DNA of 64,000 nt from Nitrosovibrio sp. Nv17. GTDB taxonomy: Bacteria; Pseudomonadota; Gammaproteobacteria; Burkholderiales; Nitrosomonadaceae. Position 1 is the stretch's first letter, and each line of letters opens with the position of its first letter. The DNA lies in assembly GCF_900119085.1 (NCBI RefSeq), contig NZ_FPIQ01000003.1:1-64000 (forward strand). Reading direction: 5' to 3'. Shown one piece after another: positions 1-64,000 of the stretch. The translations under genes and the position numbers were made by a program. The notes beneath the pieces are model-generated. The model was not told the DNA's origin, made no database searches, and saw only the letters and a list, made by a program, of their open reading frames with translations.

Positions 1-222
1 GAGGTGGAGCACCACGGTCTCTTGCGCAGGCGTGAGCACGGTCTGCAGGTGATGGGCCGTATGCGAGCGGTCTGCAAAAACATCGCGCTTCTTCCATTTG
101 TAAACCGTCTGCTCAGTGATCCCGAAGCGCAGGGCCAGGACGTTGGCTGGCTCGTTGCTGGCTGCGATCTCGGCACGCACGGCGGGCGTGGTGCGGGCGT
201 TCTTGTGCAGGGCAATCAACAT
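1..222 (-). CDS. IS481-family transposase, N-terminal part (cut by window edge)
   Basis: The reverse strand from an ATG at 222 encodes about 74 residues before the window edge, beginning MLIALHKNARTTPAVRAEI. They contain a short helix-turn-helix stretch (ALRFGITEQTVYKWKKRD) and a TAHHLQTVLTPAQE segment. This matches the start of IS481-type DDE transposases, which bind the element's inverted ends and catalyse cut-and-paste transposition. The catalytic domain lies outside the window, so activity cannot be judged. The gene overlaps the end of a small secreted ORF by 7 bp, so the insertion may have altered that ORF. The family call rests on recalled resemblance. Confidence 0.7.
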   Translation of the reverse strand, partial: MLIALHKNARTTPAVRAEIAASNEPANVLALRFGITEQTVYKWKKRDVFADRSHTAHHLQTVLTPAQETVVLHL

Positions 223-434
223 GGCTTTACTCCCTGGGTAGATTGCAAGGACTCTATCAACTCTTGCAGGACCGCTCTGGCCATGAAGAGGGGATAGCGT
301 TTAGAGTCTATGCAATCGTCCGGGATGCGACAGCCAGTGACTTGTGCGGTTGCTACAGACGGCAGCGTAGCAACCATGACACCGCCGCATACCGCAGCGA
401 CGCCCGCCAGGGACTTGAAGATTTGAGCGCGCAT
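216..434 (-). CDS. Small secreted protein, possibly truncated by the adjacent IS
   Basis: This 72-residue ORF starts with a convincing signal peptide: basic MRAQIFK, a hydrophobic core and an ATA cleavage site near residue 30. The predicted mature part is only about 42 residues and has three cysteines (TGCRIPDDC and a C-terminal KPC). Its last codons overlap the start of the IS481-type transposase, so the natural C-terminus may have been replaced by IS DNA. I do not recognise a family. It could be a short genuine periplasmic protein or the stub of a longer one. Confidence 0.35.
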   Translation of the reverse strand: MRAQIFKSLAGVAAVCGGVMVATLPSVATAQVTGCRIPDDCIDSKRYPLFMARAVLQELIESLQSTQGVKPC

Positions 435-626
435 GTTCTTTTTCGCAATCGAATGGCGAAATTGCCATGCAGCAGTATTCGCCTAAGTCCTTGGTCGCGT
501 CATAACTTCTGCGTAAATTTGATGAGGGGTGCCGCTTGAGAAGCCCTGCGGCAGGGAGTCAGTGTTACGGGAACGCCTCGCGGCACCGCCTACAGGGCGA
601 GACTTTATGCCGAATTTACGACGCTC

Positions 627-827
627 TTGACCGCCGCGGCGTATGGTTTAGGTGACTATCAAGGACCATCGGACGCCCCCCCAGTGCCTCAATTCCTCCA
701 GGACATTACCTTTGTAGCCGTCGTCGTCGTCGGGTTCATCGCGTTCTTCCGCTTGGCCAACCGCGTCGAGAAATGGCGCGCGAACCGATCAGCGCCCAAG
801 CATTTGGAATCTCATCGTGTTGAATGA
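627..827 (+). CDS. Putative small single-pass membrane protein
   Basis: This ORF has a TTG start and 66 residues. There is one clear membrane segment (ITFVAVVVVGFIAFFRL, about residues 27-43) followed by a basic tail, RVEKWRANR, suggesting a cytoplasmic C-terminus. The frame is open upstream to about 540 but has no ATG, so the start is uncertain and the ORF may be a remnant. It overlaps the next small membrane ORF by 8 bp, which in turn overlaps the acetyltransferase gene, so it probably belongs to the same transcript. I recognise no family. Confidence 0.35.
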   Translation: MTAAAYGLGDYQGPSDAPPVPQFLQDITFVAVVVVGFIAFFRLANRVEKWRANRSAPKHLESHRVE

Positions 828-945
828 GTTTCTACACTTCATGCTGGCTATTCTCGCCATTGTGGTTCCGCTGCTTCTTGCATGGGTGCTCATTGAGTAC
901 CCCACGCGCCGCAAGCGAAGTTCGAGTTCTTCACAAAGCAGATGA
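820..945 (+). CDS. 41-aa membrane microprotein coupled to GNAT gene
   Basis: A TTG at 820 (or GTG at 817) opens a 41-residue ORF with one membrane helix (FMLAILAIVVPLLLAWVLI) followed by a strongly basic and Ser-rich tail (YPTRRKRSSSSSQSR). Its TGA at 943-945 overlaps the ATG of the acetyltransferase gene in an ATGA arrangement, typical of translational coupling. That makes it more likely to be a real gene than its length suggests. No family is recognised. A guess is a membrane tether or partner for the neighbouring GNAT/ATP-grasp pair. Confidence 0.4.
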   Translation: MNEFLHFMLAILAIVVPLLLAWVLIEYPTRRKRSSSSSQSR

Positions 946-1472
946 CAAAAACCCGCATTAGGCTGGCCGACCACCAGGATATCGAGCAGCTCATAGAGCT
1001 TGAAGAACAATCGTTCGCTTTTGATCGAATATCGCGAAGAAGCTGGCGCGCCCTATCAAAGAGTGCCTCGGCCATTGTACTGGTGGCAGAGGCAGGCGCC
1101 ATGGTCGTAGGTAGTGCGGTAATTCTCATGCGCAAGCGATCTCAGATTGCTCGCCTTTATTCGATTGCCGTCAAGAGCGGCTGCCAACGCTCCGGAATCG
1201 GCCACCTTCTCACAAATGAAGTTTCCCGCGCAGCAACGGCGCACGGTTGCACCGAAGTGCGTCTGGAAAGTCGCATTGACAATGTGCGCGCGCACGCGCT
1301 ATTTCGCGCACTAGGCTACACGCCATTTGGTGCTCCAATCCGCAATTACTACGCCGATGGCGCGAGTGCCATCCGTTTTCGCAAGCAGTTGCGTCCTGAT
1401 ATCGCCACGAAAGCGGCCGTCAGGAAAGCGGACAATTCAAACATCGACTGGAACCAGGCGCCGCCTGGTTAG
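942..1472 (+). CDS. GNAT-family N-acetyltransferase (RimK-like ligase partner)
   Basis: The protein has 176 residues. The N-terminus (TKTRIRLADHQDIEQLIELEEQSF) is the usual GNAT beta1-alpha1 region. The acetyl-CoA pyrophosphate-binding motif is visible as QRSGIGHLL, and motif B lies around VRLESRIDNVRAHALFRALGY. It should transfer an acyl group from acyl-CoA to an amine; the substrate is unknown. It lies 78 bp before an RLAN/ATP-grasp ligase. From the literature on amidoligase operons, related GNAT domains accompany such ligases, often fused to a C39-like peptidase. No peptidase part is present here. Translation is probably coupled to the preceding microprotein through an ATGA overlap. Confidence 0.8.
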   Translation: MTKTRIRLADHQDIEQLIELEEQSFAFDRISRRSWRALSKSASAIVLVAEAGAMVVGSAVILMRKRSQIARLYSIAVKSGCQRSGIGHLLTNEVSRAATAHGCTEVRLESRIDNVRAHALFRALGYTPFGAPIRNYYADGASAIRFRKQLRPDIATKAAVRKADNSNIDWNQAPPG

Positions 1473-1550
1473 GCCACGCAGTTCGAGCGCCCCCCATTCC
1501 GGCCATGATCGATGGCCGGAGCAACGATTCTTTTGCATTTAGAGCTCCCA

Positions 1551-3185
1551 ATGAATTCGGACCATCTGATCATCGTCGAGAAACCAAGCGATTTTCGCTG
1601 GAGCGACCCAGACATGGAGGTCGTCACGGCAGAACACTTCCTTGCGGATGGCCCGCGAATACGAAGCCGGCCGCGCAAGATCATCAATTTGTGCCGTAGC
1701 TACAGTTACCTGAGTGTCGGGTACTACTGTTCGCTGCTCGCGGAGGCTCGCGGAGATCGAGTGACTCCGAGCGTCGAAACCATCCTGGATCTCGCACGCC
1801 GCAAGCCGCAGGCAAGCATGCTGCCGACGCTGAACTCCCTTGTCGGCCCGCTGAAAGAGGTTCCTCGATCAGTCCGCAGCCTCACCCTGCACGTGTTCTT
1901 CGGAGAAATAGAGGACCCGCAGCTTGCCAATCTTGCCCGCAAGAGCTTCGAAATGTTCCAGTGCCCGCTATTGGAGATTGAAGTGGAGCGCGCAGCCAAG
2001 TCGGAAGTGTGGGAGGTCGCGGCCATACAACCGCTCAAGCCTGCGGACATCAGTGCGGAACAGGATGGCGTCTTTACGCGAGGCCTCGCCAAGTTCACCC
2101 GAAGGACCTGGAATCCAGCTCCGCGACCCCGCACGTACCGCATGGCGGTCGCCATACTGCATGACCCGAAAGATCCTCTGCCTCCATCGAACCTGAAAAC
2201 ACTGAGCAAGATTGTCGATATTGGAGAAGAGCTTGATATTTCCGTCGAATTGATCGAAAAGAAAGATTTTTCTCGCTTGACCCAATTCGATGCCTTGTTC
2301 ATCCGGGAAACGACTGCAGTATCTGATCACACGTTCCAGTTTGCACGCAAGGCAGAAATGGCCAATATGCCTGTGATTGACGATCCAACGTCGATCTTGC
2401 GATGCACCAACAAGGCGTATCTTGCAGAACTTCTGAAAGGCCACGACGTGCCGACACCTCAGACGTTCTTGTTGAGCAAGCACAGTCTGAACACGGCGGC
2501 CAGATTGCTGCCTTATCCGGTGGTGCTGAAGGTGCCTGATGGCGCCTTTAGTCTCAGCGTCAAAAAGGCGGAGGACGCGACGCAATTGGTTGAGATCGCG
2601 CGTGAAATGCTCAAGGAATCCGACGTCATTCTGGCACAGGAGTTCATGTATACACCCTTCGATTGGCGGATCGGTGTTTTGGATGGCAAGCCGTTATTCG
2701 CGGCGCGCTACCACATGTGCAAAGACCATTGGCAGATCATCAAGCACGCCGCCAACGGCAATTTCCAGGAGGGGCGCGTTGAATCCGTCCCGTTGTCGGA
2801 CGTGCCCTTATCGATACTGGAGCTGGCGAGTAAATCGGCAAATCTAATCGGCGATGGACTCTACGGCATTGACATCAAATCCAACGGAGAACAGTCGTTT
2901 GTTATTGAGGTCAATGACAATCCAAACATCGATATTGGCATGGAAGATGCCCACGAGGGCGATGAAGTATATCGAAAAATATTGCTTCATCTGCTTTATC
3001 GCTTTGAACTGCGGCACAACATTTCTACGAATAATGGTGCTGGCAATCTCACACAGAGTTCACACCACGCCGAGTCGAAATCCGTGATCAGCGTTCATTC
3101 ATCCTTACATGGCAACCCGGATGCCAAGAACGCTTTGAAAATTGGAAAAAAAGTGGATGGAGAGAAACTTTCCGTCTCGCCTTGA
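1551..3185 (+). CDS. RimK-like ATP-grasp ligase with RLAN N-terminal domain
   Basis: This 544-residue protein combines an N-terminal RLAN domain (about 1-170, starting HLIIVEKPSDF) with a C-terminal ATP-grasp domain (about 225-500). The ATP-grasp part shows the lysine of VVLKVPDGAFS and the Mg-binding signature VIEVNDNPNID. Enzymes of this fold join a carboxylate to an amine using ATP, as in RimK glutamate ligation; the substrate here is unknown. I chose the ATG at 1551 because family members begin right at the HLIIVEKP segment; an ATG at 1512 would add 13 unrelated residues. The last 40 or so residues (after NISTNNGAG) are polar and probably disordered. It follows the GNAT gene, and the pair recurs in proteobacteria. 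Confidence 0.85.
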   Translation: MNSDHLIIVEKPSDFRWSDPDMEVVTAEHFLADGPRIRSRPRKIINLCRSYSYLSVGYYCSLLAEARGDRVTPSVETILDLARRKPQASMLPTLNSLVGPLKEVPRSVRSLTLHVFFGEIEDPQLANLARKSFEMFQCPLLEIEVERAAKSEVWEVAAIQPLKPADISAEQDGVFTRGLAKFTRRTWNPAPRPRTYRMAVAILHDPKDPLPPSNLKTLSKIVDIGEELDISVELIEKKDFSRLTQFDALFIRETTAVSDHTFQFARKAEMANMPVIDDPTSILRCTNKAYLAELLKGHDVPTPQTFLLSKHSLNTAARLLPYPVVLKVPDGAFSLSVKKAEDATQLVEIAREMLKESDVILAQEFMYTPFDWRIGVLDGKPLFAARYHMCKDHWQIIKHAANGNFQEGRVESVPLSDVPLSILELASKSANLIGDGLYGIDIKSNGEQSFVIEVNDNPNIDIGMEDAHEGDEVYRKILLHLLYRFELRHNISTNNGAGNLTQSSHHAESKSVISVHSSLHGNPDAKNALKIGKKVDGEKLSVSP

Positions 3186-3420
3186 ATAGCAGCGTCGCCA
3201 GCTCATTTTTCAAGTGATTGCTGGACTTTGCGTTTGCAGTAAGCTGCGGGGCCTCTTGCCGTGGCCTCTTCGCGCTTGCGGTCCGACAGATGCAGCGAAG
3301 AACTCAATGCAGGCAGCATGCTGTTCTTGCAGATGACCTGCACTCATCACTTGGCTCGAAGTTACCAAGGCCGTCTGAAGATATGTGGCCCGATGTGCTT
3401 GAGATTAGGAAATAAGGTAC

Positions 3421-4317
3421 ATGGAACTACGCCATCTTCGTTGCTTTGTCGCATTGGCCGAGGAATTGCACTTCACACGCGCTGCTGAGCGCCTACATAT
3501 CGAGCAGCCGCCATTGTCGCGAGCGATCAAAGAGCTGGAAGACGAACTGGGGGTTGTGCTCTTTGATCGGGATCGCAGAGGTACGCGCCTGACAGCAGCC
3601 GGAGCTGCATTCTTGCAAGACACTCGCCGACTATTCACGGTCTTGGAACAAGCGCAAGAGAATGCCAGGGCCATCGCAGCAGGTAGGCGGGGCAGCCTGC
3701 GCATCGCCGTATCCGATGGAGCTCTCGATCCCCGACTGTCAGCATTCTTGGCTCGCTGCCGTGTGGAAGAGCCGGAAATGGAGATACGTATGTGCGAAGT
3801 GCCCTTGGCCGAACAGTTGCGCGGGCTTCGGTCGGGCGACTTTACGATCGGTCTCGCGCACACCGATGAAGTCAGCGATGGCATTGTCGCCGTGCCAATC
3901 TGGCGAGATCCAATTGTGATCGCTTTGCCCGCACTACATGAGTTGCTTGCCCATAAGGAGATTCCACTTCATAAACTGGGAGGCCACCCACTTGTGTTGT
4001 GTGACCCGCGGATATGCGAGGGCTACTGCCGCGAGCTGACTCGACTCCTGGGGCCAGTGGGGAATCAGAATGTCGTTGAACACGTGTCCTCACTGGACAT
4101 GATGCTGACTCTGGTGGGAGCAGGTTACGGCGTCGGCTTTATCTCTGCAAACAAGATTCCGGTCAGCCAACGTCAGGATGTAGTGATCCGCCCCCTGGCG
4201 GTGAAATCAGCAGTAATCACTACTTACCTACTACGATCAGCAAGTAGTGACTTGAGTGCTTCATTGGAGCGTTTTATTTCCCGACTGCGTGAGGGTTTCG
4301 ACGATCGACTGAAATAA
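3421..4317 (+). CDS. LysR-type transcriptional regulator
   Basis: This is a full-length LTTR of 298 residues. The winged HTH is at residues 1-60 (MELRHLRCFVALAEELHFTR, then QPPLSRAIKELEDELG), followed by a linker helix and a periplasmic-binding-protein-like effector domain beginning SLRIAVSDGA. It should bind DNA as a tetramer and respond to an unknown small molecule. It converges on the XRE gene with a 5-bp gap and follows the RLAN gene after 235 bp in which I see nothing definite. No metabolic target is divergent from it, so its regulon is unclear. It sits on the tRNA-Gly island, where such regulators are common cargo. Confidence 0.9.
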   Translation: MELRHLRCFVALAEELHFTRAAERLHIEQPPLSRAIKELEDELGVVLFDRDRRGTRLTAAGAAFLQDTRRLFTVLEQAQENARAIAAGRRGSLRIAVSDGALDPRLSAFLARCRVEEPEMEIRMCEVPLAEQLRGLRSGDFTIGLAHTDEVSDGIVAVPIWRDPIVIALPALHELLAHKEIPLHKLGGHPLVLCDPRICEGYCRELTRLLGPVGNQNVVEHVSSLDMMLTLVGAGYGVGFISANKIPVSQRQDVVIRPLAVKSAVITTYLLRSASSDLSASLERFISRLREGFDDRLK

Positions 4318-4322
4318 TTTTC

Positions 4323-4616
4323 TCACGAATCAGCGCTTAAACTCAGATTGTGTTCGGTTGCGGCCATAAGCTCGGCCGCACTTATTCCGAGTGCTATAGA
4401 AATTTTCAGTATGAGCGGAAGCGTAGGTACATGTTCTCCACGTTCAATTTTTCCCATATGCGAGCGTGCAATGCCTGCCCTAGAAGCGAACTCATCCTGT
4501 GCGACGCCTTGCGCGACGCGAGCCGCGCGCACGGCCTGTCCGAATGCCAATGCTGGCTTGGAGTCATACGTGGTTGTGCCAGACGGACGTCCAGGCTGAA
4601 TAGTGGTCTTCTGCAT
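4323..4616 (-). CDS. XRE-family HTH regulator
   Basis: This 97-residue protein has a Cro/C1-type HTH at about residues 27-85 (FGQAVRAARVAQGVAQDEFA, then RAGIARSHMGKIERGEHVP). The first 25 residues are polar and probably disordered. It is a DNA-binding repressor-type protein without a ligand domain. It is transcribed divergently from the HTH-less LysR-effector gene at 4741, and the 124 bp between them carry repeated motifs that could be its operator. Close position to a clc-type integrase suggests a role in island gene control, which is an inference. Confidence 0.85.
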   Translation of the reverse strand: MQKTTIQPGRPSGTTTYDSKPALAFGQAVRAARVAQGVAQDEFASRAGIARSHMGKIERGEHVPTLPLILKISIALGISAAELMAATEHNLSLSADS

Positions 4617-4633
4617 CGGCAGAAGGGTCGATC

Positions 4634-4677
4634 AAACTGCGAAAATTAACCACGTTAAGTTTGGAGACGTTAAACTT
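4634..4677 (+). promoter_or_regulatory. Candidate operator: ACGTTAA direct repeats and AAGTTT/AAACTT dyad
   Basis: Between the divergent XRE and LysR-effector genes, ACGTTAA occurs at 4652-4658 and again at 4667-4673 (15 bp start to start). AAGTTT (4657-4662) and AAACTT (4672-4677) form an inverted repeat. A further AAACT is at 4634-4638. This arrangement suits binding of a dimeric regulator, most likely the XRE protein. No footprint is known. Confidence 0.4.
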
Positions 4678-4740
4678 CTCTCTTTCCCGTCATGCTAGCT
4701 CGCACCTCGACCTGCCTAGCCTCTCTTCTGCGCGGCGCTT

Positions 4741-5382
4741 ATGCACAGCATCACCAGCCGATCATCCCGCCTCCGGCTTGCCATCGCGCCGGGTGTGCCG
4801 TCGTTTCAGCTCTCCAAGTTGCTGGCCCTACAGCGCGCAGAAGAGCCAAACGTCAGGCTCACGTTTTCTGCGGTAACAGGTGACGAATTGGTCGCGGGTA
4901 TTCAGGACGGTCGCTACGACGCAGGAATGTCGCTTCAGGGGGCCAGCGACCCAGGCCTCAAGACGCAACCTTTGTGGGCCGAGAGCATGGCTGTCGCCGT
5001 GCCGCTGCGGTTCCATTTACTCGACCGGGCAAAGCTCACCGTCGCCGGTCTTCAAGACTACCCGATCTATCGCTGGCAGGCCGAGGACTGTCCTCTGCTG
5101 GATGGAAGGCTGGCCTCCCTCATGCCGTTGGACGAGGAGAACATCCAGCGGGTGACTTCATTCGAGATGCTGGCGCTATGGGTTGCGGCCGGCTATGGCA
5201 TCGGGGTATCTGCGCAAACGCGCATCGAGCGTGCCCACGGCTGGGGTATCACCATGCGACCGCTCGCCGACGGCCCCTATGAAATCGTGACCTACCTGCA
5301 GCGACGCCACGCGCAAACCGACTCCGCTTCGGAGCGGTTCGAGCGCAGAGCGATGCAAGTCGCCGGGGCCGAAGCCACGTAA
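4741..5382 (+). CDS. LysR substrate-binding domain protein lacking HTH
   Basis: This 213-residue protein matches only the effector-binding half of LysR regulators (RLRLAIAPGVPSFQLSKLLA through VAAGYGIGVSAQTRI). No HTH is found upstream in this frame or, as far as I can see, in another frame between 4617 and 4741, so it is a free-standing effector domain or a decayed LTTR. It cannot bind DNA like an LTTR. It might titrate a ligand or form mixed oligomers with the full-length LysR at 3421. It converges on the integrase gene (50-bp gap) and is divergent from the XRE gene. Confidence 0.75.
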   Translation: MHSITSRSSRLRLAIAPGVPSFQLSKLLALQRAEEPNVRLTFSAVTGDELVAGIQDGRYDAGMSLQGASDPGLKTQPLWAESMAVAVPLRFHLLDRAKLTVAGLQDYPIYRWQAEDCPLLDGRLASLMPLDEENIQRVTSFEMLALWVAAGYGIGVSAQTRIERAHGWGITMRPLADGPYEIVTYLQRRHAQTDSASERFERRAMQVAGAEAT

Positions 5383-5431
5383 TAACATCCCTACGGCCGG
5401 AGCTATGACCCCGGCCGTAGTTTGAAGGGGG

Positions 5432-7384
5432 TTAGGCCCCCTCAAGTACTGCCGCGCTGTCCACCAGCCGACGGACGCTCAGCCGCACATCCTCGGGAAT
5501 GGGCCGCAAGGCAACGGCCTCGGGCCCATCCTCGTGGCGCTGGTAGTCACCCATGATGACGCGGATGATCGCGGGCACGTTGGTCGGCGTGACCGCATCG
5601 ATAGCCGCACGATCACCCAGGTCGGGGTGAGGCTCGGTCAGCATGCGGTACAGCTCCCACGAATCCGCGTGCAGGCATTGGTTCATGAGCACTTGGGCCA
5701 GCTTGTGCTTGAGCGGTACCAGTTGCCAGTCGGGAACCCGCTGCCCCCGGTTGCCCAGGCTGATCGACAGGAGCTTGCCCGCCTTCAGCTCGCGGTTGAT
5801 CTGGTCCTTGGACTTGCCGGCCAGCTTGCCGAACAGAGGAACCGGCAGATTGTTCGGCGACTCGTAGACGGCCAGCATTTCCTCGCGCTCGCGCTGGATC
5901 GCTGAGACTTCCGGCTCCGGGGCATGCATCGGAGGCGGCGGCACCTGCGACAGCCGCTGGAACGTGATTCCGCCGCTGTTGGGGGTCACGACGATGGGCG
6001 TGGCCACCACCGGCGGCACGCCGGGGACAGCGGGCTCGGCCGCCGTGGGGGCGGCACCCACCGCACCCAGCGCTTCCTCCACTTCAGCCATCGCCGGCAC
6101 GCCGTCGATGCGGATGGTCAGGTGCGCACTCGCGGCTTCCACTTCGCCCTGTTCGAGCAGGTCGAGGCGATCGGCCCAGTCCTGCATCATCCGGCGGCGG
6201 GGCTCCACGTACTTGGCGTGGTTGTAGGCCGAGCTGACCTTGTTCGGATCGGAGTGCGAAAGCTGTGCGTCCACCCAAATCTTCGGGTAGCCGATCTCGT
6301 TGAGCGCCGTCGAGATGGTGCCGCGGATGCCATGGCCGGTCAGGCGCCCCTCATACCCCATGAGTTGCACGGCCTTGTTGAGGGTGTTCTCGCTGATGCG
6401 CCTCTTGAGTTCGCTGCGGTGCGACAGCAGGTACTTCTGCGCCGGCCGCATCACGCCCAGGAGATAGCGCACGATCTCGATGGCCTGCAGGGACAAGGGC
6501 ACGATGTAGGGCGGCACGTCCTGCGGCCGCTTGCCGGCCTTGCGCATTTCGTCCTGGAGCTGCTTGACGACCTGCGGCGGGATGATCCACAAGCCGCGGT
6601 CGAGGTCGAATTGCTCAGGTTCGGCCAGCCGCAACTCGCCTGTGCGCACCCCCGTCAGGAACAGCAGACGGACGCCAAGCTGGGTCTGCCAGCCACGGGG
6701 GTTGTAGAGCCGGAGCTTCTGAAGGAACTCTGGCAGTTCGGGAAGGTGCAGGTAGGGGTTGTGCGCCACCGGAGGCTTGGGTTCAGCTACCACGTCCAGG
6801 TCCGCAGCCGGGTTGACGTCCAGTCCCTCTGCAATGACCAGGGCATAGCGAAACATCTGGTTGAACCAGGTGCGCACCTTCTCGGCGGTGGTGAACGCCT
6901 TGCGCTTCTCGATCGCCGCCACGACGCCCACAAGCTGGGGCCGGCGAATGTCGTAGATCGACATCTTCCCTAGGGTGGGCAGCACGTCCTTGTTGAAGAT
7001 GCGCAGGATCTGCGACAGCGTGCTCTGGCGGCCTTCCTTGAGTTCCTTGCGGCGATGCTCGACCCAGGCATCAAAAACAATCTTGAAGGTGTATTCGCCC
7101 GCCAGCTTGGCTGCGTGCCGACGCTGGTCGCGTTCGATTTGAGGATCGACCCCCCGGGCGAGCAGGGCCTGGGCCTTGTCCCGCTCCCCGCGGGCCTCGC
7201 GCAGGCTGAGGGCGGGATAGCCGCCGAGGGACAAGCGCTTCTGCTTGCCCAGCCAGTAGTAGCGGAAAATCCACGACTTGCCGCCTGCGGCAGAGACCAT
7301 CAGGCCCAGGCAGTCGTTGTCGGAGAGGGTGTAGCGCTTGCCGGTGGTCCTTGCCTGCCGGACGGTCAGATCAGAGAGTGCCAT
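5432..7384 (-). CDS. Tyrosine integrase of the clc/PAGI-2 island type
   Basis: This 650-residue site-specific recombinase has an N-terminal DUF4102 arm-binding domain (from MALSDLTVRQARTTGKRYTL), a core-binding region at about 100-200 and a catalytic domain at about 200-410. Visible active-site parts are the Arg of FLTGVRTGEL, HGIR, the His of AQLSHSD and the Tyr in SAYNHAKYVEPRRRM. A C-terminal extension of about 230 residues resembles that of IntB13-like integrases, which are longer than ordinary phage integrases (about 400 aa). It reads away from tRNA-Gly, 225 bp from the tRNA 3' end, the position expected for an integrase that uses that end as attB. Confidence 0.92.
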   Translation of the reverse strand: MALSDLTVRQARTTGKRYTLSDNDCLGLMVSAAGGKSWIFRYYWLGKQKRLSLGGYPALSLREARGERDKAQALLARGVDPQIERDQRRHAAKLAGEYTFKIVFDAWVEHRRKELKEGRQSTLSQILRIFNKDVLPTLGKMSIYDIRRPQLVGVVAAIEKRKAFTTAEKVRTWFNQMFRYALVIAEGLDVNPAADLDVVAEPKPPVAHNPYLHLPELPEFLQKLRLYNPRGWQTQLGVRLLFLTGVRTGELRLAEPEQFDLDRGLWIIPPQVVKQLQDEMRKAGKRPQDVPPYIVPLSLQAIEIVRYLLGVMRPAQKYLLSHRSELKRRISENTLNKAVQLMGYEGRLTGHGIRGTISTALNEIGYPKIWVDAQLSHSDPNKVSSAYNHAKYVEPRRRMMQDWADRLDLLEQGEVEAASAHLTIRIDGVPAMAEVEEALGAVGAAPTAAEPAVPGVPPVVATPIVVTPNSGGITFQRLSQVPPPPMHAPEPEVSAIQREREEMLAVYESPNNLPVPLFGKLAGKSKDQINRELKAGKLLSISLGNRGQRVPDWQLVPLKHKLAQVLMNQCLHADSWELYRMLTEPHPDLGDRAAIDAVTPTNVPAIIRVIMGDYQRHEDGPEAVALRPIPEDVRLSVRRLVDSAAVLEGA

Positions 7385-7393
7385 TTCGAGGCT

Positions 7394-7411
7394 CCTAAGT
7401 TATGACTTAGG
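7394..7411. repeat. Palindrome upstream of integrase start
   Basis: CCTAAGT-TATG-ACTTAGG forms a perfect 7-bp-arm inverted repeat beginning 10 bp upstream of the integrase ATG (7384). It covers the expected promoter/RBS region, so it could be an operator for integrase autoregulation or an excisionase site. Confidence 0.45.
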
Positions 7412-7545
7412 CCTATGCTCGTCATGGTTCCCGCTCAGCCCCAGCAACTATCCGGCAGCCGTCCCAACCGCATTCTTGTGCCTCAATTGGTCACTCAAAA
7501 ACGGTAGCTGTGGGTGGATTTCCGTGGCGCTCGCTGGAATGAAAA

Positions 7546-7567
7546 AAGGGGCCGAAGCCCCTCTTTT
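7546..7567 (-). terminator. UUCG-type intrinsic terminator after tRNA-Gly
   Basis: Read on the minus strand, GGGGC-TTCG-GCCCC (7548-7561) is followed by six T residues. It lies about 50 bp past the tRNA-Gly 3' end and would stop the tRNA transcript before it enters the integrase promoter region. The plus-strand reading has a weaker T run, so it may act in both directions. Confidence 0.7.
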
Positions 7568-7609
7568 CAACGACTTACAGACGTCAGTGGAAGTCTGTAG
7601 ATCATAACT

Positions 7610-7684
7610 TGGAGCGGGAAACGAGGCTCGAACTCGCGACCCCAACCTTGGCAAGGTTGTGCTCTACCACTGAGCTATTCCCGC
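7610..7684 (-). tRNA. tRNA-Gly (GCC)
   Basis: On the minus strand GCGGGAA opens the acceptor stem and TTCCCGC closes it, followed by the T discriminator and encoded CCA. The D-arm is AGCTCAGTGGTAGAGC, the anticodon loop is TTGCCAA (anticodon GCC) and the T-arm contains GAGTTCGAGCCTC. The length is 75 nt with CCA. The 3' end faces the clc-type integrase and is very probably the attachment site, marking the island/core boundary at about 7610. Confidence 0.97.
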
Positions 7685-7752
7685 GAAAAACAATGCTGGC
7701 ATTATAAGGATGCTGCACCCTTTGTCAAGGAAGGGCGGCGCGGCGCGGGGCA

Positions 7753-8325
7753 TCAGCCGTGCTTCAGGGCCTGCGGGATCGCAACCTTCAGGTAGTATCC
7801 CATCGACCACAGCGTGAGGATCGCGGCCAGGTAGATCAGCCACGTCCCCACTACCTGGGGATCGAAACGCTCGCCTATCCTGTCGTGGTACAGCAGCAGC
7901 GGTATGGCCGCCATCTGCGACGTCGTCTTCAGTTTTCCGAGGAAGGAAACCGCCAATCCCTTGCCACGGCCGATCTGCGCCATCCATTCGCGCAGGGCCG
8001 AGATCGTGATCTCGCGGCCGATGATGATGAAGGCGATCAACGCATCCAGGCGGCTCAAGTGGACCAGCACGATCAGGGCAGCGGCCACCATCAGCTTGTC
8101 CGCCACCGGATCGAGAAAGGCCCCGAATGCGGAGGTCTGCTTGAGCGCCCGCGCAAGATAGCCATCGAGCCAATCGGTCACGGCGGCGCCGGTGAAGATG
8201 ATGGTGGCGATCAGGTTCTGGTCGGACTGCGACAGCCATGCGGGCGGGAAATAGAAGATGCCGACGAACAGCGGAATCGCGAGGATGCGCATCCAGGTCA
8301 GGACATTGGGAAGATTAAGGGACAT
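7753..8325 (-). CDS. pgsA: CDP-diacylglycerol--glycerol-3-phosphate 3-phosphatidyltransferase
   Basis: This 190-residue inner-membrane enzyme makes phosphatidylglycerophosphate from CDP-diacylglycerol and glycerol 3-phosphate, the committed step to phosphatidylglycerol. The CDP-alcohol phosphotransferase signature is complete: D51, D54, G55, A58, R59, G68, D72 and D76 with the canonical spacing. Several hydrophobic helices follow. The start MSLNLPNVLTWMRI at 8325 fits the family; longer open frame upstream is uvrC in another frame. It lies 62 bp after uvrC and is followed by tRNA-Gly, a common betaproteobacterial order. Confidence 0.96.
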   Translation of the reverse strand: MSLNLPNVLTWMRILAIPLFVGIFYFPPAWLSQSDQNLIATIIFTGAAVTDWLDGYLARALKQTSAFGAFLDPVADKLMVAAALIVLVHLSRLDALIAFIIIGREITISALREWMAQIGRGKGLAVSFLGKLKTTSQMAAIPLLLYHDRIGERFDPQVVGTWLIYLAAILTLWSMGYYLKVAIPQALKHG

Positions 8326-8387
8326 AGGTTCGCGATGCGTGCCCGGATCCGGCGGCCAGGGCACAGGATGAGCGAAGGCCGGTGGCC

Positions 8388-10226
8388 TCAGTGCAGTTCC
8401 TTGTAGATCCTTTCCGCCAGTGATCGGCTGATTCCATCGGTCTGCTGCAACTCTTCGATGCTGGCGGTCAGCACGCCCTTCAATCCGCCGAACCGCGCCA
8501 GCAAGTTCTGGCGGCGCTTGGCGCCGACACCTTCGATCTGCTCCAGGCTCGAACGGGTACGCGACCTGCCGAGCCTGGCACGATGGCCATGGATGGCGAA
8601 GCGATGGGCTTCGTCGCGAATCTGCTGGATCAGGTGCAGTCCAGGATGATCCCGTGGCAATTGTAGCGGCTTTTGCATCCCGGGGAAAACCAGTTGTTCC
8701 AGTCCCGGTTTGCGCATTTCCCCTTTCGCCACGCCCAGCAGGTTGGCGTCGTTCACCCCGAGTTCGGCGAGCGCTTCCTGCGCCGCACTCACCTGCCCCT
8801 TTCCGCCATCGATCAGTATCAGGTCGGGCAACCTGCCCTCGCCTTCGGCGACTCTGTGGTAGCGCCGCGACAGGGCGGCGCGCATCGCCGCGTAATCGTC
8901 TCCGGGTGCCAATCCGCCGATGTTGTAGCGGCGGTACTCGCTGTTGCGCATGGCATGGTTGTCGTAGACCACGCAGGAAGCGATCGTGGCCTCTCCCTGG
9001 GAATGGCTGATGTCGAAACATTCGATACGCCCGATCCCCGGCATATCCAGCGCCTGCTGCAGCGCCTGCAGACGCGCTTCCTGGCTCGCCTGCCTGCCCA
9101 GCATCTGCTCCAGGGCGATCCGTGCGTTCTCTGCCGCCATGTCCAGCCACCTGCGCCGCTCGCCAGTGGGAGCGGTGCTGATGGTCACCCGGCGGCCGGA
9201 TGCTCCCGCAAGCATCGCCTGCAAGGCCTCCCGCCGGATCTTCTCGCCCACGACGACGAGGCCCGGCGCCTCCCGCTGCAGGTAGTGCTGGGCCAGGAAG
9301 GCCTCCACCACCGAAGCGGGGTCGCAGCCTTCAGCATTCTGCGGGAAGAAGCTCTTGTCGCCCAGGTGGCGCCCTCCCCTGATCATCGCCAGGTTGACGC
9401 ATACCCGGCCGCTCCCGATGCTCCCGTCATCTCCGTCGCCCTCGAGGGCACATGCAATGACATCGGCATCGAGCGCCCTGCCGTTGTCGACGAATTGCCG
9501 CTCCCGGATCTTGCGGAGCGACTGGATCTGGTCGCGAAACACCGCTGCCTGCTCGTACGCCTGGGCAGCTGCGGCCTCCTGCATCTTTCTCGTGATGCTC
9601 TCCACGGCTTCCGTCTGCTTGCCTTCCAGAAACAAGGCCGCGGCCCTGGCATCCGCACCGTAGGCGTCCTCGCCGATCAGGTTCACGCACGGGCCGCTGC
9701 AGCGCCTGATCTGGTAGAGCAGGCAGGGCCGGGTGCGGTTGCTGAAGACGCTGTCTTCGCAGGTGCGCAGCCGGAATACTTTCTGCAGCAGCTGGATGCT
9801 CTCCCGTACCACGCCCGTATTGGGAAAGGGACCGAAGTAGCGGTGCCGCCTGTCCAGCGCGCCCCGGTAGAAGCCGAGCCTGGGAAACCGGTGTCCCGTC
9901 AGTACCACATAGGGGTAGGACTTGTCATCCCGGAACAGGATGTTGTAGCGGGGTGACAGCGCCTTGATCAGGTTGTTCTCGAGCAGGAGCGCTTCCGCCT
10001 CGGAGCGCGTCACCGTGGTCTCGACGCCGGCGACCTGCGACACCATCAGCCGGGTGCGGGGAGCCAGGCCCGTCTTCTGGAAATAGGAAGCGACGCGCTT
10101 TCTCAGGTCGACCGCCTTGCCGACGTAAAGCACCTCCCCTTTCGCATTCAGCATGCGGTAGACGCCGGGCTGCGCGGGCAGGCCGGCGCAGAATGCCCTG
10201 GCGTCGAAAGGTGGGGCCTCCGGCAA
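8388..10226 (-). CDS. uvrC: Excinuclease ABC subunit C
   Basis: This is a full-length 612-residue UvrC. It has an N-terminal GIY-YIG nuclease (LPAQPGVYRML, then GEVLYVGKAVDLRKRV), a UvrB-binding UVR segment at about 200-235, a central RNase H-like nuclease region with CFDISH and LILIDGGKGQ, and a C-terminal double helix-hairpin-helix (LEQIEGVGAKRRQNLLARFG). It makes both incisions in nucleotide excision repair with UvrAB. The start is TTG at 10226, only 5 bp after the tautomerase gene, so the two are co-transcribed. Confidence 0.97.
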   Translation of the reverse strand: MPEAPPFDARAFCAGLPAQPGVYRMLNAKGEVLYVGKAVDLRKRVASYFQKTGLAPRTRLMVSQVAGVETTVTRSEAEALLLENNLIKALSPRYNILFRDDKSYPYVVLTGHRFPRLGFYRGALDRRHRYFGPFPNTGVVRESIQLLQKVFRLRTCEDSVFSNRTRPCLLYQIRRCSGPCVNLIGEDAYGADARAAALFLEGKQTEAVESITRKMQEAAAAQAYEQAAVFRDQIQSLRKIRERQFVDNGRALDADVIACALEGDGDDGSIGSGRVCVNLAMIRGGRHLGDKSFFPQNAEGCDPASVVEAFLAQHYLQREAPGLVVVGEKIRREALQAMLAGASGRRVTISTAPTGERRRWLDMAAENARIALEQMLGRQASQEARLQALQQALDMPGIGRIECFDISHSQGEATIASCVVYDNHAMRNSEYRRYNIGGLAPGDDYAAMRAALSRRYHRVAEGEGRLPDLILIDGGKGQVSAAQEALAELGVNDANLLGVAKGEMRKPGLEQLVFPGMQKPLQLPRDHPGLHLIQQIRDEAHRFAIHGHRARLGRSRTRSSLEQIEGVGAKRRQNLLARFGGLKGVLTASIEELQQTDGISRSLAERIYKELH

Positions 10227-10231
10227 TGCGC

Positions 10232-10420
10232 TCAGTCTTCCTTGCCCAGCAGATTGCCTGCGATGGCCCAGTTCTCGCCAGGCAATTCGTCGAAGGCGAT
10301 GTAGGTGTAGGACTTCGGCTTATGGGCGACGCGCTCGAGCGTTTCCGTGATCTCCCGGGCGATCTCCTGCTTCTGCTCGCGGCTGAGCGAGCCGGCGATG
10401 CGAATGTTGACATAGGGCAT
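10232..10420 (-). CDS. 4-oxalocrotonate tautomerase family protein
   Basis: The protein has 62 residues. It starts Met-Pro, so the catalytic Pro1 is exposed after Met removal, as in 4-oxalocrotonate tautomerases. The short beta-alpha-beta unit (PYVNIRIAGSLSREQKQEIA) assembles into a hexamer in this family. The substrate cannot be told; no aromatic meta-cleavage genes are nearby, so a housekeeping or moonlighting role is likely. It is packed tightly between the uracil-DNA glycosylase gene (3-bp gap) and uvrC (5-bp gap). Confidence 0.88.
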   Translation of the reverse strand: MPYVNIRIAGSLSREQKQEIAREITETLERVAHKPKSYTYIAFDELPGENWAIAGNLLGKED

Positions 10421-10423
10421 GCA

Positions 10424-11104
10424 TCATCTCCATTGGTTTGAGTCCCGATCCTGCAGGATGGAACGCGTGGCCAGGTCGGCTTGGATGTTCGCGAACACCT
10501 GCTCGAACATCCCGGCGGTCAGGCGCCGGGTCTGGGTATTGTAACGGCTGCAGTGGTAGCTGTCATACAGCGTCAGGTCATCCGGGAGGGTGTGGATGGC
10601 GCCGTGTCCGAAAGCGTGATCCGCCCCGCGGAGCCCCAGGGCCATGAGTACGGCGCGATGCGCGACCGCGCCCAGGGCGAGCAAGGCAACGCCCCCCGTA
10701 CGCATGAAAGCGGCAATCTCTGCCGCCAGGTAGCCGTTGCAGCGGCGTACCTCGGCCGGCTCGGGCTTGTTCTGCGGCGGCAGGCACTTCACCGCGTTGG
10801 TGACGCGACAATCCACCAGGCGCAGGCCATCCCCCGGATCGGCCGAACCCTCGTGGCTGGCGAAGCCGAACTTGTACAGCGTGCGGTACAGCAGGATGCC
10901 GGCGAAGTCGCCGGTGAAAGGCCTGCCGGTGCGGTTGGCCCCGTGCATGCCCGGCGCCAGGCCGACGATGAGCAGCCGCGGTGCGGCATCGCCGAAGGCG
11001 GGAACGGGCCGGGCGTGGTAGCGGGGATGACGGCTCCGCACCTCATCGAGAAAACCGGCCAGCCGCGGGCATTGCCGGCATTCCGCCGAAAACGTGGATT
11101 GCAT
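10424..11104 (-). CDS. Uracil-DNA glycosylase, family 5 (UDGb) type
   Basis: The first motif GLAPGMHGANRTGRPFTGD is that of UDGb enzymes, which remove uracil and other deaminated bases from DNA. Four cysteines in the family positions (CRQCP near the N-terminus, C in VDCRV, C in VKCLPP) probably bind an Fe-S cluster. The second motif reads SYHCSRYNTQTRRLT, where HPS is more usual, so Pro is replaced by Cys. I start at the ATG at 11104 (MQSTFSAECRQCPRL) because that is the family N-terminus. It heads a repair operon with the tautomerase gene and uvrC and is divergent from efp. Confidence 0.88.
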   Translation of the reverse strand: MQSTFSAECRQCPRLAGFLDEVRSRHPRYHARPVPAFGDAAPRLLIVGLAPGMHGANRTGRPFTGDFAGILLYRTLYKFGFASHEGSADPGDGLRLVDCRVTNAVKCLPPQNKPEPAEVRRCNGYLAAEIAAFMRTGGVALLALGAVAHRAVLMALGLRGADHAFGHGAIHTLPDDLTLYDSYHCSRYNTQTRRLTAGMFEQVFANIQADLATRSILQDRDSNQWR

Positions 11105-11128
11105 CGGCTCCGATCGACCTTTTATAGT
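11099..11128 (+). promoter_or_regulatory. Probable efp promoter
   Basis: TTGCAT (11099-11104) and TATAGT (11123-11128) are spaced by 18 bp and lie about 55 bp before the efp ATG. The -35 overlaps the divergent glycosylase start codon, so the two genes share a compact control region. Confidence 0.5.
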
Positions 11129-11182
11129 AGAATGCACGCTCTTCACTTCCACTCCACATCGATTGAATTCACTGGAAAAACA

Positions 11183-11749
11183 ATGGCCAAGGTCTTAGCA
11201 ACGGAAATTCGGGTCGGCAACCTGATCGAATGGGACAAACGTATCTGGCGTGTCCTCAAATGTTACCATGTCCATGTCGGCGGACGCGGTGGCGCCTTCA
11301 TGCAGGTGGAGATGAAGGACATCGAGGCGGGCACCAAGACCAACCAGCGCATCCGCACCGAGGACAAGGTGGAACGTGCCTTCGTGGAACCGCGCGACAT
11401 GACATTTTTGTATCAGGACGGCGATGGCTACATCTTCATGGATAAGGAAAACTACGAGCAGCTGAACCTGTCGCAGGAATTCCTGGAGGGCCAGTACGAG
11501 TTCCTGCTGCCGAACACCGACGTGCAGGTCAATTTCCACAACGAACGCGCCATCGGGGTGCAGCTTCCCCCCAGCGTGATACTGACCATCACCGCCACCG
11601 AGCCCAATCTCAAGGGCGCGACCGCCACCAGCTCCTACAAGCCGGCCACGATGGAGACGGGGCTCGTCGTCATGGTTCCACCCTTCATTCTGGAGGGCGA
11701 GAAAATCAAGATCAACACCGACAGCGGCGAATATATCGAGCGCATGTAG
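11183..11749 (+). CDS. efp: Elongation factor P, unusual type
   Basis: This 188-residue EF-P has all three domains: a KOW-like N-terminal barrel, a central OB domain (from TFLYQDGDGYIFMD) and a C-terminal OB domain with the conserved TASSSYKPA-like segment (TATSSYKPATMETG) and a GEYIERM end. EF-P relieves ribosome stalling at polyproline. The tip of the modification loop reads HVGGRGGAF with Arg35, one residue longer than the E. coli KPGKGQAF loop. Betaproteobacteria usually have a KSGRNAA-type loop with Arg32, rhamnosylated by EarP. The rest reads like alphaproteobacterial EF-P. No earP, epmA or epmB is adjacent. The open frame extends far upstream, but MAKVLATEIRVGN is the family start. Confidence 0.93.
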   Translation: MAKVLATEIRVGNLIEWDKRIWRVLKCYHVHVGGRGGAFMQVEMKDIEAGTKTNQRIRTEDKVERAFVEPRDMTFLYQDGDGYIFMDKENYEQLNLSQEFLEGQYEFLLPNTDVQVNFHNERAIGVQLPPSVILTITATEPNLKGATATSSYKPATMETGLVVMVPPFILEGEKIKINTDSGEYIERM

Positions 11750-11795
11750 CGCAGGTCGCGGCGGTGGCAGGCCAGCCGGCCACCGCCGGCATGGC

Positions 11796-13130
11796 TCAGA
11801 AGCCCAACTGGGTACGGAAAGACACTGCCGAAAGCGTATCGTTCCGATTCTGCGCGTGCATGGACGCATGACCGATCGCCGCATCGGTAAAGTAGTAATT
11901 GAGCATGAAGCGCCAATTCTTGCGCACATACCAGTTGATTCCCAGCGTGATGATCTGTACCTGGCATTTCGATGTACCGGTGCGACAGGGGTCCGCCAGC
12001 AGGCTTTGATTCAGATTCTCTGCCCTGTCGTAGCGTGCGGCGAACTCAAGCGCGCCCCACTTGCGAAGCGGGCGGGGCTTGCCAAAGGCGCCCCGCTCCT
12101 TGCTGTAGATCGATCTTTCTCCGGTGGCGAACCAGCTGGCCTGCACGTAGTATGCCTGTACCGTGGAGTTCCTCGGCATGCCTCCTGTCGCGTGGGTGTG
12201 CTCGAGCCTCGAACTCACATATTCTCCCTGCAGAGTCACCGGCCCCAGGGCATAGGCGGCCTCCGCGCCGAAGGTCGACTGGTCGCCGCCCCCGGATGAG
12301 CCCGCACTGCCGGCGGTGCCCAGGGAGAAGCTGACTCCACGTCGTCCGCCGTAGATATCGACGACTTTCGCAGGCAGAGAATCCGCCTCCGAATGATCCA
12401 TGCTGTAGGAAAATCCAAGATGCAGCGTGTTTCCTTCTTCCGACAATGGCGCCCAGAACAGCCGTCCGCCGATGCTCGACCCGGCTACCGGCATACCGAA
12501 ATGCGTCATGCTCATGACATGTGCGGCATAGCCCACCTTTTCAGCATACAAGCCCTTGTATCCCACCCCCATCAGCCATTGCCTGCCGGCATAGACCCCG
12601 GTGGACGAAGTCGAGGGGCGTTCCAGCAGAGTGATCTCATTCGAGCTCGCCAGTTCCTCCATGCCGCGGTAGGGCTTGAACTGGCCAATCGTCAATTGGC
12701 CCGGACCCACCCTGGCTCCCACCCAGGCTTCCCGCAGGCTGCCCGGAAAGGTTCCTGCAGCGAAATCATTCTGGAATTTGAGGCTCAGGTCATGAAACCT
12801 GACCGTGATATCGGTATAGCCGCGCCGGAAGTTGAAGCCGCCGTCCGGATGGCTACCGGGCACCTGGCTGCCGAAGGGCAGCTGTCCCGGCCTGGCGCTG
12901 TCGTCGTTGAACGCGTGGACATCAAGGTGCGCACGCGCTCCCAGGATCACTTCGAGATTGCCGTCATCCGCCAGAATCCTGAAACCATCCTGGGTTGTGA
13001 TATCGAATGCGTATGCCTGGACGATGCTCAGGCTGGCCAGAACGACAAATAAGGCAAACGCACGATATCTCAACACGCCACCAATGGTTCCCTGCTGGAA
13101 GATCGGCTGGCTTCCGTCGTTACCCGGCAC
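11796..13130 (-). CDS. OprP/OprO-like outer-membrane porin
   Basis: The protein has up to 444 residues and resembles phosphate-selective porins O and P (PF07396 type). Features are alternating beta strands, EVILGARAHLDVHAF near the N-terminus, FRRGYTDITVRF, and a C-terminal strand ending in Phe (FRTQLGF), the outer-membrane insertion signal. A signal peptide runs over YRAFALFVVLASLSIVQAYA. The listed start is GTG at 13130; an internal GTG at 13076 would put the signal peptide right at the N-terminus and is equally likely. Ion preference cannot be told. It converges on efp. Confidence 0.8.
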   Translation of the reverse strand: MPGNDGSQPIFQQGTIGGVLRYRAFALFVVLASLSIVQAYAFDITTQDGFRILADDGNLEVILGARAHLDVHAFNDDSARPGQLPFGSQVPGSHPDGGFNFRRGYTDITVRFHDLSLKFQNDFAAGTFPGSLREAWVGARVGPGQLTIGQFKPYRGMEELASSNEITLLERPSTSSTGVYAGRQWLMGVGYKGLYAEKVGYAAHVMSMTHFGMPVAGSSIGGRLFWAPLSEEGNTLHLGFSYSMDHSEADSLPAKVVDIYGGRRGVSFSLGTAGSAGSSGGGDQSTFGAEAAYALGPVTLQGEYVSSRLEHTHATGGMPRNSTVQAYYVQASWFATGERSIYSKERGAFGKPRPLRKWGALEFAARYDRAENLNQSLLADPCRTGTSKCQVQIITLGINWYVRKNWRFMLNYYFTDAAIGHASMHAQNRNDTLSAVSFRTQLGF

Positions 13131-13274
13131 GATCCGCTGATCGCATCCGTCCGGGCTTCATGACGGAATAATTGATTCCGAGCGGCGTGTCCGTGTGATA
13201 GCGCACTGTGCCGTAAGAAGAAAATGACTATTATACGTGCAGCAATCTTGATGGATCAATTCAGGGAGACGATC

Positions 13275-13592
13275 ATGAAATCACTTTCGGTTTTGTCTGC
13301 ACGAGCTTGGGGATGGATGGGGGTGCTGGCCCTCGCGGGGACCGTGCAGGCGCAGGACTACCCCATCGGCACCCCGCCTGTGCAGACCGATGAATACACG
13401 ATCCAGGAGCAAGGATCCTCGCCCCGTGGAGCCGGCCCCGGCATACCCGAGGAGGAACTGGGTCAGGATCGTCGCGAAAATGCCCGGGATAATGAACTCG
13501 GGCGCCACCGGAATGAAAGCAAGGAGCGCGACACCCGGAACGATACGACGAAACCGCACGATAATCCTTCCCAACCCAAGGGCGGATACTGA
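13275..13592 (+). CDS. Small secreted hydrophilic protein, unknown
   Basis: An ATG at 13275, preceded by AGGGAG, opens a 105-residue protein. It has a signal peptide (MKSLSVLSARAWGWMGVLAL, then AGTVQAQ) and a mature part rich in Arg, Asp, Glu, Asn and Gly with no predicted fold (RRENARDNELGRHRNESKER). It is exported, probably periplasmic and disordered. No family is recognised. It is divergent from the porin gene. Confidence 0.6.
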   Translation: MKSLSVLSARAWGWMGVLALAGTVQAQDYPIGTPPVQTDEYTIQEQGSSPRGAGPGIPEEELGQDRRENARDNELGRHRNESKERDTRNDTTKPHDNPSQPKGGY

Positions 13593-14314
13593 AGCCACGG
13601 TTTTCTCCGATGGCAGAGTGCTGCGCAAGTCGGTTCGAACGCGGGATACGCCAGGGCCGGTCAACACTCGTTTCACGCTCGCAACGGTGACCGATTTCAA
13701 CTGCAACAGAAAATGTTGACAGGCCCTGGCTGGTTCCCGGTTCTTGTCATCGCATCATCTTCGAATATCGCTTGACATTCCAGAATAATCCACATTCGTC
13801 ACAAAAAATGAGCAATGGCGAATCGAAACCCGCATGGATTCGATATGAAATGATAAGCACATGTTTAAATTGATATAATCATAACGTTCAAAAAATGGGC
13901 AAATAACGAAATTTCAATGTGACAAGCCGACTTACTCTCCCTACCCATAGCTTATCCACATATTTATCCACAGCTAGTGTGAACAACCGAACGTTTAGGC
14001 GACTCCGATTTTCCCCTCCGCATCCGTGGGCGAAAGACCCACCCCTATCCAGCGGTTTCTTGATTCTCTTGCCTGCGCGGAACCAAAGGTTCTCCCGGAC
14101 GGACTAATCCTTATATGCCGCCGCCGGACCGGTGAGGCGGCGTCGTATCCATCTTGGTGAAGACGTCGGGGCCGGGTACGTCTGTATACAAGGACGCGGT
14201 GGCATATCGCAGCAAGTTGGTATCGGGACATGGCCTGCTGGATGAAGTTCGAGCCGTATGGCACGGGGGTGCTGAACTTTCCGGTGTTCTTTACGCTTCG
14301 AATTGGAGGAAACA
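13593..14314. other. Long intergenic region, AT-rich with DnaA boxes
   Basis: These 720 bp hold no convincing gene. From 13775 to 13975 the sequence is much more AT-rich than its surroundings. An extended -10 element (TGATATAAT, 13871-13879, plus strand) lies in it but has only a poor -35. A GC-rich hairpin (GCCGCC...GGCGGC, about 14116-14136) follows without a T run. Confidence 0.6.
13786..13972 (+). other. Cluster of DnaA boxes in AT-rich DNA
   Basis: TTATCCACA, the perfect DnaA box, occurs at 13952-13960 and at 13964-13972, 12 bp apart and in the same orientation. A one-mismatch copy, TAATCCACA, is at 13786-13794. The intervening DNA is AT-rich. There is no dnaA, dnaN or rnpA nearby and too few boxes for a typical oriC, so a DnaA-titration or regulatory site is a better guess than the chromosome origin. 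Confidence 0.5.
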
Positions 14315-14515
14315 GTGGAGAAACACGACCAGGATGATGCACTTGCAACCCCTCCCGGCCCCTTGATCGACCACGGCGCGGAAATTTTCATCAAGAAGAT
14401 GTTCAGGCATTCCCAATCCAGAGTGTGGCGGCGCGAACCCGTTGCCTTCCGGACGGAAGATGGGAAGGACGAAAGAATCCAGGGACATATCGGGATACGG
14501 CCGGCCGAAACCTGA
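14315..14515 (+). CDS. Small hydrophilic protein, unknown
   Basis: A GTG at 14315 sits four bases after a perfect GGAGGA ribosome-binding site, giving a 66-residue charged protein (MEKHDQDDALATPPGPLIDH and onward) without signal or membrane segments. An in-frame TTG at 14303 lies inside the RBS and is unlikely. It precedes the His-rich protein gene by 83 bp and may be co-transcribed. No family is recognised. Confidence 0.4.
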   Translation: MEKHDQDDALATPPGPLIDHGAEIFIKKMFRHSQSRVWRREPVAFRTEDGKDERIQGHIGIRPAET

Positions 14516-14598
14516 AGGATACGCCGATATGGACAAGGCGCTCCGCGCGAGTGGCGGATCCGGCTGCGACCCAGTTTGCGTTCACTAGGAGAAACGAC

Positions 14599-14952
14599 AT
14601 GACGCGATGCGATCTATCCCGGCACGAAGGCCATGCGCATGCACATGGACCGGGCTGCGGCCACACCGGCGTGCTCCACCACGGACATGTGGACTATCTG
14701 CACGACGGCCACCTGCACCACCCGCACAGGGATCACGTCGATGAACATATACTCGAGATAAGCGCCGTCAACCCGGATGCATGCACCTCCGGGCATCCCT
14801 GCGGCGGTCATGTGTCCACGCACGCTCATGGCCCCGGCTGCGGCCATGAGTCCGTCCCGCACGGGGATCATGTCGATTATCTCGTCGCCGGCCATCTGCA
14901 CCACCCTCATGGTGGGCACTGCGACGACCATGGCCCCCTGCAGCTAGCCTGA
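14599..14952 (+). CDS. His-rich tandem-repeat metal-binding protein
   Basis: This 117-residue soluble protein has about one third His, Gly and Asp. It contains two copies of a unit of roughly 32 residues at about 13-44 and 76-107: HAHGPGCGH, then VDYL, then GHLHHPH. Each unit carries one Cys (GCGH) among many His. An ATG at 14599 follows AGGAG. The composition strongly suggests binding of Zn, Ni or Cu, perhaps as storage or chaperone. It has no signal peptide, so it should be cytoplasmic. Similar short His-rich proteins are often labelled zinc transporter permease, which its soluble nature contradicts. It converges on the response-regulator gene (6-bp gap). Confidence 0.75.
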   Translation: MTRCDLSRHEGHAHAHGPGCGHTGVLHHGHVDYLHDGHLHHPHRDHVDEHILEISAVNPDACTSGHPCGGHVSTHAHGPGCGHESVPHGDHVDYLVAGHLHHPHGGHCDDHGPLQLA

Positions 14953-14958
14953 CGCCGC

Positions 14959-15585
14959 TCAGACGAGGCCTTTCTCGATGGCATAGCGGGTAAGCTCCGC
15001 GTTGTTCTTGAGCCTCATCTTCTCCAGCAGGCGTGCGCGATAGACGCTGACGGTCTTGACGGACAGCCTCATCTCCTCGGCTACGGTGGTCAGGTTCTTG
15101 CCCGAGGCGATCAGACACAGGGTCTGGTACTCGCGTTCGGACAGCATCTCATGGGGAGAGCGCTCGTGGTCGACGCCAAGGCTGTCGGCGATCGCCTCCG
15201 CCAGGGTCGACGTGAGGTATTTGCGTCCCCGCATCACCTGCCGGATCGCCGTCATCAGCTCATCGGGAGCGCTGTGCTTGGTGAGATACCCCGATGCGCC
15301 CGCCTTCAACGCCCGGATCGCATACAGGCCTTCGTCATGCATGCTGAACATCAGCACCGGGGTCTTGGGGCATTCTTTCTTGATCTGCTTCAGGATATCG
15401 ATGCCGTTTCTGTCCGGCAGGGAAATGTCCAGGATCACCACGCTCCACGAGCCCTCGCGAATCTGCCGGATTGCATCCGAGCCGGAGTGCGCCTCCCCGA
15501 TCGCGGCAGCCTCGCTGCTTTCCAGCAGGATCTGTCGCAATCCCTGGCGGACGATGGCGTGATCGTCCACGATCAGGATATTCAT
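14959..15585 (-). CDS. NarL/FixJ-type response regulator
   Basis: The protein has 208 residues. The receiver domain starts at MNILIVDDHAIVRQGLR with the phosphoacceptor D53 (VILDISLPDRNG), Ser/Thr of LMFSMHD and Lys of YLTKHSA. The LuxR-type HTH (LSEREYQTLCLIASGKNLTT, then VSVYRARLLEKM) is at the C-terminus. I choose the ATG at 15585, where family members start and which overlaps the kinase stop codon as ATGA. It is the partner of the kinase immediately upstream. Confidence 0.92.
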   Translation of the reverse strand: MNILIVDDHAIVRQGLRQILLESSEAAAIGEAHSGSDAIRQIREGSWSVVILDISLPDRNGIDILKQIKKECPKTPVLMFSMHDEGLYAIRALKAGASGYLTKHSAPDELMTAIRQVMRGRKYLTSTLAEAIADSLGVDHERSPHEMLSEREYQTLCLIASGKNLTTVAEEMRLSVKTVSVYRARLLEKMRLKNNAELTRYAIEKGLV

Positions 15586-16700
15586 GATCTCTGCCGCAGC
15601 GACGATCGCGACCGGCCGCACGTACCGGGAAGCGGCATCGACAGGCGCACCGTGGTGCCCTTTCCCGGCGCTCCCTCCACGACCAGTTCGCCGTCGAGCA
15701 GCCCGGCGCGTTCCACCATCCCGCGTATGCCGAAGGAATCAGGTTTCTCGCGTCCTGTCGGCGTGATGCCGCATCCATCGTCGCGCACTTCCAGCACCAG
15801 CTCTGGCTGAGCGGATCCCGGCGGCTCCACCTGGTTCAACCGTACCGATACGTGCGAGGCATGCGCGTGCTTGGCGATGTTGGTCAGGGCTTCCTGCAGG
15901 ATGCGGAAGACGGAGACCATCGCATCCTGGTCCAGCTCGATATCCTGGTCGCCACAACGGACGTCGCAGGCAATACCCAGTCGCCTGCTGAACTCCCTGG
16001 CTTCCCATTCGATCGCCGCGACGATGCCGAAGTCCATGATGCCCGGGCGCAGGTCTCGCGATATGCGCCGTATCGAATCGATCGTGCGATTGATCAACTG
16101 CTCCACGGTACGAAGCTTTTCCAGCAGCAGCATGTCGTCATCGGCGATGTGGCGGGTGAGCCAATCCAGGTCGATCTTGATCGCGGTAAGATTGCCTCCG
16201 AGGTCGTCGTGGATTTCGCGGGCGATGCGGATGCGTTCATGCTCTCTCGCCGCAATGACGTGCAGCGAAACCTCCCGCAGGCGATCGTGGGATTGCCTGA
16301 GCCGGGTTTCCCGCTGCCTGCTCTGGGTGACATTGACGAGGATTCCCTCCCATATCACGCCCACGCCCGGTTCCCTGCGCGGACTGGCCCGCAGGCTTAC
16401 CCACTTCACGTCATGGAACGCCTCGATCCTCAGGCGTCCCTCCCAGCTCCAGGTACTCAGATGGATCGCCGACTGGCTGCGGGAGCGCCGCAGCGACTCC
16501 TGGTCTTCCTCCAGCACGAGGCTCATGAACAGACCCGGATTCGCCTGCAGGGTTTCGGCGGGAATGCCGAGCAGATTGAAGCACTGGTCGCTGACGAAGG
16601 GTATGCGATCCTGATCATCCTCGCTCCTCACATATTGGAACACCATGCCAGGGGCGTTGGCGACGATCTCCAGCGGCTGCAATCCCTCTTCTCCGCTCAA
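15582..16700 (-). CDS. Cytoplasmic PAS sensor histidine kinase (HisKA_3 type)
   Basis: This 372-residue kinase has an N-terminal PAS domain at about 10-125, a HisKA_3 dimerisation box with H164 (REIHDDLGGNLTAI) and a HATPase domain (FRILQEALTNIAKHAHA; VRDDGCGI; FGIRGMVERAG). There are no membrane segments, so it senses a cytoplasmic signal through PAS. The PAS has no obvious cofactor motif that I can name. It belongs to the NarX/DegS-like class and phosphorylates the coupled NarL-type regulator (ATGA overlap). Confidence 0.9.
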   Translation of the reverse strand: MSGEEGLQPLEIVANAPGMVFQYVRSEDDQDRIPFVSDQCFNLLGIPAETLQANPGLFMSLVLEEDQESLRRSRSQSAIHLSTWSWEGRLRIEAFHDVKWVSLRASPRREPGVGVIWEGILVNVTQSRQRETRLRQSHDRLREVSLHVIAAREHERIRIAREIHDDLGGNLTAIKIDLDWLTRHIADDDMLLLEKLRTVEQLINRTIDSIRRISRDLRPGIMDFGIVAAIEWEAREFSRRLGIACDVRCGDQDIELDQDAMVSVFRILQEALTNIAKHAHASHVSVRLNQVEPPGSAQPELVLEVRDDGCGITPTGREKPDSFGIRGMVERAGLLDGELVVEGAPGKGTTVRLSMPLPGTCGRSRSSLRQRS

Positions 16701-16867
16701 GGCTGGGCTCCTCGGGCTGCTCCCTCCGGAACGCCCTTGCTTTCCCTCCCGATCGATATCCGTACGCGCATCCGATCTCTCATCCTTGCATCAACTCCGG
16801 TGGAACCGATACCTCCCGCCACGAATGACGGAGCCGCCATCCCTGGCCTGCGCATCGATAGATATCT

Positions 16868-16885
16868 AATTATTAAATAATAATT
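16868..16885. repeat. AT-only palindrome after tamB
   Basis: AATTATTA-AA-TAATAATT is a perfect 8-bp-arm palindrome just downstream of the tamB stop and about 170 bp upstream of the sensor-kinase start. It could be part of the kinase promoter region. It lacks GC pairs, so it is a poor terminator. Confidence 0.3.
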
Positions 16886-16888
16886 CCC

Positions 16889-19800
16889 TCAGTCGAAGCG
16901 CAGAGTGTAGAGCACATCTATCGCGTTGTCGATACCCGCCCGGGTAACGATCGTGATCCTCGGCGTCAGGCTGTAGGTAAGCTTGGTGATCCCTGCTGCC
17001 GCAGTCAGCGCCTGTTCGTAGCTGATATAGGCACGGCTCGACAGGCGCTTGCCGACGGTGCCGATCTGACCGGCAAGCACATCCCCTCCGAGGGGTTGCG
17101 CCTGCCGTATGGAGATGTCATCCACGCCCAGTACCTGCGCGATCTTTTCCGTGACCCCGCCGGACTGGCTGCCGAGGATGGCATTGGCGGCGGTCAGCAG
17201 CAATGATGCATCGGCCTTTCCTTCCGGGGGGCGCCCCAGGGTGATCCAGGAAAGCTTTTCCAGGTCGGAGACAGCGGGGGTGGATACCAGCCGGACCACG
17301 GGCTGGCGCACGCTGCCGGTCACCTCGACACCGGCCTCCACCGGCAGCCCCTTGCGCACTGCCAGTACGTTCAGGCCCGGATCGTTCATCGCGCCCTGAA
17401 AATTCACGATGCCGCGCTCCACTGCCAGACGCTGCCCATAGGCCTCGAAACTGGCGTTGCGCGCAGTGATCGTACCGGTGGTCCGCAACGACTGGCCGGG
17501 TTCTCCACTGACGTGCAGCCGGCCGTCCAGCCGCCCCTCCAGGCCCGATGCCCGTATATAGAATTGCCTTCCAAGATCGAGTTCCACACCCAGCCTGATA
17601 CGCAGCGCCTTTCGTTCGGAGACTTCCCGCCCTGTCACGACGACGTCTTCCGCCAGTTGCGGGCGGCCACCCTGCGGCTGCGCGATCAGCCCGGCATCCG
17701 CCACGAGATTCCCGTCCAGGGTCAGGGCATTCCTGTCGAAACGGGCCCGCCCTTTTCCCGACAGGATGACCCATCGATCCGGCCGCTGCGAAACGGGAAG
17801 GCGCACCAGCGCGAATTCCAGATTGCCGTAGTCATCCCTGAAGTTCAGGGTGCCGGATGCCTGAAGGCTGCCGGGGCCGTCCGGCAGCGCCATCTCCCCC
17901 GAGATGCGGTCATCGGACGGACGGCTCCGTGGCGACGCCTCGCCAAATCCGCCGTATTCCCCCAGGAAAGCGGTAATTCCCGAAAACCGTGAAGTTGCCG
18001 TCTCAGCCGGCATGCCCGCGCCTCTGAGCAGGCGATCGGCCGGAGGCGGCGCATGCGGGGCGGCAAAACTCAGGACATCCATGTGTAGCGCCTCATCATC
18101 GAAGCGTGCCGCCAATCTGCCCTGCTCGAGCCGCACGCCCTGGTCCAGGAGTGCGAGGACCAGCCCATCGCCCTGAATCCGCCCTTTCAGCCGTGGCCTC
18201 CCCACGGTCCCCACCACATCCGCCTCCAGCAGGATACGCCCGCCACTTCTCAGATTGATGTCGACGAGCGGCCCCAGCCAGGAGGCATCCTCCATCTCCA
18301 GCGACAGCTGGCCATCGACAGGCGCGCCAGGCGGCAATACCCCATCGGCGCTCCCCTCCGCGGCCGAGCCCAGCGGCGCGGAAACTCGGGCGCGCATGGC
18401 GCCCAACTGCTCGCCCTGCACATCGAGCTGTGCGGTGACGCGTCCCTCCCCGGCGCGGGCGGAAAGCTGCAGGACCTGCAAGCCGAGGTGGCGGGAAGAC
18501 GCACTTCCGGGAAGCACCCAGTCCCCCTGCTCGCGCCCGACCTTGAGGCTGCCCACCAGCTGGGCCGCCGATGTCAGGCTCCAGTCTCCGCCCAGATGCA
18601 ACGCAGGGCCAGTTCCCTCCTCATCCGTCACAACCAGGTCGGCCAGGCGCAGACGCATACCGCTGAACATGCCGCGGCTGACCCAACGCCCAGGTTCCCA
18701 CGCTGTCTCGACGAGCTTCAGGCTGCCCCCGGCCACGGCGAATTCCGCCGCCCCGAGCGTGGCGCGCCGCTCCCCGATCTCCAGGGGGACGCTGCGCACC
18801 AGGCGCAACGGCAATCCACTCTCCACGCTGAGCTCCACGAGCGTCCCCGTCCATGCCGCAGGCTTTTCCGGCGGTTGCATCCCGCCCTCGGCCCGCAGGT
18901 TCAGGCGGCGGCCTTCCTGACGCACGATTGCCTGCAGCCGGTGCCGCGCCCGGCTGCCGTCTACGGTGAGGCGCAGCTCCTGGAGCCGGGTTCCCGTTGT
19001 TGTTGCATAGTCGGCTGCAGCCGCTTCCAGCGCCACAACATCCCCCTGCAGCCTGCCATCGGCCTGGAAATGCCGCAAGCGATGGCAGCCTGGAAAAACC
19101 AGCGTGTTCCCCTGCGCGCTGAAGACCACGTCCGGCCATACCCGCTCGCCCCCCGCAACCCGCCCTTTCAGGCTGGCGGCCACCGTCAGGGAACCGCCCA
19201 GTCCATATCCGATCTGCTCCAGCATGGGGGCCGTCAACGCCAATTGCAGGCGCTCGCCCTTGCGGCCCAGCTCTCCCTGCGCAGACAGGTGGTTGACGCC
19301 CACCCGGAGATCCACCTTCCCCGAAGCCTGCGCCGCCGCAAGGGTCTCGCCAGAAAATCCGATCCTTCCCTCCCCTCGCACAGGCTGCCCGGCCACCCAA
19401 TTGCCGCGCACGTCGAAGCGCATCGTGCCGGACAGCCGCGGCACCCGCTCGCCTCGCAATTCGAGTGTCGCGTCGAGACGGGTGGGTGGTACCCGCGCAA
19501 ATGCCGACAGATCGAACTGCCGCAGTCCGCCCTCGAACGCAAAGGATTGGCGCCCATCGAGCTCCAGCACGCCGTGGCCGGTCAGTGTCGACGCGCCATG
19601 ACCGAGTCGCAGACTGCTCAGCGCCAGCGTATCGCCCGTCCTTTCCGCCATGAGGTCGATCCCCAGCGCCTGGTCCCGAAGCGCCAGCGATGCCCGCTGG
19701 GCATGAGCATCCCCTTCCAGCCTCATGACCCCGCTCAGGCGGGCCGCATGCAGACGGCTATCCAGGGTGGCGGGGTCGATCCGGTCGAGCGCCAAGTCTG

Positions 19801-20923
19801 CCAGGGCCTGATCGACGCCTCGCAGCCACGCCACGTCCCCGGAGATCCGGCCTCCCCCTTCAAAGGCGAGCACCAGTTCCCCCAGCCGCAGCGATTCCCC
19901 GGACAGCATGATGCGGGCGCGCATCCGTTGCAGCGGGAAGCCGCCGCGATCGAGCGGAGCCGCAGCCCGATTCTCCATCGTCATTCCACCTTCCAGCTGT
20001 CCGGGATGCGTCTCGTGCACATCGGCCTGGACTGCGAGGCTGGCGGCCGGCGCTCCCGGCCAGATCGCCCGCGGATCGAGATGACTGACCGACAACTGCA
20101 AGGCTGCGATCGGATGCGTTGCATATGGGCGCAACCTCGCCCTGCCGGCGGCGGCGAGATCCGTGTTCCGCTCCTCCATCTTCCAGTCGACGTCGAGTTG
20201 CTCCAGGCTGCCGGTAAAGTGGGCCATAAGCTGGATGTCGGGCGGCTGGGGCAAATGAGAAAACATCGTGCCCGGGCTGCCCCCCCCGAACCCGGCACGG
20301 ACGTCCAGCGCAAATGGCAGGGTACCCTGCAGTTCCCCGGATGCGGTCAGATTGCCTGATCCGATTCGGGCATCCAGACTGAATCGATGCCCGCGACCGT
20401 CGCTTGCAAGGACGGCCGCAAGGTCCATGGCCTCGAAATCCACCACGGCGGCCTCGGCCTGAAGCATGCGCAGCCTGCCGATGGCAAGCTGGCGCACCGA
20501 CAGCGCCAGCGGGAATTCCAGGCTGGAGGGCAGGGATGCCGCGGTGGAAGTGACAGGCGCAGCGATTTCAACGTCGCCCGCCGTGAGCGCGATGATCTCC
20601 AATCGCCCGTCCAACAGCGCATCCGCCTCCCAATCCAGGCGCACATCCCGCGCAACGATGCGCGTGTCCCCGCTCGCGAGGTATACGCTGCGCGCAGCGA
20701 GCGGGCCGGACAGGGTACCCTCCAATCCATCGAATCTCACGCCGCCGCCGGTCGCGATGGACAGGATCGCACCCAGCAGCACGAGCCCGGGGGCAGTAAG
20801 GAACAGCCAGGCCAGGATTCCGGGGAGCAGCACGATGAGCCATGCGGCCGATCCCCACCGCCGCTTCCCCGGCCGGGAGGATGGCGCGTCGCGCGGCACC
20901 TCTCCTGGATCAACAGGTATCAT
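16889..20923 (-). CDS. tamB: Translocation and assembly module subunit TamB
   Basis: This is a very long 1344-residue protein with one N-terminal membrane anchor (AAWLIVLLPGILAWLFLTAP, about 27-46) followed by repetitive beta-taco sequence and a C-terminal DUF490 domain (LGVDDISIRQAQPLGG through the final LYTLRFD). TamB bridges the periplasm and works with TamA in assembly of outer-membrane proteins and probably lipid transport. Length is in the usual range (about 1250-1400). It lies 37 bp downstream of tamA. Confidence 0.95.
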   Translation of the reverse strand: MIPVDPGEVPRDAPSSRPGKRRWGSAAWLIVLLPGILAWLFLTAPGLVLLGAILSIATGGGVRFDGLEGTLSGPLAARSVYLASGDTRIVARDVRLDWEADALLDGRLEIIALTAGDVEIAAPVTSTAASLPSSLEFPLALSVRQLAIGRLRMLQAEAAVVDFEAMDLAAVLASDGRGHRFSLDARIGSGNLTASGELQGTLPFALDVRAGFGGGSPGTMFSHLPQPPDIQLMAHFTGSLEQLDVDWKMEERNTDLAAAGRARLRPYATHPIAALQLSVSHLDPRAIWPGAPAASLAVQADVHETHPGQLEGGMTMENRAAAPLDRGGFPLQRMRARIMLSGESLRLGELVLAFEGGGRISGDVAWLRGVDQALADLALDRIDPATLDSRLHAARLSGVMRLEGDAHAQRASLALRDQALGIDLMAERTGDTLALSSLRLGHGASTLTGHGVLELDGRQSFAFEGGLRQFDLSAFARVPPTRLDATLELRGERVPRLSGTMRFDVRGNWVAGQPVRGEGRIGFSGETLAAAQASGKVDLRVGVNHLSAQGELGRKGERLQLALTAPMLEQIGYGLGGSLTVAASLKGRVAGGERVWPDVVFSAQGNTLVFPGCHRLRHFQADGRLQGDVVALEAAAADYATTTGTRLQELRLTVDGSRARHRLQAIVRQEGRRLNLRAEGGMQPPEKPAAWTGTLVELSVESGLPLRLVRSVPLEIGERRATLGAAEFAVAGGSLKLVETAWEPGRWVSRGMFSGMRLRLADLVVTDEEGTGPALHLGGDWSLTSAAQLVGSLKVGREQGDWVLPGSASSRHLGLQVLQLSARAGEGRVTAQLDVQGEQLGAMRARVSAPLGSAAEGSADGVLPPGAPVDGQLSLEMEDASWLGPLVDINLRSGGRILLEADVVGTVGRPRLKGRIQGDGLVLALLDQGVRLEQGRLAARFDDEALHMDVLSFAAPHAPPPADRLLRGAGMPAETATSRFSGITAFLGEYGGFGEASPRSRPSDDRISGEMALPDGPGSLQASGTLNFRDDYGNLEFALVRLPVSQRPDRWVILSGKGRARFDRNALTLDGNLVADAGLIAQPQGGRPQLAEDVVVTGREVSERKALRIRLGVELDLGRQFYIRASGLEGRLDGRLHVSGEPGQSLRTTGTITARNASFEAYGQRLAVERGIVNFQGAMNDPGLNVLAVRKGLPVEAGVEVTGSVRQPVVRLVSTPAVSDLEKLSWITLGRPPEGKADASLLLTAANAILGSQSGGVTEKIAQVLGVDDISIRQAQPLGGDVLAGQIGTVGKRLSSRAYISYEQALTAAAGITKLTYSLTPRITIVTRAGIDNAIDVLYTLRFD

Positions 20924-20960
20924 GGCAGCACATCATGGACGGCGGCGGAATGCGGCATGG

Positions 20961-22805
20961 TCAGAATGCCACTGCGATCGAGAAATGCAGCCGCAGCTTG
21001 CCGTCGCGATGACCACGCGCGAGGTCCAGCGCGAGCGGCCCCACCGGACTGCGCCAGCGAACCCCGCCGCCGTAGCCGACGACCGGATCGAGGTGGCGTA
21101 CGCCGTCGGCGGCATCCCCGGCATCGACGAATACCGCCGCGCCCCAGCCGGGTGTGATCCAATGGTTGTACTCCACGGTGCCCGTCGCCATCGCCGTTGC
21201 TCCCACCACCGCGCTCCCCTCCCTCACTCCCAGGCTCTGAAAGGCGTAGCCTCGCACGGACTGGATGCCCCCCGCGCGAAACAGGTACTCCTGGGGAATG
21301 CCGAAGCGGGATCCGGCGAAAGTGTAGCCGGCCTCGGCGCGCAGGAACAGCACGTGCCGCGAACCCACCGGATGCCAGTACTGGTGGCGAAAGTAGGTAC
21401 GCAAAAAACTCTGGTCTGACAGAACGTGCCTGCTGCCGCCGCCGACGCGTACCTCCACCATGCTGCCATCGCGCGGGAACAGAGGATCGTCCACCGAGCG
21501 GTAGCGCAGCTGTCCATCCAGAACCAGCGTCTCGTTGGTCTGTTGCAGGCCTCCCTTTGGATCCCGGTCTTCCCGTTGCCAGTTGACTCCGATCCGTGTT
21601 TCGGTATTTCCCAGGCGCTGATTCCGGTTCAGCACCACCTTCTCGCGCAGGGTCACAAGGTCCTGGATGGAGGTTCGGTCGACGATTGCGCCCAGGGAAT
21701 ACCACCTGCCTTCCCGGTTCACGACACCATCGACCGACACCGACAGCGATTGCCGCTTCTGCTCCAGTCGCAGGAGGCTGCCCAGTCGCAGCGCCCTGCC
21801 CAGGAAGTTGTGATTCGCATAGCTGGCTTCGCCACGCACACCGGTATTGGAACTGTAGCCCCCACCCAGCGAGACGCGCTGCGATTGCGCTTCCGAGAGC
21901 GCCACCTCGACCGGGACAGCCTGGTGCGCCGCTACGTCCGGTTCCACGCTGACCAGTGCCGAGCCGAACTGGATCAGGTTCTGAAGCCGCGCCTGGAAAG
22001 CCTGCAGCTGGTCACGGCGGTAAGGATCCCCAGCCTGGAAGGGAACCAGATTGTGTATCAGCTTCTGATCGTAGCGATCCAGACCCTTGATCACCACGGG
22101 CCCGTACCGAAAGGCTGGGCCCGAATCCACGGCGACCGACAGGCGCACGCGCGCCGACACGGGATCCACCTCTGCCCGGCTCTCGTCGATGACGGCGGCG
22201 ACGTAGTCATCCCGCGACACGCTCGAGATCAATGCCGCCTTGGCCTCTTCCCAGGCCCCCGAGCGAAAGGGGCTGCCGACCCCCAGGGACCATGCCGTTC
22301 GAAGGCTTTCGATGCGTGCGCGCCGCTCGGGTGTGTCGATGGCGAGATCTCCCTTGAAATCAATGCGCACTTCGGCGACCAGGGTGCGCACGCCCGGCTC
22401 GATCGTCAGCACCGGCACGGCGCCCGGCGCTGCATGGAGTGACAGGGACGGAGTGAAATAGCCTTCCGTCGCCAGAAGTTCGCCCATCTCCTGGCGTGCG
22501 CGGCGCATCAGCGCGGCACGGGCGATATCATCCGCGATCGGCTCCACGGGCAGCTGAAAATGGGTTTCGAGCAGGCCTTGCAAGGGTGGCGGTGCGGAAA
22601 TGATGACGGATGGCCCGTCGCCGGTTTCCGATCGATGCGGCATCGATGAGTCGGCGGCGCTGCCGCCCGGCATGCCACCTGCAAATATCAGAAGGAGCGG
22701 GAAAACCGCTCGCGAGATTCGTCGAACGATCAACTGGCCGGCGAAGGAGGGGGAGAAAGGGAATACATACCGGCAAACCCTATCGACGCACCGCTCGGGA
22801 TGCAT
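20961..22805 (-). CDS. tamA: Outer-membrane assembly protein TamA (Omp85 family)
   Basis: This protein of up to 614 residues has three POTRA-like segments at about 60-290 (FRYGPVVIKGLDRYDQKLIH is one) and a C-terminal 16-stranded Omp85 barrel (VRGYAFQSLGVREGSAVVGA; ending FSIAVAF with terminal Phe). It forms the outer-membrane half of the TAM complex with TamB. The start is unsure: the ATG at 22805 puts about 24 residues before the signal peptide, while a TTG at 22733 (LIVRRISRAVFPLLLIFAGG) would begin right at it. Confidence 0.92.
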   Translation of the reverse strand: MHPERCVDRVCRYVFPFSPSFAGQLIVRRISRAVFPLLLIFAGGMPGGSAADSSMPHRSETGDGPSVIISAPPPLQGLLETHFQLPVEPIADDIARAALMRRARQEMGELLATEGYFTPSLSLHAAPGAVPVLTIEPGVRTLVAEVRIDFKGDLAIDTPERRARIESLRTAWSLGVGSPFRSGAWEEAKAALISSVSRDDYVAAVIDESRAEVDPVSARVRLSVAVDSGPAFRYGPVVIKGLDRYDQKLIHNLVPFQAGDPYRRDQLQAFQARLQNLIQFGSALVSVEPDVAAHQAVPVEVALSEAQSQRVSLGGGYSSNTGVRGEASYANHNFLGRALRLGSLLRLEQKRQSLSVSVDGVVNREGRWYSLGAIVDRTSIQDLVTLREKVVLNRNQRLGNTETRIGVNWQREDRDPKGGLQQTNETLVLDGQLRYRSVDDPLFPRDGSMVEVRVGGGSRHVLSDQSFLRTYFRHQYWHPVGSRHVLFLRAEAGYTFAGSRFGIPQEYLFRAGGIQSVRGYAFQSLGVREGSAVVGATAMATGTVEYNHWITPGWGAAVFVDAGDAADGVRHLDPVVGYGGGVRWRSPVGPLALDLARGHRDGKLRLHFSIAVAF

Positions 22806-22908
22806 TCCCGGGAAGCGATCCGGAGCGCCCGGACTTGCGTGCTACCCACCTTCCCCGGATTCGCCGAGACGGAAACTCCCGTTCTACCTGTTGCGATCCA
22901 TCCGCCCT

Positions 22909-23688
22909 TCAGTGCGTCCCCTCGTCCGGAGAAGCGTCGTACATGTCCGGGTCCTCGTAGGCCTCGGGGGGCGGGTTGCCATCGTATATCAGATGCTTGC
23001 GCTGCTGCAGATAGGCATCACGCACGAACAGATAGGGCTCCACCGCCGCATCATCGCGCAGGCGCATGGGCCCCGACAGTCGGGCACGCTTGTCGACGGC
23101 ACCGAGAATCGTGAGCGGGACCGTGACAGGTGCGCTGATCATGTAGATTCCGGCGTAAAACAACCCGTTCGTCACCACGCTGAGCGGGATGTCGGGCACA
23201 TCGCGATTGCTGCTCGGCCCCAGCAGGGGAATGAAGTAGTAGGTCTTGGCATCGACGCCCCAGACTCCCAGCGTCTGTCCGAAATCCTCGTCATGCTGGA
23301 CCAGACCCATGGGCGTGGCCATGTCGAACAATCCTGCCAATCCGATGGTCGAGTTGACCGTGAAACGCAGCGTATCCTGGAAACCCTGGCGTACCTTGCC
23401 TTGCAGAAAGCTGTTGAGAATCACGTTGGGATACGCGAGGTTGTCGTAGAAATTCCCGATGATGCGCTGCAGACGCTCGGGAACGTTCTCGCTGTAGGCA
23501 TCCGCAACAGGCGCCACGATTTTCCGGTCGATCGTATCCGTGAAGGTGTAGGACTTGCGATTGATGTCCTCATAGGGATCGATCTGATCCGTGTGCGCAT
23601 TGCCATCATGGGGCTGCGTCGTCGCGCAGCCACCCAGTGATACCGCACACCATAGCATCACGGCAATCGCCGGATGGCCATCTCTCAT
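22909..23688 (-). CDS. mlaA: MlaA/VacJ lipoprotein
   Basis: The protein has 259 residues. A lipoprotein signal ends in the lipobox LGGC, followed by the VacJ domain (DPYEDINRKSYTFTDTIDRK, then GLFDMATPMGL and FGQTLGVWGV). MlaA extracts mislocalised phospholipids from the outer leaflet of the outer membrane. I use the ATG at 23688 (MRDGHPAIAVMLWCAVSLGG) because it gives a standard signal. The C-terminus carries a polar tail (PPEAYEDPDMYDASPDEG). It stands alone next to tamAB; other mla genes are not in the window. Confidence 0.93.
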   Translation of the reverse strand: MRDGHPAIAVMLWCAVSLGGCATTQPHDGNAHTDQIDPYEDINRKSYTFTDTIDRKIVAPVADAYSENVPERLQRIIGNFYDNLAYPNVILNSFLQGKVRQGFQDTLRFTVNSTIGLAGLFDMATPMGLVQHDEDFGQTLGVWGVDAKTYYFIPLLGPSSNRDVPDIPLSVVTNGLFYAGIYMISAPVTVPLTILGAVDKRARLSGPMRLRDDAAVEPYLFVRDAYLQQRKHLIYDGNPPPEAYEDPDMYDASPDEGTH

Positions 23689-23854
23689 GATCTGTAGGCA
23701 AATAGAGGAAAGGCGGAAAGCAAGGGATCGCCGTGCCCGCACAGGGTCATTATAAACGATCGGCGGGAGCGGAACACCACGAACATGGAATCGCCGCTTT
23801 CAGGCTTCCTGGCACACCTGTAAAGTTTTACAGCTACACACGGCGTTGACTTCA

Positions 23855-23942
23855 CGATACAATCACTTCCGAAACTGGGAAATCGTTTTCATTCCCTTTT
23901 TCATCTCCCTCTTGACAACCCGCCTCGCGCGGGTTCTTTTTT
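23855..23942 (+). ncRNA. Candidate small RNA ending in an intrinsic terminator
   Basis: A -10-like TACAAT lies at about 23855 with only a weak -35 upstream. About 75 nt later comes AACCCGC-ctcgc-GCGGGTT with a run of T (23917-23942). Between them the sequence is pyrimidine-rich, with CTCCC and CCCTTTTT stretches of the kind that pair with ribosome-binding sites. No plus-strand gene precedes the terminator, so it needs another explanation. The promoter is weak, so this is a tentative call; the terminator alone is solid. Confidence 0.3.
23917..23942 (+). terminator. Intrinsic terminator without an upstream gene
   Basis: A 7-bp GC-rich stem AACCCGC/GCGGGTT with a 5-nt loop is followed by TCTTTTTT. 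It is orientated for plus-strand transcripts, but the genes on both sides are on the minus strand. Confidence 0.75.
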
Positions 23943-24236
23943 GCCCATGGGAAACGCCGGCACGCCAATTTCATGACGCATTATCCCTCGCAAGCTCCGC
24001 ATGACTCTGTGCGATGGAATACACAAGCTATGCGACCCCGTGCCTCGATCTCCGGGATCGGTGGCCCGTCGATTTTCAGGGTGGCCAGAAAAATGGGAGG
24101 GATCCGAAAAGAATCGCGGGATGCGCGTGAAGCGGAACGCGCGCGAACAGCCCGATGAGGCGGGTGAGCGAAACGGTCAGCGGGAAATAATGGCCGGTTT
24201 ACCGGGCCTCCCGCACGGAAGCCCGGTGGAGGAGCG

Positions 24237-24683
24237 CTACTTGACCTGCAGCGTACCCTTCATGATGGCCGAATGACCGGGGAACGAACAGATGAACGTG
24301 TAGCCTTCGCCCGCCTTCAGCTTGCCTACATCAACCGTCGCCGTATCGCTCTCACCGCCGCCGATGATCTTGGTATGTGCAATCACGCGCGCGTCGCCGG
24401 ACTTGACGTATTGATTGTTCAGTCCCGCGGTGATCCCGTCCTTGATCACGCCCTGAATATCCGCGGTCTTGGCAAGCACCCAGTTGTGGCCCATCGACGT
24501 CTTCGGCATCTTGCCGACATGCTTCAGCTTCACCACGAACTGGCTGCAGCTTTGCGGCACGTCGATACTGCTCTTGTTGAACTTCATCGCATCATTGCTC
24601 TCGACTTCGATTTCGCAAGCCGCCAGCGCCGGTCCCGCCAGCATCGTCAATACCATCAGTCCCGCGAATTTACACTTTTTCAT
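24237..24683 (-). CDS. azu: Azurin (type 1 copper protein)
   Basis: The 148-residue precursor has a signal peptide (KKCKFAGLMVLTMLAGPALA, then cleavage before ACEIEV). The mature protein has the azurin disulfide cysteines (ACEIEV and QSCSQF), the copper-ligand His in MGHNWVLA and the C-terminal loop CSFPGHSAIMKG with Cys, His and Met ligands. It is a periplasmic one-electron carrier that can connect cytochrome complexes with oxidases or nitrite reductase. It stands alone, with ATAAAAGGAGAAAGAGC before the start, giving a strong RBS. Confidence 0.96.
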   Translation of the reverse strand: MKKCKFAGLMVLTMLAGPALAACEIEVESNDAMKFNKSSIDVPQSCSQFVVKLKHVGKMPKTSMGHNWVLAKTADIQGVIKDGITAGLNNQYVKSGDARVIAHTKIIGGGESDTATVDVGKLKAGEGYTFICSFPGHSAIMKGTLQVK

Positions 24684-25266
24684 GCTCTTTCTCCTTTTAT
24701 ATAAAAGACAGATTCATGCCAACAACCCCTTGCAGCGATGAAATTTTTTCCCATGACCGCCCGGAGGGTCGAGACGCCCGATGCAATGGAGTCCCGTCCA
24801 CCATGGTCGCCGCACGACCGGACTGCCATCCGAACCCGGTCTCATGCTCGCTCACGGTAAGCCGACTGGTACTTCTTTTTCGTAGCGAATTCCCGCTCCT
24901 GTCATGACCTGCGATTCGATAGTAGTGATTCCTATTTCCATAGTCAAGCCGGATATCCGGCTTCCATGAGCACGGCCTCCGACCCACCCCCTCCATATCC
25001 CGCATGATCGAAGCATACTTCCCGTATCGAATAACCATTATTGAAATAATGACTTGCCTCCAAAAATAGGGTGGCGAATCGAATTAACGTGTACCATGAC
25101 AGGGGTACGAATCCTGAGAGGGCATCCGTTTCCGGCCGGCCGATCCTGCAGGCCTTGCGCCTTCGCCGTGTGCAGCCGGAGGAAAACGAGGTCCGGACGG
25201 GCGTACCATTTCCGGATGAGATACACCTTCTCATCCTTCGATCGACCTTTCCATCGAGGAGGAATC
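24684..25266. other. Intergenic region between azurin and DUF4142 genes
   Basis: These 580 bp separate divergent genes and should contain both promoters. I see no credible gene. An AT-rich inverted repeat, CATTATT-GA-AATAATG, is at 25036-25051. Confidence 0.55.
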
Positions 25267-25794
25267 ATGAAGCATCCTACGCTCATATTTGCGGTTGCTC
25301 TGGCCGTTCCCATGCTTGTGGTATCCACGGCCCAGGCAACCGCTCCCAACGACGCACAAATCGCCGCCATCGTCGTGGTTGCCAACCAGGTCGACGTCGA
25401 CGCCGGCAAGCTGGCGGAAACCAAGGCGTCCAACGCGGACGTCAAGGCCTTTGCTCAACGCATGGCGTCGGATCATACCGGCGTGAACAAACAGGCAACG
25501 GAACTGGTGACCCGGCTCAAGGTCACCCCGGAGAACAATCCAACCAGCGAAAGCTTGAAAGCGGATGGAGACAAGAACATCGAACGCCTGAAAAAACTGA
25601 GCGGGGCGGAATTCGACAAAGCGTACATCGACCACGAGATCGCCTACCATGAGCAGGTACTCGACGCGGTCGACAAGACCCTCATCCCCAATGCCAGGAA
25701 CGAGGAACTGAAGGCCCTGCTCGTCAGCGTACGGCCGGCGTTCATCTCTCACGCGGAATACGCGAGACAGGTAAGATCGCTGCTCGGAAAATAA
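25267..25794 (+). CDS. DUF4142 exported protein
   Basis: The 175-residue protein starts at an ATG at 25267 after GAGGAGG. A signal peptide (MKHPTLIFAVALAVPMLVVS, then TAQA) precedes a four-helix DUF4142 domain resembling ferritin-like bundles (VVANQVDVDAGKLAETKASN, FAQRMASDHTGVNKQ, YIDHEIAYHEQVLDAVDKTL). Paired His/Glu positions (DHTG; DHEIAYHEQ) could suggest a metal site, but function in the family is not established. It stands alone and ends in a strong terminator. Confidence 0.85.
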   Translation: MKHPTLIFAVALAVPMLVVSTAQATAPNDAQIAAIVVVANQVDVDAGKLAETKASNADVKAFAQRMASDHTGVNKQATELVTRLKVTPENNPTSESLKADGDKNIERLKKLSGAEFDKAYIDHEIAYHEQVLDAVDKTLIPNARNEELKALLVSVRPAFISHAEYARQVRSLLGK

Positions 25795-25820
25795 AACCCT
25801 GCCAGACGATCATTGCTCGT

Positions 25821-25844
25821 CCCCCTGCTTCGGCAGGGGGTTTT
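25821..25844 (+). terminator. UUCG tetraloop terminator of the DUF4142 gene
   Basis: CCCCCTGC-TTCG-GCAGGGGG followed by TTTT, 26 bp after the DUF4142 stop codon. It is a perfect 8-bp stem with a stable UUCG loop. Confidence 0.92.
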
Positions 25845-26170
25845 CGACGCGTCGCTGGAAACCGCCTTGCCGTGAAGCGATTTCATCATCATACTCCCCT
25901 CCCAAGCAGGCAGGGCCTCTGCCCGCCATCCCGGATGCCATTCACGTGCCGTGTCACAAACAGCGGAGTTCGGTTACAACTGGGATTCCATATGGAGTAC
26001 AATCCGATGTAAACACCTTGTTGAATCCATGACAAAAAGGAGATGTTGACCGCTTCCGTCCCCCTCCATGTCCTCGGGCCGTCCTGCAACCAGGAACGGA
26101 CCATGCAGCGAAGGGGGTTTCCGTCGCCGAAACCAGGGATTTTCGCGTCAAAGATTTCGAAAGGGAGGTC

Positions 26171-28768
26171 ATGAGAATCAGCTTTTTCTCCAAGCTCTTC
26201 ACTGCAGCCCTGTTGCTGCTCTTCTGCGTCATCGGCGTCATCGTGTACCGGGCCTTCGATATCCATGGAGATATCGATGCCGCCGAGCAACACCGCTATC
26301 GCTCCCTGCTGCTCGCCAACGAGCTGCTCCAGAGCTCGGAAGAGCTCACCCGCATGGTGCGCCTCTACGCGCTCACCGGCAACCCGGCCCATAAGCGCCA
26401 CTATTTCGAGATACTGGGCATTCGCGAGGGAACCCGTCCACGCCCCGGCCATTACTCCGGAACCTACTGGTACCTCAAGAATGCCGCAGCGAAACCCGCC
26501 GCCGAACCGAAGGAAGCCATCTCCCTGATGGACATGATGCGCAAAGAAGGCCTGGATGAGCAGGAAATCGCGCTGATGCAGAAGGCCTTGGAGAACTCCG
26601 AGAAGCTGACGAAGCTGGAAAAACGGGTGATCGCAACCCTGGGCGAACTGTACGGAGATCGTCACCATGATTCCGTCATCCGCCATACACCCGAGATGAG
26701 CGTCACCATCGACCTGCTCTTCAACGATCAATACATGGCCGACAAAACCGCCATCATGGTGCCGATCCAGGAATTCATGGAGCGGCTGGATGCGCGCACC
26801 CGCATGCGGGTCGCCGAAGAGCTGACGCGCCTGCATCGCCAAATCCTGTGGATCATGGGACTGGTCCTCACCACGATACTGATCCTGATGGCGGCAATGC
26901 TTTATATGCGCCGCACCATACTCAAGCCGCTCGTCCAGCTGCACCACTACGCCGCACAGCTCATGCAGGGCGACTACACGGCCCGATGTACGATCGCAAC
27001 GCGAAACGAACTGGCCGAGCTCGGCGATACGCTCAATTCCATGGCATCGTCCATCGAGCGGGACATCGTCACCCGCAGGGCGACGGAGGAATCCATGCGC
27101 CAGGCCACGCTCATATTCGGAAACAGCAGCGAGGCGATGATGGTGACCGATCCGGACCATGCCATCATCAGCGTGAACCCGGCCTTCACCACGATCACCG
27201 GCTATACCCGGGAGGAGGTGCTGGGGAAGAATCCCGACCTGCTGGCCAGCGGCTGCCATGACGAGTCGTTTTTCCAGGCGATGCAGCTATCGCTCGAAAC
27301 CAGCGGCCACTGGGAGGGCGAGGTGACAAGCCGGCGCAAGAATGGGGAAATCTACTCGGAATGGCGCAAGATCAATGCCACCCACGACGAAGATGGTTCG
27401 GTGCACCGGTGGATCACGCTGTTCTCGGACATCACGATGAAGAAGAAATCCGAGGAGCTGATATGGAAGCAGGCCAACTTCGACGCCGTCACCAGCCTGC
27501 CCAATCGCTACATGTTCTATCACCGCCTGGAGGAAGAAATCAAGAAGGCGCGGCGGGCGGGCAGCTCGATCGCACTGATCCTGCTCGACCTGGACCACTT
27601 CAAGGAGATCAACGACGCCTATGGGCATGACGTCGGCGACCTGCTGCTCAAGGAAGCGGCGGTGCGCCTAGGCGGCTGCATACGCGGGGTCGACACGGTG
27701 GCACGGCTGGGAGGCGACGAGTTCTCGGTCATCCTGGGTGGACTGCACAACACCATCAGCATCAATCGGGTCGTAAGGAATATCCTGCATGCGATGGCGG
27801 AACCCTTCCAGCTCGGGGATAAGATCATCTACGTATCGGCCAGCGTGGGCGTCACATTCTATCCGCAGGATGCGGATACCATCGGGGTACTGGTAAGCAA
27901 CGGCGACCAGGCCATGTACGCCGCCAAGAGCCAGGGACGCAACTGCGTCAGCTACTACACCCGCGCCCTGCATGAAACCGCCCAAGCCCGCATGCGGCTG
28001 GCCAGCGACCTCCGGGATGCATTGGCCGGAGACCAGCTGCAGCTGTACTACCAACCCATCTTCGACCTGGAAACCGGCAGGATTCGCAAGGCGGAAGCCT
28101 TGCTGCGCTGGTACCATCCGGATCTGGGCATGATCAATCCGGTGGACTTCATCCCCATCGCCGAGGAAACCCGAATGATCGTCGACATCGGCGATTGGGT
28201 GTATCGGACGGCGCTCCAGCAGGTCAAGCGCTGGCACACGGCATACGATCCGGATTTTCAGGTGAGCATCAACACGTCTCCGGTACAGTACCGCAGGGAC
28301 GTCGACATTCACAAGACATGGCTCAAATTCCTGCAGGAACTGAAGCTGCCCGGACACAGCGTCGTGATAGAGATCACCGAAGGCCTGCTGATGGACGCGA
28401 GTACGGCCGTGACTTCGAAACTGCAGGCCTTCAGGGATGCCGGCATGTGGATCTCCATGGACGGCTTCGGCACCGGCTACTCGTCCCTCGGCTATCTCAA
28501 GAAATTCAATATCGACTATCTCAAGATCGACCAATCCTTCGTACAGAACCTGACCTTCGATTCCAGCGACCAGGCACTATGCGAGGCGATCATCGTCATG
28601 GCGCACAAACTCGGCATCAAGGTGATCGCGGAGGGCATCGAATCGAAGGAGCAGTGCAGCCTGCTGGCGGCTTCCGAGTGCGATTACGGCCAGGGCAATC
28701 TGTTTTCGCGGCCCCTGTCGGTGGAGGAATTCGAAGGAATGATGCGCAAATGGTATGGACGTGAGTAG
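26171..28768 (+). CDS. Membrane HAMP-PAS-GGDEF-EAL cyclic-di-GMP protein
   Basis: The protein has 865 residues. TM1 (about 8-27) and TM2 (about 222-244) enclose a helical periplasmic sensor; then come HAMP (about 245-300), PAS (about 305-430), GGDEF (about 440-600) and EAL (about 615-860). The cyclase site is intact (RLGGDEFS) with an I-site RxxD (RGVD) five residues before it. In the EAL domain, EALLRW, SINTSP, EITEG, DYLKID, AEGIES and YGQG are present, but the metal-binding DDFGTG reads MDGFGTG, losing the second Asp. Phosphodiesterase activity may therefore be weak. An ATG at 26171 follows GGGAGG. It is probably monocistronic and lies 1.1 kb before a second GGDEF-EAL gene. Confidence 0.92.
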   Translation: MRISFFSKLFTAALLLLFCVIGVIVYRAFDIHGDIDAAEQHRYRSLLLANELLQSSEELTRMVRLYALTGNPAHKRHYFEILGIREGTRPRPGHYSGTYWYLKNAAAKPAAEPKEAISLMDMMRKEGLDEQEIALMQKALENSEKLTKLEKRVIATLGELYGDRHHDSVIRHTPEMSVTIDLLFNDQYMADKTAIMVPIQEFMERLDARTRMRVAEELTRLHRQILWIMGLVLTTILILMAAMLYMRRTILKPLVQLHHYAAQLMQGDYTARCTIATRNELAELGDTLNSMASSIERDIVTRRATEESMRQATLIFGNSSEAMMVTDPDHAIISVNPAFTTITGYTREEVLGKNPDLLASGCHDESFFQAMQLSLETSGHWEGEVTSRRKNGEIYSEWRKINATHDEDGSVHRWITLFSDITMKKKSEELIWKQANFDAVTSLPNRYMFYHRLEEEIKKARRAGSSIALILLDLDHFKEINDAYGHDVGDLLLKEAAVRLGGCIRGVDTVARLGGDEFSVILGGLHNTISINRVVRNILHAMAEPFQLGDKIIYVSASVGVTFYPQDADTIGVLVSNGDQAMYAAKSQGRNCVSYYTRALHETAQARMRLASDLRDALAGDQLQLYYQPIFDLETGRIRKAEALLRWYHPDLGMINPVDFIPIAEETRMIVDIGDWVYRTALQQVKRWHTAYDPDFQVSINTSPVQYRRDVDIHKTWLKFLQELKLPGHSVVIEITEGLLMDASTAVTSKLQAFRDAGMWISMDGFGTGYSSLGYLKKFNIDYLKIDQSFVQNLTFDSSDQALCEAIIVMAHKLGIKVIAEGIESKEQCSLLAASECDYGQGNLFSRPLSVEEFEGMMRKWYGRE

Positions 28769-29255
28769 ATGCGGCTCCATTCCGCTTGCGGAACCGAAAC
28801 CCGGAAAGGCATGGAGCATCCGGCTGCCCGAAAGATCGTCGACAATTCCTTGCAGGCCAGGTTGAATCCGCTCGCCAGTCGCGGGTCAGCGCGGGCAGGC
28901 ACCGCAACTCCGGGTTCGATGCCGCGGCCTGCGCGGGAATTTATTTAAACAATATGTTTACATTAGTAAACATATTGTTTAACATATGGCGAGCGACGCT
29001 TGAAGTATGCCCGCACAGCAGGGCTTGCATGGTCATCCAGCCATGGTGCAGGAATCGCCACCGCCACGGAAGGTGATCGGCAGCACCACCATGCGGGTGC
29101 GCTCACCGATGGCCGGCCTGGAAAACGTACCCATCCGGCCCTGCCGGTATGGAATCGAACATTCTCTCCAGGCAGGTCCGTCACGCCACATATACTGTAC
29201 TGAAATTTCACTGCCCATGAATTGACCACCCTCCTCGATCCAATCGGAGACCAGC
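28769..29255. other. Intergenic region between the two GGDEF-EAL genes
   Basis: Apart from the large inverted repeat at 28945-28982 I find no gene or RNA here. Short ORFs in this stretch show no recognisable protein. Confidence 0.55.
28945..28982. repeat. Perfect inverted repeat, 17-bp arms, 4-bp centre
   Basis: TTAAACAATATGTTTAC (28945-28961), ATTA, then its exact complement GTAAACATATTGTTTAA (28966-28982). The core GTTTAC-ATTA-GTAAAC looks like a dimer-binding operator. Each arm is itself close to a dyad (AAAC...GTTT), so two dimers could bind. The DNA is far more AT-rich than its neighbours and the T run expected for a terminator is missing. Confidence 0.85.
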
Positions 29256-29348
29256 ATCGACACCCATAAAAGCCGGCCGCTCGTCCTAGGACTGTCATCA
29301 CGGCACCTCGTCGCCCTCCTGACGGGTATCGCTTTCCTGATCCTGACC

Positions 29349-32300
29349 GTGACGGGCTGGTCGATCGTGCGGGATCTGCAGGAACGCAACGCCCACATCC
29401 GGTTCGACAATCGCGTGGCGGACGCCACGTCGCGCATCCAGACCCGGCTGTCAGGCTATGAGCGTGTACTGACAGGCGCCTTGGCGCATCTGCTAGCCTC
29501 CGATTCCGTCACGCGGGAAGAGTGGCGCCGCTACGTGGACACCCTGCAGATGGATGCCAACCATCCTGAACTGCTCGGCATCGGGTTCACGAAGCGCATC
29601 CTGCCGGAAGACCTGGCCGCCCACATTGCCGACGTCCGCGCCGAGGGCTTTCCCACATACCGGGTGTGGCCGGAGGGCTCCCGCGAAGAATACACTTCCA
29701 TCGTCTACCTGGAGCCCCTTCCGGGAAAGAACCTGCGCGCGCTGGGATACGACATGTTCTCGCATCCGGTGCGCCGTGCGGCGATGTCGCGCGCACGCGA
29801 TACCGCGAAGACGATACTTTCCGGCAAGGTCAGGCTGGTCCAGGAAAGCGGGGCGGACAGCCAGGCGGGCGTGCTCCTGTACATGCCGTATTATCATGGC
29901 CACCTCGATCCGGGGACGGTCGACGCCAGGCGCGTGTCGCTCGTGGGCTACGTGTACGCGCCGTTCAGGATGGACGATTTCATCCGGACCACCCTGCACG
30001 CCGAGCTCGAGGAGCTCGACCTGATCATCTCCGACACCGATGCCGCGCCACAGGACGCGCTGCTGTTCGACAGCGCCGCGCATCATCCGGCGCAGGCCCC
30101 CGCGCCCAGGTTCAGGAAGACCCTGACTCTGCCGGTCTACGGCCGCCAGTGGACGATCGAAGCCGCCTCGCGGCCTCCGTTCGAGCAGGCCGTTGCCAGC
30201 CAGGAGCCCCTGCTGGTGCTGCTCGGGGGCATCCTGGTAAGCGGTCTGACGGCCGTCGTCTTCTTCATGCTGGCAGTCAACCGCGAAAAGGTCGACGCCA
30301 TCCGGGAGGCCAACCGGGAACTGCTCGCCGCCATCGAGGACCAGCGCATCGCCACTGCCGAGCTGTCGAGCTCCAGGCAGCGCACCCAGAGAATACTGGA
30401 GAGCATCACCGACGCATTCTTCACGCTGGACCGCGACTGGTCGTTCACCTACTTCAACCGGGAAGCCGAAAGGCTGCTGCAACGGGAGCGGGGCGCACTG
30501 CTTGGAAAAAGCATCTGCGTGGAATTTGCGGGGGATGCGGAAGGCCATCTCAGCGACAAATTCCAGAAGGCCTTCCATGAGAACGTCTCCGTGGCTTTCG
30601 AAGACTTCTATCCGCCGCTCGCCCGGTGGCTGGAGGTGCACATCTATCCTTCCGAGGAAGGACTGGCCGTCTATTTCCGCGACATCACCGAGCGCAAGCG
30701 CTCCGAGGCGGAGCGCGAAAAGCTGTACCAGGAGAAATCGCTGCTGCTGGAATCCACCGGCAAGGGCATCTACGGCGTCGATCTCGAAGGCCGCTGCACC
30801 TTCATCAACAGCGCGGCGGCGCGCATGCTCGGCTATTCGGTGGCGGAGATACTCGGCCAGCACATGCATACGCTGACGCACAGCCACTATGCCAGCAGCC
30901 TGATCCACGAAGGCGAGCAGCCCTCCGCCTTCCGGGAATTCCATGCCGAATGGCCCAGCCACATGGATGACGACACCTTCTGGAGAAAGGATGGAACACG
31001 CCTGCCGGTGGAGTTCACCTCGCACCCCATCCTGGAGAAGGGCACGACGACCGGCACCGTCGTCATCTTTTCGGACATCACGCAGCGCAAGGACGCGGAA
31101 CTGGCACGCCGCGAGGCCGAGGCACGCATCCGCGAGCAGGCCTCCCTGCTCGACAAGGCCAGGGATGCGATCATCGTGCGCGGCACCGACCACCGCATCC
31201 AGTTCTGGAACCAGGGAGCGGAACGCCTCTACGGTTGGACCTCGGAGGAGGCGCTGGGCCAGTCCATCAAGACCCTGCTGTACGATGATTCCAGGACTTT
31301 CGAGGAAGCCATGAACCTGCTGCTGCGCGACGATGAATGGCGTGGCGAACTGGTGCAGCATCGCAAGAACGGCACGACTCTGACCACAGAGTGCCACTGG
31401 ACCCTGGTGCGCAACGAACGAGGGCAGCCGCAATCGATCCTGACCATCAATACGGACATCACCCAGCGCAAGATGGCGGAGCAGGAAATCCATCAGCTCG
31501 CCTTCTATGATCCGCTGACCCAGCTGCCGAACCGGCAGCTCCTGCTGGACCGCCTGCGGCAGGCCATCAAGGCAAGCTCGCGCACCCACAGTCTCGGCGC
31601 GCTGCTGCTCATCGACCTGGACCACTTCAAGGCGCTCAACGACATGCTGGGCCATGACATGGGGGACCAGCTGCTGCGCCAGGTCGCTCCGCGCCTGATC
31701 GCCTCGGTACGCGAAAACGACACCGTGGCGCGCCTGGGGGGAGACGAGTTCGTGGTCATCCTGGCCAGCGAACTGGGACCCACCACCGAGGCGCCTGCCC
31801 AGATCAGGGTGGTATGCGAGCGCACCCTCGCCGCATTCGACGAGCCGTTCCATCTGGACGCCTACGAGCATCATGCCACGCCCAGCATCGGCGTGGCGCT
31901 GTTCGGCGATCGCGCCACCACGCTGGACGAGCTCCTCAAGCAGGCGGATCTCGCGATGTACCAGGCCAAGGCGGCGGGCCGCAATACGCTGCGCTTCTTC
32001 GACGCATCGATGCAGGAAAGCGTGAACGTACGCATGACTCTCGAATCCGATCTGCGCAAGGGACTGAAAAAGGGAGAATTCGTCCTCTACTACCAGCCCC
32101 AGGTGGATGGCCGCGGACAGGTGATGGGCGTCGAGGCCCTGGTACGCTGGCGGCATGCCCGACGCGGCCTGCTGGTACCGTCGGAATTCATTCCCCACGC
32201 GGAGGAGACCGGTCTGATCTATCCGCTCGGCCGCTGGATACTGGAAACCGCCTGCCTGCAGCTGTCGACCTGGGCCGCGCGGCCCGAGACCGCGCGTCTC

Positions 32301-32804
32301 AACGTCGCGATCAACGTCAGCTCCCGCCAGTTCCGCCACCCCGACTTCGTGGAACAGGTGTTCTCCACGCTCGATCACACCGGTGCCAATCCGCAGAGAC
32401 TCAGGCTGGAGTTCACCGAGGCCCTGCTCGCGAGCAACGTGGAGGACGTTCTCGCGAAGATGTCCAGGCTGCAGACGCGAGGCGTGGAATTCGCCCTGGA
32501 CGACTTCGGCACCGGTTCCTCCTCGCTCTACTCGCTGAATCGCCTGCCGCTGGGCTGGCTGAAGATCGACCGCTCCTTCATCCGGGATGCGCTCACCGAT
32601 CCCAGGAATGCGACGATCGTCCAGACCATCCTGGTGCTGGCGAAGAGCATGGGGCTGTCCGTCATGGCGGAAGGCGTGGAAACCAGTGCGCAGCGGAACT
32701 ACCTCGCGGAACGGGGCTGCGACGCCTACCAGGGATATCTCTTCAGCCATCCGTTGACGTTCGAGCAGTTCGAAGCGTTTTATCTGACCAGGATCATCGC
32801 CTGA
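29349..32804 (+). CDS. CHASE-PAS-GGDEF-EAL cyclic-di-GMP protein
   Basis: A 1151-residue reading from GTG at 29349. A CHASE-type periplasmic sensor (about 10-240), TM2 (LLVLLGGILVSGLTAVVFFM), three PAS domains (about 335-450, 455-580, 585-705), GGDEF (RLGGDEFV, I-site REND) and EAL (VEALVRW; LDDFGTGSSS; MAEGVET; YQGYLFS) follow in order. Both output domains keep their key residues. The GTG start leaves out half of the expected first membrane helix (HLVALLTGIAFLILTVTG), which is in frame upstream. Before it no ATG/GTG/TTG exists; an ATC at 29256, six bases or so after GGAGA, is the best candidate true start. Confidence 0.88.
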   Translation: MTGWSIVRDLQERNAHIRFDNRVADATSRIQTRLSGYERVLTGALAHLLASDSVTREEWRRYVDTLQMDANHPELLGIGFTKRILPEDLAAHIADVRAEGFPTYRVWPEGSREEYTSIVYLEPLPGKNLRALGYDMFSHPVRRAAMSRARDTAKTILSGKVRLVQESGADSQAGVLLYMPYYHGHLDPGTVDARRVSLVGYVYAPFRMDDFIRTTLHAELEELDLIISDTDAAPQDALLFDSAAHHPAQAPAPRFRKTLTLPVYGRQWTIEAASRPPFEQAVASQEPLLVLLGGILVSGLTAVVFFMLAVNREKVDAIREANRELLAAIEDQRIATAELSSSRQRTQRILESITDAFFTLDRDWSFTYFNREAERLLQRERGALLGKSICVEFAGDAEGHLSDKFQKAFHENVSVAFEDFYPPLARWLEVHIYPSEEGLAVYFRDITERKRSEAEREKLYQEKSLLLESTGKGIYGVDLEGRCTFINSAAARMLGYSVAEILGQHMHTLTHSHYASSLIHEGEQPSAFREFHAEWPSHMDDDTFWRKDGTRLPVEFTSHPILEKGTTTGTVVIFSDITQRKDAELARREAEARIREQASLLDKARDAIIVRGTDHRIQFWNQGAERLYGWTSEEALGQSIKTLLYDDSRTFEEAMNLLLRDDEWRGELVQHRKNGTTLTTECHWTLVRNERGQPQSILTINTDITQRKMAEQEIHQLAFYDPLTQLPNRQLLLDRLRQAIKASSRTHSLGALLLIDLDHFKALNDMLGHDMGDQLLRQVAPRLIASVRENDTVARLGGDEFVVILASELGPTTEAPAQIRVVCERTLAAFDEPFHLDAYEHHATPSIGVALFGDRATTLDELLKQADLAMYQAKAAGRNTLRFFDASMQESVNVRMTLESDLRKGLKKGEFVLYYQPQVDGRGQVMGVEALVRWRHARRGLLVPSEFIPHAEETGLIYPLGRWILETACLQLSTWAARPETARLNVAINVSSRQFRHPDFVEQVFSTLDHTGANPQRLRLEFTEALLASNVEDVLAKMSRLQTRGVEFALDDFGTGSSSLYSLNRLPLGWLKIDRSFIRDALTDPRNATIVQTILVLAKSMGLSVMAEGVETSAQRNYLAERGCDAYQGYLFSHPLTFEQFEAFYLTRIIA

Positions 32805-32850
32805 CATGCGTGTGCCGATCCATCCGCCGCAGGACACCTCGAATCTCGCT

Positions 32851-32890
32851 TTGTTTTTTATTCTCCCTACTTGTGATAAATTGTCGACAA
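32851..32890 (+). promoter_or_regulatory. Promoter with palindromic operator before HTH gene
   Basis: TTGTTT (32851-32856), a 17-bp spacer and TGATAA (32874-32879) form a promoter-like pair. The perfect palindrome TTGTCGACAA (32881-32890) sits at the expected transcription start, the classical place for an autorepressor operator. Confidence 0.5.
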
Positions 32891-32899
32891 CAGTGCGCC

Positions 32900-33493
32900 A
32901 TGGCCTGCCCGGATGAATCCCGAACCAGGAAACAGAATCGTCCCATCTCTCCCATGACTCGATCCGCCGCAATGAAGGACAGCTATGCACGCCTGCTCAA
33001 GGCGGCCCGGGAGCTCAAGGGAGCCAGGAACGAGGCTGCTGTCGCGGTGCTGCTCGACGTCTCCAAGCAGGCGCTGCACAACTGGAAGAGCCGGGGCGTG
33101 CCGCGAAAGAACCTGGTGGAGATCGAAGCCCGGATCGGCGCCTACCCGACGTGGATCGCCACCGGCGAAGGCCGCATGAGCACGGGCCTGCAGGCGGATC
33201 AGCCGGGTGATCCGTTCATCCAGGAAGTCGTGAGCGCGATGCGCTCCATGTCGTCGGAGGACATGCGCCTCATGGCCGAGTTGTGCCGGAAAATCAGCCG
33301 GAAGGAACGCCATCTCGCCAAGACGGAGAGCATGCATGTCCCTCGCGGCCTCGCATCCCACCCCACCCATCATGCCGCCGCGTCCCCCTATTGGGCGGAT
33401 CGCAGGGTGATCGAGCGCAGGCAGGCCGACAACCCGAACTGGCAGGGCGTCAAGGACAGGAGGCGGTACGAAGGCAGCCTGACGCACCGCTGA
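32900..33493 (+). CDS. CI-repressor-like HTH regulator
   Basis: The protein has up to 197 residues from ATG 32900; an ATG at 32972 (MKDSYARLLKAARELKG) would start right at the fold and gives 173. The HTH (NEAAVAVLLDVSKQALHNWK, then SRGVPRKNLVEIEARIGAYP, then TWIATGEG) resembles the bacteriophage CI-type N-terminal DNA-binding domain. There is no LexA-like peptidase part. The C-terminal half is polar with a basic RRVIERRQADNPNWQGVKDRR end. It probably represses its own promoter through the TTGTCGACAA palindrome. Confidence 0.7.
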   Translation: MACPDESRTRKQNRPISPMTRSAAMKDSYARLLKAARELKGARNEAAVAVLLDVSKQALHNWKSRGVPRKNLVEIEARIGAYPTWIATGEGRMSTGLQADQPGDPFIQEVVSAMRSMSSEDMRLMAELCRKISRKERHLAKTESMHVPRGLASHPTHHAAASPYWADRRVIERRQADNPNWQGVKDRRRYEGSLTHR

Positions 33494-33595
33494 CCGTCCT
33501 CGGCCCGCCCGGCACAGTCATCCGGGTCGCGGCTCCGCATCGGAGGGGCACGCGGGATGCATCTTTTTTCCTTTCTTCAGATACGAGGAGGAGCC

Positions 33596-34027
33596 ATGGC
33601 AACGAAAAAAGCGTGGGCAGTATGGCAAGGCGGAATCAAGGACGGCAGCGGTACGATTTCCACTGAAACGGGCGTGCTGCGGGAAGCGCCCTACGGCTTC
33701 GCATCGCGGTTCGAGGGTGGCCCAGGCACCAACCCGGAAGAACTGATCGGTGCGGCGCATGCCGGCTGTTTCTCGATGGCCTTCTCGCTGTTTCTCGGCG
33801 AGGCGGGGCTGGTCCCGGAGAAAATCGAAACGCACGCCGCGGTAACGCTCAGCAAGACCGCCGAAGGGTTCGAGATCACCGCGATCCACCTCGACGTGAC
33901 TGCAAGGATCCCGGGGGTGGACCCGGCACAGTTCGACGAGATCGCCAACAAGGCCAAGACGGGATGTCCCGTCTCCCGGCTGTTCAAGGCGAACATCACG
34001 CTGGACGCAAGGCTGGAAACCGCATAG
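33596..34027 (+). CDS. osmC: OsmC/Ohr-family peroxide-detoxifying protein
   Basis: This 143-residue protein has the OsmC fold. The peroxidatic Cys is in AAHAGCFSMAFSLFL and the resolving Cys in AKTGCPVSRLFKA. Such proteins reduce organic hydroperoxides with thiol cofactors in the cytoplasm. The N-terminus KKAWAVWQGGIKDGSGTIST fits the OsmC rather than the Ohr branch. The ATG at 33596 follows GAGGAGGAG. It is monocistronic with a hairpin at 34161-34192. Confidence 0.92.
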   Translation: MATKKAWAVWQGGIKDGSGTISTETGVLREAPYGFASRFEGGPGTNPEELIGAAHAGCFSMAFSLFLGEAGLVPEKIETHAAVTLSKTAEGFEITAIHLDVTARIPGVDPAQFDEIANKAKTGCPVSRLFKANITLDARLETA

Positions 34028-34160
34028 CCTCAGGCAGCATGCGCCTCGACGGGCGAAGAAGGGTGCAGGGTGGAATGGCGTGGAGCGAATCGGCAGGGAT
34101 GGGATGGGTGCTGGAAATCCGTGCTGCCTTTCCCGCCAACCTTCGATGACCCGGAGAAAA

Positions 34161-34192
34161 ACCCGGCACAGGCGGGTTTGCCCGTGCCGGGT
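34161..34192 (+). terminator. Strong hairpin after osmC
   Basis: ACCCGGCAC ... GTGCCGGGT forms a 9-bp GC-rich stem, with an inner GGC/GCC pairing in the loop region. It is about 135 bp after the osmC stop and has only a weak T run, so it may be a transcription or processing stop. Confidence 0.45.
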
Positions 34193-34326
34193 CGCTTCAC
34201 CCTACTGCCACCCTATTACCATCCCATCGGAGAAGAAGGAAAGCTTGAACCTTTCCCGCCTCGTATCCTACACTTTCCGGAAACGCTGTCCATTGGACTG
34301 AAGTACAACCCGGAACGTACGCGCCG

Positions 34327-36117
34327 TCACCTCAGCCATCCCTCCAGATAGGACGCCCGCTCCTTCTCCGACTGGGCCACTCCGGCTTGGCGGGCACTGT
34401 CGAGGCGCGCCAGGCCGGCCTGGATGTTTTCATCCACCCACCGCACGAACAGGGGGTGCGGCGCGAATCCACTGCCCAGGTCATACTCCAGCCCTGAAAG
34501 AAACTGCTTCTCGGGTCCTTCTCCGGTGGTGCGTGCCGGGATGACGATCGCCCTGCCGCCACGGCTTCCGGCCTCCGTCACCATGCCGCGGATTTTCTCG
34601 ATCCACGACGCGCGCTTGTCGGGCCAATCCTCGCGCCAGGTCGCCACCCTGATCGCGTGGAATTTGTCGCCGCCCGCCTTGCGCATATGGCCCGCGATCT
34701 CCTCCAGCAGCCTGTTCCACATCTCGTTCACGTGATCGCTGCCGGAACCGTGCGCCACCAGGATGACGGTATCGCGCGCGGGATTCCTGGACAGCGCCTG
34801 CGCCCGGTCCAGCAGCGCCGCGGCAAACAGCGGGCTGGCGCCGACCCCGCCCACCGTCTGCACCGGCAGCGCGGTGCGGATGCGCGGCGCGGGATGCGTC
34901 GGCGCACCGCCGCCGTGCCCATGCATGAACCCGCCGTAGCCGGAACCGCCGGACGCGTCGCCTTCCTCGATATCCAGCCCCACCATGCGCTCGATATCCT
35001 TGCGGAAGCTGCTTTCCATGCCGTACACGCGCACGATGACGGCCGCCTTGGCGCCCCGCTGCTCCAGCCGCCGCAGTGCCCGTTCCACCGTCACCGGATC
35101 CGCCATGGAGAATGCAAACTCGATCTTGTAGCGCTGCGCCAGCGGCTCGACCGCCTCGCGCATGGTCTCGTTCCAGTTGAAATCCGATCCATGCGCCAGC
35201 AGCACGACGCCCACGTCCTCGGCGGCGTAAGGCCGGCTCCGGTGGGCCTCGCGCTGCAGCCAGACGGAGAGCCCGCTTGCCGGCGAGGAACGGTCGCCCT
35301 CCGCCAGGATATCGGCCCCGGCCGGCAGCAGCCACTTGAGCTTGCTGTCGAAGGACATCATGCTGTCGAGCTTGGGACCCAGATGAAACGGCACCACGAT
35401 CGACTTCCCGGCCGCGCCACCCTCCTCCGCGGCAGCGGTCAGTTCCTTCTGCAGCCGGGATGCGCGCACCTCGATGTCGTCCTCTTCGGTCTTGTCGTGC
35501 CCAACCAGCACACGGGTCGACGCAAAGCCGAATCCGGCCGCGGCCTTGTCCGCGATGCGCGCCAGATCCGCCTTGATCTTCCGTTCATTTTCATCCCCGG
35601 TCGCCCCATAGCCGATCACCACCACGCGGGCCTCCTTGGGCGCCTGGATGCCGCGGAACCGGTCCGCCAGATCTTCCACCGCAAAATAGCTTTCGCCGTA
35701 GGGACGCGCGTACACCAGCGGCACGCCGGGTTTGTTCCGCTCCAGCAGCGCCCTGGCCAGCACGAAGCGCGGCTCGGCAGCCGAAAGGAACAGGGGCGCC
35801 ACCACGATCCGCTCCGCACCGCCCTGCAGCAACGCGTCCAGGTTCTTCTTCAGGTATTTCTCGGTGCGCTCGTCCGTGACGAAGGTCAGCGCCACGTTGC
35901 GGCTCTTCGCGAAGGCCTGGAATTCGTCGATGATCTCCTCATTCCCGATGAAGCCGCGATCCGCCGCCACCACCAGGAACCCGGTGCGTTTATCCTCCTG
36001 GCCCGTCTCCTGCGCGAAACCGGGCCGGATCGATGTCCCGATCAGCGCCAGCGCCAGGGCGACCCCGAAAACGCGCCAAACGTGCGTCAATTCCCGCGTG
36101 ATGTGCTGCATGCTCAT
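34327..36117 (-). CDS. Exported protein with three CbiX/chelatase-like segments
   Basis: This 596-residue protein starts at the ATG at 36117 after GAGGAGAG. It has a signal peptide (VFGVALALALIGTSIRPGFA, then QE). Three chelatase-like segments follow: one at about 40-150 (FLVVAADRGFIGNEE, without the His), one from about 290 (VVLLAHGSDFNWNETMREA) and one from about 420 (VILVAHGSGSDHVNEM). HGS is the start of the CbiX/SirB/HemH class II chelatase fold, whose His helps insert Co, Ni or Fe into tetrapyrroles. A His/Gly linker (GGFMHGHGGGAPTHPAP) separates the last two. Class II chelatases are normally cytoplasmic, so export is odd. It is the last gene of an operon with a TonB receptor and a PEP-CTERM protein; a role in metal or haem handling is inferred. 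Confidence 0.75.
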   Translation of the reverse strand: MSMQHITRELTHVWRVFGVALALALIGTSIRPGFAQETGQEDKRTGFLVVAADRGFIGNEEIIDEFQAFAKSRNVALTFVTDERTEKYLKKNLDALLQGGAERIVVAPLFLSAAEPRFVLARALLERNKPGVPLVYARPYGESYFAVEDLADRFRGIQAPKEARVVVIGYGATGDENERKIKADLARIADKAAAGFGFASTRVLVGHDKTEEDDIEVRASRLQKELTAAAEEGGAAGKSIVVPFHLGPKLDSMMSFDSKLKWLLPAGADILAEGDRSSPASGLSVWLQREAHRSRPYAAEDVGVVLLAHGSDFNWNETMREAVEPLAQRYKIEFAFSMADPVTVERALRRLEQRGAKAAVIVRVYGMESSFRKDIERMVGLDIEEGDASGGSGYGGFMHGHGGGAPTHPAPRIRTALPVQTVGGVGASPLFAAALLDRAQALSRNPARDTVILVAHGSGSDHVNEMWNRLLEEIAGHMRKAGGDKFHAIRVATWREDWPDKRASWIEKIRGMVTEAGSRGGRAIVIPARTTGEGPEKQFLSGLEYDLGSGFAPHPLFVRWVDENIQAGLARLDSARQAGVAQSEKERASYLEGWLR

Positions 36118-36209
36118 GGCTCTCCTCATAGATGGTCCTTGTGATTGTATGCTACGTACGGCACCGGCGAAAGGACCGCTCGCACCGCACCCGACGTCAA
36201 TCCCTCCGG

Positions 36210-38741
36210 CTAGAAACGATGACTGATGCTGATCGAGAAGCTGCGGCCCGGCCGGGTGTAGCGATCCGGCCCGCCCTGGGTCTCGGCCACGTGCACGTCC
36301 TGCACCGGGACGTCGGCCCAGTGCCAGTACTTCTTGTCGAACAGGTTGAATATCCCCACGTTCAGCCGGCCATTGGGGCTGAAGCGCCACTGCGCCAGCA
36401 GGTCCACCACCGAGTAGGCGGGCGGCTGGATCATGCGCGTCACCCCTCGCGACTCCTTGAGGGTCTTGCGCATCGCCGCCGTGACCAGCCCCTCGATCCT
36501 GAACGGGCCGTGCTCGTAAGCGAGCCCCAGCACGCCGGTAGGGGGATTGACCTGGATGATGGGCAGGCCGCTGTCCAGGTCGCGCCCCTTGGTCCAGGCG
36601 AAGCTGCCGCGCAGGCGGAAGCCCCAGGGCAGCCGCTGGTCCAGCCGACCCTCGAAGCCGTAGATGCGCACCCGCGGAAGGTTACCTGCCTGAAACGTGG
36701 TGAGATAGGGCCCTACATTCTGGTTGGGCCTATTCGGCACATATTGAGGATTGGAAACGCACAGCGGATTCGCGGGACAATCGAGCGTGATGAAAGGGTT
36801 GATGAAGTCCTCGTAACGATTGTCGTAGGCGGTGAACATCGCGTAACCGCGATCGGTATGGTGGCGCACCGACAGTTCCACCCCGCGCACGATCTCCGGC
36901 TTGAGATCGGGATTGGGGATTGCGACATAGCCCAGCCCGACGTTGGTGAAACCGATGTTCACGTTGTTGTAGGGCGGTGGCCGGAACCCCTGCGAGTACT
37001 GGGCAACGAAGGAGAATCCCCATCCCGCGTCGAAAATGAGGGACGCCTTGGGCGAGAAGGCATCGAACCGGACCCCAGATGAGGCAACGCCAGGATTGCG
37101 ATCAATGAACAACCCATCCGGTTTGGGATCAAGGTGGTAGTTGTCGTACCGCAGGCCGGTCACCAGCGTAAGGCGATCCATCAGCAGCCAGTTGTCCTGG
37201 AAGAACAGCGCCACCTGGGTGGTGCTGGAGGGCGGAAGATCGCGTGTAGGCATGATATCGGGACCGACTTCCTTGGTGATCGATCCGTCCGAGAGCAAAA
37301 ACATGCCATCACGCATCTGCCGGGTGTCGGTGCGGAAGGCTTCCGCCCCCCATATGAGGGTGTGCGCGCCCAAGAGCTCGAAGATGGACTCGGTCTGCAG
37401 CCGTGTACCGGTCAGGATCTGCTCGAAGAAGAATTCACGCTCGGTTAATGTTTTTTTGAGGCTGCCGCGATACATCTGACGCCCCTCATCGAAAAAAAGC
37501 TGGCCTGTACGGCTGACCTGCCGGTAGAACTTGAGGTCGATCGTCCCCAGCCGGCTGCCAGACAGGCGTTGGTCCAATGAAAAGCGCCCGCGCCGGTAGG
37601 TGTCCGTCGCATCGACGGCAATCCTGCCGGTACCTCCTCCTCGCGGGAAGGACATGTAGTCCGTATCGATGACCCGCTCGAAGCCCTCCGCGGCCAGCGT
37701 GGCGCGGTAGCCGGGAAACGGCGTGAACACCAGCTTGGCCAGGCCGTTGAGGGTATTGACGTCCTGTGGGTTGGGCTTGGTGCGCTCGAAGCCGAAGCCC
37801 CCCACGTCGCCCTTGTTGGCGAATTCCTGCCCGCGACGCTGCACCCCGCGCAGCATCAGCTTGACGAGATCGTTGCCCACCGCCAGCGTGCCGATCAACC
37901 CCAGGGAACGGTCCACGCCCTGGTAGATGGCCTCGGGACTCACAGCGAACGAACGTCCCCGCAGAAAATCCTCCGGCTCGGGCGAGCGGAACGAGACCAC
38001 CCCGCCTATGCCTTCAGAGCCCTGCAGGGCGGAGCCGGCGCCGCGCTGGATGTCGACTCCCGATAGCATGCCGACGTCGACCATGTTGCGCCCGGCGCTT
38101 GAGTACCCACCGATGGTAAAGCTGTCTGCCTGGCGGATGCCATCCATCTGTATGAGGATCCGGTTCTCGTCCAGGCCGCGGATGTTGATGCTGCCCAGGC
38201 CGAAGCGCGAGCCGTTGTTGCTCACCGAGATGCCCGGCTCGTAGCGGATGACGTCCTTGATGGAGGTGGCGACCATTTCCTGGATCTCCTCCACCGAGAT
38301 GACGTTGAGGGTGACCGGTGCGCGGCTCGGATCCTTCTCGACCTTGGGCGCAGTCACCGATATCGTGCGCAGCACGTTGCCGCCAGGCTCGCCCTCCTTC
38401 GCGTCGGCGAGCAGAATCCTTTCGGATGTGTTTTCGGGAGCGCTTCCAGACGTGTTTTCAGGCAGAGCCCCTGCCTCCCCCGAACCCATGGGCGGAGGCT
38501 CCTTGCACGGTGTACCCGCTACCGGCTGGTGGGAACCAGCCTCGGAGGGGGAGGATGTAGCGGCAGGCGCGCTGCTGGGTACGCGCCCCGTGCAGGGAGG
38601 AAGGACCGATGAGGACGCCGGGGAAACGGATGAAGCAACCGCTCCCGCGCCTCCGCTCGCGGCCGTGGTGTCGGCCTGAGCGAGCGACGCCAGAACGAGC
38701 AGCACCCCCGCCGGCAGGCAGCCCCTGTACGTACCGACCAT
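36210..38741 (-). CDS. TonB-dependent receptor, haem/siderophore type
   Basis: This 843-residue outer-membrane receptor has a signal peptide (PAGVLLVLASLAQA), a low-complexity Ser/Ala/Pro extension to about residue 120 with a short repeat (ENTSGSAPENTSE), a plug (about 125-245: TISVTAPKVEKDPSRAPVTL onwards) and a 22-stranded barrel ending in SISISHRF. The FRPPPYNN and NPDLKPE segments match the FRAP/NPNL boxes found in haem and haemoglobin receptors. It should import an iron complex using TonB energy. It lies 42 bp after the PEP-CTERM gene and 92 bp before the chelatase-like gene. A Fur box upstream of the operon supports iron control. Confidence 0.9.
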   Translation of the reverse strand: MVGTYRGCLPAGVLLVLASLAQADTTAASGGAGAVASSVSPASSSVLPPCTGRVPSSAPAATSSPSEAGSHQPVAGTPCKEPPPMGSGEAGALPENTSGSAPENTSERILLADAKEGEPGGNVLRTISVTAPKVEKDPSRAPVTLNVISVEEIQEMVATSIKDVIRYEPGISVSNNGSRFGLGSINIRGLDENRILIQMDGIRQADSFTIGGYSSAGRNMVDVGMLSGVDIQRGAGSALQGSEGIGGVVSFRSPEPEDFLRGRSFAVSPEAIYQGVDRSLGLIGTLAVGNDLVKLMLRGVQRRGQEFANKGDVGGFGFERTKPNPQDVNTLNGLAKLVFTPFPGYRATLAAEGFERVIDTDYMSFPRGGGTGRIAVDATDTYRRGRFSLDQRLSGSRLGTIDLKFYRQVSRTGQLFFDEGRQMYRGSLKKTLTEREFFFEQILTGTRLQTESIFELLGAHTLIWGAEAFRTDTRQMRDGMFLLSDGSITKEVGPDIMPTRDLPPSSTTQVALFFQDNWLLMDRLTLVTGLRYDNYHLDPKPDGLFIDRNPGVASSGVRFDAFSPKASLIFDAGWGFSFVAQYSQGFRPPPYNNVNIGFTNVGLGYVAIPNPDLKPEIVRGVELSVRHHTDRGYAMFTAYDNRYEDFINPFITLDCPANPLCVSNPQYVPNRPNQNVGPYLTTFQAGNLPRVRIYGFEGRLDQRLPWGFRLRGSFAWTKGRDLDSGLPIIQVNPPTGVLGLAYEHGPFRIEGLVTAAMRKTLKESRGVTRMIQPPAYSVVDLLAQWRFSPNGRLNVGIFNLFDKKYWHWADVPVQDVHVAETQGGPDRYTRPGRSFSISISHRF

Positions 38742-38783
38742 ACGGTTGCCCGCCTGCGGTGATGCCCGACGCCCTGCTTCCTG

Positions 38784-39569
38784 CTAGGCCTTGCCGCCGG
38801 TGTTGCGGCGGCGCACGATCGCGCCCATCAGCCCCAGGCCGGCGAGCAGCATGGCCCACTCGCCCGGCTCCGGAATCGGGGCCGCTGCGATGTCCACCGC
38901 CACCTGCGCGAAGCTCTGGTGCACGTAGGTGCTGTTGAAGGCGAAGTCGAAGCTGGCCGGCGCCGAATCCAGGGTCCACACCGCCAGGTATTGGCTGAGG
39001 TCGACGGCACCGATGCTGCTGCTGGTCGGCCCGAAGTACGTCACGTCCCCGGGAATGTCTATCCAGACGGGATTAGAAGGGAATCCCTCCCCGGGGGGTG
39101 GCGGCGTAGGCCCGGTGCCGACGTTCGACGGCGCGAGACCGTTCAGCTTCACGCTGTTATAGTCGATCGGGGTGCCCCAGGTCTCGAACTGCAGCGCCAC
39201 CGTCACCGGCCCGCTGAATGCCGTGGTGGGCGTCACGTTGATGGTGTAGCTCTGCACCGTCCCGCTGAAGGCGTACAGGTTGCCGGAACCGGCGACAAAG
39301 GCGTTGTTCCAGCTCAGCGTGGCGGTGTTGGCGCCCAGAAACCCGTAATCGGCCTCACGGGAACCCGTACCGGCGGAACCGCCGGTGAAACTATCCCACT
39401 CGGCGTAGACGGTGCCCGCGTCGCCGCGGGTCCAGCCGCCCCAGGATGCCTCGGTAGGCGTATCGAACCCGTAGCCCGGCGCATACGGATCGGGACCATT
39501 GCCATAATCGGCAAGCGCCGGACCCGCCAGCACCAGACCTGCTGCAACTGCAATCGCTTTCAGTTTCAT
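38784..39569 (-). CDS. PEP-CTERM sorted surface/secreted protein
   Basis: The protein has 261 residues. A signal peptide (MKLKAIAVAAGLVLAGPALA) is followed by a beta-rich, aromatic, Cys-free domain and a C-terminal sorting signal: IPEPGEWAMLLAGLGLMG followed by an Arg cluster, recognised by exosortase. The protein is predicted to be processed by exosortase and released or held at the cell surface. I start at the ATG at 39569, seven bases after GGAGGG. As first gene of an operon with a TonB receptor it could capture the receptor's ligand, like a haemophore, but it does not resemble HasA. No exosortase gene is in the window. Confidence 0.88.
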   Translation of the reverse strand: MKLKAIAVAAGLVLAGPALADYGNGPDPYAPGYGFDTPTEASWGGWTRGDAGTVYAEWDSFTGGSAGTGSREADYGFLGANTATLSWNNAFVAGSGNLYAFSGTVQSYTINVTPTTAFSGPVTVALQFETWGTPIDYNSVKLNGLAPSNVGTGPTPPPPGEGFPSNPVWIDIPGDVTYFGPTSSSIGAVDLSQYLAVWTLDSAPASFDFAFNSTYVHQSFAQVAVDIAAAPIPEPGEWAMLLAGLGLMGAIVRRRNTGGKA

Positions 39570-39652
39570 GGAAAATCCCTCCAAAAAAACATCGATATAG
39601 ATAGCTTACGTATGAAAACCCGCGCACGCGGCACGGGACATACCGCTTAATG

Positions 39653-39775
39653 GGCTGGCTGGTCCGAGAGTTGCCGAGGACTGGCTGGCAGGAGATGCGG
39701 AAAACCCTCCTCTTTCCAATGAAAGGGCTTTCCGTTGCAAGGCTGGCTGCGGGAAGTGAAGGTCCGGCTGGCTGG
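39653..39775. repeat. Four GGCTGGC-type repeats in the operon leader
   Basis: GGCTGGCTGG-like units occur near 39653, 39681, 39741 and 39765. The first and last are also flanked by GTCCG on one side. They lie in the presumed 260-nt untranslated leader (minus-strand transcript), where they read CCAGCCAGCC. Confidence 0.55.
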
Positions 39776-39841
39776 CAATGAACCGATGAATGTGCTACGC
39801 CAGGCTAGGATAGCGCTGGGGTATTGGTATCCGTTGCAATC

Positions 39842-39870
39842 AGTCTAGTGATAATAAGAATCATTGTCAA
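39842..39870 (-). promoter_or_regulatory. Fur box inside a sigma70 promoter (PEP-CTERM operon)
   Basis: On the minus strand TTGACA (39870-39865), a 17-bp spacer and TAGACT (39847-39842) form a good promoter. GATAATAAGAATCATTGTC at 39850-39868 matches 16 of 19 positions of the Fur consensus and fills the spacer, so Fe-Fur should repress transcription of the PEP-CTERM/TonB/chelatase-like genes. Confidence 0.8.
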
Positions 39871-40083
39871 TAACAAAAACGGCTGGTGATCCGGGCCTTT
39901 CGGTATTGCCCACGCACGTCACGTGACCGGCAGGGTCACGATTGCAGCGCACGGCGATGCCCGCAGGACACGCCTGGCGCATGCGCAATGGAATCGGGGG
40001 AAAGCGATTGGAAACCAACGAAAGACACGGCCTGACTCCCTTTGCCTGCATCGGACAGCTCGGATGGCTCCATGCAGGTATAT

Positions 40084-40133
40084 TTTAATGAGAATTATTT
40101 TTATTATTATACACAAAAAAACCGGTGGTGCAA
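40084..40133 (-). promoter_or_regulatory. Second promoter with Fur-like site
   Basis: On the minus strand TTGCAC (40133-40128), 16 bp and a perfect TATAAT (40111-40106) are followed directly by a Fur-like site at 40084-40102 (13 of 19 to consensus, core AATGAGAATTATT). It would start a transcript at about 40099 running toward the PEP-CTERM operon 230 bp upstream of the first promoter. Confidence 0.5.
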
Positions 40134-40275
40134 CAGAATCAGGCAGGCATCGGAACGGCGGCCTTTATAAGATGGAGGCCAGCGATTATACTGCTCTCTG
40201 TCCGTGCTTCCGGAAGGCATCCGAGCCGTCGGTGCGCGCGGACATGACGTCATCATCGACATCCGCCCCCGCCTC

Positions 40276-41424
40276 ATGCCATTCACCCTGGAATCCGCAC
40301 GACGCATCGTCGTCAAGGTCGGCAGCAGCCTCGTCACCAACCAGGGGCAGGGACTGGATCACGCTGCGCTGGCAGGCTGGGCGGAGCAGATCGCCAGGCT
40401 CAGGAAGACCGGCAAGGAAGTCGTGCTGGTTTCATCCGGCGCGATCGCGGAAGGCATGCAGCGCCTGGGCTGGAACCGGCGCCCACGGGCGCTGCATGAC
40501 CTGCAGGCCGCCGCCGCGGTCGGACAGATGGGGTTGGTGCAGGCGTACGAGTCCTGCTTCCGCCAGCACGGGATCCACGCTGCGCAGATCCTGCTGACCC
40601 ACGAGGATCTGGCGGATCGCAAGCGCTACCTGAACGCACGCTCGACCCTGACCACGCTGCTGAACCTGAACGTCATTCCCGTCATCAACGAAAACGATAC
40701 GGTCGCCATCGACGAAATCCGCTTCGGCGACAACGACACCCTGGCCGCGCTGGTCGCCAATCTGGTCGAAGCCGACGCGCTGATCATTCTCACCGACCAG
40801 GACGGCCTGTTCACGGCGGATCCGCGCAGGCATGCCGACGCTACCCTGGTTCGCGAGGCCCGTGCCGGCGACCCGGCGCTGGAAGCGATGGCGGGCGGCG
40901 CCGGCAGCAGCATCGGGCGCGGCGGGATGCTGACCAAGCTGGGTGCGGCAAGGCGCGCAGCGCGCAGCGGCGCCCACACGATCATCGCTTCCGGGCGCGA
41001 GGCCGACGTGCTGCTGCGCCTGGTGCAGGGGGAAGCCATCGGCACGCGACTGCTGGCGGCAACTCCGGTACTGGCGGCTCGCAAGCAATGGCTTGCCGAC
41101 CACCTGCAGATGCGTGGCAGCGTGGTGCTCGACGCCGGCGCGGTGGAGGCGCTGACGCTCAGCGGCAAAAGCCTTTTGCCGATAGGCGTGACGGACGTCC
41201 GTGGCGATTTCGAGCGAGGCGAGGCGATCGGCTGCCTCGATCCGGCAGGCAGGGAAATCGCGCGCGGGCTCACCAACTACAACTCGGCCGAGACCCGTCG
41301 CATCCTGCGCAGGACCAGCCGCGAAATCGAAGCGGCCCTGGGCTACGTCGGTGAATCCGAACTCATCCACCGGGACAACCTGGTGCTGCTGTCATCCGCC
41401 ACCTCGAAAGGAACGATTCCATGA
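40276..41424 (+). CDS. proB: Glutamate 5-kinase
   Basis: The 382-residue enzyme phosphorylates glutamate in the first step of proline synthesis. The kinase domain ([59 protein letters not shown]) is followed by a C-terminal PUA domain (from about 285: [20 protein letters not shown]). The ATG at 40276 gives the family start; an upstream ATG-free open frame exists. proB is often next to obg in this group, which is not the case here. The last four bases overlap the following DUF442 gene (ATGA). Confidence 0.95.
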
Positions 41425-41753
41425 AACCCCTGACGCACCTCGACCATCACTTCTCGACCAGTCCACAGATCAGCCTGGAGGATCTGGCACACATCAAGGC
41501 CGCGGGGTTTCACAGCATCGTCTGCAACCGGCCGGACGAGGAGGATGGCGGCGTGCACCCGGACCACCGCCAAATGGAAGCGGAAGCAACCCGGATGGGG
41601 CTGGCGTTCGCCTATGTCCCCGTCACGCCGGGACGCATCGGCCCTGTGGAAATCAAGGATTTCAGGAGCGCGATCGCCGGTCTGCCCGGCCCGATCCTGG
41701 GCTATTGCCGGCTCGGCATCCGGTCGCGGATACTCTACGAACGCTCACGCTGA
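41421..41753 (+). CDS. DUF442 phosphatase-like (sulfur-transfer) protein
   Basis: This 110-residue protein has the DUF442 fold, related to protein tyrosine phosphatases. An N-terminal [20 protein letters not shown] and a C-x5-R loop, YCRLGIRS, are visible (the family more often has YCRSGTRS). In BLH-type proteins this domain is fused to a persulfide dioxygenase and transfers sulfane sulfur. Here the two parts are separate adjacent genes. Translation is coupled to proB by an ATGA overlap. A role in sulfide/persulfide detoxification is inferred from the neighbour. Confidence 0.85.
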
Positions 41754-41777
41754 CGACCGGCCCGGACGCAAGGCATC

Positions 41778-42524
41778 ATGATATTCCGGCAGCTGTTCGA
41801 ACCCGTGTCCTCCACCTACACCTACCTGCTCGGCTGCGCGGAAACGGGCCAGGCCATGCTGATCGATCCGGTGATCGCCACGCTGGAGCGCGACCTGGCC
41901 GAACTCGCGCGGCTGGGACTGAAGCTGGTGTACAGCGTGGATACGCACATCCACGCCGATCATGTCACGTCCGCGCTCGAGCTCAGGAAACGGACCGGCA
42001 GCCGCATCGCCGCCCCGGCGATCGACCGGCTGACCTGCACCGACACCGGCATCCAGGAAGGCATTCCCCTGCGGATGGGGGACGTCATTCTGAACCCTCT
42101 GCATACGCCCGGCCATACCGCCGGCCACTTCGCCTATCATTGCGATGACCGGGTCTTCACGGGGGATGCGCTGCTGATCGAGGGGTGCGGACGCACCGAT
42201 TTCCAGAATGGCGACACAGATACGTTGTACCGCAGTGTCACGGAAAAGCTGTTCTCCCTGCCGGACGACTGTCTGGTGTTTCCCGGGCACGACTACCATG
42301 GCCGCCGCGTCTCATCCATCGCGCAGGAGAAAGCGCGCAACCCGCGCCTGGGAGGCCGCACCCTGGCGGAATTCCGGGAGATCATGGCGCGCCTGGACCT
42401 TCCCTACCCCATCTTCATGGACTACGCCGTGCCGGCCAACCGCCGGTGCGGCGTCTGTCCCGAGGAACTGCCAGAGGATCTGCAGAAGTACTGCGGCCAC
42501 ATGGAAAAAAGCCCCCAAGGATAG
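41778..42524 (+). CDS. Persulfide dioxygenase-like metallo-beta-lactamase protein
   Basis: The protein has 248 residues. The MBL-fold metal ligands are visible: THIHADH, the His of TPGHTAGH, the Asp of FTGDALLIEGCGRTDF and the His of FPGHDY. The GCGRTDFQ segment is that of ETHE1/persulfide dioxygenases, which oxidise glutathione persulfide to sulfite with one Fe(II). The C-terminal tail holds three Cys (RRCGVCPEE; KYCGH), which might bind metal. It follows the DUF442 gene by 24 bp, together matching the two halves of BLH-type fusion proteins. Confidence 0.9.
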   Translation: MIFRQLFEPVSSTYTYLLGCAETGQAMLIDPVIATLERDLAELARLGLKLVYSVDTHIHADHVTSALELRKRTGSRIAAPAIDRLTCTDTGIQEGIPLRMGDVILNPLHTPGHTAGHFAYHCDDRVFTGDALLIEGCGRTDFQNGDTDTLYRSVTEKLFSLPDDCLVFPGHDYHGRRVSSIAQEKARNPRLGGRTLAEFREIMARLDLPYPIFMDYAVPANRRCGVCPEELPEDLQKYCGHMEKSPQG

Positions 42525-42536
42525 AATGATACCGGG

Positions 42537-43067
42537 TCAGTGGCGCACAGCGCGGGGATGCACCCCCGCCTTGAGCGCATCGACGGCTTCCCTGGCATCC
42601 CTCACCATGTGGATGCCCAGGGGACAGAAGTAGTAGCGGTAGAGCGCCCGCTGCGCATAATTCTGGGCGAGATTCTCCAGGTCCACCCACCTGGACAGCC
42701 GTGCCCGCGCCCAGGTGCCGTCGTTGCGCCCATAGGCGTAGGTGCGCTTCTCCGCCGTCTGGCAGCGAATCCCCTCGTAGCTCACGTTCATCGCCCCCGA
42801 AGGCGAACGGATGACCAGGCTGTAGCGCACCACGCCGTCCTCGCCCACCGCGATGGACGAAGCGTCGACCAGATGCGTATTGTCGCTGACGGGCCCGGGA
42901 TCAAACTGCAGCAGGTTCTCGGGCTGGGGATACCCCGGCAGCTGCGTCTGCAGTTCGACCCATGGGCGTTCATGGTCGAATTCGTACTCGAACTTGTTCT
43001 GCTGGGCATGGGCCATGACGGGAAGCAGGCCGATGACCATCGCGAATTTTCTCAACATGTCCATCAT
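42537..43067 (-). CDS. CNP1-like family exported protein
   Basis: The 176-residue protein begins MMDMLRKFAMVIGLLPVMAH with a cleavable signal. The mature part (WVELQTQLPGYPQPENLLQF; VIRSPSGAMNVSYEGIRCQ; YRYYFCPLG) is the CNP1-like domain, common in betaproteobacteria and of unknown function. Two cysteines could form a disulfide. I start at 43067 because that gives the signal peptide; upstream codons are in frame but not protein-like. It converges on the persulfide dioxygenase gene (12-bp gap). Confidence 0.85.
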   Translation of the reverse strand: MMDMLRKFAMVIGLLPVMAHAQQNKFEYEFDHERPWVELQTQLPGYPQPENLLQFDPGPVSDNTHLVDASSIAVGEDGVVRYSLVIRSPSGAMNVSYEGIRCQTAEKRTYAYGRNDGTWARARLSRWVDLENLAQNYAQRALYRYYFCPLGIHMVRDAREAVDALKAGVHPRAVRH

Positions 43068-43163
43068 CCATGAAAGACGGCACGAAAGCGGCGCGCAGCC
43101 GGGGCGCTTCCCCCTGGCCAGCCGCCCGGTACGCCGCATTGTACCGCATGCGCGGATTCCGCC

Positions 43164-44126
43164 TCACGTGACCAGGTTGCGCGGGGTCCCTGCCGCCCAG
43201 GCCTCGATATTGTCGACGACCTGCCGGGCCAGTGTCCGCATGGCCTCATCCGATGCCCAGGCCATGTGCGGCGTCAGGATGAAGTCCGGGCGCCGCAGGG
43301 CCAGCAGGGGATTCCCGCCGGCGGGCGGCTCCTCGGACAGCACGTCGAAACCCGCCCCTGCGATCAGACCCTCTTCCAACGCCCGCACCAGTGCCGCCTC
43401 GTCCACCAGGCCGCCGCGCGCGGTGTTGACCAGCAGGGCGCTCCGCTTCATCCGGCGCAGCTCATCGATGCCGATGAGGTGGCGCGTGGCCGGCGTCAGC
43501 GGGCAGTGCAGCGTCAGGACGTCCGACTCCGCCAGCAGGCGGTCGAACGGCACGAATCCGGCCTCCGGCGCCCGGGACCGATCGGAGCGCGACGCATGCA
43601 AGGCGAATTGCACCCGCATGCCGAACCCGCGCGCGATGGCAGCCGTCGCCCGGCCGATGGCGCCCGCGCCGACGATCCCCATGACGGAACCGGAAAGCTC
43701 GGAGATGGGGTAGGTGGACAGGCAGAACTGCTCCGATCGCTGCCAGGCACCGTGCTCGATCTCCTGGCGGTAGCCCAGCAGGTTCCGGCGCAGCGCGAGC
43801 ACCAGCATGAACACATGCTCCGGCACGGTATGCACCGCGTAACCACGGACGTTCGCCACGGCGATGCCGTGTTCGCGGCAGGCGGCGACGTCGATGCAGT
43901 CGTAGCCCGTCGCCGTGAGGGCGATCATCCTCAGCCGCGGAAGCTCCGCAAGGACGCGGCGATCCAACACGATCTTGTTGATGATGGCCACGCTCGCCCG
44001 TTGCAGGCGCGCCACCACTTCATCCGGCGCAGTGCTGGCATACTCCTCGTAGGTGTGCTCGAAGCCCGGGCGGTGCATGGGCAGCCGGATGGAGTCCCGC
44101 TCCAGAAACACGACATGATGACGCAT
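43164..44126 (-). CDS. D-2-hydroxyacid dehydrogenase (glycerate/hydroxypyruvate reductase-like)
   Basis: The protein has 320 residues. The Rossmann motif VGAGAIGRATAAIA and the catalytic trio are visible: Arg of VNTARGGLVDE, Glu of DVLSEEPPAG and His of LTPHMAWAS. It reduces 2-keto acids with NAD(P)H; hydroxypyruvate/glyoxylate is the most likely substrate from similarity to HprA, but this is not proved. The ATG at 44126 follows GGAGAAGGA. It stands alone between the CNP1-like and transporter genes. Confidence 0.88.
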   Translation of the reverse strand: MRHHVVFLERDSIRLPMHRPGFEHTYEEYASTAPDEVVARLQRASVAIINKIVLDRRVLAELPRLRMIALTATGYDCIDVAACREHGIAVANVRGYAVHTVPEHVFMLVLALRRNLLGYRQEIEHGAWQRSEQFCLSTYPISELSGSVMGIVGAGAIGRATAAIARGFGMRVQFALHASRSDRSRAPEAGFVPFDRLLAESDVLTLHCPLTPATRHLIGIDELRRMKRSALLVNTARGGLVDEAALVRALEEGLIAGAGFDVLSEEPPAGGNPLLALRRPDFILTPHMAWASDEAMRTLARQVVDNIEAWAAGTPRNLVT

Positions 44127-44198
44127 ATTCCTTCTCCTCCGTCTACCGCTCTCCGGATGTTTTGCGCACGCCCCGATGCAAATGTGGGCAACAGGATA

Positions 44199-45098
44199 TC
44201 ATCCGTCCGGCGCCCGGTTCATTCTCGCGGAGAACAGGCTCGCCGACACGATCAGCGTGCCTCCCACCCAGCTTCGGGGCGTCATGACCTCATCGGTCAG
44301 GTAGTGCGCAGCCACGGCTGCAACCGCCAGCTCGGACAGCATGATCACGATGGCCCGGTTCGCGGGCACGTGCGTGACGCCATACTGCATCGCGATGCTC
44401 ACCGCGAACACGATCACGCCAAGGCCCAGCAGCAGCAGGCAATGGCCGGCGGAAATGCCTGCCGGCAGCAGCCCCCCCGGCAGGAACAGGCTGTATGCAA
44501 ACCCGATCAGGGTCACCCCCACCCATACCGCCACGGATTTCAACCGCACCGTGTGGCGCTGGTCCTTGCGGCTCAGCACGTTCATGAGCGCAAACATGAA
44601 CCCCGCCGACACGCCCATCCAGTCGCCATAGCTGGAAGGCAGCAGGGAGCCGCTCGCCGGCTCCCACAACATGGTCACCGCACCCGCCAGCGAGACGGCG
44701 ATGACCAGATATCCCGGAGCGCTCAGTCTCTCCCTCAGGAAGAATCGCGAAAACAGGACCGTCCACAGCGGAGCGAGATAGAACAACAGCAGTACCCGCA
44801 TGACCTCGCCATGGATGACGCCCAGCACGTAGGCGAGATTGCTCCATCCCGCGAACAGCCCGATTCCCAGCAGCAGCCAGCATTCCCCACCAAGGACATG
44901 GGCCATGCGCAGTTCTCCGCGGAATGCCCCCAGCCCCAGCAGCAGTGCAATGAAATAGGTCGCCGCGGCAGCCACCGCACCGTTGACCTGCGCCTGCTCC
45001 AGTACCCGGTAAGGATACCAGAGCAGCCCCCAGGCCACGGCTCCCGTGAACAGGGCCGCCACGGGCAGCAGAATCCGCCGCTCCGGATCAGGGCGCAT
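44199..45098 (-). CDS. EamA/DMT-superfamily transporter
   Basis: This 299-residue integral membrane protein has about ten helices and two EamA repeats. The first begins at VAALFTGAVAWGLLWYPYRV and the second at DWMGVSAGFMFALMNVLSRK. The family exports amino acids or other metabolites. The substrate is unknown; adjacency to the divergent dap genes does not prove a link to lysine. It shares a 375-bp divergent region with dapC. Confidence 0.88.
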   Translation of the reverse strand: MRPDPERRILLPVAALFTGAVAWGLLWYPYRVLEQAQVNGAVAAAATYFIALLLGLGAFRGELRMAHVLGGECWLLLGIGLFAGWSNLAYVLGVIHGEVMRVLLLFYLAPLWTVLFSRFFLRERLSAPGYLVIAVSLAGAVTMLWEPASGSLLPSSYGDWMGVSAGFMFALMNVLSRKDQRHTVRLKSVAVWVGVTLIGFAYSLFLPGGLLPAGISAGHCLLLLGLGVIVFAVSIAMQYGVTHVPANRAIVIMLSELAVAAVAAHYLTDEVMTPRSWVGGTLIVSASLFSARMNRAPDG

Positions 45099-45210
45099 GG
45101 CCGGAAGCGCCGTGATTCATCCCCGTTTCAGAAGAGATCCCAAGGAGGACAAAATCATTGCATGTCATGGTGTTAACCAAAAATACCCTGCTTGAGGCCG
45201 GATTTGGGTT

Positions 45211-45216
45211 TATAAT
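45211..45216 (+). promoter_or_regulatory. Probable -10 element of the dap operon
   Basis: A perfect TATAAT at 45211-45216 faces dapC. No good -35 lies 17 bp upstream (CTGCTT), so it may rely on an activator. The transcript would have a 5' leader of about 190-250 nt, in which I see no recognisable riboswitch. Confidence 0.4.
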
Positions 45217-45473
45217 TCCGCTGCATCATGAGGCTTCCCTGAACGAGGGGACGCCCTGGGCAGGAAAACAGATTCAGCATAATCCGATACATACCGCTCT
45301 CTGAAGCTCCCTGAACCCGATCCGATGGACCGTCGCCCATTGCGCCCGTCGCCCACCCGTGACCCGCTGCCGCCATCCATGACACCCTCTCCCCGTGGCC
45401 ATGCCGTTTCGCCATGGGAACGGGGCGCACGATTCCCGGTGTCCTGTATTCAACCGCAGAATCCAGTTCGAAA

Positions 45474-46667
45474 TTGAACCCGCGGCTCGCCCAACTTCAG
45501 CCCTACCCTTTCCAGAAGCTGCAGGCGCTATTCGAGGGTATCACCCCCAATCAGGATTTCTCGCCGGTCAACCTGCACATCGGCGAACCCAGGCACGCCA
45601 CCTCGGCCTTCATCAGCCAGGCCCTCAGCGAGCACATCGCCGGCCTTGCGCATTATCCCACAACGCTTGGAAACTCATCGCTGCGGAGCAGCATCGCCTC
45701 GTGGCTGGCGCGGCGCTATCGCCTGCCCGACCTGGATCCGGAAACCCAGGTACTGCCCGTGAACGGCAGCCGCGAGGGATTGTTCTCCATCGCCCAGGCG
45801 ATCATCGATCCATCCGCTCCCCAGGCGATGGTGGCGTGCCCCAATCCGTTCTACCAGATATACGAGGGCGCCGCCATCCTGGCCGGCGCCGCGCCCAGTT
45901 TCCTCAACACCCTGCCGGAGGATGACTTCGCCCTCGATTTCGCGCAGCTGTCCGACGATGCCTGGTCACACACCCAATTGGCATACGTCTGCTCGCCCGC
46001 CAATCCCACCGGAAAAATCCTGTCCGAAGAGGAATGGCGCCGGCTCTTCGAACTTTCCGACCGATATGGATTTGTCATTGCAGCGGACGAATGCTACTCC
46101 GAGATCCATTTCGAGGGGGATGTGCCCCCGTCCGGCGCCCTGGAGATGGCGCACCGTCTCGGCCGCACGGGCTATCCCCGGCTGCTGGCCTTCAACAGCC
46201 TGTCCAAGCGATCCAACGTACCGGGCATGCGTTCGGGATTCGTGGCGGGGGATGCGTCACTGCTGGAAAAATTCCTGCTCTACCGCACCTACCACGGCAG
46301 CGCGATGAGCCCGGCCGTACAGGCGGCGAGCGAGGCTGCATGGAACGATGAATCCCACGTGGCCGAGAACCGCCGCCTTTACCAGGAGAAGTTCATCGCG
46401 GTCATCGATGCCCTGGTCGATACCCTGCCGGTCTCCCGGCCGGATGCGGGATTCTATCTGTGGATGAAAACCCCCATCAGCGATGTCATATTCGCCCGCA
46501 AGCTCTATCATGACTATAATGTGACGGTGCTGCCGGGAACCTATCTGGCACGATATTCTCATGGCATCAATCCGGGAGAGAACTTCGTGCGGATGGCCCT
46601 GGTCGAGCCGCTGGCGGAATGCATCGAGGCGGCCGCACGCATAAAAATGCTGGTGTCTTGTCTGTAG
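45474..46667 (+). CDS. dapC: Succinyldiaminopimelate transaminase
   Basis: This 397-residue class I/II PLP aminotransferase shows [14 protein letters not shown], the Asp/Tyr pair of [10 protein letters not shown], the PLP lysine in [16 protein letters not shown] and the C-terminal Arg in FVRMAL. DapC-type enzymes make N-succinyl-LL-2,6-diaminopimelate. I pick the TTG at 45474 because family members start [13 protein letters not shown]; an ATG at 45414 would add 20 atypical residues. dapD and dapE follow, supporting the pathway call. Confidence 0.92.
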
Positions 46668-46731
46668 CACGGGTTGCGCAGGCCGGCAACCCTGGCTTCA
46701 CCCTACCACCTGCCTGGAGAACACAAGGAAC

Positions 46732-47556
46732 ATGATGGATCAGCTTCGAAATACCATAGAAGACGCTTTCGAACATCGCGCGGAAATCACGCCGCGCAAC
46801 GTCGAGGCCAGGCTCAAGGAATCCGTGGCCCGGGTACTGGAACTGCTCGACAGCGGCACCCTGCGGGTGGCGGAAAAGATCGAGGGGAATTGGGTCACGC
46901 ACCAATGGATCAAGAAGGCAGTGCTGCTCTCGTTCCGGATGGAGGACAACAGCTTCATCAAGGGTGGTTTCTCCAATTATTACGACAAGGTGCCTTCCAA
47001 GTTCGCCGACTACAGTTCCAGGGATTTTCGCAACGGCGGCTTCCGCGTGGTACCCCCGGCAGCGGTGCGCAAGGGGTCCTTCATCGCGGGCAACGTGGTG
47101 CTGATGCCATCCTACGTCAACATCGGCGCCTACGTGGACACAGGCACCATGGTCGACACCTGGGCCACGGTGGGCTCCTGCGCCCAGATCGGAAAGAACG
47201 TCCATCTCTCGGGCGGGGTGGGCATCGGCGGGGTGCTGGAGCCGGTGCAGGCCAATCCCACCATCATCGAGGACAATTGTTTCATCGGCGCACGCTCGGA
47301 AATCGTCGAGGGCGTGATCGTGGGAGAGAATTCGGTGATCTCGATGGGCGTGTACATCGGCCAGAGCACCAAGATCTACAACCGGGAAACCGGGGAAACC
47401 GGTTACGGCCGCATTCCACCGGGATCGGTCGTGGTGTCCGGCAACCTGCCCTCCGCCGACGGCCGGTACAGCCTCTACTGCGCGGTCATCGTCAAGCAGG
47501 TGGACGCCCGGACCCGCGAGAAGACCGGCATCAACGAACTGTTGCGCGGAATCTAG
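46732..47556 (+). CDS. dapD: 2,3,4,5-tetrahydropyridine-2,6-dicarboxylate N-succinyltransferase
   Basis: The 274-residue enzyme has an N-terminal helical domain and a left-handed beta-helix of hexapeptide repeats (from [40 protein letters not shown]). It transfers succinyl from succinyl-CoA to tetrahydrodipicolinate in lysine/peptidoglycan synthesis. Two ATGs, 46732 and 46735, are possible. It lies 64 bp after dapC and 33 bp before dapE. Confidence 0.97.
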
Positions 47557-48738
<1,182 letters not shown>

Positions 48739-48774
48739 TGCGGGCGTCCCTCCCGTAGGCCTTCCCGGCGTCCC

Positions 48775-49686
48775 GTGGCGAACGATTCCTTTCCCTATGC
48801 CGGCGCCGCGGCGCAACTGCGCACTTTGCGCGACCTGCTGCGCTTCTCCGTCAGCCGCTTCAATGAAGCGGAACTCTTCTTCGGGCATGGCTCGGCCTCG
48901 GCCTACGACGAGGCGGCCTACCTCCTGCTTCACAGCCTCCATCTTCCGCCGGACCGGCTGGAACCATTCCTCGACGCGCGTCTCACCATCCCGGAGCGGG
49001 AGCAGGCGTTGCGCATGATCGGTCAGCGCGTGGAGCGAAGGATTCCCGCCGCTTACCTGACGCGTGAGGCCTGGCTCGGAGATTTCAGCTTCTACGTGGA
49101 CGAGCGCGTGATCGTGCCGCGCTCCTTCATCGCCGAACTGCTGAGCGACCGGCTGGCGCCGTGGGTGGCGCATCCGGAAGCCGTACGCTCCACCCTGGAT
49201 CTCTGTACCGGCTCCGGGTGTCTCGCCGTGCTGCAGGCGCACGCGTTCGAGCACGCCGCCATCGACGCCGCGGACGTCTCGCACGAGGCACTCCAGGTTG
49301 CGCGCAGGAACGTGGAGGACTACGGCCTGGCGCACCGGATCCGGCTCGTGCATTCCGATCTGTTCGCGGCGCTGCGGGGCCGGCGCTACGATGTCATCCT
49401 CAGCAATCCGCCCTATGTCGACGCGGCGGCGATGGCGGCGCTTCCCGAGGAATACCGCCACGAGCCGGAGATCGCGCTCTCGAGCGGGGCGGACGGACTG
49501 GAAGCCACCCGCAGGATACTGCGCGAGGCGATCCATCACCTGGACGAGCAGGGATTGCTGGTTGTCGAGATCGGCCACCACCGCGCCGCCCTGGAACGGG
49601 AATTCCCGCGATTGCCCTTCACATGGCTGGAAACCAGCGCCGGGGACCCATTCGTCTTCCTGCTGAAGCGCGACCAGCTCGCCTGA
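48775..49686 (+). CDS. prmB: Ribosomal protein L3 N5-glutamine methyltransferase
   Basis: The 303-residue enzyme has an N-terminal helical substrate domain and a SAM-binding domain with DLCTGSGCLAV and the catalytic NPPY motif (ILSNPPYVDAAAM). PrmB methylates Gln of ribosomal protein L3; PrmC/HemK would show a different N-terminus. The start is GTG at 48775. It follows dapE by 36 bp, an order common in betaproteobacteria. Confidence 0.94.
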   Translation: MANDSFPYAGAAAQLRTLRDLLRFSVSRFNEAELFFGHGSASAYDEAAYLLLHSLHLPPDRLEPFLDARLTIPEREQALRMIGQRVERRIPAAYLTREAWLGDFSFYVDERVIVPRSFIAELLSDRLAPWVAHPEAVRSTLDLCTGSGCLAVLQAHAFEHAAIDAADVSHEALQVARRNVEDYGLAHRIRLVHSDLFAALRGRRYDVILSNPPYVDAAAMAALPEEYRHEPEIALSSGADGLEATRRILREAIHHLDEQGLLVVEIGHHRAALEREFPRLPFTWLETSAGDPFVFLLKRDQLA

Positions 49687-49724
49687 ACGCGGTGGCGCTG
49701 CGCGGGATGCAGCCGCGGCGGGAG

Positions 49725-50588
49725 TCAGGCAACCAGATCCAGCAGGCGCCTGGTCTGCGTCTCGTCCAGCTCCATCCACTGCCCGCGCCTGAGGCGCGGC
49801 GGCAGATCGATGGGACCGAAGCGTACCCGCATCAGGCGGCTGACCGTCACGCCCACCGCCTCGAACATGCGGCGCACCTCCCGGTTCCTGCCCTCCTTCA
49901 GCATCACCCGGTACCAGTGGTTGGAGCCCTCGCCACCCTGATCCAGCAGCTCCTCGAATCTTGCCGGCCCGTCTTCCAGTGCGATGCCCGTCGTCAGGCG
50001 CGAGACCGTCTCCGGCGCCAGGCGCCCCATGATGCGCACCGCATACTCACGCTCGACCTCGAAACGCGGATGCATCAGCCGGTTCGCCAGCTCTCCGTCC
50101 GTGGTGAAGACCAGCAGGCCGCTGGTATTGTAGTCCAGCCTGCCGATCGCAATCCATCTGGAGGACCGCAGCTGCGGCAGCCGGTCGAACACCGACGCCC
50201 GGCCCTCCGGGTCGCTGCGGCTGACGATCTCCCCTTCGGGCTTGTGATAGAGCATGACCCGGGGCACCCGTCCACCATGCGCGGGACGGACGGTACGCCT
50301 GCCGGCACGGATGAGGTCGCCCGGCCCGGCGCGATCTCCGATCGTCGCCACTTTTCCGTTGAGGGTGACGCCGCCGCCGGCGATCAGCGCCTCCATCTCG
50401 CGGCGGGAGCCCAGGCCTGCCTGAGCCAGCAGCTTGTGGAGCTTGTGCGTGACGGGAGCCGCGGGAGGGAAAGCGGCGCCGGTGCCCTTGCGGCCGGGGT
50501 CGTCATCCCGTTTCGCGGCGGATCGTCCCCGCGGGGATTGCCGGGGTGACCGGGGTGGCCTGAATGGCCGTGCCTTCGCGGAAGACAA
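49725..50588 (-). CDS. rluB: 23S rRNA pseudouridine synthase RluB-type
   Basis: The protein has 287 residues: a basic, disordered N-terminal 45, an S4 RNA-binding domain (HKLHKLLAQAGLGSRREMEA) and a pseudouridine synthase domain with the catalytic Asp in GRLDYNTSGLL. The end shows NREVRRMFEAVGVTVSRLMR. It modifies U2605 in E. coli; RluE/F-like enzymes are shorter or differ in extension. It is co-directional with recR (8-bp gap). Confidence 0.92.
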   Translation of the reverse strand: MSSAKARPFRPPRSPRQSPRGRSAAKRDDDPGRKGTGAAFPPAAPVTHKLHKLLAQAGLGSRREMEALIAGGGVTLNGKVATIGDRAGPGDLIRAGRRTVRPAHGGRVPRVMLYHKPEGEIVSRSDPEGRASVFDRLPQLRSSRWIAIGRLDYNTSGLLVFTTDGELANRLMHPRFEVEREYAVRIMGRLAPETVSRLTTGIALEDGPARFEELLDQGGEGSNHWYRVMLKEGRNREVRRMFEAVGVTVSRLMRVRFGPIDLPPRLRRGQWMELDETQTRRLLDLVA

Positions 50589-50596
50589 GGCGCGCC

Positions 50597-51199
50597 CTAT
50601 TCCCGCACTTCGCGGCGTTCGAGCACGGCCTGCGCCAGCGTGCCGCTGTCGACGTGCTCCAGCTCCCCGCCCACCGGCAATCCCCGGGCGATGCGGGTGA
50701 CTCTCATGCCCTTGCCGTGCAGCATCTCGCCGATATAGTGTGCGGTCGCCTCTCCTTCGACGGTGAAATTGGTCGCCAGTACGATCTCCCGCACCTGTCC
50801 ATCCTGGGCCCGCCGCAACAGGCGATCGAGATGGATTTCCCGCGGGCCGATGCCGTCCAGGGGCGAGAGCCTTCCCATCAGCACGAAGTACATGCCCCGA
50901 TAGCAGTGCGCCTGCTCCATCATCAGCAGGTCAGCCGGCATTTCCACGACGCACAGCAGCCCCGCGTCACGCCGCTCGGAGCGGCACAGGCCGCATACGA
51001 TCTCCTCGGTGAAGTTGTTGCACTTCTCGCAGTGGCGGATATGCTCCAGGGCGTAGGCAAGCGAATGGGCGAGCCGCTGTGCCCCCGCATGGTCCCGCTG
51101 CAGCAGATGGTAGGCCATGCGCTGCGCTGACCTGGGCCCCACGCCGGGCAGGCAGCGCAACGATTCGACCAGGTCCTCGAGACTGGCGGGCGCTTTCAT
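50597..51199 (-). CDS. recR: Recombination protein RecR
   Basis: The protein has 200 residues. It shows an HhH ([20 protein letters not shown]), a C4 zinc finger ([10 protein letters not shown], then CGLC), a TOPRIM domain ([17 protein letters not shown], then [16 protein letters not shown]) and a Walker-B-like end. It loads RecA with RecF/RecO at gaps. It lies after dnaX-ybaB on the same strand, the classical dnaX-ybaB-recR operon. Confidence 0.97.
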
Positions 51200-51269
51200 G
51201 ACCCATGAGAAAAGGAGGCTGTCGGCATGGCGTCCGGACCGTCGGGCCGCACTCTCGTATTCTCGTATG

Positions 51270-51596
51270 TCAGAATGGCAGCTTCATTCCCGGCGGCAGG
51301 GATATCCCGGAGGCCAGACCCGCCATCTTTTCCTGCGTGGTGGTCTCCACCCGCCGCACCGCATCGTTCACGGCGGCCGCGACCAGATCCTCGAGCATGT
51401 CCTTGTCGTCCCCGATCAGGCTGTCGTCGATGATCACCCGCTTGACATCATGCCGGCAGGTCATCACGACCTTGACCAGGCCGGCGCCGGATTGGCCCTC
51501 CACCTCGATCGACGCCAGCTTCTCCTGCATGTTCTTCATGCTTTCCTGCATCTGCTGCGCCTGTTTCATCAGATTTCCCAAGCCACCTTTCATCAT
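51270..51596 (-). CDS. ybaB: YbaB/EbfC nucleoid-associated protein
   Basis: This 108-residue protein starts [20 protein letters not shown], with an N-terminal helix and a small beta sheet ([20 protein letters not shown]). It forms tweezer-shaped dimers that bind DNA. It lies 12 bp after dnaX and 70 bp before recR. Confidence 0.96.
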
Positions 51597-51608
51597 GTGC
51601 CGTCTCCG

Positions 51609-53300
51609 CTATTGAATGGATTTGATCGAGGAGGAAATCACCTTCGCATCGAATTTCTCTATCAGGTCGCGCACGAACGGATCCGACTCGATGGCCGCAA
51701 CCGCCCGCGACTGCCGGTCCTGCCTGTCACGATCCTCCAGCGCAGCCGGATTCAGGCCGGTGACGGTGCCGATCGAGAACCTGAGCCGTACCGGCCTGCC
51801 CAGATATTCGTCCAGCGCCGCGTTCACCTTCTGCTGGTGCTTCCTGTCGAAGAGAGCCCTGTGCTTTTCCGGCACGCAGAATTCGATTTCATCCTGGGAT
51901 GCGCGCTTCACTTCACTGTGCTGGGCCAGCATCCTCGGCAACCCCGCCAGCTTGAGCCGGGCGGCTATCACCGGCCAGTCATCGCTGGAAAAATGCCCGC
52001 CGGACGATGGATCGGGTGCCCCTGCCGCCTCGCCGTGCGTTTCTTCCTGACCCACTCCCGTAACGCCGGATGACCCGTCGACGGCAGGCACGGCAGATGT
52101 TTTCGGCGAACCTGCCCTGGCGGGCGCAGGAACGGGCATGGGCGTGGAAGAAGCAATGGAGGCAGCCCTTCCCGCCCCGCCATCGTGCCCGGATGCGCCG
52201 GCACGCGGGATCCCTTCCGGCATGAACGCCAGCAGGCGCATCAGCGTCATGGTGAAACCGGCATACTCGTCCGGGGCCAACGCCAGGTCGGAACGCCCGT
52301 GGATGAGAATCTGATAGAAGAGCTGCATGTCCTCCGGGGCGAATGCTTGCGCCAGCGCAAAAATGCGCTCGCGCTCCAATTCATCCTCGGCGATCGCCGC
52401 GGGAACCACCTGTGCCAGGGCGATACGGTGCGCCAGGCCGGCCAGCTCCTGCAGGGCGACGCCGAAGGAGAGACTGCGCGCCTCCATCCCGGTGGCGATC
52501 GCCAGCATGCGGGAACCGTCCATCTGCGACAACGCATCGAGCAGATCATACAGATAGCCCTGATCGACGACACCCAGCATCTCCCGCACCCCCGCTTCTC
52601 CTACAATCCCCTCGCCGAAGGCGATTGCCTGGTCCAGCAGGCTCAGTGCATCGCGCATGCTGCCCTGGGCCGACCGTGCCAGCAGCTGCAGCGACGCGGC
52701 ATCGCGGTGGATTCCCTCCTGCTCCAGCACATGCTCGAGGCGCGCGGCGATCAAGGACTGCGGAATCTGCTTCAGGTTGAACTGCAGGCAGCGAGACAGC
52801 ACGGTGACGGGAATCTTCTGCGGATCGGTCGTGGCAAGGATGAACTTGACATGCTCCGGCGGCTCTTCCAGGGTCTTCAGCATGGCATTGAAGGCCTGCT
52901 TGGACAGCATGTGCACTTCATCGATGATGTAGACCTTGTAGCGGCCGCTGGTGGGTGCGTACAGCGCGTTCTCCAGCAACTCGCGCATCGCGTCCACCTG
53001 CGTGCTGGATGCGGCATCCACCTCGATGAGGTCGACGAAGCGCCCGCCGTCGATCTCGGTGCAGGTGGAGCAGGTGCCGCAAGGCGAGGGCGTGATGCCG
53101 GTCTGGCAGTTGAGCGCCTTTGCCAGGATGCGCGCAAGGGTGGTCTTGCCGATGCCGCGGGTACCGGTGAACAGGTAGGCATGGTGCAGCCTCTTCTGCT
53201 CCAGCGCGTTGGTGAGCGCCCGGACCACGTGCTCCTGCCCCGTCAGCTCCGAGAAACTCCTGGGGCGCCATTTACGGGCGAGAACCTGTGACTGCGACAC
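51609..53300 (-). CDS. dnaX: DNA polymerase III subunits gamma/tau
   Basis: This 563-residue clamp-loader ATPase starts with GTG at 53300 (MSQSQVLARKWRPRSFSELT). It shows the P-loop GTRGIGKTT, a four-Cys zinc site (C in LNCQTG, then CGTC and C), DEVH-type Walker B (YIIDEVHMLS) and sensor residues (ATTDPQKIP). A Pro/Ala/Gly-rich linker (about 375-450) separates the tau C-terminal domain, which binds polymerase alpha. I see no clear A-rich frameshift site for a short gamma form. The 4.5S RNA gene lies directly upstream. Confidence 0.95.
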   Translation of the reverse strand: MSQSQVLARKWRPRSFSELTGQEHVVRALTNALEQKRLHHAYLFTGTRGIGKTTLARILAKALNCQTGITPSPCGTCSTCTEIDGGRFVDLIEVDAASSTQVDAMRELLENALYAPTSGRYKVYIIDEVHMLSKQAFNAMLKTLEEPPEHVKFILATTDPQKIPVTVLSRCLQFNLKQIPQSLIAARLEHVLEQEGIHRDAASLQLLARSAQGSMRDALSLLDQAIAFGEGIVGEAGVREMLGVVDQGYLYDLLDALSQMDGSRMLAIATGMEARSLSFGVALQELAGLAHRIALAQVVPAAIAEDELERERIFALAQAFAPEDMQLFYQILIHGRSDLALAPDEYAGFTMTLMRLLAFMPEGIPRAGASGHDGGAGRAASIASSTPMPVPAPARAGSPKTSAVPAVDGSSGVTGVGQEETHGEAAGAPDPSSGGHFSSDDWPVIAARLKLAGLPRMLAQHSEVKRASQDEIEFCVPEKHRALFDRKHQQKVNAALDEYLGRPVRLRFSIGTVTGLNPAALEDRDRQDRQSRAVAAIESDPFVRDLIEKFDAKVISSSIKSIQ

Positions 53301-53449
53301 GATGCGAGAATGATGACCGAAAAGACGTACGCAAACCGCCATGGGCGTGTCGGGCCGGGACACGCCTTGCGAAAAACTCAGGAGCGAAACAGAAACGGCA
53401 GCCGCTGCGATACCGATTCGGCCCTGTTCATCCTCTTGAGAAAACGGGT

Positions 53450-53545
53450 GGCGAGCCCAACCCCCGGCACTTGCAGGAAATAGCTGTGGCTGCTTCCTTC
53501 CGGACCTGACCAGGTTCACTACCATGCAATGCGGGGAGGCCCGCC
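53450..53545 (-). ncRNA. ffs: 4.5S signal recognition particle RNA
   Basis: On the minus strand the conserved SRP apical domain is present: CAGGTCCGGAAGGAAGCAGC, the tetraloop and asymmetric loop bound by Ffh. The 5' GGCGGGCC and 3' GGGCTCGCC ends pair to close the hairpin, giving about 96 nt. It lies 150 bp upstream of dnaX and on the same strand, its usual place in this group. Confidence 0.95.
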
Positions 53546-53729
53546 ATAAAAAAACCAAAGACCCGGCACCTGCCGCCCCATGCGGGCGGCCTGCCAAACA
53601 CAAAACTATTCCTTGACAATCATCATATTATCTACAATCCATCCGGAATCTTCAAGAGTACCGCACATATCTTCCGATATCCCTATTGTGCCCCGAGTCG
53701 GTGTGTGCGTCCACTATCATGACCGGAAA

Positions 53730-54794
53730 TCACCGTCCCGCGCGCGCATCTCCGATTCTTCCGGCAAGCGCGAGCAACTCCTTCCCATTTTCCAGCCCAT
53801 CCAGAAAGCGCGCCGGAATGCCTTCGAGTCCAACCTGCGCACCGACCAGGGCGCCGGTCAGCAATGCGCGCGACATGTTCTGCCCGCCGCCGTTGACGGC
53901 ATGCAGCACGGCGGACTCGAAGTCGTCGGAAAAGCGCGCCGCGAGGTAGTAGGCCGCGGGAAGCTGGTGGTAGATGGCACAGGGCATGCCGTAGACGAGG
54001 GAAACCTTCCACGCGGGCTCGATGCGGATATCCGGATCGAACGCGGAAAGTGCCATGTAATGCGGCGTCAGCAGCGCATCCGGCGAGGAAAAACGGCCCG
54101 CGCGCGGCGGATCGGGGTCGCCGGGACGGGGCGGGGCAAGATCGTCGCCGGTCACGGCATGGAACGGCAATTCGCCGTCGTGCACCCGTTGCATGAGCGC
54201 GTCCGACAGCGCCGGCGTCAGCCGTTCACCCGCGACCAGCCGCGAAAGAATCACGTTGTAGGCGGTCGTCATGGCGACCACGGCCTCGTCCCCCTGGGTG
54301 AGCAGGCAATTGGCGGATACCGTCTCGGCGACCCGGCGCGGATCAAGCGCGTGATGCGCCGCCAGCACCACGCAGCGTTCCGCCGCCTCCGTGGTGTCCG
54401 CATGCCCGCCCGTCTCGCGCCATGATTTCCCCTGCTCCACCCGCCTGCGGTACGCTTCTCGTATCGACTGGCTGGTGTATCCGCCCGGCCCGCACACGGG
54501 CGTGCCATCCAGCAGTGGAAACAGCTCCTCGTCGAGCCTGCGGGTGAAATCCGCCTCGCGGTACGCGCCATGCTCCGCCACCGAGCGCAGCAGCATGACG
54601 AGGATCAGCCCCGTCTGGGAAAGCTGGCCCGCGCGCATGCCATCGTGGTAGCGCCCCGGTTTCGGAGTGGTGTAGCCATCGATCCAGGGACCGTGGTCCC
54701 TGCGCATCTCGTCCAGGTCATAGTACCAATGGCACCCCAGCCCGAGCGCATCGCCAACCAGGGCACCCATGATGGCGCCCGAGACTCGATCCAT
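53730..54794 (-). CDS. ADP-ribosylglycohydrolase-fold protein with altered metal motifs
   Basis: The protein has 354 residues and starts at the ATG at 54794, after GGAGGAAG. The fold is recognised from MDRVSGAIMGALVGDALGLG at the N-terminus and GGGQNMSRALLTGALVGAQV near the C-terminus. DraG-type hydrolases that remove ADP-ribose from proteins bind two Mg through TDDT-like and DTD-like motifs. Here those places read AGQLSQTG and GGGQNMSR, so the usual metal ligands are absent. It may bind rather than cleave, or do another reaction, as do crystallin-like members. It has no operon partners. Confidence 0.82.
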   Translation of the reverse strand: MDRVSGAIMGALVGDALGLGCHWYYDLDEMRRDHGPWIDGYTTPKPGRYHDGMRAGQLSQTGLILVMLLRSVAEHGAYREADFTRRLDEELFPLLDGTPVCGPGGYTSQSIREAYRRRVEQGKSWRETGGHADTTEAAERCVVLAAHHALDPRRVAETVSANCLLTQGDEAVVAMTTAYNVILSRLVAGERLTPALSDALMQRVHDGELPFHAVTGDDLAPPRPGDPDPPRAGRFSSPDALLTPHYMALSAFDPDIRIEPAWKVSLVYGMPCAIYHQLPAAYYLAARFSDDFESAVLHAVNGGGQNMSRALLTGALVGAQVGLEGIPARFLDGLENGKELLALAGRIGDARAGR

Positions 54795-55012
54795 ACCTTC
54801 CTCCCGTGCCGTCAGGCAACCCACCCGGTGAACCCGACGCGAGCCCGCAGCGAACCGTGCATCCATGGACAACGCCCTCGGGCATCGCCACCCCCTAACC
54901 CCATCCATCCCTCATCCCGGCATGCCCGGAGCAAAAGACACTTTGCACTCGGCAGCCGGCCAGTCTGATATAATCATCATGGCAATCTGGAGTAAAGTTA
55001 ACACAATTACAC

Positions 55013-55590
55013 TCAAACCTGTTTCACTCTCAAGCGCCCGTAGCTCAGTTGGATAGAGTACTTGGCTACGAACCAAGGGGTCGTGGGTTCGAATCCTGCC
55101 GGGCGCGCCAATTTGCTTTTGGAGCTTCTGATGTCCGCTGAGACCTTGAAAGATAAGGCGAGATCGGGAGTTCTAAACCCCTTATCCCGGACGTAGGCCA
55201 GCCGGTCGGCGAAGGCCAGTTTCAGTATCGCTTTTTTGTGCTCCAGGCGCTCCGACGCCCAGAGATTCCAGGGGTTTGCCAGGAAGTCGAGCGAAGTTCT
55301 AAGTGCTTCGTCGAAGCTGCGTAGCGGACGGCCGCAGTTCGCGATTCTCTCGCTGATCTCGATCTTCCGTTCTTCGAGTCGGCGGATGCGGTTTTCGTAG
55401 GCGGCGATGACCGAAGGCAGTTGCGCCTGCGCGATCCGGTCGAGGAACTGCTCAACGTCGCGCTCGACTTTCGCCAGCTCGGTTTCCAGGCCGCTTCTGC
55501 TGGTTTCCGCCGTCGCAAGGCGCCGGTTCCAGATGTCTTTGAACATTGCCCGTGTGACGCGGAACAGCGCCGGTGCCGGGCGCAACAAGA
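55013..55590 (-). pseudogene. C-terminal fragment of a large serine recombinase
   Basis: The minus strand encodes only the coiled-coil end of a large serine recombinase: LFRVTRAMFKDIWNRRL, LEERKIEISERIANCGRP, FLANPWNLWASERLEHKK, then AFADRLAYVRDKGFRTPD. Its last conserved part, ARPAGFEPTTPWFVAKYS, followed by IQLSYGR, is an exact antisense reading of tRNA-Arg. The resolvase catalytic and zinc-ribbon domains are missing; at about 55585 the frame runs into a SIR2-type gene. It is therefore inactive and marks a decayed island at the tRNA. Confidence 0.85.
55034..55110 (+). tRNA. tRNA-Arg (ACG)
   Basis: GCGCCCG opens and CGGGCGC closes the acceptor stem, followed by G and an encoded CCA. The anticodon stem-loop is CTTGG-CTACGAA-CCAAG with anticodon ACG; the T loop holds GGTTCGAATCC. 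The length is 77 nt with CCA. An old recombinase reading frame runs antisense through the whole gene. Confidence 0.97.
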
Positions 55591-56215
55591 CATTTGCCCA
55601 GCTCGTCGTCCTGGGCTTTGAGGTCGGCGGAGAGGTTCTTGACGCTCTGGTAGCGAAAATCGCCGTGCAGCTTGCAGTAGATCGGATACTGCTCGTTGCT
55701 GAGCACGTCGTTCGCGGCGTAGGAACCCTCGATGTGAAACGCGGCGAGCGGGCGTCCCGATACTTCCGCAACGGCCTTCTCCAACACGGTGTCGAAATTG
55801 GTCGTAAAAACGGGCGCGTGCCTCGCCCATGGCGTTGAGCGCCCCGAGCGCCCGGTTTCCGACGGACAGCGATACGCGGTCCTCTGAGAGAATCTTTTGA
55901 AGGTAGGCATTCTGCCGCTCGCGGTCGTCGCCGAATATTTTCTCAAAGTAGGCCGTATATTCGTTGTCCGCCCAAGGCTCAGGGAAGCCTTCGATGCCAT
56001 GAACGACTGGATTTTCTCGCGTATAGCTCGGTTCTGAACATCCTGTTGAGAGATATCCTGGTTCTCGGAGCGGCAGTAGTAGCGCCGCTTGAGGTCCCAC
56101 AAAGGACGTCGGTGGCGGTCGGAAGACCTGCCGGCCGTGATGCACCAGCGCCTAGAAGCCAAGCGAAGTTGCGCGGACGTTCGCTGATGATTCCGATTAG
56201 CTCGCCACAATCCAT
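55585..56215 (-). pseudogene. Frameshifted, truncated SIR2-domain gene
   Basis: Starting at ATG 56215 (MDCGELIGIISERPRNFAWL), the NAD-binding GAGAS motif is seen in LLGAGASRPAGLPTATDVL. The frame then breaks three times, near 56100, 55989 and 55815, but the pieces line up: WDLKRRYYCRSENQDISQQD, GFPEPWADNEYTAYFEKIFG, FTTNFDTVLEKAVAEVSG and YPIYCKLHGDFRYQSVKNLS. It ends abruptly at about 55585, where it is joined to the recombinase tail. SIR2 proteins of this kind deplete NAD in antiphage defence. This copy cannot make a full protein. Confidence 0.8.
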
Positions 56216-56497
56216 CGACCGGCCGCCCCAGATGACACGTATGCAAAAACCTTACAATGGTTTAAAAATGATTGAAGATCAATAAGTCACGTGGTCCGTC
56301 CCTTGCCGGACGGACGCTCTGGGGCTCTCGCGATCCGCCCCTACTTGCACGGGTCTCAGCCATCTGGCTTTGGTTCTGAGACTGATTCTAGGCTGTGTTG
56401 CAGCGCCCGCGCTGTTGCTCAGCGAATCTGGCTGCAGGCAGAGTCAATTTGACGGATTCACGCGCCTTGCGCCATGTGGGCCACTTCTGCAGCCTGT
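56216..56497. other. Intergenic stretch in the decayed island
   Basis: Between the SIR2 pseudogene and parE I see no recognisable gene, repeat or RNA. Confidence 0.5.
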
Positions 56498-56776
56498 TTA
56501 CTGGTTCAGCAGCGGTCCCAGATCGCGCGCACCATGCAGGATACGTTCGATACGTACACCCTTGAAGAAAATGACGTAGGCGCCGTGAGCGCAGGACCGA
56601 ATCCCTTTTTTCAGCTCTGGCCGTTCGACGTAGCCGAGCGGTGCGTGGGCAATCTTGTGCGCGTGTTCAAGCAGTTCATCTTCAAACTCGCTGGCGCGTT
56701 TGGGGTTATCGAGAGCGATGAAGTCCGTTATCTCGATGAGATCCGTCTCCGCCCAGCGCGACAGGCGGACGCGCAT
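56498..56776 (-). CDS. parE: ParE-type toxin (RelE/ParE superfamily)
   Basis: This 92-residue protein starts MRVRLSRWAETDLIEITDFI and has RIERILHGARDLGPLL at the end, typical of ParE toxins, which inhibit DNA gyrase. A basic patch and small size fit the family. Its ATG overlaps the last base of the antitoxin stop (TAATG), so expression is coupled to parD. Confidence 0.9.
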   Translation of the reverse strand: MRVRLSRWAETDLIEITDFIALDNPKRASEFEDELLEHAHKIAHAPLGYVERPELKKGIRSCAHGAYVIFFKGVRIERILHGARDLGPLLNQ

Positions 56777-57039
56777 TACTTGTTCTGCGCCGCCCGTGCC
56801 TGCCGCCGCGCACGGTTTCTGGCTATGACTTCTTCAATCGTGCCGGCATCTTCGCTGTCGATCCCTTCTTGAATTGCAGCCTTGAGTTCCGCGTGACGAA
56901 TCTGACGCAGCTTTTCCTCGTCCTCAAGCAACCTTAATCCGGCGCGCACGACCTCGCTGACGTTGTTGAAACGTCCTGACTCAAGCTGTTCCTTGATGAA
57001 TTCCTCGAAGTGATTACCGAGAGCTACGCTAATAGGCAT
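56776..57039 (-). CDS. parD: ParD-type antitoxin
   Basis: This 87-residue protein starts MPISVALGNHFEEFIKEQLE, with a ribbon-helix-helix (FNNVSEVVRAGLRLLEDEE) and a helical C-terminal tail that would wrap ParE. It neutralises the toxin and represses the operon promoter. It lies first in the two-gene operon. A TATAAT promoter and a palindrome directly before its ATG fit autoregulation. Confidence 0.92.
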   Translation of the reverse strand: MPISVALGNHFEEFIKEQLESGRFNNVSEVVRAGLRLLEDEEKLRQIRHAELKAAIQEGIDSEDAGTIEEVIARNRARRQARAAQNK

Positions 57040-57499
57040 GGCTGATATCCACTAACTATTAATAATAGATATTTAATTATACGCCCTCATGGTTGAACTG
57101 CAAGCCCGCTTTCTTGGCTAAGTGGAGCCTGGAAGCAACGTTCAAGACGGGCATTCCAGTCAATCAACTCATCCCGAAGTTTGTCCTCTCGGGCGCGCCA
57201 TTTCATGCGGTTCTTCGAGGAGCCGCATTCTTGTTTTGTACCATATTCGGCGGTGTGTGCCATGGAATCCGCCGAATTCACTCTATTCACTCTGCCCACC
57301 TGCACAGCATTTCCCGATGTGGACCTCCAGCCTTCACGGAATGGCCCTCCATATTCCCTGTTTCCGATCCACAGAAACCGGTTCTGGATTCATGGTTTTT
57401 AGGTTAAAATTATGAGTTGCACGCGTTGCGAGCCGATCGGCCGGACAACCGGATGGGCAGCGGAAGGCGTGTGAACGAAGGAGCGCATACTTCTTTAAT
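57040..57499. other. Intergenic region between parD and ccmC
   Basis: It holds the parDE promoter/operator at its left end and an 11-bp copy of the tRNA-Arg 3' end at 57190-57200. The ccm promoter should lie at the right end, but I see only weak candidates. No gene is supported. Confidence 0.5.
57056..57103 (-). promoter_or_regulatory. parDE promoter and palindromic operator
   Basis: On the minus strand TTGCAG (57103-57098), 16 bp and a perfect TATAAT (57081-57076) are followed by the palindrome CTATTA-A-TAATAG (57056-57068), 17 bp before the parD ATG. This is where a ParD ribbon-helix-helix dimer would bind to repress its own operon. Confidence 0.65.
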
Positions 57500-58240
57500 A
57501 TGGCGATAAACTGGTTCAAGTATTCCTCTCCGGCGAGTTTCTACGTGCTGGCGGGCAGGATGATTCCATGGTTTTCGATCGCCGCCATCGTGCTGTGCGC
57601 GATAGGCCTCTACATAGGATTCTTCGTCGCTCCCACCGACTTCCAGCAGGGGGAAGCCTACCGCATCATCTTCGTCCATGTCCCCGCCGCATGGATGTCC
57701 ATGTTCCTGTACGTCGTGATGGCCATGTGGTCGGGGATAGGGCTCGCCTTCAATACGCGGCTCTCCTCCATGGTGGCGACGGCCATCGCGCCGACCGGCG
57801 CGATGTTCACCTTTCTCGCCCTGTGGACCGGCGCCCTGTGGGGCAAGCCGATGTGGGGCGCATGGTGGGTGTGGGACGCGCGGCTCACCTCGGAACTGAT
57901 CCTGCTGTTCCTCTACATCGGCTTCATGTCGCTGCAGGCGGCGATCGACGATCCCCGCCGTGCCGACAAGGCCGGGGCGATGATCGCGCTGGTCGGCGTG
58001 ATCAACGTGCCCATCATCTACTTCTCGGTGAAATGGTGGAACACCCTGCACCAGGGCGCCACCGTCAGCCTGACCCAGTCGCCGAAGATGGCCACGACCA
58101 TGCTCACTGGCATGCTCATCATGTCGCTCGCATGCTGGGCATATGCCATCGCCGTGGTGCTGATGCGCACGCGCGCCATCATCCTGGAGCGCGAACGCCA
58201 CACGGCCTGGGTGGGAGCGCTGCCGGAGGTCGCGCGATGA
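57500..58240 (+). CDS. ccmC: Heme export/transfer protein CcmC
   Basis: This 246-residue membrane protein has six helices and the haem-handling tryptophan-rich segment GAWWVWDARLTSELI, plus periplasmic His in FVHVPAAWMS and WWNTLHQGA. It loads haem onto CcmE in System I cytochrome c maturation. It is first of the block ccmCDEFGHI; ccmA and ccmB are not directly upstream, where island remnants lie instead. It overlaps ccmD by ATGA. Confidence 0.96.
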   Translation: MAINWFKYSSPASFYVLAGRMIPWFSIAAIVLCAIGLYIGFFVAPTDFQQGEAYRIIFVHVPAAWMSMFLYVVMAMWSGIGLAFNTRLSSMVATAIAPTGAMFTFLALWTGALWGKPMWGAWWVWDARLTSELILLFLYIGFMSLQAAIDDPRRADKAGAMIALVGVINVPIIYFSVKWWNTLHQGATVSLTQSPKMATTMLTGMLIMSLACWAYAIAVVLMRTRAIILERERHTAWVGALPEVAR

Positions 58241-58440
58241 ATTGGGACAGCCTGTCGCACTTCCTCGACATGGGAGGATACGGCCTCTACGTGTGGGGAT
58301 CCTACGCCGTGACGCTCGTCTGCATCGTGGGCGAGGTCATCGCGCTCTCCAGCCGCAAACGAACTTTGCTGCGGCATCTCAGTCTGAGTCATGAGTCAAC
58401 CACAACCACACAAGAGAAGAAAAATGAAGCCACGTCATAG
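58237..58440 (+). CDS. ccmD: Heme exporter protein CcmD
   Basis: The 67-residue protein starts [20 protein letters not shown], with one membrane helix and a polar C-terminal tail, as in CcmD. It helps release haem-loaded CcmE from CcmC. ATGA coupling to ccmC and a 17-bp overlap with ccmE support the call. Confidence 0.9.
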
Positions 58441-58873
58441 GAAACTGGCAGTCATCGCATCCGGCGTAACGGCGCTGGGCGTGGCATCCATCCTGGTGCT
58501 GAACGCGTTCCAGAGCAACCTGGTGTTCTTCTTCAGCCCCAGCCAGGTGGCGGCCAACGAGGCGCCGGTGGGCAGGAGCTTCCGCATCGGCGGACTGGTG
58601 GAGGAAGGCAGCATCCGGCGCATGGCCGACGGCGTGACGGTGAATTTCGTGGTGACCGATACCGCCAAGGCGATCCCAGTCGCCTACACCGGCATCCTTC
58701 CCGATCTCTTCAAGGAGGGCAAGGGCGTGGTGGCCCAGGGCAAGCTGACGGCCAACGGCCTCTTCCTTGCCGACGAGGTGCTGGCCAAGCACGACGAGAA
58801 CTACATGCCGCCGGAAGCGGCGAGCGCGCTGGAACAGGCGGAAAAGGCCCGCAAGACGGTCATGATGCAATAG
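58424..58873 (+). CDS. ccmE: Cytochrome c maturation haem chaperone CcmE
   Basis: The protein has 149 residues. An N-terminal membrane anchor ([20 protein letters not shown]) precedes a periplasmic OB-fold domain with haem-binding H123 in [10 protein letters not shown]. It carries haem covalently from CcmC to CcmF. I choose the ATG at 58424 after AAGAGAAGAA; the ATG at 58391 would add 11 basic residues and is also possible. Confidence 0.95.
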
Positions 58874-58959
58874 GCACAACCCGAGAAGATGCTTTCCTAC
58901 TGTGAACCGGGGCAGGCATGGTGCCGCCCGCTTCTTCAATCCCTCACCACCTCCAGACC

Positions 58960-61038
58960 ATGATCCCAGAGCTCGGTAACTTTGCCCTGATCCTCGCGCT
59001 GCTCCTGGCGCTCATCCAGGGTACCCTGCCCATCATCGGCGCCGCCCGCGGCATCCCCTCGTGGATCGCCCTGGCCCGGCCCGCGGTACAGGGGCAATTC
59101 GTATTCATCGCCATCGCGTTCTTCTGCCTCGCCTACTCGTTCGCCAACAATGACTTCTCGGTGATGAACGTGGCGCAGAATTCCAATTCCAAGCTGCCGA
59201 TCGAGTTCCGCATCGCGGCGACCTGGGGCTCGCACGAAGGCTCGATGCTGCTGTGGGTATTCATGCTGGCGGGATGGTCGTTCGCGGTCAGCATCTTCAG
59301 CCGCCGCCTCCCGGACGACATGGTGGCGCGGGTGCTGGGGGTCATGGGGCTCATCAGCGTGGGCTTCCTGCTCTTCCTGCTGCTGACCTCCAATCCCTTC
59401 GAGCGCATCCTGCCGGGCGTGCCCGAAGGCAGCGACCTCAATCCCCTGCTCCAGGATCCAGGCATGGTCTGCCACCCGCCCATGCTCTACATGGGCTACG
59501 TCGGTTTCTCGGTCGCCTTCGCCTTCGCCATCTCCGCACTGCTCAGCGGGCATATGGACGCCACCTGGGCACGCTGGTCGCGCCCCTGGACCACCGTTGC
59601 CTGGCTGTTCCTCACCATCGGCATCATGATGGGGAGCTGGTGGGCCTACTACGAACTGGGCTGGGGCGGCTGGTGGTTCTGGGATCCGGTCGAGAATGCC
59701 TCCTTCATGCCATGGCTGGTGGGTACCGCGCTGGTGCATTCCCTGGCAGTCACCGAGAAGCGCGGCAGCTTCAAGAGCTGGACGGTGCTGCTGGCGATCT
59801 GTGCCTTTTCCCTGAGCCTGCTGGGCACCTTCCTGGTGCGCTCTGGGGTATTGACCTCCGTGCACGCCTTCGCCACCGATCCCAAGCGCGGCATCTTCAT
59901 CCTCGGCTTCCTGGTGCTGGTGGTGGGCAGTTCGTTGCTGCTGTTCGCCTGGCGGGCGCCCAAGGTCGGCCTGGGCGGAAAGTTCGACGCCGTCTCCCGG
60001 GAATCCATGCTGCTGGCCAACAATCTGCTGATGATGGTGGCTGCGGGCAGCGTGCTGCTCGGGACCCTTTACCCGCTCATCATGGATACTCTCGAACTCG
60101 GCAAGCTGTCGGTGGGCCCGCCCTACTTCGAGGCCGTGTTCATTCCCCTGATGACGCCGGCGATCTTTCTGATCGGGGTCGGGCCGTTCGCACGCTGGAA
60201 GCAGGCCAGCCTGCCGGAACTGGCGGTACGCCTGCGCTGGGCGGCGGCCGTCAGCCTCGTCACCGCGCTGCTGGCACCGCTGGCCATGGGCGAATGGAAG
60301 CCCTGGGCCAGCTTCGGACTGCTGCTGGCGTTCTGGGTCATCGCCACCATCGTGGTCAGCATCACCCAGCGCATCCGCAGCAGCGGCAAGCAGGGCCTGT
60401 TCGCCAAGCTGGCGGCGCAGTCCCGCAGCTACTACGGCATGCACGCCGCCCACCTGGGCATCGCCGTGTTCATCATCGGCGTCACGCTGGTCGGCAGCTA
60501 CGAGACGGAAAAGGACGTGCGCATGGACATCGGCGACACCGTCGAGGTCGGCGGCTACACCTTCCGCTTCAACGGATCGAGGAAAGTGGCCGGACCCAAC
60601 TACATGTCGGACATGGGCGACGTCGAGGTGCTGCGCAACGGCGAGAAAATCCGCACCCTGGAGCCGGAAAAACGCACCTACACCGCCTCGGGCATGGCCA
60701 TGACGGAAGCCGCGATCGATACGGGCATCCTGCGCGATCTCTACGTCGCCCTGGGAGAGCCGCTGGAAAACGGTGCCTGGATCGTGCGGGTCTACCATAA
60801 GCCCTTCGTGGACTGGATCTGGTTCGGATGCATGCTGATGGCCTTCGGAGGCATGCTGGCGGTATCCGACCGGCGCTACCGGCTCGCTGTGCGCAAGCAG
60901 CGCGGCGGTGCGGATGACGCCCCCAGCGCCGAGGCGCGGCCCCGGCCTGGCAAGAGGGCGGCTCCCTCAGGCCCGCTCATCCCCGTCCACCGGAAGGTTT
61001 CCGCAGGCCCCCTCATCCCGGGAGGCAGGAAGGCATGA
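58960..61038 (+). CDS. ccmF: Heme lyase subunit CcmF
   Basis: This 692-residue protein has many helices. The start MIPELGNFALILALLLALIQ is typical. The haem-binding segment GGWWFWDPVENASFMPW and neighbouring conserved His are present. It joins haem from CcmE to apocytochrome c together with CcmH/I. It ends in a variable, basic cytoplasmic tail and overlaps ccmG by ATGA. Confidence 0.96.
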   Translation: MIPELGNFALILALLLALIQGTLPIIGAARGIPSWIALARPAVQGQFVFIAIAFFCLAYSFANNDFSVMNVAQNSNSKLPIEFRIAATWGSHEGSMLLWVFMLAGWSFAVSIFSRRLPDDMVARVLGVMGLISVGFLLFLLLTSNPFERILPGVPEGSDLNPLLQDPGMVCHPPMLYMGYVGFSVAFAFAISALLSGHMDATWARWSRPWTTVAWLFLTIGIMMGSWWAYYELGWGGWWFWDPVENASFMPWLVGTALVHSLAVTEKRGSFKSWTVLLAICAFSLSLLGTFLVRSGVLTSVHAFATDPKRGIFILGFLVLVVGSSLLLFAWRAPKVGLGGKFDAVSRESMLLANNLLMMVAAGSVLLGTLYPLIMDTLELGKLSVGPPYFEAVFIPLMTPAIFLIGVGPFARWKQASLPELAVRLRWAAAVSLVTALLAPLAMGEWKPWASFGLLLAFWVIATIVVSITQRIRSSGKQGLFAKLAAQSRSYYGMHAAHLGIAVFIIGVTLVGSYETEKDVRMDIGDTVEVGGYTFRFNGSRKVAGPNYMSDMGDVEVLRNGEKIRTLEPEKRTYTASGMAMTEAAIDTGILRDLYVALGEPLENGAWIVRVYHKPFVDWIWFGCMLMAFGGMLAVSDRRYRLAVRKQRGGADDAPSAEARPRPGKRAAPSGPLIPVHRKVSAGPLIPGGRKA

Positions 61039-61559
61039 CGCGCTTCCTCCTGCCATTGGTGGCGTTCATCGTGCTGGTGGGATTCCTGCTGGTCGGGCTT
61101 GGGCTCAATCCACGCCAGGTGCCCTCGCCGCTGATCGGCAAGCCCGCCCCCGAATTCCAGCTGGAAGAGTTGCACCAGCCGGGGAAGACGATCGCCTCCC
61201 GCGACAACCTGGGAAAGGTGTGGCTGCTGAACGTCTGGGCGTCGTGGTGCGTGTCGTGCCGCGACGAGCATCCGGTTCTGGTCGAACTGGCCAGGTCCGG
61301 CATCGTGCCGGTCTACGGCCTCAACTACAAGGATGAGCGCGACCTGGCCTTGCAGTGGCTGCAGCAGTTCGGAGATCCCTACGCTGCCAGCGCGCGCGAC
61401 CCGGAAGGCAGGATGGGCATCGAATACGGCGTCTACGGCGTGCCCGAGACCTACGTCATCGACAAGGAAGGCGTCATTCGCTACAAGCAGATCGGCCCGG
61501 TCACGGTGGAGGCGCTGGAGACCAAGATCCTGCCGCTGGTGCGCGAGCTGCAGGGATGA
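61035..61559 (+). CDS. ccmG: Thiol:disulfide interchange protein CcmG/DsbE
   Basis: This 174-residue thioredoxin-fold protein has an N-terminal membrane anchor (MTRFLLPLVAFIVLVGFLLV) and the active site WASWCVSCRDEHP, with the cis-Pro loop YGVPETYVID. It reduces the CXXCH cysteines of apocytochromes c in the periplasm. It overlaps ccmF by four bases. Confidence 0.96.
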   Translation: MTRFLLPLVAFIVLVGFLLVGLGLNPRQVPSPLIGKPAPEFQLEELHQPGKTIASRDNLGKVWLLNVWASWCVSCRDEHPVLVELARSGIVPVYGLNYKDERDLALQWLQQFGDPYAASARDPEGRMGIEYGVYGVPETYVIDKEGVIRYKQIGPVTVEALETKILPLVRELQG

Positions 61560-61614
61560 GCCCGGCATGGCCATTGCGCCCCGGGTCCGCCGTCGCCCCC
61601 AAAATCTACCCGAT

Positions 61615-62109
61615 ATGCTGACAGCCTGTCAGGCCAGGCTTGCCCGTATTCTCCTGCTGGCTTGCCTCCTGCTTGCCCTCCCCGCGGGCTGGGCGAAGGA
61701 GGCCGTGCCGGTGGCGGAAGATCCCGAGCTGGAACGGCGCATGCTCGCGCTGAGCGAGGATCTGCGCTGCCTGGTATGCCAGAACGAATCCCTCGCCGCC
61801 TCGCGCGCCGACTTCGCCAACGACCTCCGGCGCGAAATCCGCGAACAGATGAAGGCGGACAAGAGCGACAAGGAGATCGTCGACTTCCTGGTCGCCCGCT
61901 ACGGCGACTTCGTGCTGTACCGCCCTCCCCTCAAACCCACGACGCTGCTCCTGTGGACCGGCCCCTTCATCTTCCTGCTGGGAGGCTCGATCATGCTGTT
62001 CGTCTACCTCAAGCGCCGCAACCGGCGGGTCGCGGACTCCACCCTGTCGGAAGACCAGCGCAGGCAGGCTGAAGCCCTGCTGGAGAAAGGCAAGGGCCGC
62101 GACGAATGA
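61615..62109 (+). CDS. ccmH: Cytochrome c maturation protein CcmH
   Basis: The protein has 164 residues. A signal peptide (ARLARILLLACLLLALPAGW), the redox motif LRCLVCQNES and a C-terminal membrane anchor (LLLWTGPFIFLLGGSIMLFV) are visible. It holds apocytochrome thiols in the haem lyase complex. I start at the ATG at 61615, which gives a standard signal peptide; the ATG at 61567 adds 16 residues. It overlaps ccmI by ATGA. Confidence 0.94.
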   Translation: MLTACQARLARILLLACLLLALPAGWAKEAVPVAEDPELERRMLALSEDLRCLVCQNESLAASRADFANDLRREIREQMKADKSDKEIVDFLVARYGDFVLYRPPLKPTTLLLWTGPFIFLLGGSIMLFVYLKRRNRRVADSTLSEDQRRQAEALLEKGKGRDE

Positions 62110-63392
62110 CGACATTCTGGGTCGTAGCCGGCGTATTCATCGTCGGTGCGCTGCTGTTCGTGCTGCCTACGCTGTTGAAGAGGAAAAATCCCTCCCTCAA
62201 TACGGAACGCGACGCAACCAACATCAATATCTACCGCGATCAACTGGCTGAACTCGAAAGCGACCTGCGCAGCGATATCCTCACGCGCGAGCAGTACGAA
62301 TCCAGCAAGCAGGAATTGCAGCAGCGCATGCTGGAAGACATTCCAGAGGCCGGTGCGGCCGGCGCCATGCTTGCTCCGGGAAACCGGGGCAACGTGGCGA
62401 CCACCGCCGTCATCGTCCTCGCGATCCCGATCCTGGCGATCTCGCTCTACCTCTGGGTGGGCGACACGCGGGGACTCGTGCCCCAGGTACCCGCCGAGCA
62501 CATGCCGCTGGCGGACGACGGCGGCCACCCGAACTTCTCCTCGGTGCTGGACAACCTGACCGCGCGCCTTGCGGAACATCCGGAGGATGCGGAAGGCTGG
62601 ACCATGCTGGCGCGCACCTACGGAATCATGCAGCGCTTCCATGAGGCCAAGGAAGCTTACGAAAAGGCGCTCGCCCTGTCGCCCGAGGATGCGGGACTCA
62701 TCACAGACTATGCCGATGTCGTCGCCATGACCAACAACGGCAGCCTGGTGGGACAGCCCCGGGAGTTGATCGACCGGGCGCTGCGCCTCGATCCGCGCAA
62801 CCCCAAGGCGCTGGCGCTGGCAGGGACAGCCGAGTTCGAACAGGAGAAGTTCGGCCGCGCCGCGGACTACTGGGAACAACTGCTGGCACTGGTTCCGCCG
62901 GACTCCGAGCTGGCGCAATCGGTCAAGAACAGCATCGCGGAGGCCCGGTCGCTGGCGGCTGGAAAGGGCAGCATCATGGCACAGGCGCCTGCCGCATCCC
63001 CCCCCGCTTCGAGCGGAGGCGCGGGTGCCGCCGCACCGGGGCCGGGCGGAGGCACCCTGTCGGGCAGCGTGACGCTGGCGCCCGCCATGGCCGGGAAGGC
63101 GTCGCCGAACGACAGCCTCTACATCTTCGCCCGCGCCAAATCGGGGCCGAAGGCGCCGCTGGCAACCCTGCGCCTGCAGGTCAAGGATCTGCCGGCCAGC
63201 TTCACGCTGAACGACTCCATGGCTCGCTCCGGCGTGCAGCTGTCCACCTTCTCCGAGGAAATGGTGGTCGGCGCCAGGATCTCGAAATCGGGCTCCCCCA
63301 TGCCGCAGAGCGGCGATCTCCAGGGACTCAGCCGGCCCATACGCATCGGTGCGTCGGGGATCAGCGTGGTCATCGACCAGGCCCTGCCCTGA
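62106..63392 (+). CDS. ccmI: Cytochrome c maturation apocytochrome chaperone CcmI
   Basis: This 428-residue protein has two N-terminal membrane segments (FWVVAGVFIVGALLFVLPTL; TTAVIVLAIPILAISLYLWV) separated by a leucine-zipper-like loop, then TPR repeats (about 145-270: AEGWTMLARTYGIMQRFHEA) and a beta-rich C-terminal domain (from GTLSGSVTLAPAMAGKASPN). It delivers apocytochrome c to CcmFH. It is the last gene of the operon and converges on ctaA. Confidence 0.94.
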   Translation: MTTFWVVAGVFIVGALLFVLPTLLKRKNPSLNTERDATNINIYRDQLAELESDLRSDILTREQYESSKQELQQRMLEDIPEAGAAGAMLAPGNRGNVATTAVIVLAIPILAISLYLWVGDTRGLVPQVPAEHMPLADDGGHPNFSSVLDNLTARLAEHPEDAEGWTMLARTYGIMQRFHEAKEAYEKALALSPEDAGLITDYADVVAMTNNGSLVGQPRELIDRALRLDPRNPKALALAGTAEFEQEKFGRAADYWEQLLALVPPDSELAQSVKNSIAEARSLAAGKGSIMAQAPAASPPASSGGAGAAAPGPGGGTLSGSVTLAPAMAGKASPNDSLYIFARAKSGPKAPLATLRLQVKDLPASFTLNDSMARSGVQLSTFSEEMVVGARISKSGSPMPQSGDLQGLSRPIRIGASGISVVIDQALP

Positions 63393-63518
63393 TCTCGCCG
63401 GAAGGACAGCGCCCTGCTGTCGCGGTCAGCCGCTGACAGGCGCCCAGGGCGGGCAATCCTCACCCCCCGGCAGGGCCCCTTCCCATCGACCCTCGAATGA
63501 AGCGCTGCCGGTCCCGGC

Positions 63519-64000
63519 TCAGCGCAGCCGGTGGTTGGTCCAGAGCGCGGCAGTGAACAGCAGCAGCGCACCTGCCTGGTGCGCCGCCGCCAGATGCAGC
63601 GGCACCACCAGCAGCAGCGTGGCAATGCCCAGGCTGACCTGTATCGCCAGCATGGCCAGGAGCAGGTTGCAGGCAAGCCGCGCCGAGCCCGGCAGCGGCA
63701 GGCTCCTCGATTTGAACCAGAAGAGCGGGATCAGGATCGCGAGGGTCCATGCGATCAGGCGGTGATCGAACTGCACCGTGGCGACGTTCTCGAAGAAATT
63801 GCGGTACCACGGCTCCAGCATGAAGATTTCCGGCGGCACCACGTGCCCGTTCATCAGCGGGAAGGTGTTGTAAGCCCGGCCCGCGTGGATGCCCGCGACG
63901 AATCCTCCCGACAGGATCATGACGAAGATGAGCGCCGTCAACCCCACGGAAAAGCGCTGCAGGCGCCGCAGCCGGATGCTCCCATCCGATATGCCCACCG
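63519..64000 (-). CDS. ctaA: Heme A synthase CtaA/Cox15, C-terminal part (cut by window end)
   Basis: About 160 residues are visible, with four membrane helices. The segment [20 protein letters not shown], followed by NGHVVPP, is typical of the second half of Cox15/CtaA, with the haem-ligand His of [10 protein letters not shown] and of [11 protein letters not shown]. It oxidises haem O to haem A for cytochrome aa3 oxidase. An ATG at 63998 is internal; the true start lies beyond the window. Confidence 0.9.

Follow-up and report, generated by a model that had tools for sequence, protein, structure and literature searches.

The sirohydrochlorin chelatases SirB, CbiX and CfbA are cytoplasmic. CbiK-P, the periplasmic cobaltochelatase of D. 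vulgaris, binds haem and has an intact catalytic His. For P. gingivalis, the Iht/FetB system has already been proposed to link a TonB receptor with an exported chelatase of class II (PMC10913741, PMC13402209), and dechelation of haem by exported HmuS is reported from Bacteroidota (PMC12583661, PMC13227078). The open-licence papers that join CbiX, TonB and heme uptake concern Bacteroidota, to judge by their titles. With IhtB/FetB and HmuS as precedents, the system described here, built around an exported chelatase-like protein (P0001), is not the new kind of uptake system that an earlier note on this DNA had taken it for. The open-licence literature, which omits most subscription papers, yielded no published account of P0001, no paper linking CbiX with Nitrosospira and none joining sirohydrochlorin, TonB-dependent, periplasmic and heme iron.

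P0001 is encoded within a stretch of 64,000 nucleotides (the window) from contig G000:C30 of a 2.84 Mb draft genome that is 99.83% complete. A relative is encoded in three named records (Nitrosospira sp. Nl5, a Nitrosospira MAG and a Nitrosomonadaceae MAG), which places the host close to Nitrosospira, among the ammonia oxidisers. The haem-rich enzymes of such bacteria create a high demand for iron. The host's own genus is designated g1, and the main other genus of the family, g3, is called Nitrosomonas by inference.

The operon lies on the minus strand and consists of three genes only, with no ABC transporter genes among them. A sigma-70-like promoter (TTGACA-17-TAGACT, 39842-39870, minus strand), one of three promoter-like sites in the 6.2 kb scanned against a chance expectation of 1.1, precedes the gene for P0003 (38784-39569, minus strand, ATG at 39569), a PEP-CTERM protein of 261 aa with a signal peptide and a C-terminal sorting signal. 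After a gap of 42 bp comes P0002 (36210-38741, minus strand, ATG at 38741), a TonB-dependent receptor of 843 aa of the haemoglobin/transferrin/lactoferrin type, and after a further 92 bp P0001 (34327-36117, minus strand, ATG at 36117), a four-domain, class II chelatase-like (CbiX-like) protein of 596 aa. The open reading frames, strands and gaps are thus as the earlier note gave them. A hairpin with a T-rich tail 3' of the operon (34161-34173, minus strand) resembles a terminator and is rated weak, because six such sites were found where 3.7 are expected by chance. The flanking genes are unrelated: OsmC-like downstream, on the opposite strand, and AA-kinase/PUA (proB-like) upstream.

The spacer of the promoter is occupied by a Fur box (39850-39868) that agrees with GATAATGATAATCATTATC at 16 of 19 positions on the plus strand. 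This is the sole match with three or fewer mismatches in the 64-kb window; none of 100 shuffles of the window, and none of 60 shuffles of the upstream region, produced its equal. A second, weaker Fur-like match with five mismatches (40090-40108) is found about 220 bp upstream of the operon promoter, within the divergent stretch that leads to the AA-kinase/PUA gene. For comparison across loci, the best match between 600 bp upstream and 150 bp inside the first gene was set against 60 shuffles in 29 chosen units (L048, L049, L050, L062, L064-L066 and L084 were left out). The match beats every shuffle in 18 of the 29 and is equalled by one of the 60 in one more; in the remaining 10, from 4 to 59 of the 60 shuffles match it. 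These ten include all three tested units in a formaldehyde-gene context, as well as L063, L061, L083 and L076 (the G103 pair). At L028 a two-mismatch box sits 654 bp upstream, just beyond the scanned stretch, and in three Nitrosomonas units the box falls inside the longest ORF, which suggests that their true start is later than the longest ORF start. Fur boxes like the E. coli consensus are described for N. europaea in a passage of PMC3050691. Both the promoter spacer filled by a box and the Fur regulation site proposed earlier are therefore borne out, the latter by the box at the promoter together with the good boxes before 18 of the 29 units.

P0001 passes the Pfam CbiX model (39.8 against a cut-off of 22), stays below the NCBIfam CfbA equivalog cut-off (38.3 against 120 bits) and has no CobN family match at E 1 in Pfam or NCBIfam. 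In the AlphaFold2 model, built with 22 homologues (pLDDT 81, pTM 0.81), an N-terminal helix and a disordered stretch are followed by four alpha/beta chelatase-like domains, at about residues 45-160, 163-295, 302-385 and 419-575. By model and alignments, then, the protein has four domains rather than the three first ascribed to it. Its closest fold is that of SirB (Z 17.1 over 236 residues, rmsd 3.4), followed by the ferrochelatases (Z 14.7-16.0), FetB of P. gingivalis (9b86, Z 15.0), the periplasmic CbiK of D. vulgaris (Z 14.9) and Salmonella CbiK (Z 14.5). Foldseek E-values are modest (best 8.5e-5), and sequence similarity is weak, at 2.1e-7 to 6m25, which we take to be CfbA (an archaeal-type CbiX/CfbA), and 8.1e-7 to SirB; the part that aligns with SirB covers domain 1 and runs into the beginning of domain 2, and the part that aligns with 6m25 is domain 3. 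The AlphaFold2 model, the SirB match and the Pfam CbiX score agree on a chelatase fold.

The fold shared with FetB also invites a reading in which P0001 would insert or exchange metal in an imported tetrapyrrole, rather than remove iron for nutrition. FetB is said, in the relevant part of the review PMC13402209, to make Mn-protoporphyrin, and P0001 would act as FetB does with manganese. The Fur boxes and the repeated haem-receptor neighbours point instead to iron supply, and we consider such an exchange very improbable.

Both the AlphaFold2 model and a simple hydropathy script show a signal-peptide-like N-terminus in P0001, in support of the export claimed for it, which would place it in the periplasm. 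By the same script, a screen that used no signal-peptide predictor and no negative control, all 28 family proteins inspected have a hydrophobic export-type stretch before the first domain, with a mean hydropathy of 1.86-2.97 over 13 residues, some of the starts in this list being longest ORF starts that may be too long. Two of the 28 have a lipobox, and three have no net charge ahead of the hydrophobic stretch.

The canonical two-His metal site is kept in none of the four domains in alignments with SirB and 6m25. In P0001, E115 stands opposite the second His of SirB and, judged by eye, D53 opposite the first; S370 takes the place of the second His of 6m25. Since the second canonical His is replaced at both E115 and S370, the classical metal site of P0001 is not intact. 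His309 in domain 3 (35191-35193, minus strand), which aligns to the first His motif of 6m25, and His456 in domain 4 (34750-34752, minus strand), placed by alignment, both lie in AHGS motifs and are kept singly, with the partner His replaced. Together with H554, they do not vary among 14 diverse sequences with identities as low as 29%. Between domains 3 and 4 runs a His-containing linker (residues 384-411; 34885-34968, minus strand), with three to six His in 12 of 14 aligned members and one and none in the other two. A His-rich loop occupies the aligned place in 6m25 and, by this likeness, suggests that the linker of P0001 has to do with metal handling.

Loss of the two-His site from every domain while three other His stay invariant could also suit a degenerate class II chelatase that carries or stores haem in the periplasm without catalysis and passes it on after import, the iron being freed elsewhere or the haem used intact. 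Periplasmic binding proteins do occur among the lower-ranked Foldseek matches of P0001, and ammonia oxidisers are rich in c-type cytochromes. We regard this as unlikely: the linker points to metal handling, the permease of the L060 operon described below is an FTR1-like one for iron, not for haem, and the host has no FecCD permease over the cut-off to pass intact haem.

The receptor P0002 is a relative of PhuR (2.4e-80). It passes TIGR01786 (356 against 323.75), a model that spans receptors for haemoglobin, transferrin and lactoferrin, and falls narrowly short of TIGR01785 (302 against 316.85), which covers haem and haemoglobin receptors. Its score of 80 against a cut-off of 600 for the B12 receptor model TIGR01779 removes a cobalamin receptor from consideration. 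The FRAP/NPNL-like boxes reported earlier are present as FRPP and NPDL, and the L060 receptor has FRAP itself. The axial haem ligands of PhuR, presumably His124 in the plug and the FRAP-NPNL Tyr519, are not kept in P0002, where they align to G218 and I597; other Tyr of P0002 (591 and 605) are invariant in seven sequences.

Receptors that partner the chelatase-like gene elsewhere are more telling of haem. Fourteen of the 15 tested, from 16 receptor-bearing loci, pass TIGR01785 or TIGR01786, which supports the association with haem-type receptors. These receptors come from different subfamilies, only about 23% identical. The siderophore-like receptor of L061 reaches no cut-off, and the one near L063 reaches none either. 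In the L040 receptor, the sole Nitrosomonas-type receptor aligned, His is found at both positions of the haem/haemoglobin receptor 9dhe that served as reference (GH in the plug, tHf before NPNL), which we take to be the haem ligand places of ShuA. Because L040 keeps the His pair and P0002 does not have the presumed ligands of PhuR, the case for haem as substrate is good across the family and less certain for the receptor encoded in the window.

That P0002 has departed from PhuR at these positions, narrowly misses TIGR01785 and falls under a model that includes transferrin and lactoferrin receptors would also fit import from another iron carrier (a siderophore, a haemoglobin- or transferrin-like protein, or a corrinoid), with P0001 as the factor that releases its iron; the L061 receptor, siderophore-like and with a PepSY_TM partner, leans the same way. 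The preponderance of partner receptors over haem-type cut-offs and the His pair of L040 oppose this, as does the TIGR01779 score in the case of a corrinoid, and we judge it improbable.

P0003 passes the Pfam PEP-CTERM model (24.7 against 20.7), with a C-terminal PEP motif, hydrophobic stretch and basic tail, and just misses the PEPxxWA model (33.3 against 35). Two exosortase genes are present in the host genome (260 and 233 bits). In a search confined to the genus, homologues of P0003 were found in 5 of 23 genomes, the same five that have a P0002-type receptor; two sets of five would coincide by chance with a probability of 3e-5, kinship ignored. In every one of the five, the two genes lie side by side, 21-42 bp apart. 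The CbiX-like gene, too, is present in all five genomes; it adjoins the pair in four and is on another contig in G103. From this adjacency and shared occurrence, P0003 seems to belong to the receptor subtype. A PEP-CTERM protein as part of the chelatase system everywhere is thereby rejected; within the genus it occurs only with the P0002-type receptor. The structure model of P0003 is too poor to use (pLDDT 45.6), and any role given to the protein is guesswork.

The chelatase-like family is conserved, sparse and patchy, with distant members elsewhere in the class. Matches were found in 26 of 125 genomes of the taxonomic family (22 full-length loci in 21 genomes), the gene being broken or partial in 5 of the 26, and in 9 of 23 genomes of the host genus. 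Since the class and phylum searches scored at most three candidates per genome, their counts are lower bounds: at least 7 of 369 in the class sample including the host, the others being four full-length and two partial, and at least 2 of 398 in the phylum sample including the host, the other being a two-domain, lipobox-bearing form. A search around G435 gave 2 of 116, G435 included.

A TonB-dependent receptor lies in the same gene string at 16 of 27 full-length loci. The order PEP-CTERM, receptor, CbiX-like is seen in the window and at L026, L029 and L030, the last gap widening to 399 bp in L029 and 315 bp in L030. Nine Nitrosomonas loci have another receptor behind the CbiX-like gene, sharing about 23% identity with P0002 (only part of it is present in L038, where the contig ends), and at eight of the nine a DUF2325-cluster gene precedes the CbiX-like gene. 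L083 has DUF2325, DUF6746, receptor and CbiX-like genes on one strand, the DUF2325 gene lying 2.1 kb before the receptor, and L061 has a siderophore-like receptor, a PepSY_TM protein and the CbiX-like gene. In the tightly packed L060 operon (5793-15073, genome G435), genes for TonB, ExbB/TolQ-like and ExbD/TolR-like proteins, a cytochrome c-FTR1 fusion and a haem receptor accompany the CbiX-like and DUF2325 genes; the FTR1 domain passes Pfam (83.5 against 25.3) and misses NCBIfam (126.1 against 303.8). The L060 operon reads as a self-contained uptake set.

No receptor is found in the gene string at the other 11 of the 27. Six chelatase-like genes in the host genus are single (L025, L027, L028, L031, L033 and L035). 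Upstream of L032 lie a DUF2325-cluster gene, at 0.6 kb, and a receptor gene, at 4.8 kb. L063 has a receptor 2.5 kb upstream, L046 and L062 are cut by contig ends, and L034, with its decayed likes L037, L047 and L049, sits in a formaldehyde-gene context, L034 itself between dCTP deaminase and formaldehyde genes. The earlier note had staked its proposal on a conserved neighbourhood. The pairing of receptor and chelatase-like gene is upheld, whereas the PEP-CTERM gene proves tied to a receptor subtype in the genus. A chance neighbourhood can be set aside, given the recurrent receptor neighbours across loci.

Several further features of these loci are worth recording. In distant lineages, DUF2325 proteins of about 430-480 aa are encoded close to the chelatase-like gene, frequently together with a haem receptor (L032, L038-L046, L050, L060 and L083); in Campylobacter, a DUF2325 gene clusters with katA and a haem-trafficking gene, its function left unassigned by the authors in the passage concerned (PMC9426514). 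The chelatase-like gene is decayed or fragmented at the Nitrosomonas-type loci L037, L047, L049 and L050, three of which lie beside formaldehyde-oxidation genes and have no Fur box. Genome G100 has two copies (L025 and L026), one in a triad and one single with its own Fur-like box. G491 (L065, L066) has four shorter chelatase-like ORFs of 337-390 aa, some with His-rich N-terminal parts, and two of the four are divergent neighbours. In the tree, the window protein is placed with those of its own genus at weak internal support (82/96). The three other triad members cluster (94/97), and singles and triads are mixed, so that the triads do not form one clean clade with the window; ten Nitrosomonas rows form one clade (100/100).

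No FecCD permease exceeds the cut-off in the host genome (best 22.9 against 26.5 bits), a draft that can miss genes, and the classical haem ABC route therefore seems absent. The weak match is itself an ABC-3 permease (231.5 bits), located behind ORFs that, on visual inspection, resemble a solute-binding protein and an ATPase; this Mnt/Znu/Sit-like cluster is a possible divalent-metal importer. The 22 other genomes of the genus all have a FecCD permease over the cut-off, the host alone among the 23 having none. In the two inspected, G115 and G100, it adjoins NRPS-type and phosphopantetheinyl transferase genes, and on account of the NRPS-type neighbours its substrate is probably a siderophore-like product and not haem; the host species may thus have lost that siderophore route. 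At E 0.001, FTR1 and FeoB_C have no match in any of the 23 genomes, nor Nramp in the host and 16 others, which leads us to reject FeoB, FTR1 and Nramp as routes for released iron in the host.

The reading we favour joins computed features (gene order, families, fold, Fur boxes, conservation and the importer absences in the host) to inferred steps (the haem substrate, periplasmic site, dechelation and iron route). The operon is very probably tied to haem or iron uptake. More tentatively, and a little short of an even call, it would be a Fur-repressed haem-iron uptake operon in which the iron of imported haem is freed in the periplasm before inner-membrane transport. The PEP-CTERM protein would sit at the cell surface or in the matrix and aid the receptor, which, by means of TonB, would carry haem, or an iron tetrapyrrole akin to it, across to the periplasm. 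There, exported P0001 would bind haem and free the iron by reverse chelation, a catalytic release to which we give about half of our credence. The metal would then cross the inner membrane through an importer for iron or divalent metals, instead of passing as intact haem through a haem ABC transporter; candidates are the ABC-3 cluster in the host and the FTR1-like permease joined to cytochrome c in the distant L060 operon.

In favour of this reading are the recurrent haem-type receptors, the His pair of L040, the gene set of L060, the host without FecCD over the cut-off, the Fur boxes, the export-type N-termini and the fold. The lost two-His site, a P0002 without the PhuR ligands and the receptorless loci argue against it. 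Also counted against it are the gene decay in 5 of 26 genomes, the receptors of L061 and L063 below the haem-type cut-offs, the missing FeoB and FTR1 matches in the 23 genus genomes and Nramp match in the host, and a result from B. fragilis, where disruption of a cobalt-chelatase CbiK-type gene is said, in a passage of PMC6460266, to be without effect on use, apparently of haem. A fuller version of the favoured reading is possible and rather doubtful: a proteobacterial route in which P0001 would strip haem iron by a non-classical site, with no haem ABC permease, with entry through FTR1-cytochrome c or ABC-3 and with haem captured at the surface by the PEP-CTERM protein.

The locus bears on how haem iron is used by bacteria that have no ABC transporter for haem. 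If Proteobacteria do have a class II dechelatase in the periplasm, it would give an aerobic lineage a solution so far reported from anaerobic Bacteroidota; it would also provide a first hint of a role for the DUF2325 proteins of these operons and a nutrient-uptake context for a PEP-CTERM protein.

Among described systems, Iht/FetB of P. gingivalis shares with the operon a TonB receptor and an exported class II CbiK-like protein, IhtB, proposed in parts of PMC10913741 and PMC6460266 to de-iron haem. In contrast to the four-domain P0001, IhtB is a lipoprotein of half the size (261 residues in the 9b86 chain; PMC10913741). The Iht system also has an ABC transporter, IhtCDE, and is said in PMC10913741 not to be under PgFur, whereas the window operon has a Fur box, no ABC genes and a PEP-CTERM partner. 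The hmu operon likewise combines a haem TonB-dependent receptor with an exported chelatase relative that frees haem iron, as described in passages of PMC12583661 and PMC13227078. HmuS, however, is a large class I (CobN-like) protein, and P0001 is class II. CbiK-P of D. vulgaris (2xvz, 2xvx) is an exported class II protein like P0001 but of half the size. SirB, CbiX and CfbA have the fold of P0001 and weak sequence similarity to it, but are biosynthetic, and their two-His site is lost in P0001. PhuR and HmuR receptors work with HmuTUV; P0002 is a PhuR relative, in a host without a FecCD permease over the cut-off. By analogy, the P0001 system would work most like the Iht/FetB and HmuS ideas, yet it belongs to neither family, on the grounds that it has no ABC genes, four domains and a class II rather than class I protein. 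What is new here is the four-domain form in Proteobacteria, together with its Fur boxes, its FTR1-cytochrome c and DUF2325 partners and a host without a haem-type permease.
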